A DNA stretch of 15,628 nucleotides, from positions 1 to 15,628 of the forward strand of contig CAMYWU010000010.1 of NCBI GenBank assembly GCA_947302895.1, given 5' to 3'. Shown here piece after piece: positions 1 to 15,628 of this stretch (position 1 is its first letter; the number at the start of each line of letters is the position of its first letter). A program made the position numbers and the translations under genes. This DNA is from an uncultured Clostridia bacterium (GTDB lineage: Bacteria; Bacillota; Clostridia; Oscillospirales; Acutalibacteraceae). The notes below the pieces were generated by a model that was not told the DNA's origin, made no database searches, and saw nothing but the letters and a program-made list of their open reading frames with translations.

Positions 1-4
1 TGTA

Positions 5-91
5 TTAGGATTCTATTTCTACAAACTTATTACAGATAGGTGAAGCGGTTAACAATTTTTCAAGTGAATTTATTGAAGCATATAATATCAT
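5..91 (-). CDS. possible 28-residue small protein
   Basis: A short frame of 28 codons starts with ATG at 91-89 and ends with TAA at 7-5. It is supported by an AAAGGAG ribosome binding site 8 bases before the ATG and by an extended -10 promoter (TGTTATAAT) about 30 bases upstream. The peptide begins MILYASINSLEKLL and ends FVEIES, with no signal peptide, membrane segment or family I recognise. It lies beyond the integrase terminator, so it may be flanking host DNA or an end piece of the element. It could also be the beginning of a gene cut short by insertion or decay. Expression signals are seen directly; that a peptide is made is inference. Confidence 0.35.
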   Translation of the reverse strand: MILYASINSLEKLLTASPICNKFVEIES

Positions 92-119
92 ATTGCTATC
101 TCCTTTCTCTTCTATTAGC

Positions 120-128
120 ATTATAACA
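120..128 (-). promoter_or_regulatory. extended -10 promoter for the small frame at 5-91
   Basis: On the minus strand the bases read TGTTATAAT, a perfect TATAAT -10 box with the TGn extension. No good -35 box is visible at 16-18 bases, as is common for extended -10 promoters. Transcription would start near 113, giving a leader of about 20 bases that carries AAAGGAG before the ATG at 91. Confidence 0.45.
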
Positions 129-236
129 CAACTCATGATTTTTTAAAGGGAACTATTATAGACCGATTATTTTTGGATAATATGATTAATACTCCACTCA
201 ATGAACTATAGCTATTATTAGCCAATCTTAAATATG
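129..236. other. AT-rich noncoding flank, possible attachment region
   Basis: This AT-rich stretch between the small frame's promoter and the integrase terminator holds no supported gene. It contains short palindromes (ATAGCTAT at 208-215; GCTA-TTAT-TAGC at 211-222). The end beside a tyrosine integrase gene is where an attachment site and arm-type integrase sites are expected, but without the other end of the element no core can be picked out. No tRNA gene is visible. Confidence 0.3.
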
Positions 237-268
237 ATAAACCCTCCGCTTTTCAGCAAAGGGTTTAT
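237..268 (-). terminator. hairpin terminator after the integrase gene
   Basis: ATAAACCCT (237-245) pairs perfectly with AGGGTTTAT (260-268), with an extra inner GCT/AGC pairing in the loop. It lies 8 bases past the integrase stop codon. On the minus strand the stem is followed by a moderately T-rich run (CATATTT). The T-rich arm could also let it work on the plus strand. Confidence 0.65.
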
Positions 269-276
269 TGTTAATT

Positions 277-1476
277 CTAAGCATTCAACTTAATTATATT
301 CTTCTCGCGCTTTTCCGCTTCCTTTTCGGATATCAGATTGCTCATTGTCTCCGCAACATTCTGCTGCATCGCATCGGTCACATGCATATAGGTGTTCATC
401 GTGAAGCCTGCATCGGTGTGTCCGAGCATGTGCGATACCGTCTTTATATCCATACCCTGTTCAAGCGACAGCGTTGCGAACGAGTGGCGCAGGTCGTGGA
501 ATCTGATGTCAGGCAGCCCTGCCCTTTTCAAAATTCTGTGCAGTTTGCGTGTGACGGCATCAGGGTCCCTGTAACCTCCCGTTATCGGCGAGGGGAAGAG
601 CAGTTTCTGGTCGAGCCGCTGACTGCCTCGCAACACTTTCAGCAGGTTTATACAGTCATCGCTTATGCTGATTTTCCTGATTGAAGATTTTGTTTTCGGA
701 GGCGATACAACTAAACCTTCGGTCGTTCTCTGCAGCTGCTTGTTGACTGAAATCGTTTTTGATTTAAAGTCAACATCCTTCCATTCGAGCGCAAGGATTT
801 CGCCGCGCCTCATTCCCGTTGCTATCACAAGGTAGTAGAATTCGTAGCATTCCGAATCCCGCGCTTCGTTCAGAAAGGCGGCAAGGTCTTTCGCTGCAAG
901 CGTTTTCATTTCCTTCGGCTTATCCTCGGGAAGTTTCACCTTTGAGCAGGGATTCTTGCTTATCAGTTCTTCATCCACCGCTTTTTGCAGACAGGAGTGA
1001 AGCGCTATTTTTATATCCCTGACAGTTCTCGCTGAAAGTCCTTTTGATTTATTCCCTCTTATTCTGCCTTCGGTAAACATTTTCATAAGGAACTGCTGAC
1101 AGTTAACCGTTGACAGGCTTTTCAGCTCTATGTTGCCAAGCGAAGGATCGATATAGGTGCGGAAGAAGAATTTATAATTCTCATAAGTACCTTGGCGCAC
1201 TGCTGCCTTGCAGAAGTTTTCAATCCATATTTCAGACCACTCTTTGAGAGTCGGGTTAGGATTCTTAAGGAAGTCGCACCGTGCAAGCGTAGCCTGTTGC
1301 TCGTTGTATTCGGCAATAGCTGCGCGCAATTTTTCTTTGCACTCAGCTTGTGATTTAGCAAGAATGTATTTAACTATTTTCTTACCGTTCTCATCAACGC
1401 CGGCGTTATAGCGACCTTCCCATCTGCCGTCTTTTCTTTTGCGAAGCGTTCCTTCGCCGTTACTTCTTTTTGACAT
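277..1476 (-). CDS. int: Tyrosine recombinase/integrase (Tn916 Int-like)
   Basis: Site-specific recombinase that would integrate and excise the mobile element. Numbering from the chosen start, an N-terminal arm-binding domain (about residues 5-60, with GEGTLRKRKDGRWEGRY) is followed by a SAM-like core-binding domain (about 70-180) and a catalytic domain. The full catalytic set is visible: Arg223 in ATGMRRGE, Lys263 in PKTKSS, His327 and Arg330 in FHDLRHSFAT, His353 in MLGHTD and the nucleophile Tyr363 in TMNTYMHV. At 399 residues it is normal length and appears intact. An in-frame ATG at 1485 abuts the ribosome binding site, so the ATG at 1476, nine bases after AAAGGAG, is preferred. It follows the excisionase-like gene by about 70 bases, probably as the last gene of one operon, and ends at a hairpin. 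Confidence 0.95.
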   Translation of the reverse strand: MSKRSNGEGTLRKRKDGRWEGRYNAGVDENGKKIVKYILAKSQAECKEKLRAAIAEYNEQQATLARCDFLKNPNPTLKEWSEIWIENFCKAAVRQGTYENYKFFFRTYIDPSLGNIELKSLSTVNCQQFLMKMFTEGRIRGNKSKGLSARTVRDIKIALHSCLQKAVDEELISKNPCSKVKLPEDKPKEMKTLAAKDLAAFLNEARDSECYEFYYLVIATGMRRGEILALEWKDVDFKSKTISVNKQLQRTTEGLVVSPPKTKSSIRKISISDDCINLLKVLRGSQRLDQKLLFPSPITGGYRDPDAVTRKLHRILKRAGLPDIRFHDLRHSFATLSLEQGMDIKTVSHMLGHTDAGFTMNTYMHVTDAMQQNVAETMSNLISEKEAEKREKNIIKLNA

Positions 1477-1548
1477 AGATTTCATCTCCTTTCAGCAACA
1501 CACAATACCACAAGGTCATTGTAATATCCAGCAAAAACGCAAAGAATA

Positions 1549-1746
1549 TTACTGCCTTCTGCAATTAGTTTCAATCCATTCCTTGAGCTGTTCTTTAGGA
1601 ACGGTCATTCGCCTTCCGATATTAATTACGGGAAAGGTTTTGTCCGTTTTTATTAAATGATATAGGCTGACATCGGAAACGCCGAGCACTTCAGCCGCTT
1701 GTACAACCGATAAAGGAATCGGCAGTTCATCAAAATTTGTAAACAT
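1549..1746 (-). CDS. xis: Excisionase-like MerR/HTH_17 DNA-binding protein
   Basis: A 65-residue protein of the excisionase-type DNA-binding family. Residues 10-58 match the typical pattern: LSVVQAAEVLGVSDVSLYHLI forms the helix-turn-helix in two parts (LSVVQAAEVLGVS, then DVSLYHLI), then FPVINIGRRMTVPKEQLKEWI forms the wing and closing helix. Such proteins bend DNA at attachment sites and steer the integrase toward excision. A good ribosome binding site (AAAAGGAG) lies 6 bases before the ATG. It sits just upstream of the integrase gene and 70 bases after the relaxase gene, with a palindrome and a possible promoter in that gap. It could instead mainly repress or activate the integrase gene; family members do both. 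Confidence 0.85.
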   Translation of the reverse strand: MFTNFDELPIPLSVVQAAEVLGVSDVSLYHLIKTDKTFPVINIGRRMTVPKEQLKEWIETNCRRQ

Positions 1747-1775
1747 AGTTTTCTCCTTTTCGGTAAAATACCCTT

Positions 1776-1793
1776 TTTATAGTTCTCTATAAA
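1776..1793. repeat. palindrome upstream of the excisionase-like gene
   Basis: TTTATAG (1776-1782) and CTATAAA (1787-1793) form a perfect 7-base inverted repeat with a TTCT spacer, 30 bases before the excisionase-like start codon. On the minus strand it is followed by As rather than Ts, so it is not a terminator for the operon. It overlaps the candidate -10 box at 1786-1791, so it may be an operator. On the plus strand it is followed by GTTTTT and might stop antisense transcription. Confidence 0.4.
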
Positions 1794-1814
1794 GTTTTTG
1801 AGATTAGCAAACAA
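1786..1814 (-). promoter_or_regulatory. possible promoter for xis-int
   Basis: On the minus strand TTGTTT (1814-1809), a 17-base spacer and TATAGA (1791-1786) could form a weak sigma-70-type promoter in the gap after the relaxase gene. Both boxes are imperfect (3/6 and 4/6), so read-through from the relaxase gene remains a good alternative. Confidence 0.3.
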
Positions 1815-1816
1815 AT

Positions 1817-3352
1817 CTACATAGACATTGTGAAGCCTTCGTCTTCATCCTCATCATCTTCATCATACTGATTGCGGTAGAATTCTTCTTCGTATTTCTT
1901 CTGCTGAAGCTCCGCTTGCTGACGAAGAAGCTCCTGTTGCTCACGCTTTGTTTTAGCGTATTCGTAAGCGGCATTTACTGCGGCAGCGCCGAGGTCAATG
2001 ATTGCGGCAGCATTGTCAGCTGCTCTCTGGGATTCGCTCTCGTCTTTTTCTTTCTTGGTGTCTTCTGCATAGCCCTTCTGACCGTGAGCCTGCTTTTTCT
2101 TCATCAGCTTCTCGCGCTCTTTTTCATCAAGCTGCGAGTGTAAATCGTCAAGCCTTTTACTGCAGGCGGTGTTGATAAAGAAACCAACCATATATGCAAT
2201 GTCATTTACGATTGCTCTGTTGGTGTTATCAATTGCAGTCTGATTCTCATCCTGACTCATATCCATTTGAAGAACGTAGTTGATGATTTTGTTTTTCAGA
2301 ACCGTGAATTCTTTGTTGTCTTCAAGCGGTATGTCAGGCTCTTTGCTGCTGTCATGGTATACTGAAAGCTTTTCTCTGTTCAGTCTGTTCCATTCGGAAT
2401 ATAGCTTGCTGATTTCAGGTATCTGCGCAAGAACTTTCAGTATGTTATCAACGCTCTTCTTAACATCCTTCGGCAGATAGCCGTATTGCTTCCTTCCTTT
2501 GCAGGTTTGTAACTGTTCGGCTAACTGAACGAACTGACTAAGAAGATTATCATCAATATCTATTCTGCCGATATCATAAAGCATTTTATCAAACTTATCT
2601 TTCAGCTCTTCACGGATATCCGTTTGAAGTTTAAATAGCTTGTACTGCTCGTTGCGGAATATATCATTAGCGAAAGCACTTTTCAGTTTTTCGTAACCTT
2701 TTGCGGTAATATATCCGTTACCGTTGGCGGAATAAACCATAAGGTGTATATGCGGATGATGCTTCGTGTTATGAAATGCGGCATACCATTTCAGCTCACT
2801 AACGGCAATCTTATGCGCTTCTGCAATTTCGTTTATGTTTCGCCTGACGCAATTCTTCCACGCTTCTGCGTTATCATAACCGAGACGGGAAGCGTCTTCA
2901 CGCCTTAAACTAATGACATCTGCAAACACAATTCCGTCAACGGAAGCAATTTCCTCTGCCGCTTTTTCCAGATCAATATCATCATCCGTATCAGAAAACA
3001 AACCGTGCGAGCCGAGTTTTTCAACACCGGGGCGCTCCGCAACATAATGCGTAAGCGTTTTTAAATCTGCTGTATCTGCATTGCGCTCAACGATTGCCGA
3101 GAGCAGTTCAGACGCATTAGCCTTCGTCATATTCTTTACATATGAATCGAATTCAGGATACTGATATATATCGGGATAGTGACGGAAGGCGCGGTATATT
3201 AATTCATCCTGCTGCTTTGTACTCGGCTTGTGTTCAGCGTTTGTATCCAGCTTTTCAACGCCTTCACGGGTTGCAATATATTTCAGCAGTCTGCCCGTTC
3301 CTTGCGTACGGTTACCTTTATAGTATCTTGTTGTTACGATAATCTTAGCCAT
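1817..3352 (-). CDS. MobP-type (MobL/MobP3-like) conjugative relaxase
   Basis: A 511-residue relaxase that would nick the transfer origin and pilot the cut strand to a recipient using a helper conjugation system. The metal-binding HUH motif is clear at residues 194-203: FHNTKHHPHIHLMVYS, with His199, His201 and His203 as the likely triad. Candidate nucleophile tyrosines lie near the N terminus (Tyr10 and Tyr11 in TTRYYKG, Tyr25 in LLKYIATREGVE); the LKYIATREGVE pattern is typical of the Gram-positive MobL/MobP3 group. The C-terminal third is Lys/Glu/Gln-rich, probably coiled coil, and ends in a very acidic tail. The ATG lies two bases after the stop codon of the upstream gene and has no strong ribosome binding site, which suggests translational coupling. 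Group assignment is from pattern recall, not a search. Confidence 0.9.
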   Translation of the reverse strand: MAKIIVTTRYYKGNRTQGTGRLLKYIATREGVEKLDTNAEHKPSTKQQDELIYRAFRHYPDIYQYPEFDSYVKNMTKANASELLSAIVERNADTADLKTLTHYVAERPGVEKLGSHGLFSDTDDDIDLEKAAEEIASVDGIVFADVISLRREDASRLGYDNAEAWKNCVRRNINEIAEAHKIAVSELKWYAAFHNTKHHPHIHLMVYSANGNGYITAKGYEKLKSAFANDIFRNEQYKLFKLQTDIREELKDKFDKMLYDIGRIDIDDNLLSQFVQLAEQLQTCKGRKQYGYLPKDVKKSVDNILKVLAQIPEISKLYSEWNRLNREKLSVYHDSSKEPDIPLEDNKEFTVLKNKIINYVLQMDMSQDENQTAIDNTNRAIVNDIAYMVGFFINTACSKRLDDLHSQLDEKEREKLMKKKQAHGQKGYAEDTKKEKDESESQRAADNAAAIIDLGAAAVNAAYEYAKTKREQQELLRQQAELQQKKYEEEFYRNQYDEDDEDEDEGFTMSM

Positions 3353-3354
3353 AA

Positions 3355-3753
3355 TTATTCGGGGTTACTTTTACTGTACTCTTTTTCAAAATCAATTGTG
3401 CCATTCGTTTCGGCGACCTTCTGTGCAATAAATTGGCGCAGATTGTCTAAATAATCATCAGGAAAATCATACAAGTCAACAGCCATCTGTGTTGTCATTC
3501 CCGTATCTACTGCAAGCTTGAACAGCATATCGCAGATGTTTTTCTCTACGCCGCCGATAACATTTTTGATACTTCTGTTGATAACAGGCGATAGATAATC
3601 AAGGCTCTCCTGCTGATAAAGATAGCCGATATAGAAATCAATAGCCATGCAAACAAAATCACTTTTTGAAGTGCAGTTTGCAAGCGGCATTGCCTGTTGC
3701 ATCTTTTTAGCCTGTGAAGGATATTGATAATATACATGTCTTTCTCGTTTCAT
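3355..3753 (-). CDS. RHH-like accessory relaxosome protein (probable)
   Basis: A 132-residue protein directly upstream of, and probably translationally coupled to, the relaxase. Residues 4-45 (ERHVYYQYPSQAKKMQQAM, then CTSKSDFVCMAIDFYIGYL) have the layout of a ribbon-helix-helix domain: a short beta strand, a helix, an SKSDF turn and a second helix. The rest is mostly helical, with an acidic C terminus. Proteins of this kind (NikA/TraJ/MobC-like) bind the inverted repeat beside the nick site and recruit the relaxase; the candidate oriT is immediately upstream. The start at 3753 is chosen because a perfect GGAGG lies 8 bases before it. The frame is open upstream to 3855, but that extension would run through the oriT candidate and lacks a binding site. 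I do not recognise an exact family. Confidence 0.75.
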   Translation of the reverse strand: MKRERHVYYQYPSQAKKMQQAMPLANCTSKSDFVCMAIDFYIGYLYQQESLDYLSPVINRSIKNVIGGVEKNICDMLFKLAVDTGMTTQMAVDLYDFPDDYLDNLRQFIAQKVAETNGTIDFEKEYSKSNPE

Positions 3754-3776
3754 CAAAACCACCTCCAAAAATAGTG

Positions 3777-3838
3777 ACCCCATTTCAGACATACCCCAAA
3801 CATCTTGAAACAGTCGGCTCTGCCGTCTGTTGTGCAGT
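3777..3838. repeat. oriT-proximal inverted and direct repeats
   Basis: CAGTCGGC (3811-3818) and GCCGTCTG (3822-3829) form an inverted repeat with one mismatch. ACCCCA occurs twice, at 3777-3782 and 3793-3798, 16 bases apart. These lie between the accessory gene start and the candidate nick site and look like binding sites for relaxosome or regulatory proteins. Confidence 0.45.
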
Positions 3839-3865
3839 GTGAGGCGACGCCTCACTTAATCCTGC
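3839..3865 (+). other. oriT: Candidate origin of transfer (oriT) with IncP-like nick site
   Basis: On the plus strand a palindrome, GTGAGGCG-A-CGCCTCAC (3839-3855), is followed after three bases by ATCCTGC (3859-3865). Known MobP/IncP-type origins such as RP4 have an inverted repeat just before a nick core of the form YATCCTG|Y. Here the core reads AATCCTG|C, 7 of 8 positions, and the predicted cut falls between 3864 and 3865. It lies directly upstream of the probable accessory protein and relaxase. The cut plus strand would lead transfer toward the right of the window, with the relaxase and integrase genes entering last. The sequence pattern is seen; the function is inferred. Confidence 0.6.
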
Positions 3866-3882
3866 TTGCAATAATATTGCAA
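3866..3882. repeat. inverted repeat next to the candidate nick site
   Basis: TTGCAAT and ATTGCAA (3866-3872 and 3876-3882) form a perfect 7-base inverted repeat with an AAT spacer, starting one base after the predicted nick position. It could bind the accessory protein or host factors, or form a hairpin on the transferred strand. Confidence 0.5.
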
Positions 3883-3907
3883 AATACCGCCCTCAAACGG
3901 CTTACAG

Positions 3908-4276
3908 TCAGGCAAAATTACCCTTCTGTATTTCTTCTTTGACTTCCATAAAAGCCTTCTTCCGCTTTTTCAAATCAACGACAATATACAGATTTGATGT
4001 TTGCATATGATCGTCATCAAAACGGTGGCTCTTTTCTATCAGTCCCCATTCAAGAAGTTCCTTAACCGCTTTATCAACAGTTACAACGGAGATGTCGCCG
4101 CAGTTCTTACCGATGGTTTCCCTCGACGGATACGAGGAACCGAAACCGTCGCTGCACTTGCACAGATAAAAGAACACCATAAACGCAGTCGGACTCAAAT
4201 CATAATCAAATACATCCTCGGGGACAAGAAAGAAATGACCTGCTTTAATAAAATTATGCACTTCGGTAAACGTCAT
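3908..4276 (-). CDS. Winged-helix (HTH_36-like) replication initiator-type protein
   Basis: A 122-residue DNA-binding protein. Residues 25-105 follow the pattern seen in helix-turn-helix proteins of plasmid initiators and mobile elements: SPTAFMVFFYLCKCSD, then YPSRETIGKNCGDISVVTV with the recognition helix, VDKAVKELLEWGLIEKSHR, and SNLYIVVDL as the wing. It carries no catalytic replication domain, so it is either a regulator or an initiator-like factor. The C terminus is a short charged helix. The preferred start is the ATG at 4276, eight bases after AGGAGG; a GTG at 4285 overlaps that site. It is the first gene of the mobilization cluster, with a promoter candidate at 4330-4358, and lies just upstream of the candidate oriT, so it may control transfer genes. 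Confidence 0.75.
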   Translation of the reverse strand: MTFTEVHNFIKAGHFFLVPEDVFDYDLSPTAFMVFFYLCKCSDGFGSSYPSRETIGKNCGDISVVTVDKAVKELLEWGLIEKSHRFDDDHMQTSNLYIVVDLKKRKKAFMEVKEEIQKGNFA

Positions 4277-4310
4277 ATTGCACACCTCCTGACTATAAAA
4301 AACATATTTA

Positions 4311-4324
4311 TGGAACTTCTTCCA
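4311..4324. repeat. small inverted repeat in the leader of the HTH gene
   Basis: TGGAA-CTTC-TTCCA forms a 5-base-arm inverted repeat between the candidate promoter and the ribosome binding site of the HTH gene. It is a plausible autoregulatory operator or leader hairpin. The arms are short, so chance is possible. Confidence 0.25.
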
Positions 4325-4329
4325 TCATA

Positions 4330-4358
4330 AGCATAGCACCGCGTATTTTCGGTTGCAA
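4330..4358 (-). promoter_or_regulatory. promoter for the mobilization cluster
   Basis: On the minus strand TTGCAA (4358-4353), a 17-base spacer and TATGCT (4335-4330) with a preceding TGC (extended -10) form a reasonable promoter. It sits about 50 bases upstream of the HTH gene start and downstream of a terminator, so it is the first chance for new transcription into the mobilization genes. Confidence 0.5.
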
Positions 4359-4486
4359 CAACAATCAATTCACCGTACTGTTTCTTGGACACAAAAGCAC
4401 ATAGCGTTGCATATGGAAACAATTTTTATTGACTCTGCAAATAAGATAATTTACAATTTTAATATCATTTTCAAAGCAAAAAACTA

Positions 4487-4511
4487 CCGCCCTGCATCTT
4501 TCGCAGGGCGG
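4487..4511 (-). terminator. strong rho-independent terminator after the DUF6809-like gene
   Basis: CCGCCCTGC (4487-4495) pairs perfectly with GCAGGGCGG (4503-4511) around a 7-base loop. On the minus strand it begins three bases after the stop codon and is followed by TAGTTTTTT. It separates the DUF6809-like gene from the mobilization cluster. Confidence 0.85.
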
Positions 4512-4514
4512 CTT

Positions 4515-4775
4515 TCATTTTGTTTCAATCATTATTTTCATCGCAAGGGAGAAACCTGTTTTGAATGCATCTTCCGCAATCACGGATGCTAATTCATTAG
4601 ATGCAGTCAGGTATTTTTCAAACAGTACCTTCTGCTCAGAAGTCATCCCTGAACTGATTTCCTGCTGCATTCTTCCTACCAGATTTAAACTCTCAATATA
4701 CCTCGGGTTTCTTTTCAGCGTTTCGGTATCGCACGGTTCTATGTTTCCGTAGTATAAATTTTCAAGCGTAGTCAT
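4515..4775 (-). CDS. DUF6809-like small protein
   Basis: An 86-residue, probably helical cytoplasmic protein. It begins MTTLENLYYGNIEPC and ends in EDAFKTGFSLAMKIMIET, the start and end patterns I associate with DUF6809, a family of unknown role common in Clostridia and often found on mobile elements. The middle (SEQKVLFEKYLTASNELASV) looks like an amphipathic helix. The start at 4775 is chosen because AAAGGAG lies 7 bases upstream; a longer frame to 4808 has no such site. It stands alone, with the giant gene's terminator upstream and its own strong terminator downstream, so it should be a separate transcript. Family assignment is from memory of the pattern. Confidence 0.75.
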   Translation of the reverse strand: MTTLENLYYGNIEPCDTETLKRNPRYIESLNLVGRMQQEISSGMTSEQKVLFEKYLTASNELASVIAEDAFKTGFSLAMKIMIETK

Positions 4776-4835
4776 TGTATCACTCCTTTGCAACACAACA
4801 ACTACCACACTTCATTTTGAAAGTCCAGAGAAAAG

Positions 4836-4865
4836 AAGCTGCCCCGCATTTCTGCGAGGCAGCTT
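4836..4865 (-). terminator. terminator after the giant surface protein gene
   Basis: AAGCTGCC (4836-4843) pairs with GGCAGCTT (4858-4865), with a second inner stem CGCA/TGCG around a TTTC loop and a single mismatch between them. It lies 22 bases past the stop codon of the giant gene. On the minus strand the stem is followed by the pyrimidine-rich CTTTTCTC. Confidence 0.75.
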
Positions 4866-4887
4866 TTGTATATCCGAAAGGATTTAA

Positions 4888-7800
4888 TTATTTAACAGTT
4901 ACTTTAACGCTCTTGAGCTTACCGTTGTTTGCAAAGATATAGATGGTGCAGGTGCCTTTGCCGACTGCCTTAATCTTGCCATTCTTATCAACGGTTGCAA
5001 CTGCTGTGTTTGTTGACTGGTAGCGGAATTTTGCTACGTGCTCAACTGCCTTCTTCTTGCTGTTTTTAAGAACAAGAGTCGGCTTGATAGCTGCAGTCTT
5101 GTTAACCTTAAGGGTGAATGCATCCTTTTTAACGGTAATTGCTTTAGCATTTGAATATTTAGTGTTCTTCTTTCCGACAAGATGAAGCTGAACAGACTGC
5201 GTTATCTTTTCATACTTGCCGTTTACCTTGCGGTAAGCAACTACGTAAATCTTAACAGACTTCTTCTGGTCGAGCTTCTTGCCGTTAAGCTTTGTAATAT
5301 CAAAGGAATGAACATTGCCCTTAACGGTTTTAATCTTCTTGAACTCGCTGTTCTTGCTGCAGTAGTTTGCATAGATTTCAAACTTTTCAGCGTTTGCAAC
5401 TGCGCCCCACTTAGCCGTGATAGAACCGTTCGTGTTAACCGTCGCCTTGATAGCGGAGTTAATCGTGTTCTTGCCTGCCGTTCTTTCTTTAGCAGTGATA
5501 CGGTCTGTTACGGTGTATGTGCCGTTAACGACTGTAACATCGTAGTTTGCATTTGCGGTATATGCAACCTTAATTACATATTTGCCTGCAACTGCAGCCT
5601 TAACATTTGAAGAAACCTTAATACCAAGGCTGTCGCCGTCATAAATCTTGCCGTCAACCTTGTAGGTTAACTTCTTGAGGTTAGCCTCACGCTTGCTTGA
5701 CTTGTCATCGGCAGTAATAGTAACCTTTGCCTTTGCGACTGTGAAGTCCGCTGTTGCTGTGCCGGCATTGTAGTTAGCGGTTTCAGCGATATCAGCCTTA
5801 ACGGTATATTCGCCTGCCTGAGTCGGAACATCAGCAAAGAATTCGTCGCTGCCCTTAACTGCGTAAGTGTAAGTTACGGCGCCGTTTTCTGCGTTACCTT
5901 CAACAACCGGCTTGTTAGCCTCTTCGCCGTATGTCCAGCCTTCGAGTTTAACAACGGGTTTAATATCAGCCTTTATGACAGTCAGCTTTGCGCTTGTAAC
6001 GGCTACATCATAGTTCGGATTTTCACCCGAGGTTACTGTGATCTCGTACTCGCCGACATTTTCGCCCTCTGCTCTTGAAAGAGTGTAATTCAGCGTGTCT
6101 TCACCAACGGTGCCATCAACAGTTGCCGTCAGTTCGGGATCGTCCTCGCCGTATACCTTACTAAGATTATCGGCAGTAACGATTGCATCCTTCTTTGTAA
6201 TTGTAAAGGTTCCGTTCAATGCAGCAGCATCATAGTTCGGATTGTTACCCAGAGTTACTGTAATCGCGTATTCGCCGACATTTTCGCCCTCTGCTCTTTC
6301 CAGAGTGTAATCCAGCGTGTCTTCGCCAACAAGGCCGGTAACAACTGCAGTCAGTTCAGGATCGTCCTCGCCATATACCTTGCCCAGGTTGTTCGCGGTG
6401 ACAGTCACATCAGCGGATTTCTTCGTTATCGTGAATACGCCGTTCAAAGCAGTCACATCATAGTTGGGGTTCTCGCCGGGAGTTACTGTTATAGCATATT
6501 CTCCGGCGTTATTGCCCTTTGCTCTCGATAATGTGTAGTTGATGGTGTCTGTTCCAACAGTTCCTTCAACAGTTGCCGTCAGTTCAGGATCATTTTCGCT
6601 GTAAACCTTACTCAGATTGTTAGCGGTGACGGTGGCAGCCTTCTTTGTAATCGTGAAAGTGCCCTTGACCGCGGTCACATTGTAGTTCGGGTTATTACCG
6701 AGGGTGACTTTGGTTTCGTACTCGCCAACATTATCGCCCTTTGCTCTCGATAATGTGTAGTTGATGGTGTCTGTTCCAACAGTTCCTTCAACAGTTGCCG
6801 TCAGTTCGGGATCGTTTTCACCGTAAACCTTACTCAGGTTATCGGCAGTAACAGTGGCAGCCTTCTTGTTAATCTTAAAGGTGCCGTTGTTCGCAGTCAC
6901 ATTGTAGTTCGGGTTATCACCGAGGTTGACATTAATGTTATATTCGCCAACATTATCGCCCTTTGCTCTCGATAATGTGTAGTTGATGGTGTCATCGCCT
7001 ACGGTGCCGTCAACAGTTGCTGTCAATTCGGGATCATCCTCGCCATAAGTCTTGGACTTATTAACAGCAGTTACGCTTGCTGCTTTCTTGCCGATTGTCA
7101 ACTTGGCGTTTGCGACGGTTACATTGTAGTTCGGGTTCTCACCGAGAGTAACAGTGATGTCGTATTTTCCGACGTTCTCGCCCTCCGCTCTGGACAATGT
7201 GTAGTTGATGGTGTCATCGCCTACGGTACCGTCAACGGTAGCCGTCAGTGCTGGATCGTTTTCACTGTAAACCTTGCTCTTGTTGTCAGCCGTGACGGTA
7301 GCAGCCTTCTTGGTAATCGTGAAGGTGCCGTTATTCGCGGTCACGTCATAGTTCGGGTTCTCTCCGAGCGTGACAGTGATTTCGTACTCGCCAACGTTTT
7401 TGCCCTCGGCTCTTGTCAGCAGGCAGTTGATGGTGTCATTTCCGACAACGCCTTCAACCTGAGCTTCCAGTTTAGGATCGGCTGCGCCGTAAGTCTTGGT
7501 CTTGTTGACAGCGGTTACTGTTGCTGCTTTCTTTGCAATCGTGTATTCAACGCTTGCAGTCTTTCCGTCAACAGTGATGCTTGCGGTGTAAGTTCCTGCG
7601 TCAGTAGGTGCAGCGTCAAGAACTGTCGTGCCGTGCTTGTAGACAACGGTTGGTGTGTCGATACCCTCAATGTTATTGGTAACAACTGCCGCTGCATCTC
7701 CTGTGCCACCGTAAACCGTCAGTGTCGGAGCTGCAATTGTCATCGTTGCGCTCAGTTCACCTGAATGTCCGGTATCGGTATTTGCGCAGGTTGCTGTTAT

Positions 7801-10800
7801 CGTTGCGCCGTCTGCAGTGTAGCTCCACTCGTGATCGTGGTCAGAAGTTGAAAGTGTTGCAGCCGCACTTGAAGGAGAAGCGTTGTAGTTTGCAGTCTCC
7901 TTGAGACGCTGGTAGAAGGTATACTCCGTTTTCTTCGCCAGACCGGTGAAGGTTGCGCTATCCTGCCAGTTTTCACCGTCCTTGCTGTATTCGCAGCCCT
8001 CAACCTCGGTCAACTTAATCATATTTGCAGTAGCTGTATCCGCAGTCGGTGCAGCAGGAGCAGAACGGTTTGCCTTGTTCATCGTAACCGTAAAGCTGCC
8101 GCTTGCCGTGTCATGGTTCGGTGCACTTGCTTTGAAATAAACAGTGCCGGAATCTGCGACATTGGTAAATGTCGGCATTGCGCCGAACTCACCGTTCTCT
8201 GTCAGACTGTAGGTGAAGGTTACCTTGTTTTTATTAACTGCTGTTGCATTTGCATTAACCTGAGGAGTCTGAGCGGTGCCGTCATATGTCAGCGTTCCTT
8301 TCTGCGTCACGCTCAATTCGGTAAGCGTTGCATTCTTAATCTCATACTCCACATTGGCAGTTGCAGCGTTTTCGCCTGTGCCAAGCGTAATGCTTGCCTT
8401 GTATTCTCCTGCGTTCACAGGCTCTGTTTCAGAAGCTTCGCCATAGGTTCCGTTTTCGCCCTTAACAGCGTAGAGAACCTTAACATCGCCCTGAATGCCG
8501 TTTTCATCCGTTATGATTGCGGGATGAGCGTTGCCGTCATATACGATGTTGCCGTTTGGCGCGCTTATCGCAAGAGTTGCAGTACTGTTCGGGAAAGGAC
8601 AATCATCATTAGAGCAGGTTGCAGTAATGGTGTTTGCTTTTTCGCCCGTTCCTGCGGTATAGGTTAATTTATGTGTGTGGTTAACAAGTGTCAGGGTAGC
8701 GCTTCCTGTAACTGTTTCATAGTTATCCGCTGTTACCTGATAGTAAACGGTCAGCGTTCCTGCTTCAGTCAGTGTCGGGCAGGTGCTGAGGTTATATGTT
8801 CCTTCAGAAGTGCCGTATTTAACTGTGTAGCCCTCTGACGGCTCGGTCACATTTACGGTGATGCCGTATGGCTGTCCGTTTACAGTTGCGTTCACATCTT
8901 CTGCAGTAACGCTCATCTTCTTGGGATTGATTGTTACATTTACATCCTTTGAGGTTACCGCATAGGTTTCGGTTCGGGAAGCAGTTACAGTGATGACTGC
9001 GGTTCTTGCCTTAACGATTGCAAGGTTACCCTCTGCATCAACGGTTACTGCGTCGCCGCTCTTGACCTTGTAGCTGAGCAAACCGTCTCCGACGGTTACT
9101 GCGGCATTGAGCTTCAAGCCGGTATCGCCGAAGGTTGCGCTAACATCGCTTGCTTCGATGGTCTGAGGCTCACCAAGTGATTCAAGAATCGTTAATGTTC
9201 CGTTGCGAACATCCTTGACATCGTAGTTCGGATTTTCGCCCGGAGTTACTGTGATGGTGTAGGTGCCTTCTTCTTCGCCCTTTTCACGGGAGATAGTATA
9301 ATTGAGTTTTTCACCCTCAACTATGCCACCCTCAAATACATTGAGCGCGCGAATAAGCACAAGGGTGGGATCTTCCTGCTTAACTTCGCCTTCGGTTATG
9401 AATTCGATATTGTCGATTGCAAAGAAGTCTCCGTTATAAGCGGAGCTGCCGTCCTTGGAGTAGCTCCAAGTTAAGGTGTGTCTGCCTGCTGACAGATCAC
9501 AGAAGCAGGTCTTCCAGGTTCCGCTGCCGCTCACATTAAGTCTTTCATCTCCGTCAACATAGAAGTGACACTTATCGCATCCTTCCTCGGTTCCGTATTT
9601 GTAGCCGAACGAAATCTTGCCCGCCTTTTCCAATGTGACATTGAGCGTCAGTTTAGAGGTTGTGTCGTCGTATCCTGCGTTTCCGGATTGCATATAAACT
9701 CTGTCGCCTTCGGTGACTTCAGTCCACGGATAGTTGGCGTCGTTCTTGAAACGCATATCCGCGATAAGTGAGTCGAGGGGAACTGTATCGTCCGGTTTCT
9801 CTTCGGAAGCAGGCTGTGTTACTTCGCCCTCGCTGTCGATGACAATGTTATCAACTGCATAGAAGTCGCCGTTACTGTCACCGCCGCCATCCTTCGTATA
9901 GTACCAGGTGAGGGTGTGCGTGCCTGCGGAGAGGTCGCAGGAATAGGAAGTCCAGTCGCGAACATCGCTATCATCGAATTTTTCGTTGCCGTCCACGGCG
10001 AAATGAACTTTATCAAACCAACCCTCGGTTCCAAACTTATAGTCGAAGGAGAGTTTGCCCGCCTTTTCCATTGTGACTTTGAGCGTCATGGTGGAGACGG
10101 AATCGCCGACGCCGGCGTTACCTGACTTAGCGTAAACTCTGTCGCCTTCGGTGACTATCTGCCACGGGTAGTTTGAGTCGTTTTCAAAGTGAAGAGCTGC
10201 GCCGACAGAATCATAGGATACGGTTAATTCGGGGTCAGCCTGACCTTCGTGTTTTTCCTGGTCATCTGCAATGACTGCAACAGGTCTCTTCGTGATTTTG
10301 AATTCGTCCACGCTGTTTTCATGACCGTCCAGGGAAACGAGCGCGGTATAGGTTCCGACATTCTTTGCCTCGGAAACTTTCTCGCCGCCTTTGTAGAAGG
10401 TGAGCGTTGGAAGGGGCAGACCGTTTTCTTCGGTCCATTCGTCGGAGCAGATATATGGTTGCGCGTTTTCGCCGTCGTACATTTTATCGACCGCCTTAGG
10501 TTGCAATGTAAGCGTGCTGTTGGGACATTCGGGAACATCGCAAGTTGCGGTATATACATGGCTGCTCTCGTCGTAATTCAGAGTCCAGTTGTGAATGTGC
10601 TTCCACTGTGCGTAGAAGGTTGTGTTGCCGAGAACTTCAAATTTGTCTCCCGGCTTGTAGGCAATACCGGTGCCGTTTGGCATGGTGTTCCAGCCGTTAA
10701 AGACGAGATTCGGTTTGCTGATTTCGTCAGCGCTTTGAATCTCAATTTTGCTCTTGACGTAGTATTTTCCGCCGGTTGGAACATTTCCGTTTCCGCCGTT

Positions 10801-13800
10801 GAGATTATAGGATACATTGTAGCTCACATTAGGACTAATCACACCTGTACCGGCGCCGCCTGATTTCGCTACAAAAATCGGCATTTCTTCCCATTGACTT
10901 ATGTCGTAAACATAATTCAGGTCGCTGTTTGCTATTCTGGCACTACCGGGGCTTCGGTACTCAATGAAAGTGCAGTTATATTCATCTCTCTGCGAAAGCA
11001 TGATGATGCCCATCGGATGTTCCTTATGGTTTGAGAGAATCCAAAGAAGCGCATCAAGCGCGGAGCAAGGATTGCTCATTTCTTCCGGAGAACTCGGCGC
11101 ACCTAATTCCACATTCGTCTCAACCAGCATACTGTCGGTGCCGGGAATGTAAACCTCAGCGTCATCGGATAAAATACTTGCGATTATGTTATCAACAGGT
11201 ATGGTTTGCTGCTCACAGCCATCGTAGGTGCTGTAACGATAGCAGAAAGCGTATTCCGTATTATCGTCATACTGCCAGTGTTCCTCCGGGAAGCCTTCCG
11301 GACGGACGATATATCTCTTGCCGTAAACAATGTATTTCGGTTTCTCATTCCACGGGTCGTCCGATCTGAGCGAATCCTCGTTTGCATAGACCCACGCCAT
11401 CGCCTCAATCGGGTCGCCACTTTTAAGATTGAAAATCGAAGCGGCATCGTTGGTGCGGATATATTCGGGAATTTCAACTTCGGTGGAAGAAACACCTTCA
11501 ACAACGGGGATTTCATAAACCACATGGATTGTAGCGGTGTTTTCATCTTCGCCGACGGTGAGTTCCGCCCAGTACTTGCCTGCTTTAAGCGGCGTTTTGC
11601 TCAACGCCTCGCCGACCTTGGCGGTGCCGTCTTCGTTTGCATTATAGTATTTAACCTTGGGATTACCAAACGGTTTTAATGAGCCGCTGATGATAGCATC
11701 GGGCATACCGTAGCCGGTAGCTGTTCTTTCGGGAGGAAGAATCTTCAGCGTTACCGTGCGGTCCTGATCTTTAAGCGGACAGTCCTCATCGGCGCTGACG
11801 CACTTTGCAATAACGCTATCGTCGCCATTTGCGGTGAAACTCCACTCGTGGTCGTGAGCGGTCGTTGAAATCGTTGCCGCCTCGCTGGAAGGAGAAGCGT
11901 TGTAGTTCTCGGTTTCCTTAAAACGCTGATAGAAGTTATACTCCGTATTCTTCGTCAGTCCGGTGAAGGTTGCGCTATCCTGCCAGGTCTCGCCGTCCAT
12001 ACTGTACTCACAATCCTCAACCTCTTTAAGCCTGATTGTATTGACAGTTGCTTTAGCTAAAGTCGGCTTTGAAGCAGTTCGGTCGCCCTTTTCCATCGTA
12101 ACCGCGAAGCTGCCGCGTTCCTCGTCATGGTTCGGGGCACTTGCTTTGTAATAAACCGTAGCAGAGTCAGCAACATTGGTAAAGGTCGGCATTTCGCCGT
12201 ACTCGCCGTTTTCTGTCAGACTGAAAGTAAAGGTTACAGTCTGGTCATTAACTGCGGTTGCATACGCATTGAACTGCGGAGTCTGCGCCCTACCATTGTA
12301 CTTCATAGTACCGTTCTGTGCGGCACTGACATCGGTCAGTTTTGCGTTCTTAATCTCATATTCAACGCTGACGGTTGCAGCGCCTTCGCCTTTGCCGAGA
12401 GTAATGCTTGCCTTATAGGTTCCTGCGCCAACAGGTTCTGTCTCGGTAGCTTCGCCATAGGTTCCGTCTTTGCCCTTCACAGCATAGAGAACCTTAACAT
12501 CGCCCTGAATGCCGTTTTCATCCGTTATGATTGCAGGATGTGCTTTGCCGTCGTAAACGATTTCGCCCTCGGGCGCCGCAAGGGTCAAAGTTGCCGTGTG
12601 CTTATGCGTCTGGGCATCTTCATTCAGGTAGCAGAAGGTGTCCGTGTTCGCGCAAACAGCCGTTATGGTTGTTCCATCCGCACTGTAAGTGTATTCGTGA
12701 TGGTGGTTAACGTAGTGAGCAAAAACGGTTGTATCTTCCGTGAACTTATACTCTTCCGTAACCTTTTCGCCGCCCTCTGCCTGAGTGTACCAGCCTTCAA
12801 AGAACAACGGTTCTTCGCCTTCCTGTACCGTCGGCGGGGTGGGCTTGTTTTCGGGAATTGAAATGTGGCCTTTAAGGTTGGACTGTACGGGGTCGAAGGT
12901 GCCCGTTCCGCCGTTCAGGTCAAATTCCACTGTGCAAATCGTGGCAACGGATGCCTCTGCAGGAGTCTTTCCGTTCAATTCATCAGCCGTAAAGCTGACG
13001 GAATAGCTGACCGTCTGTTCCTTCGTCAGTGTCAGGGATTCATCTTGGAAGTTCTTCTGTGCAATAACATTGCCTTCAGCGTCCAGAAGAAGTGCAACGG
13101 GTATGCCGAATTTTTTCTTCTTCATGGAGTTGTTGCGGATGTCGGCGTAAACGGTGTAACCGGTAACCTCATCCTGCTCATTGGTATTCACTTCAACCGA
13201 AGTGTCCGTTGTTAGCTTTTCACCGTTGTTTCTTGCAAGCAGACCGGTGAAATTAATGTAGTTGTCGTTATTGTATATATCTGGTTCGTCGGTATCCACT
13301 ACCCACGCGTGAGCATATACCGTCATTCCCTCCTCGGGAATCTCGCCGTCAGCGTTGAGTTCAGCAATGTCGGTAACATTGAGGGTCCGGACGGTGGTAT
13401 AGGTGCCCTCGTCAATTTCTGCAAGAGCGTCGCCCGAGATAGAAACCTCGTCGCCAATCTTGCTCTCGTGGAAGGGGTCCTTATAGAACGCCAGTTTAAC
13501 AGTCTTGCCGCTGCCTGCGAGCGGAATTTCGGAGCCGTTGTTCAGCATAACCTGAACATCACGCTGTCCGTCGTGCTCCTGAAGGACTTTAATACCCGTG
13601 ATACCTACGTCAGGACGGTTCATTACCAGCGTACCATCGCCGAGTTGAGTATCGCCGCTCGTTACAGAATAAGCAGTATCGCTCACTGCACCCGCAGGAA
13701 CGCTGTAACTCATCATAAGCGCTGTTGACTGATTCGGAAGAAGGTTCAGTCCCGTGAATTTCCGGCTCTGCGAGCCGACTGTTGCCGTAACGGTATCGAG

Positions 13801-15628
13801 AACTGCGGTTCCCGTGTTAGTCACGGTGAACTGCACCGGAGTGGTGAAGTCCGGGATGACCTCGGAGATATTGATATCAGCGCTGACATCTGCCGCCGTC
13901 TTCGGGAAGGTGCCGGTAGCGAGTTTCATAGAAGAAATTGCCTCGCCGTCGAGAATATCCAGATTCTGAGGGCTGGAAGAATTGCTTGTAACGGTGTTGC
14001 CGGCAGCTGCATCAAGGTCGATAGAATCATATTTTTCGATTCCCTTGATGTCGCTGTAGTCGCTTCCGAGGATGATGGAGCGGATTGCACCGCTATCGTC
14101 GGTATATGCGTCAAAGCGGTCAATCGTATAGTTCTTAGCCGTCGTGGCGATGTTGGTGGGCGCGGTAAGAGCAGTCAAGCCATCCGCCCTGAAGAAGCGA
14201 ACTGCGTTAAGCTCGTACTTGCCGGCATCGTCTGCCTCGTCGCTTTCCTTGGGCTGCGACCATACGATGGATATATTTTCAAGGTCCGTGTTGTTGGCAG
14301 GTGCAGAGAAGTGGAAATCGGAGCTTATGCCCTTTTCTCCCGAACCGCCTATGCTCTCCGGGAAGTCGATATCGTAGCTGCCGTTCTTGTTGATGCATGC
14401 AAGACGAATATCGTGGGCAACAACAGCTTTCTTTGTTGCGTTTCCTTCTGCGTCATATTCAACGGTTGAACCTTCGCCTGCATCATGCTCGGAATACCAA
14501 CCGAGAACGAAGTAGCCGCCATTCTCATTAACTGCCGTTACCTGTGCATTGGTATCGGTGTAACTGTCGTTTGTCAGGCGTCCTGAGGTAACAGTCTTGC
14601 CGTCTGCGTCAACTACGGTGTAGAAGGTTTCGGTGCTGCTTACATCTTCGCCGCTGCGAACGGTGTAGGTAAGGAGTGCCGTTCCGTCGGACAGCATTGC
14701 GGAGTCGATAGCATTTACTGTTCCGGTTGTTCCGTTGTAGGCAACCTGAGCGGTTGTCCATTTCGTTCCGTTATAGAAACTATAGTTTATGTTGTTCTCC
14801 ACATTGAACATGGAGGTTATATCGTTATTGTCTGCCTCAAGGGTGGAGGGGTTCATGCTGCGCCATGCAACGATAGCCTTGTTGCCGTAGCTTGCAACGG
14901 TGGGAGCCATATCCGCAATAGTGTTATCCGTTAAGCGCTCTGTTGTCCACTTTGTGCCGTTGTAAGCACTTGCGTAGATTTCAGTAGCATTGAACATCTG
15001 GCTGAGCTCGCCGTTTGAAACAGCCGCATCCTTGTTTGCTCTCTCAGGGCTCTCAACCTGCTTTGCCCATGCTGCGAAGGCATTGCTCTTCGTTCCGCTG
15101 GCAACAACATCGATGTCGGAGAGAACATTATCCTCTGAGGTGTCAACACGCTCTTTGTTCTCATAGCCGTCGCCGTTCTTGACAGCGTAGCTCACTACGC
15201 CCTCTGCTTCCTCGGAGTTATTGTTATCCGAGATATAGAGGAACATCTCGCCGTCGTCGGTAAATACCGGGTTAGAGTAAGGATAAGCGTTTGTCTGAAC
15301 ATCGGTCATTGAGGTAGCTTTTCTCATGCGTTTGCCGCCGTTCCAGCTTCTCTCTGAAAGCTCCAGATAGTCGCGGTTTTCGAGCTCGGCGCCGCCTTCA
15401 ACCTCAACGATTGTGCTGCCGTCGTCAAACAGATACATTTTGTATGCTCTGCCGCTCTTTGTTGTTCCAAAGAGCTCACCGTAGCCCTCATCGGTCCAGT
15501 ATTTCTTGATTTGGTCGTAATTATTCCACTTCTTCGACCAGTTGAAGCCTGTTGAAGCGAATTTCTTGTTGTAGGATATAAACAGCAGCTTAACCTTGAG
15601 CTTTAATCCAATCTCACCGGAGATAGTG
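4888..15628 (-). CDS. Giant multidomain extracellular/surface protein (MBG/YDG, BIG2), 5' end outside the window
   Basis: One frame runs from the right edge to a TAA at 4888-4890, giving at least 3579 codons. It is open upstream of the ATG at 15438, with TISGEIGLKLKVKLLFISYN read at the edge, so that ATG is internal and the true start and any signal peptide are missing. Order of parts from N to C: propeller-like region, CARDB-like domains, InlB-like repeat, YDG/MBG module, unrecognised domain, second InlB-like repeat, split MBG domain with two jelly rolls, BIG-like domains, second YDG/MBG module, seven tandem MBG repeats, diverged repeats, FnIII-like and BIG2. There is no LPXTG motif or C-terminal membrane helix. 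The composition (acidic, Thr/Asn/Val-rich, beta-type repeats) fits a secreted adhesin or matrix protein. No enzyme motif was recognised. The gene ends with its own terminator and is probably independent of the neighbouring genes. Confidence 0.95.
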   Translation of the reverse strand, partial: TISGEIGLKLKVKLLFISYNKKFASTGFNWSKKWNNYDQIKKYWTDEGYGELFGTTKSGRAYKMYLFDDGSTIVEVEGGAELENRDYLELSERSWNGGKRMRKATSMTDVQTNAYPYSNPVFTDDGEMFLYISDNNNSEEAEGVVSYAVKNGDGYENKERVDTSEDNVLSDIDVVASGTKSNAFAAWAKQVESPERANKDAAVSNGELSQMFNATEIYASAYNGTKWTTERLTDNTIADMAPTVASYGNKAIVAWRSMNPSTLEADNNDITSMFNVENNINYSFYNGTKWTTAQVAYNGTTGTVNAIDSAMLSDGTALLTYTVRSGEDVSSTETFYTVVDADGKTVTSGRLTNDSYTDTNAQVTAVNENGGYFVLGWYSEHDAGEGSTVEYDAEGNATKKAVVAHDIRLACINKNGSYDIDFPESIGGSGEKGISSDFHFSAPANNTDLENISIVWSQPKESDEADDAGKYELNAVRFFRADGLTALTAPTNIATTAKNYTIDRFDAYTDDSGAIRSIILGSDYSDIKGIEKYDSIDLDAAAGNTVTSNSSSPQNLDILDGEAISSMKLATGTFPKTAADVSADINISEVIPDFTTPVQFTVTNTGTAVLDTVTATVGSQSRKFTGLNLLPNQSTALMMSYSVPAGAVSDTAYSVTSGDTQLGDGTLVMNRPDVGITGIKVLQEHDGQRDVQVMLNNGSEIPLAGSGKTVKLAFYKDPFHESKIGDEVSISGDALAEIDEGTYTTVRTLNVTDIAELNADGEIPEEGMTVYAHAWVVDTDEPDIYNNDNYINFTGLLARNNGEKLTTDTSVEVNTNEQDEVTGYTVYADIRNNSMKKKKFGIPVALLLDAEGNVIAQKNFQDESLTLTKEQTVSYSVSFTADELNGKTPAEASVATICTVEFDLNGGTGTFDPVQSNLKGHISIPENKPTPPTVQEGEEPLFFEGWYTQAEGGEKVTEEYKFTEDTTVFAHYVNHHHEYTYSADGTTITAVCANTDTFCYLNEDAQTHKHTATLTLAAPEGEIVYDGKAHPAIITDENGIQGDVKVLYAVKGKDGTYGEATETEPVGAGTYKASITLGKGEGAATVSVEYEIKNAKLTDVSAAQNGTMKYNGRAQTPQFNAYATAVNDQTVTFTFSLTENGEYGEMPTFTNVADSATVYYKASAPNHDEERGSFAVTMEKGDRTASKPTLAKATVNTIRLKEVEDCEYSMDGETWQDSATFTGLTKNTEYNFYQRFKETENYNASPSSEAATISTTAHDHEWSFTANGDDSVIAKCVSADEDCPLKDQDRTVTLKILPPERTATGYGMPDAIISGSLKPFGNPKVKYYNANEDGTAKVGEALSKTPLKAGKYWAELTVGEDENTATIHVVYEIPVVEGVSSTEVEIPEYIRTNDAASIFNLKSGDPIEAMAWVYANEDSLRSDDPWNEKPKYIVYGKRYIVRPEGFPEEHWQYDDNTEYAFCYRYSTYDGCEQQTIPVDNIIASILSDDAEVYIPGTDSMLVETNVELGAPSSPEEMSNPCSALDALLWILSNHKEHPMGIIMLSQRDEYNCTFIEYRSPGSARIANSDLNYVYDISQWEEMPIFVAKSGGAGTGVISPNVSYNVSYNLNGGNGNVPTGGKYYVKSKIEIQSADEISKPNLVFNGWNTMPNGTGIAYKPGDKFEVLGNTTFYAQWKHIHNWTLNYDESSHVYTATCDVPECPNSTLTLQPKAVDKMYDGENAQPYICSDEWTEENGLPLPTLTFYKGGEKVSEAKNVGTYTALVSLDGHENSVDEFKITKRPVAVIADDQEKHEGQADPELTVSYDSVGAALHFENDSNYPWQIVTEGDRVYAKSGNAGVGDSVSTMTLKVTMEKAGKLSFDYKFGTEGWFDKVHFAVDGNEKFDDSDVRDWTSYSCDLSAGTHTLTWYYTKDGGGDSNGDFYAVDNIVIDSEGEVTQPASEEKPDDTVPLDSLIADMRFKNDANYPWTEVTEGDRVYMQSGNAGYDDTTSKLTLNVTLEKAGKISFGYKYGTEEGCDKCHFYVDGDERLNVSGSGTWKTCFCDLSAGRHTLTWSYSKDGSSAYNGDFFAIDNIEFITEGEVKQEDPTLVLIRALNVFEGGIVEGEKLNYTISREKGEEEGTYTITVTPGENPNYDVKDVRNGTLTILESLGEPQTIEASDVSATFGDTGLKLNAAVTVGDGLLSYKVKSGDAVTVDAEGNLAIVKARTAVITVTASRTETYAVTSKDVNVTINPKKMSVTAEDVNATVNGQPYGITVNVTEPSEGYTVKYGTSEGTYNLSTCPTLTEAGTLTVYYQVTADNYETVTGSATLTLVNHTHKLTYTAGTGEKANTITATCSNDDCPFPNSTATLAISAPNGNIVYDGNAHPAIITDENGIQGDVKVLYAVKGENGTYGEASETEPVNAGEYKASITLGTGENAATANVEYEIKNATLTELSVTQKGTLTYDGTAQTPQVNANATAVNKNKVTFTYSLTENGEFGAMPTFTNVADSGTVYFKASAPNHDTASGSFTVTMNKANRSAPAAPTADTATANMIKLTEVEGCEYSKDGENWQDSATFTGLAKKTEYTFYQRLKETANYNASPSSAAATLSTSDHDHEWSYTADGATITATCANTDTGHSGELSATMTIAAPTLTVYGGTGDAAAVVTNNIEGIDTPTVVYKHGTTVLDAAPTDAGTYTASITVDGKTASVEYTIAKKAATVTAVNKTKTYGAADPKLEAQVEGVVGNDTINCLLTRAEGKNVGEYEITVTLGENPNYDVTANNGTFTITKKAATVTADNKSKVYSENDPALTATVDGTVGDDTINYTLSRAEGENVGKYDITVTLGENPNYNVTVANAKLTIGKKAASVTAVNKSKTYGEDDPELTATVDGTVGDDTINYTLSRAKGDNVGEYNINVNLGDNPNYNVTANNGTFKINKKAATVTADNLSKVYGENDPELTATVEGTVGTDTINYTLSRAKGDNVGEYETKVTLGNNPNYNVTAVKGTFTITKKAATVTANNLSKVYSENDPELTATVEGTVGTDTINYTLSRAKGNNAGEYAITVTPGENPNYDVTALNGVFTITKKSADVTVTANNLGKVYGEDDPELTAVVTGLVGEDTLDYTLERAEGENVGEYAITVTLGNNPNYDAAALNGTFTITKKDAIVTADNLSKVYGEDDPELTATVDGTVGEDTLNYTLSRAEGENVGEYEITVTSGENPNYDVAVTSAKLTVIKADIKPVVKLEGWTYGEEANKPVVEGNAENGAVTYTYAVKGSDEFFADVPTQAGEYTVKADIAETANYNAGTATADFTVAKAKVTITADDKSSKREANLKKLTYKVDGKIYDGDSLGIKVSSNVKAAVAGKYVIKVAYTANANYDVTVVNGTYTVTDRITAKERTAGKNTINSAIKATVNTNGSITAKWGAVANAEKFEIYANYCSKNSEFKKIKTVKGNVHSFDITKLNGKKLDQKKSVKIYVVAYRKVNGKYEKITQSVQLHLVGKKNTKYSNAKAITVKKDAFTLKVNKTAAIKPTLVLKNSKKKAVEHVAKFRYQSTNTAVATVDKNGKIKAVGKGTCTIYIFANNGKLKSVKVTVK
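4891..5130 (-). other. C-terminal BIG2 (bacterial Ig-like group 2) domain
   Basis: The last 80 residues begin KKDAFTLKVNKTAAIKPTLV and contain the BIG2 hallmark YQSTNTAVATVDKNGKIKAV followed by GKGTCTIYIFA. Such lysine-rich BIG2 endings are common at the C terminus of secreted Clostridia proteins lacking a sortase motif, and may attach them noncovalently to the wall; that role is inference. Confidence 0.8.
5131..5505 (-). other. FnIII-like domain
   Basis: The segment after the last repeat includes SITAKWGAVANAEKFEIYAN and SVKIYVVAYRKVNGKYEKIT, the strand pattern of a fibronectin type III fold: a Trp in strand B, the EIYAN strand and the KIYVVAYR strand. It precedes the BIG2 domain, a pairing seen in other secreted Clostridia proteins. 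Confidence 0.6.
5506..5973 (-). repeat. two diverged MBG-type repeats at the end of the array
   Basis: Unit 8 (5734-5973, 80 residues) starts KADIKPVVKLEGWTYGEEAN and differs from the array in its middle. Unit 9 (5506-5733, 76 residues) starts KAKVTITADDKSS and keeps the ending NANYDVTVVNGTYTVT. Both are older, diverged members; such array edges usually escape the homogenisation acting on inner copies. Confidence 0.7.
5974..7533 (-). repeat. seven tandem MBG repeats, 222-228 bases each
   Basis: Seven in-frame head-to-tail units encode 74-76 residues each: 7312-7533, 7090-7311, 6868-7089, 6646-6867, 6424-6645, 6196-6423 and 5974-6195. A typical unit starts KKAATVTADNLSKVYGENDP and carries DTINYTLSRA and NPNYDV near its end, the pattern of MBG domain 2. 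The sixth unit has two extra residues (DVTVTANN). A 72-base stretch is identical between the fourth and fifth units (6736-6807 and 6514-6585), and 36 bases of it recur in the third. These rod-like domains likely act as a stalk. Confidence 0.9.
7534..7764 (-). other. YDG/MBG-like domain before the tandem array
   Basis: A domain starting near LSATMTIAAPTLTVYGGTGD, with TVVYKHGTTVLDAAPTDAGT and YTASITVDGKTASVEYTIA, follows the fifth HxH/Cys motif. The DAGTY(T/K)ASIT core matches other YDG-type domains in this protein. Confidence 0.6.
7831..8685 (-). repeat. module copy B: duplicated YDG/MBG module of about 285 residues
   Basis: This copy runs from the VNHTHK motif to DHDHEWSYTADG. It contains IVYDGNAHPAIITDENGIQG, GTYGEASETEPVNAGEYKAS, TLTYDGTAQTPQVNA, SAPNHDTASGSF, CEYSKDGENWQDSATFTGL and YNASPSS, each present in the same order in copy A about 4 kb away. 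A 50-base stretch (8471-8520) is identical to 12485-12534. Confidence 0.85.
8686..9183 (-). other. BIG/MBG-like immunoglobulin-type domains
   Basis: Two beta domains: one around IEASDVSATFGDTGLKLNAA and AVITVTASRTETYAVTSKDV, resembling a BIG2-type fold, and one from KKMSVTAEDVNATVNGQPYG to NYETVTGSATLTLV. They link the split MBG region to module copy B. Boundaries are approximate. Confidence 0.5.
9184..9372 (-). other. C-terminal half of a split MBG domain
   Basis: This 63-residue segment starts DPTLVLIRALNVFEGG, continues GEKLNYTISREKGEEEGTYT and ends NPNYDVKDVRNGTLTIL. It matches the second half of the 74-residue array units (DTINYTLSRA, NPNYDV, GTFTI). Its expected first half (KRPVAVIADD to DPELTV) lies 274 residues earlier. 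Confidence 0.7.
9382..9768 (-). other. jelly-roll-like domain, second copy
   Basis: About 129 residues including FKNDANYPWTEVTEGDRVYM, KLTLNVTLEKAGKISFGYKY, CDLSAGRHTLTWSYSKDG and FFAIDNIEF. The DLSAG-H-LTW and F(Y/F)A(V/I)DNI elements resemble jelly-roll domains of the carbohydrate-binding, MAM or cleaved-adhesin type. Unlike the first copy it carries a CDKC pair (9568-9579) and CFC (9499-9507). Confidence 0.6.
9820..10194 (-). other. jelly-roll-like domain, first copy
   Basis: About 125 residues: LHFENDSNYPWQIVTEGDRV, MTLKVTMEKAGKLSFDYKFG, CDLSAGTHTLTWYYTKDG and FYAVDNIVI. It is clearly homologous to the next domain along nearly its whole length. Such domains often bind glycans or other surface ligands, but no ligand can be named from the sequence. 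Confidence 0.6.
10195..10290 (-). other. N-terminal half of a split MBG domain
   Basis: Thirty-two residues, KRPVAVIADDQEKHEG then QADPELTVSYDSVG, match the first half of the array units (KKAATVTADN to NDPELTATV). The match stops exactly where the first jelly-roll domain begins. Confidence 0.7.
10299..10524 (-). other. YDG-like domain
   Basis: After the third HxH/Cys motif comes TLQPKAVDKMYDGENAQPYI, LPTLTFYKGGEKVSEAKNVG and TYTALVSLDGH. The MYDGxxAxP and NVGTYTALVSL elements are typical of YDG-type domains in this protein. Confidence 0.6.
10600..10824 (-). other. InlB B-repeat-like (Flg_new) domain, second copy
   Basis: The pattern SYNLNGGNGNVP, then LVFNGWNTMPNGTGIAYKPG and TTFYAQW is the classic signature of this beta-grasp-like repeat, with the LNGG start, FNGW centre and FYAQW end all present. 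It is common in surface proteins of Listeria and Clostridia. Confidence 0.85.
10834..11508 (-). other. unrecognised domain of about 225 residues
   Basis: A segment unlike the repetitive beta domains around it. It is rich in Trp, Tyr, Pro and Met and has helical stretches (EEMSNPCSALDALLWILSNH, MGIIMLSQRDEYNCTFIEYR). Other landmarks are EAMAWVYANEDSLRSDDPWN, FPEEHWQYDDNTEYAFCYRY and ISQWEEMPIFVAKSGG. It holds four Cys. I do not recognise a family or a catalytic motif. Confidence 0.5.
11510..11778 (-). other. YDG-like domain after module copy A
   Basis: The segment RTVTLKILPPERTATGYGMP, KVKYYNANEDGTAKVG and LKAGKYWAELTVGEDENTAT resembles the other YDG-type domains of the protein in strand order, though it is more diverged. 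Confidence 0.5.
11848..12711 (-). repeat. module copy A: duplicated YDG/MBG module of about 288 residues
   Basis: The counterpart of copy B, from VNHHHEYTYSADG to AHDHEWSFTANG. Landmarks in order are IVYDGKAHPAIITDENGIQG, GTYGEATETEPVGAGTYKAS, TMKYNGRAQTPQFNA, SAPNHDEERGSF, CEYSMDGETWQDSATFTGL and YNASPSS. The DNA match, including a 50-base identical run at 12485-12534, shows a fairly recent internal duplication or gene conversion with copy B. Confidence 0.85.
12712..12942 (-). other. InlB B-repeat-like (Flg_new) domain, first copy
   Basis: TVEFDLNGGTGTFDPVQS, LFFEGWYTQAEGGEKVTEEY and TTVFAHYV show the LNGG, FEGW and VFAHY landmarks of the repeat. It has the same position relative to an HxH motif as the second copy, so InlB-like plus HxH unit seems to be a recurring pair. 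Confidence 0.85.
12945..13895 (-). other. CARDB-like Ig-type domains
   Basis: Three consecutive segments with the CARDB-type feel. The first (about 13618-13895) has TTPVQFTVTNTGTAVLDTVT and LLPNQSTALMMSYSVPAGA. The second (about 13235-13617) has PDVGITGIKVLQEHDGQRDV and AHAWVVDTDEPDIYNNDNYI. The third (about 12945-13232) has YTVYADIRNNSMKKKKFGIP. These beta-sandwich domains usually serve as adhesive or spacer units. Boundaries are approximate. Confidence 0.6.
13925..15440 (-). other. propeller-like N-terminal region
   Basis: About 500 residues with recurring blade-like units: SNPVFTDDGEMFLYISDNN, FAAWAKQVESPERANKD, MAPTVASYGNKAIVAWRSM, GTALLTYTVRSGEDVSS, NGGYFVLGWYSEHDAGEG and NISIVWSQPKE. 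The alternation of an aromatic/Trp strand with NGTKWTTxx segments (twice) resembles a beta-propeller. The fold is inferred from this spacing only. Confidence 0.5.

Follow-up and report, generated by a model that had tools for sequence, protein, structure and literature searches.

We found that positions 3804–3877 of the analyzed DNA very probably constitute the origin of transfer (oriT) of a putative integrative mobilizable element of about 4.8 kb, which combines an IncP-type core, including a predicted nick, with a MobP3/MobL-family relaxase. Comparison of related sequences supports the reading as a transfer origin that the initial annotation had proposed; of greater interest is that this signal also occurs where the relaxase is absent. 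The window (the whole stretch of DNA analyzed, 15,628 bases) is an entire contig (C10) of a 1.6-Mb, 82%-complete metagenome-assembled genome (MAG). The genes of the element all lie on the minus strand, and the features are as follows.

277–1485, minus strand: tyrosine recombinase (integrase), 402 aa (Pfam PF00589, 8.9e-27; PF14659, 8.6e-14).
1549–1746, minus strand: excisionase-type HTH protein, 65 aa (TIGR01764, 34.3 bits; cut-off, 28.8).
1817–3352, minus strand: MobP3/MobL-family relaxase, 511 aa (NF041499, 303 bits; cut-off, 150).
3355–3753, minus strand: ribbon-helix-helix (RHH)-type accessory protein, 132 aa (ATG at 3753; homologues in relatives).
3804–3877, minus strand: putative oriT signal, full-length match to covariance model R1 (81.6 bits, E = 2.3e-14; the window itself is among the 29 training sequences).
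3811–3829, no strand assigned: IR2, the distal hairpin, conserved in sequence, one mismatched pair (96.5% of cells paired in 82 distinct rows).
3839–3855, no strand assigned: IR1, the nick-proximal hairpin and the palindrome of the initial annotation, variable in sequence with pairing kept (92.5–96.3% of cells paired).
3855–3865, plus strand: nick core CTTAATCCTG|C, predicted nick 3864|3865 (CCTG|Y in 76 of 85 aligned copies; nick position by analogy).
3866–3882, no strand assigned: A+T-rich palindrome adjoining the predicted nick (exact copy only in L002; flank A+T-rich in most copies).
3908–4276, minus strand: HTH_36 protein (PF13730, 8.4e-9).
4515–4775, minus strand: DUF6809 protein (PF20648, 1.3e-18).
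4820–4835, no strand assigned: probable far element end (last position homologous to L002, 4833; to L007, 4832).

Pfam and NCBIfam profiles place both an integrase and a relaxase in the element. Nucleotide homology between the window and the nearest relative, L002, covers positions 1–4833 (89%) and ends there, and the last patch of homology to L007 ends at 4832. Judged from these alignments, the element would be about 4.8 kb in size, its integrase end running into the contig end. No attachment (direct) repeats of at least 13 bases were found in L002. A repetitive protein of 3,516 aa (4888–15438) lies directly past the probable element end and fills most of the remaining contig; it is probably outside the element because the homology stops at 4833 and 4832. 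A terminator-like stem (4836–4865, 13 pairs, minus strand) was also observed at the probable boundary. According to the family survey described below, the host genome contains one copy of the oriT signal.

Two palindromes, IR1 (GTGAGGCG-A-CGCCTCAC, 3839–3855) and a second one (TTGCAATA-A-TATTGCAA, 3866–3882), both with perfect 8-bp arms and a 1-nt spacer, are the only inverted repeats of their kind (arms ≥ 8 bases, loops ≤ 3 bases) in the 15,628-base window. Window-wide, two such repeats are unremarkable, as 100 dinucleotide shuffles gave a mean of 1.05 and a maximum of 5 (G+C-rich repeats of the same kind had a shuffle mean of 0.15 per window). Within the 154-base intergenic stretch 3754–3907, which was picked after the finding had been seen, two are unusual (one or more in 21 of 5000 shuffles, two in 4 of 5000). 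IR2 (CAGTCGGC-TCT-GCCGTCTG, 3811–3829) has one mismatched pair. ATCCTGC occurs at 3859–3865, although the heptamer alone means little because five more plus-strand copies are present in the window (six in total). The open reading frame 3355–3855 most likely starts at ATG 3753 (GGAGG upstream, 132 aa), so that IR1 is intergenic; IR1 and the core sit between the HTH_36 gene and the RHH gene, which is followed by the relaxase gene. The initial annotation had described a palindrome with 8-base arms followed by ATCCTG|C, a distance of about 9 bases from repeat to nick, and a position upstream of an RHH-like gene and a MobP-type relaxase. Both sequence components are present at 3839–3855 and 3859–3865, the distance from the end of IR1 to the predicted nick is 9 nt in the window, and the gene context was confirmed, with the relaxase passing the NCBIfam MobP3 profile.

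The window relaxase exceeded the cut-off of that profile (NF041499) twofold (303 vs 150 bits), and no match to PF03432 (Relaxase, RP4/VirD2-type MOBP) was detected at E 0.1; P0008, a 96% identical relaxase, scored 16.9 bits in PF03432, compared with a gathering score of 24.6. Pfam MobL (PF18555) was matched by three of four scanned relatives (P0041, P0096, and P0125; 49–58% identical; 5.1e-26 to 3.1e-30), with no match for the window relaxase; P0008 was unmatched in one scan, though PF18555 was listed for it in another. Tyr25, His194, His201, and His203 were invariant in all 58 aligned relaxases, and the active residue given in PMC5313138 for RelLS20, the MOBL prototype, is Tyr26. The label MOBP3 is used in PMC6856555 for IncX plasmids, a group that may or may not coincide with NCBIfam MobP3.

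We investigated the upstream signal in loci of relaxase relatives (a first set of 80, L002–L081, together with the window, and a second set of 29 more). A regular expression with a hairpin filter found a match in 67 of 109 upstream regions; because it overlooked true sites and accepted some chance ones (in L061 and L081, elsewhere than R1), it was replaced by the covariance model R1, built from 29 aligned copies taken from clear relatives. The signal in relatives is a double hairpin of about 75 bp; read in the sense of the relaxase gene, the upstream order is RCAGG-N3-AAG, hairpin IR1, CACATCGGACGGCAGAGCCGACCG or a variant of it (IR2), and the RHH gene. R1 matched 73 of the 81 sources at E ≤ 1, one match per source, and 64 at E ≤ 0.01; 18 of the 81, window included, belonged to the training set, and outside it the counts were 55 and 46 of 63, respectively. 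In the second set, 28 of 29 loci were matched (17 of 18 outside the training set), the match of L085 being cut by a contig end. Misses comprised three loci whose contigs extend upstream by 429 bp at most, if at all (L009, L034, and L054), and five despite longer upstream sequence (L057, L059, L070, L073, and L074). All 64 matches at E ≤ 0.01 were upstream of the relaxase gene and on the same strand, in loci that had been chosen for having a relaxase, and 55 of them lay at 380–760 bp; a weaker match in L066 (E 0.03) was on the opposite strand. The copies are not independent, and identical oriTs were shared by L004/L005/L082, L018/L086, L029/L032/L033, L031/L097, L044/L045/L046/L101, and L030/L100.

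A homologous open reading frame of the RHH-type protein was found in 73 of the 80 loci L002–L081 (74 open reading frames). Five of 24 homologues matched RHH_1 (PF01402; best, 2.7e-9), and the window's own copy had no match to this family. The predicted structure of the 132-aa protein (mean pLDDT 79.9, pTM 0.39) has N-terminal helices at residues 12–21 and 30–47 with no strand called. A fold search returned 66 matches, none at E ≤ 0.001, and the best-ranked were mostly RHH proteins (CopG, ParD, and NikR); a PDB sequence search with the RHH family gave only two matches (E 0.25 and 0.5), both unrelated. By homology, the protein can be assigned to RHH accessory proteins. The RHH frame lies between the oriT and the relaxase in 62 of the 63 loci with a match at E ≤ 0.01 (window not counted), the exception being L018. 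In L018 (1651–1735) and L086 (1254–1338), the oriT is located about 170 bp (173 bp in L018) before the relaxase, leaving no room for an RHH gene; six sites in the class survey described below, 200–249 bp before a relaxase match, show a likewise short distance.

RHH proteins often autoregulate. The hairpins might be an operator or other regulatory site, through which the RHH protein controls an RHH–relaxase operon, with no nick involved. The position of the signal directly upstream of the RHH gene in those 62 loci and the frequent autoregulation by RHH proteins are compatible with this, as are promoter-like hexamers at 3727–3756 on the minus strand. However, it leaves unexplained the conserved unpaired CCTG|Y core at near-fixed spacing, eight relaxase-less copies have an integrase but no RHH gene was found with them, and the oriT of L018 is 173 bp from its relaxase, with no RHH gene. 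We consider a purely regulatory site very unlikely, while the signal may be used both as an operator and as an oriT. In a partial Mantel test on 57 loci, the divergence of IR2 tracked that of the relaxase (r = 0.26, p = 0.001) and showed no association with the RHH protein (r = −0.08, p = 0.90). This runs against the simplest view, in which the RHH protein reads IR2, and favours the relaxase as its reader.

The oriT reading itself leads to the core, which we compared in alignment A2 (85 rows, 82 distinct, from 110 sources; near-duplicates and weak or missing matches were left out). The core reads CCTG|Y in 76 copies, CCCG|C in eight, and CTTG|C in one; its 11 columns are gap-free in all 85 copies, and 14 copies carry one or two extra bases right after its last position. 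Exact ATCCTGC was found in only 21 of the 85 copies and was rejected as the family core, CCTG|Y holding instead. The initial annotation had expected palindrome, spacing, and ATCCTGC to be kept together in related intergenic stretches. Palindrome, spacing, and core are indeed co-conserved, but taken to the letter only half of the expectation for close relatives held: L003–L008 (relaxases 75–86% identical), six of the seven nearest first-set relatives for which upstream sequence exists (L002–L008), all read ATCCTG|T. The likeness drawn to the IncP core YATCCTG|Y does not extend to all eight positions, as the window reads AATCCTG|C, with A instead of Y first; CCTG|Y is the part that stood. Judging from the alignment, the kept element is CTT-N3-CCTG|Y, and the IncP pattern quoted in that annotation allows either C or T behind the cut. 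ATCCTGC is thus one form of a less strict but well-preserved core, which comes close to the MOBP nick motifs in PMC7755788 (CATCCTG|C in a P11 plasmid, TATCCTG|C in a P3 plasmid). As to the flanking repeats that had been pointed out, 3811–3829 proved to be part of the conserved signal, whereas 3866–3882 is present in exact form only in the window and L002 among L001–L110.

The nick of this oriT might instead fall at CTTG|C (3868|3869), in the fashion of Tn1549. The window reads CCTGCTTGCA there, and PMC7755788 lists the Tn1549 nick as RYGCTTG|C and that of other elements as CTTG|CA. We rejected this candidate and give it only a slim chance, because CCTGCTTG is not conserved: it occurs in 19 of 85 copies, compared with 76 of 85 for CCTG|Y, and is absent from L003–L008.

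Pairing within the two hairpins was examined in the same alignment. Standard pairs made up 95.0% of hairpin cells in the 82 distinct copies, compared with 30–41% in slid controls (partners shifted by 1–3 columns), and changes on both sides were seen in 217 cells, compared with 7–31; A2 was fitted to the structure and is thereby biased toward pairing, while close relatives had first been aligned without structure. Three of five covariation measures were above all 500 shuffles, and two were barely above shuffling (both-side-change pairs were reached by 20 of 500 shuffles and further pair types by 32 of 500). The mean distance over 160 close pairs was 0.30 for IR1, 0.10 for IR2, and 0.06 for the core; IR1 is the most divergent part between copies, yet its pairing is kept. 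G-U pairs accounted for 12 of about 1004 paired cells, a scarcity that fits a DNA dyad rather than an RNA stem. A structured RNA or a transcription terminator, which would account for two stems with compensatory changes and could be likened to the small RNA reported to be required for SGI1 mobilization, is the least probable reading, given those few G-U pairs, the unpaired state of the conserved core, a sole Rfam match at the site of 21.6 bits against a gathering score of 100, and a scan of 3600–4900 that listed no terminator-like site at IR1 or IR2.

Returning to the oriT with a nick after CCTG, we infer its mode of action from the anatomy of the site and by comparison with known relaxases. 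At the oriT, the RHH protein and the relaxase would assemble, the former helping to build the relaxosome; this step is the least certain because IR2 co-varies with the relaxase and not with the RHH protein, and because L018 and L086 have no RHH gene in between. The relaxase would recognise the nick-proximal hairpin IR1, held single-stranded, and cut the plus strand after CCTG (3864|3865) through Tyr25. The 5′ end would then lead into the recipient from 3865 onward, so that genes to the right of the site would enter first and the relaxase gene last. A helper would supply the coupling protein and the pore. The nick at 3864|3865, a credible position, and the plus strand as the transferred strand are both predicted by analogy.

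Neither the element nor the host assembly (G000) yielded a VirD4-type coupling protein (PF02534), so the conjugation machinery for transfer would have to come from a helper; the helper could be missing from the host MAG, which is 82% complete. Five of ten ICE-like loci (L035, L044, L045, L046, and L048) had a PF02534 match within the stretch examined, by coordinates and with contig identity inferred from numbering. In some relatives, the same signal and relaxase are accompanied by a nearby gene for a coupling protein, the arrangement of ICEs. MOB-suite types three plasmids that carry a MobP3-type relaxase (L175, L176, and L177) as 'non-mobilizable', per PLSDB. R1 matched two of these three (E 5e-5 and 1.9e-4) and the third weakly (E 0.046); the match in L176 (E 1.9e-4) was on the strand opposite to the relaxase gene. 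The MobP2 plasmid pZB18 gave no convincing R1 match (9.8 bits, E 2.4), and the Sulfobacillus plasmid pL15, whose annotated relaxase is MobL, gave none at E ≤ 5. On pL15, GCAGGATAAGG followed by a GC-rich, IR2-like dyad was observed upstream of the relaxase (L179:3675–3740).

We then consider the distribution of the signal among genomes. In the family survey (398 genomes), R1 was found in 45 genomes and a relaxase relative (E ≤ 0.001) in 47, with both in 30 (Fisher 4e-22); in the class survey (391 genomes, NF041499 as query), the counts were 40, 37, and 19 (Fisher 9e-12), 28 of the 37 relaxase genomes being above the curated cut-off. The two samples share some genomes. Under strict filters, 17 of the 47 relaxase-bearing family genomes had no R1 match, some of the relaxase matches being fragments. 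Relatives of this relaxase are therefore common in these Clostridia, and the covariance model offers a way to recognise potentially mobilizable elements from sequence.

Among the 67 R1 sites of the family survey, 33 preceded a MobP3 relaxase by no more than about 6 kb, and the other 34 had none within 6 kb on their contig; 17 of the 51 R1 sites of the class survey were within 6 kb of a relaxase. The 6-kb test used 63 relaxase matches; the ten weakest fragments were left out, all of them, by position, farther than 6 kb from every relaxase-less site. We examined the neighbourhood of each of the 34 sites (33 stretches in 24 genomes), with at least 5.7 kb on both sides for 21 of them and for 12 of the 16 with an integrase. 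Downstream, eight had both an RHH gene and a tyrosine integrase, eight an integrase alone, four an RHH gene alone, and seven neither; at the remaining seven, the contig ended within 2.5 kb with no integrase seen, and two of these had an RHH frame. A tyrosine integrase was thus present within 2.5 kb downstream of 16 of the 34 sites. Eleven of the 16 integrase frames had at least 350 residues, L149 and L150 among them running to a contig end, and five were short or split (L151, the second site of L155, L156, L161, and L169), so that some relaxase-less elements may be decayed.

The relaxase-less calls rest on MobP3, PF18555, PF03432, PF01076, and PF03389. Searches of the 24 genomes with PF18555 and PF03432 revealed no relaxase within 6 kb of the sites, with the exception of a single opposite-strand PF03432 match at a distance of 5.5 kb (G217, contig 84), and searches of 11 of the 24 with PF01076 and PF03389 revealed none near them. 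Neighbourhood scans with Pfam and NCBIfam covered 12 of the 33 stretches (frames ≥ 110 residues long, out to about 4.5 kb; best 25 of 133 and of 530 families, respectively). In the Pfam scan of 122 frames around 12 sites, 14 frames were integrases, and no relaxase family was among the best 25 of 133 families, a range that a family with a single match would not reach. Four loci from three genomes (L149, L152, L153, and L161) share an oriT–RHH–integrase block of about 1.8–2.0 kb at 82–84% identity; outside it, only scattered patches in other arrangements were found, and L149 ends soon after the block. In L155, one genome carries two R1 sites separated by 7.5 kb; an integrase and a fragment of one follow them, and these may be tandem relaxase-less elements.

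The occurrence of relaxase-less copies beside integrases suggests elements that borrow a relaxase. MobP3-type oriTs could be a shared currency of gut Clostridia, in which, alongside ICE-like elements and relaxase-bearing integrative mobilizable elements, relaxase-less integrative elements borrow a MobP3 relaxase and a conjugation pore from other elements, a proposal for and against which we see equal weight. It would imply a so far unnamed class of elements, each with an oriT, often its own RHH gene, and a tyrosine integrase after these (the best-defined group measures about 2 kb), whose existence we rate at an even chance, no higher, because five of the 16 integrases are short or split. Elements with and without a relaxase may occur at about equal frequency, and current typing may overlook both kinds. 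With the relaxase-less copies at hand, conjugative hitch-hiking in this group becomes directly testable.

The known systems place these results in context. The window resembles IncP/RP4-type (MOBP) oriTs in its ATCCTG|C and in the placement of an inverted repeat, which in RP4 too precedes the nick by a few bases on the 5′ side of the cut strand; RP4 likewise has an accessory protein that recognises the oriT (TraJ, as described in PMC6414798). It differs in that its relaxase belongs to NCBIfam MobP3 or Pfam MobL of Bacillota, in the family core CTT-N3-CCTG|Y, and in the second conserved hairpin, IR2, that follows. The source study on the mobilization region of Tn1549 is reportedly Tsvetkova 2010. 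Like the present element, Tn1549 is integrated, and it uses a MOBP relaxase recruited by a MobC-type accessory protein according to PMC7755788, PMC6856555, and PMC12857230, but its recorded nick is RYGCTTG|C. The literature covered, in which subscription papers are largely missing and which is no proof of novelty, yielded no oriT for relatives of this relaxase except that of pLS20. With pLS20 and RelLS20, as presented in PMC5313138, the family shares Pfam MobL matches in relatives, a conserved N-terminal Tyr, and an inverted repeat at the nick. However, pLS20 is nicked after GAATCGGGGGCCGG, the sequence quoted in PMC5313138 contains no CCTG, and its oriT is separated from the relaxase gene by 865 bp that include two putative genes. 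Because pLS20 is nicked at another sequence, the branch of the window would be one that joins a MobP3/MobL relaxase to an IncP-like core. The staphylococcal oriT mimics of PMC8136818 also consist of an oriT alone and need a relaxase in trans; these sit on plasmids, whereas the relaxase-less carriers here adjoin integrase genes, eight also with an RHH gene. The iMOB and iOriT elements described in PMC11389934 carry an oriT with a relaxase, or an oriT alone with the relaxase acting in trans, and the oriT–RHH–integrase loci, which are presumably mobile, are candidates for the latter.
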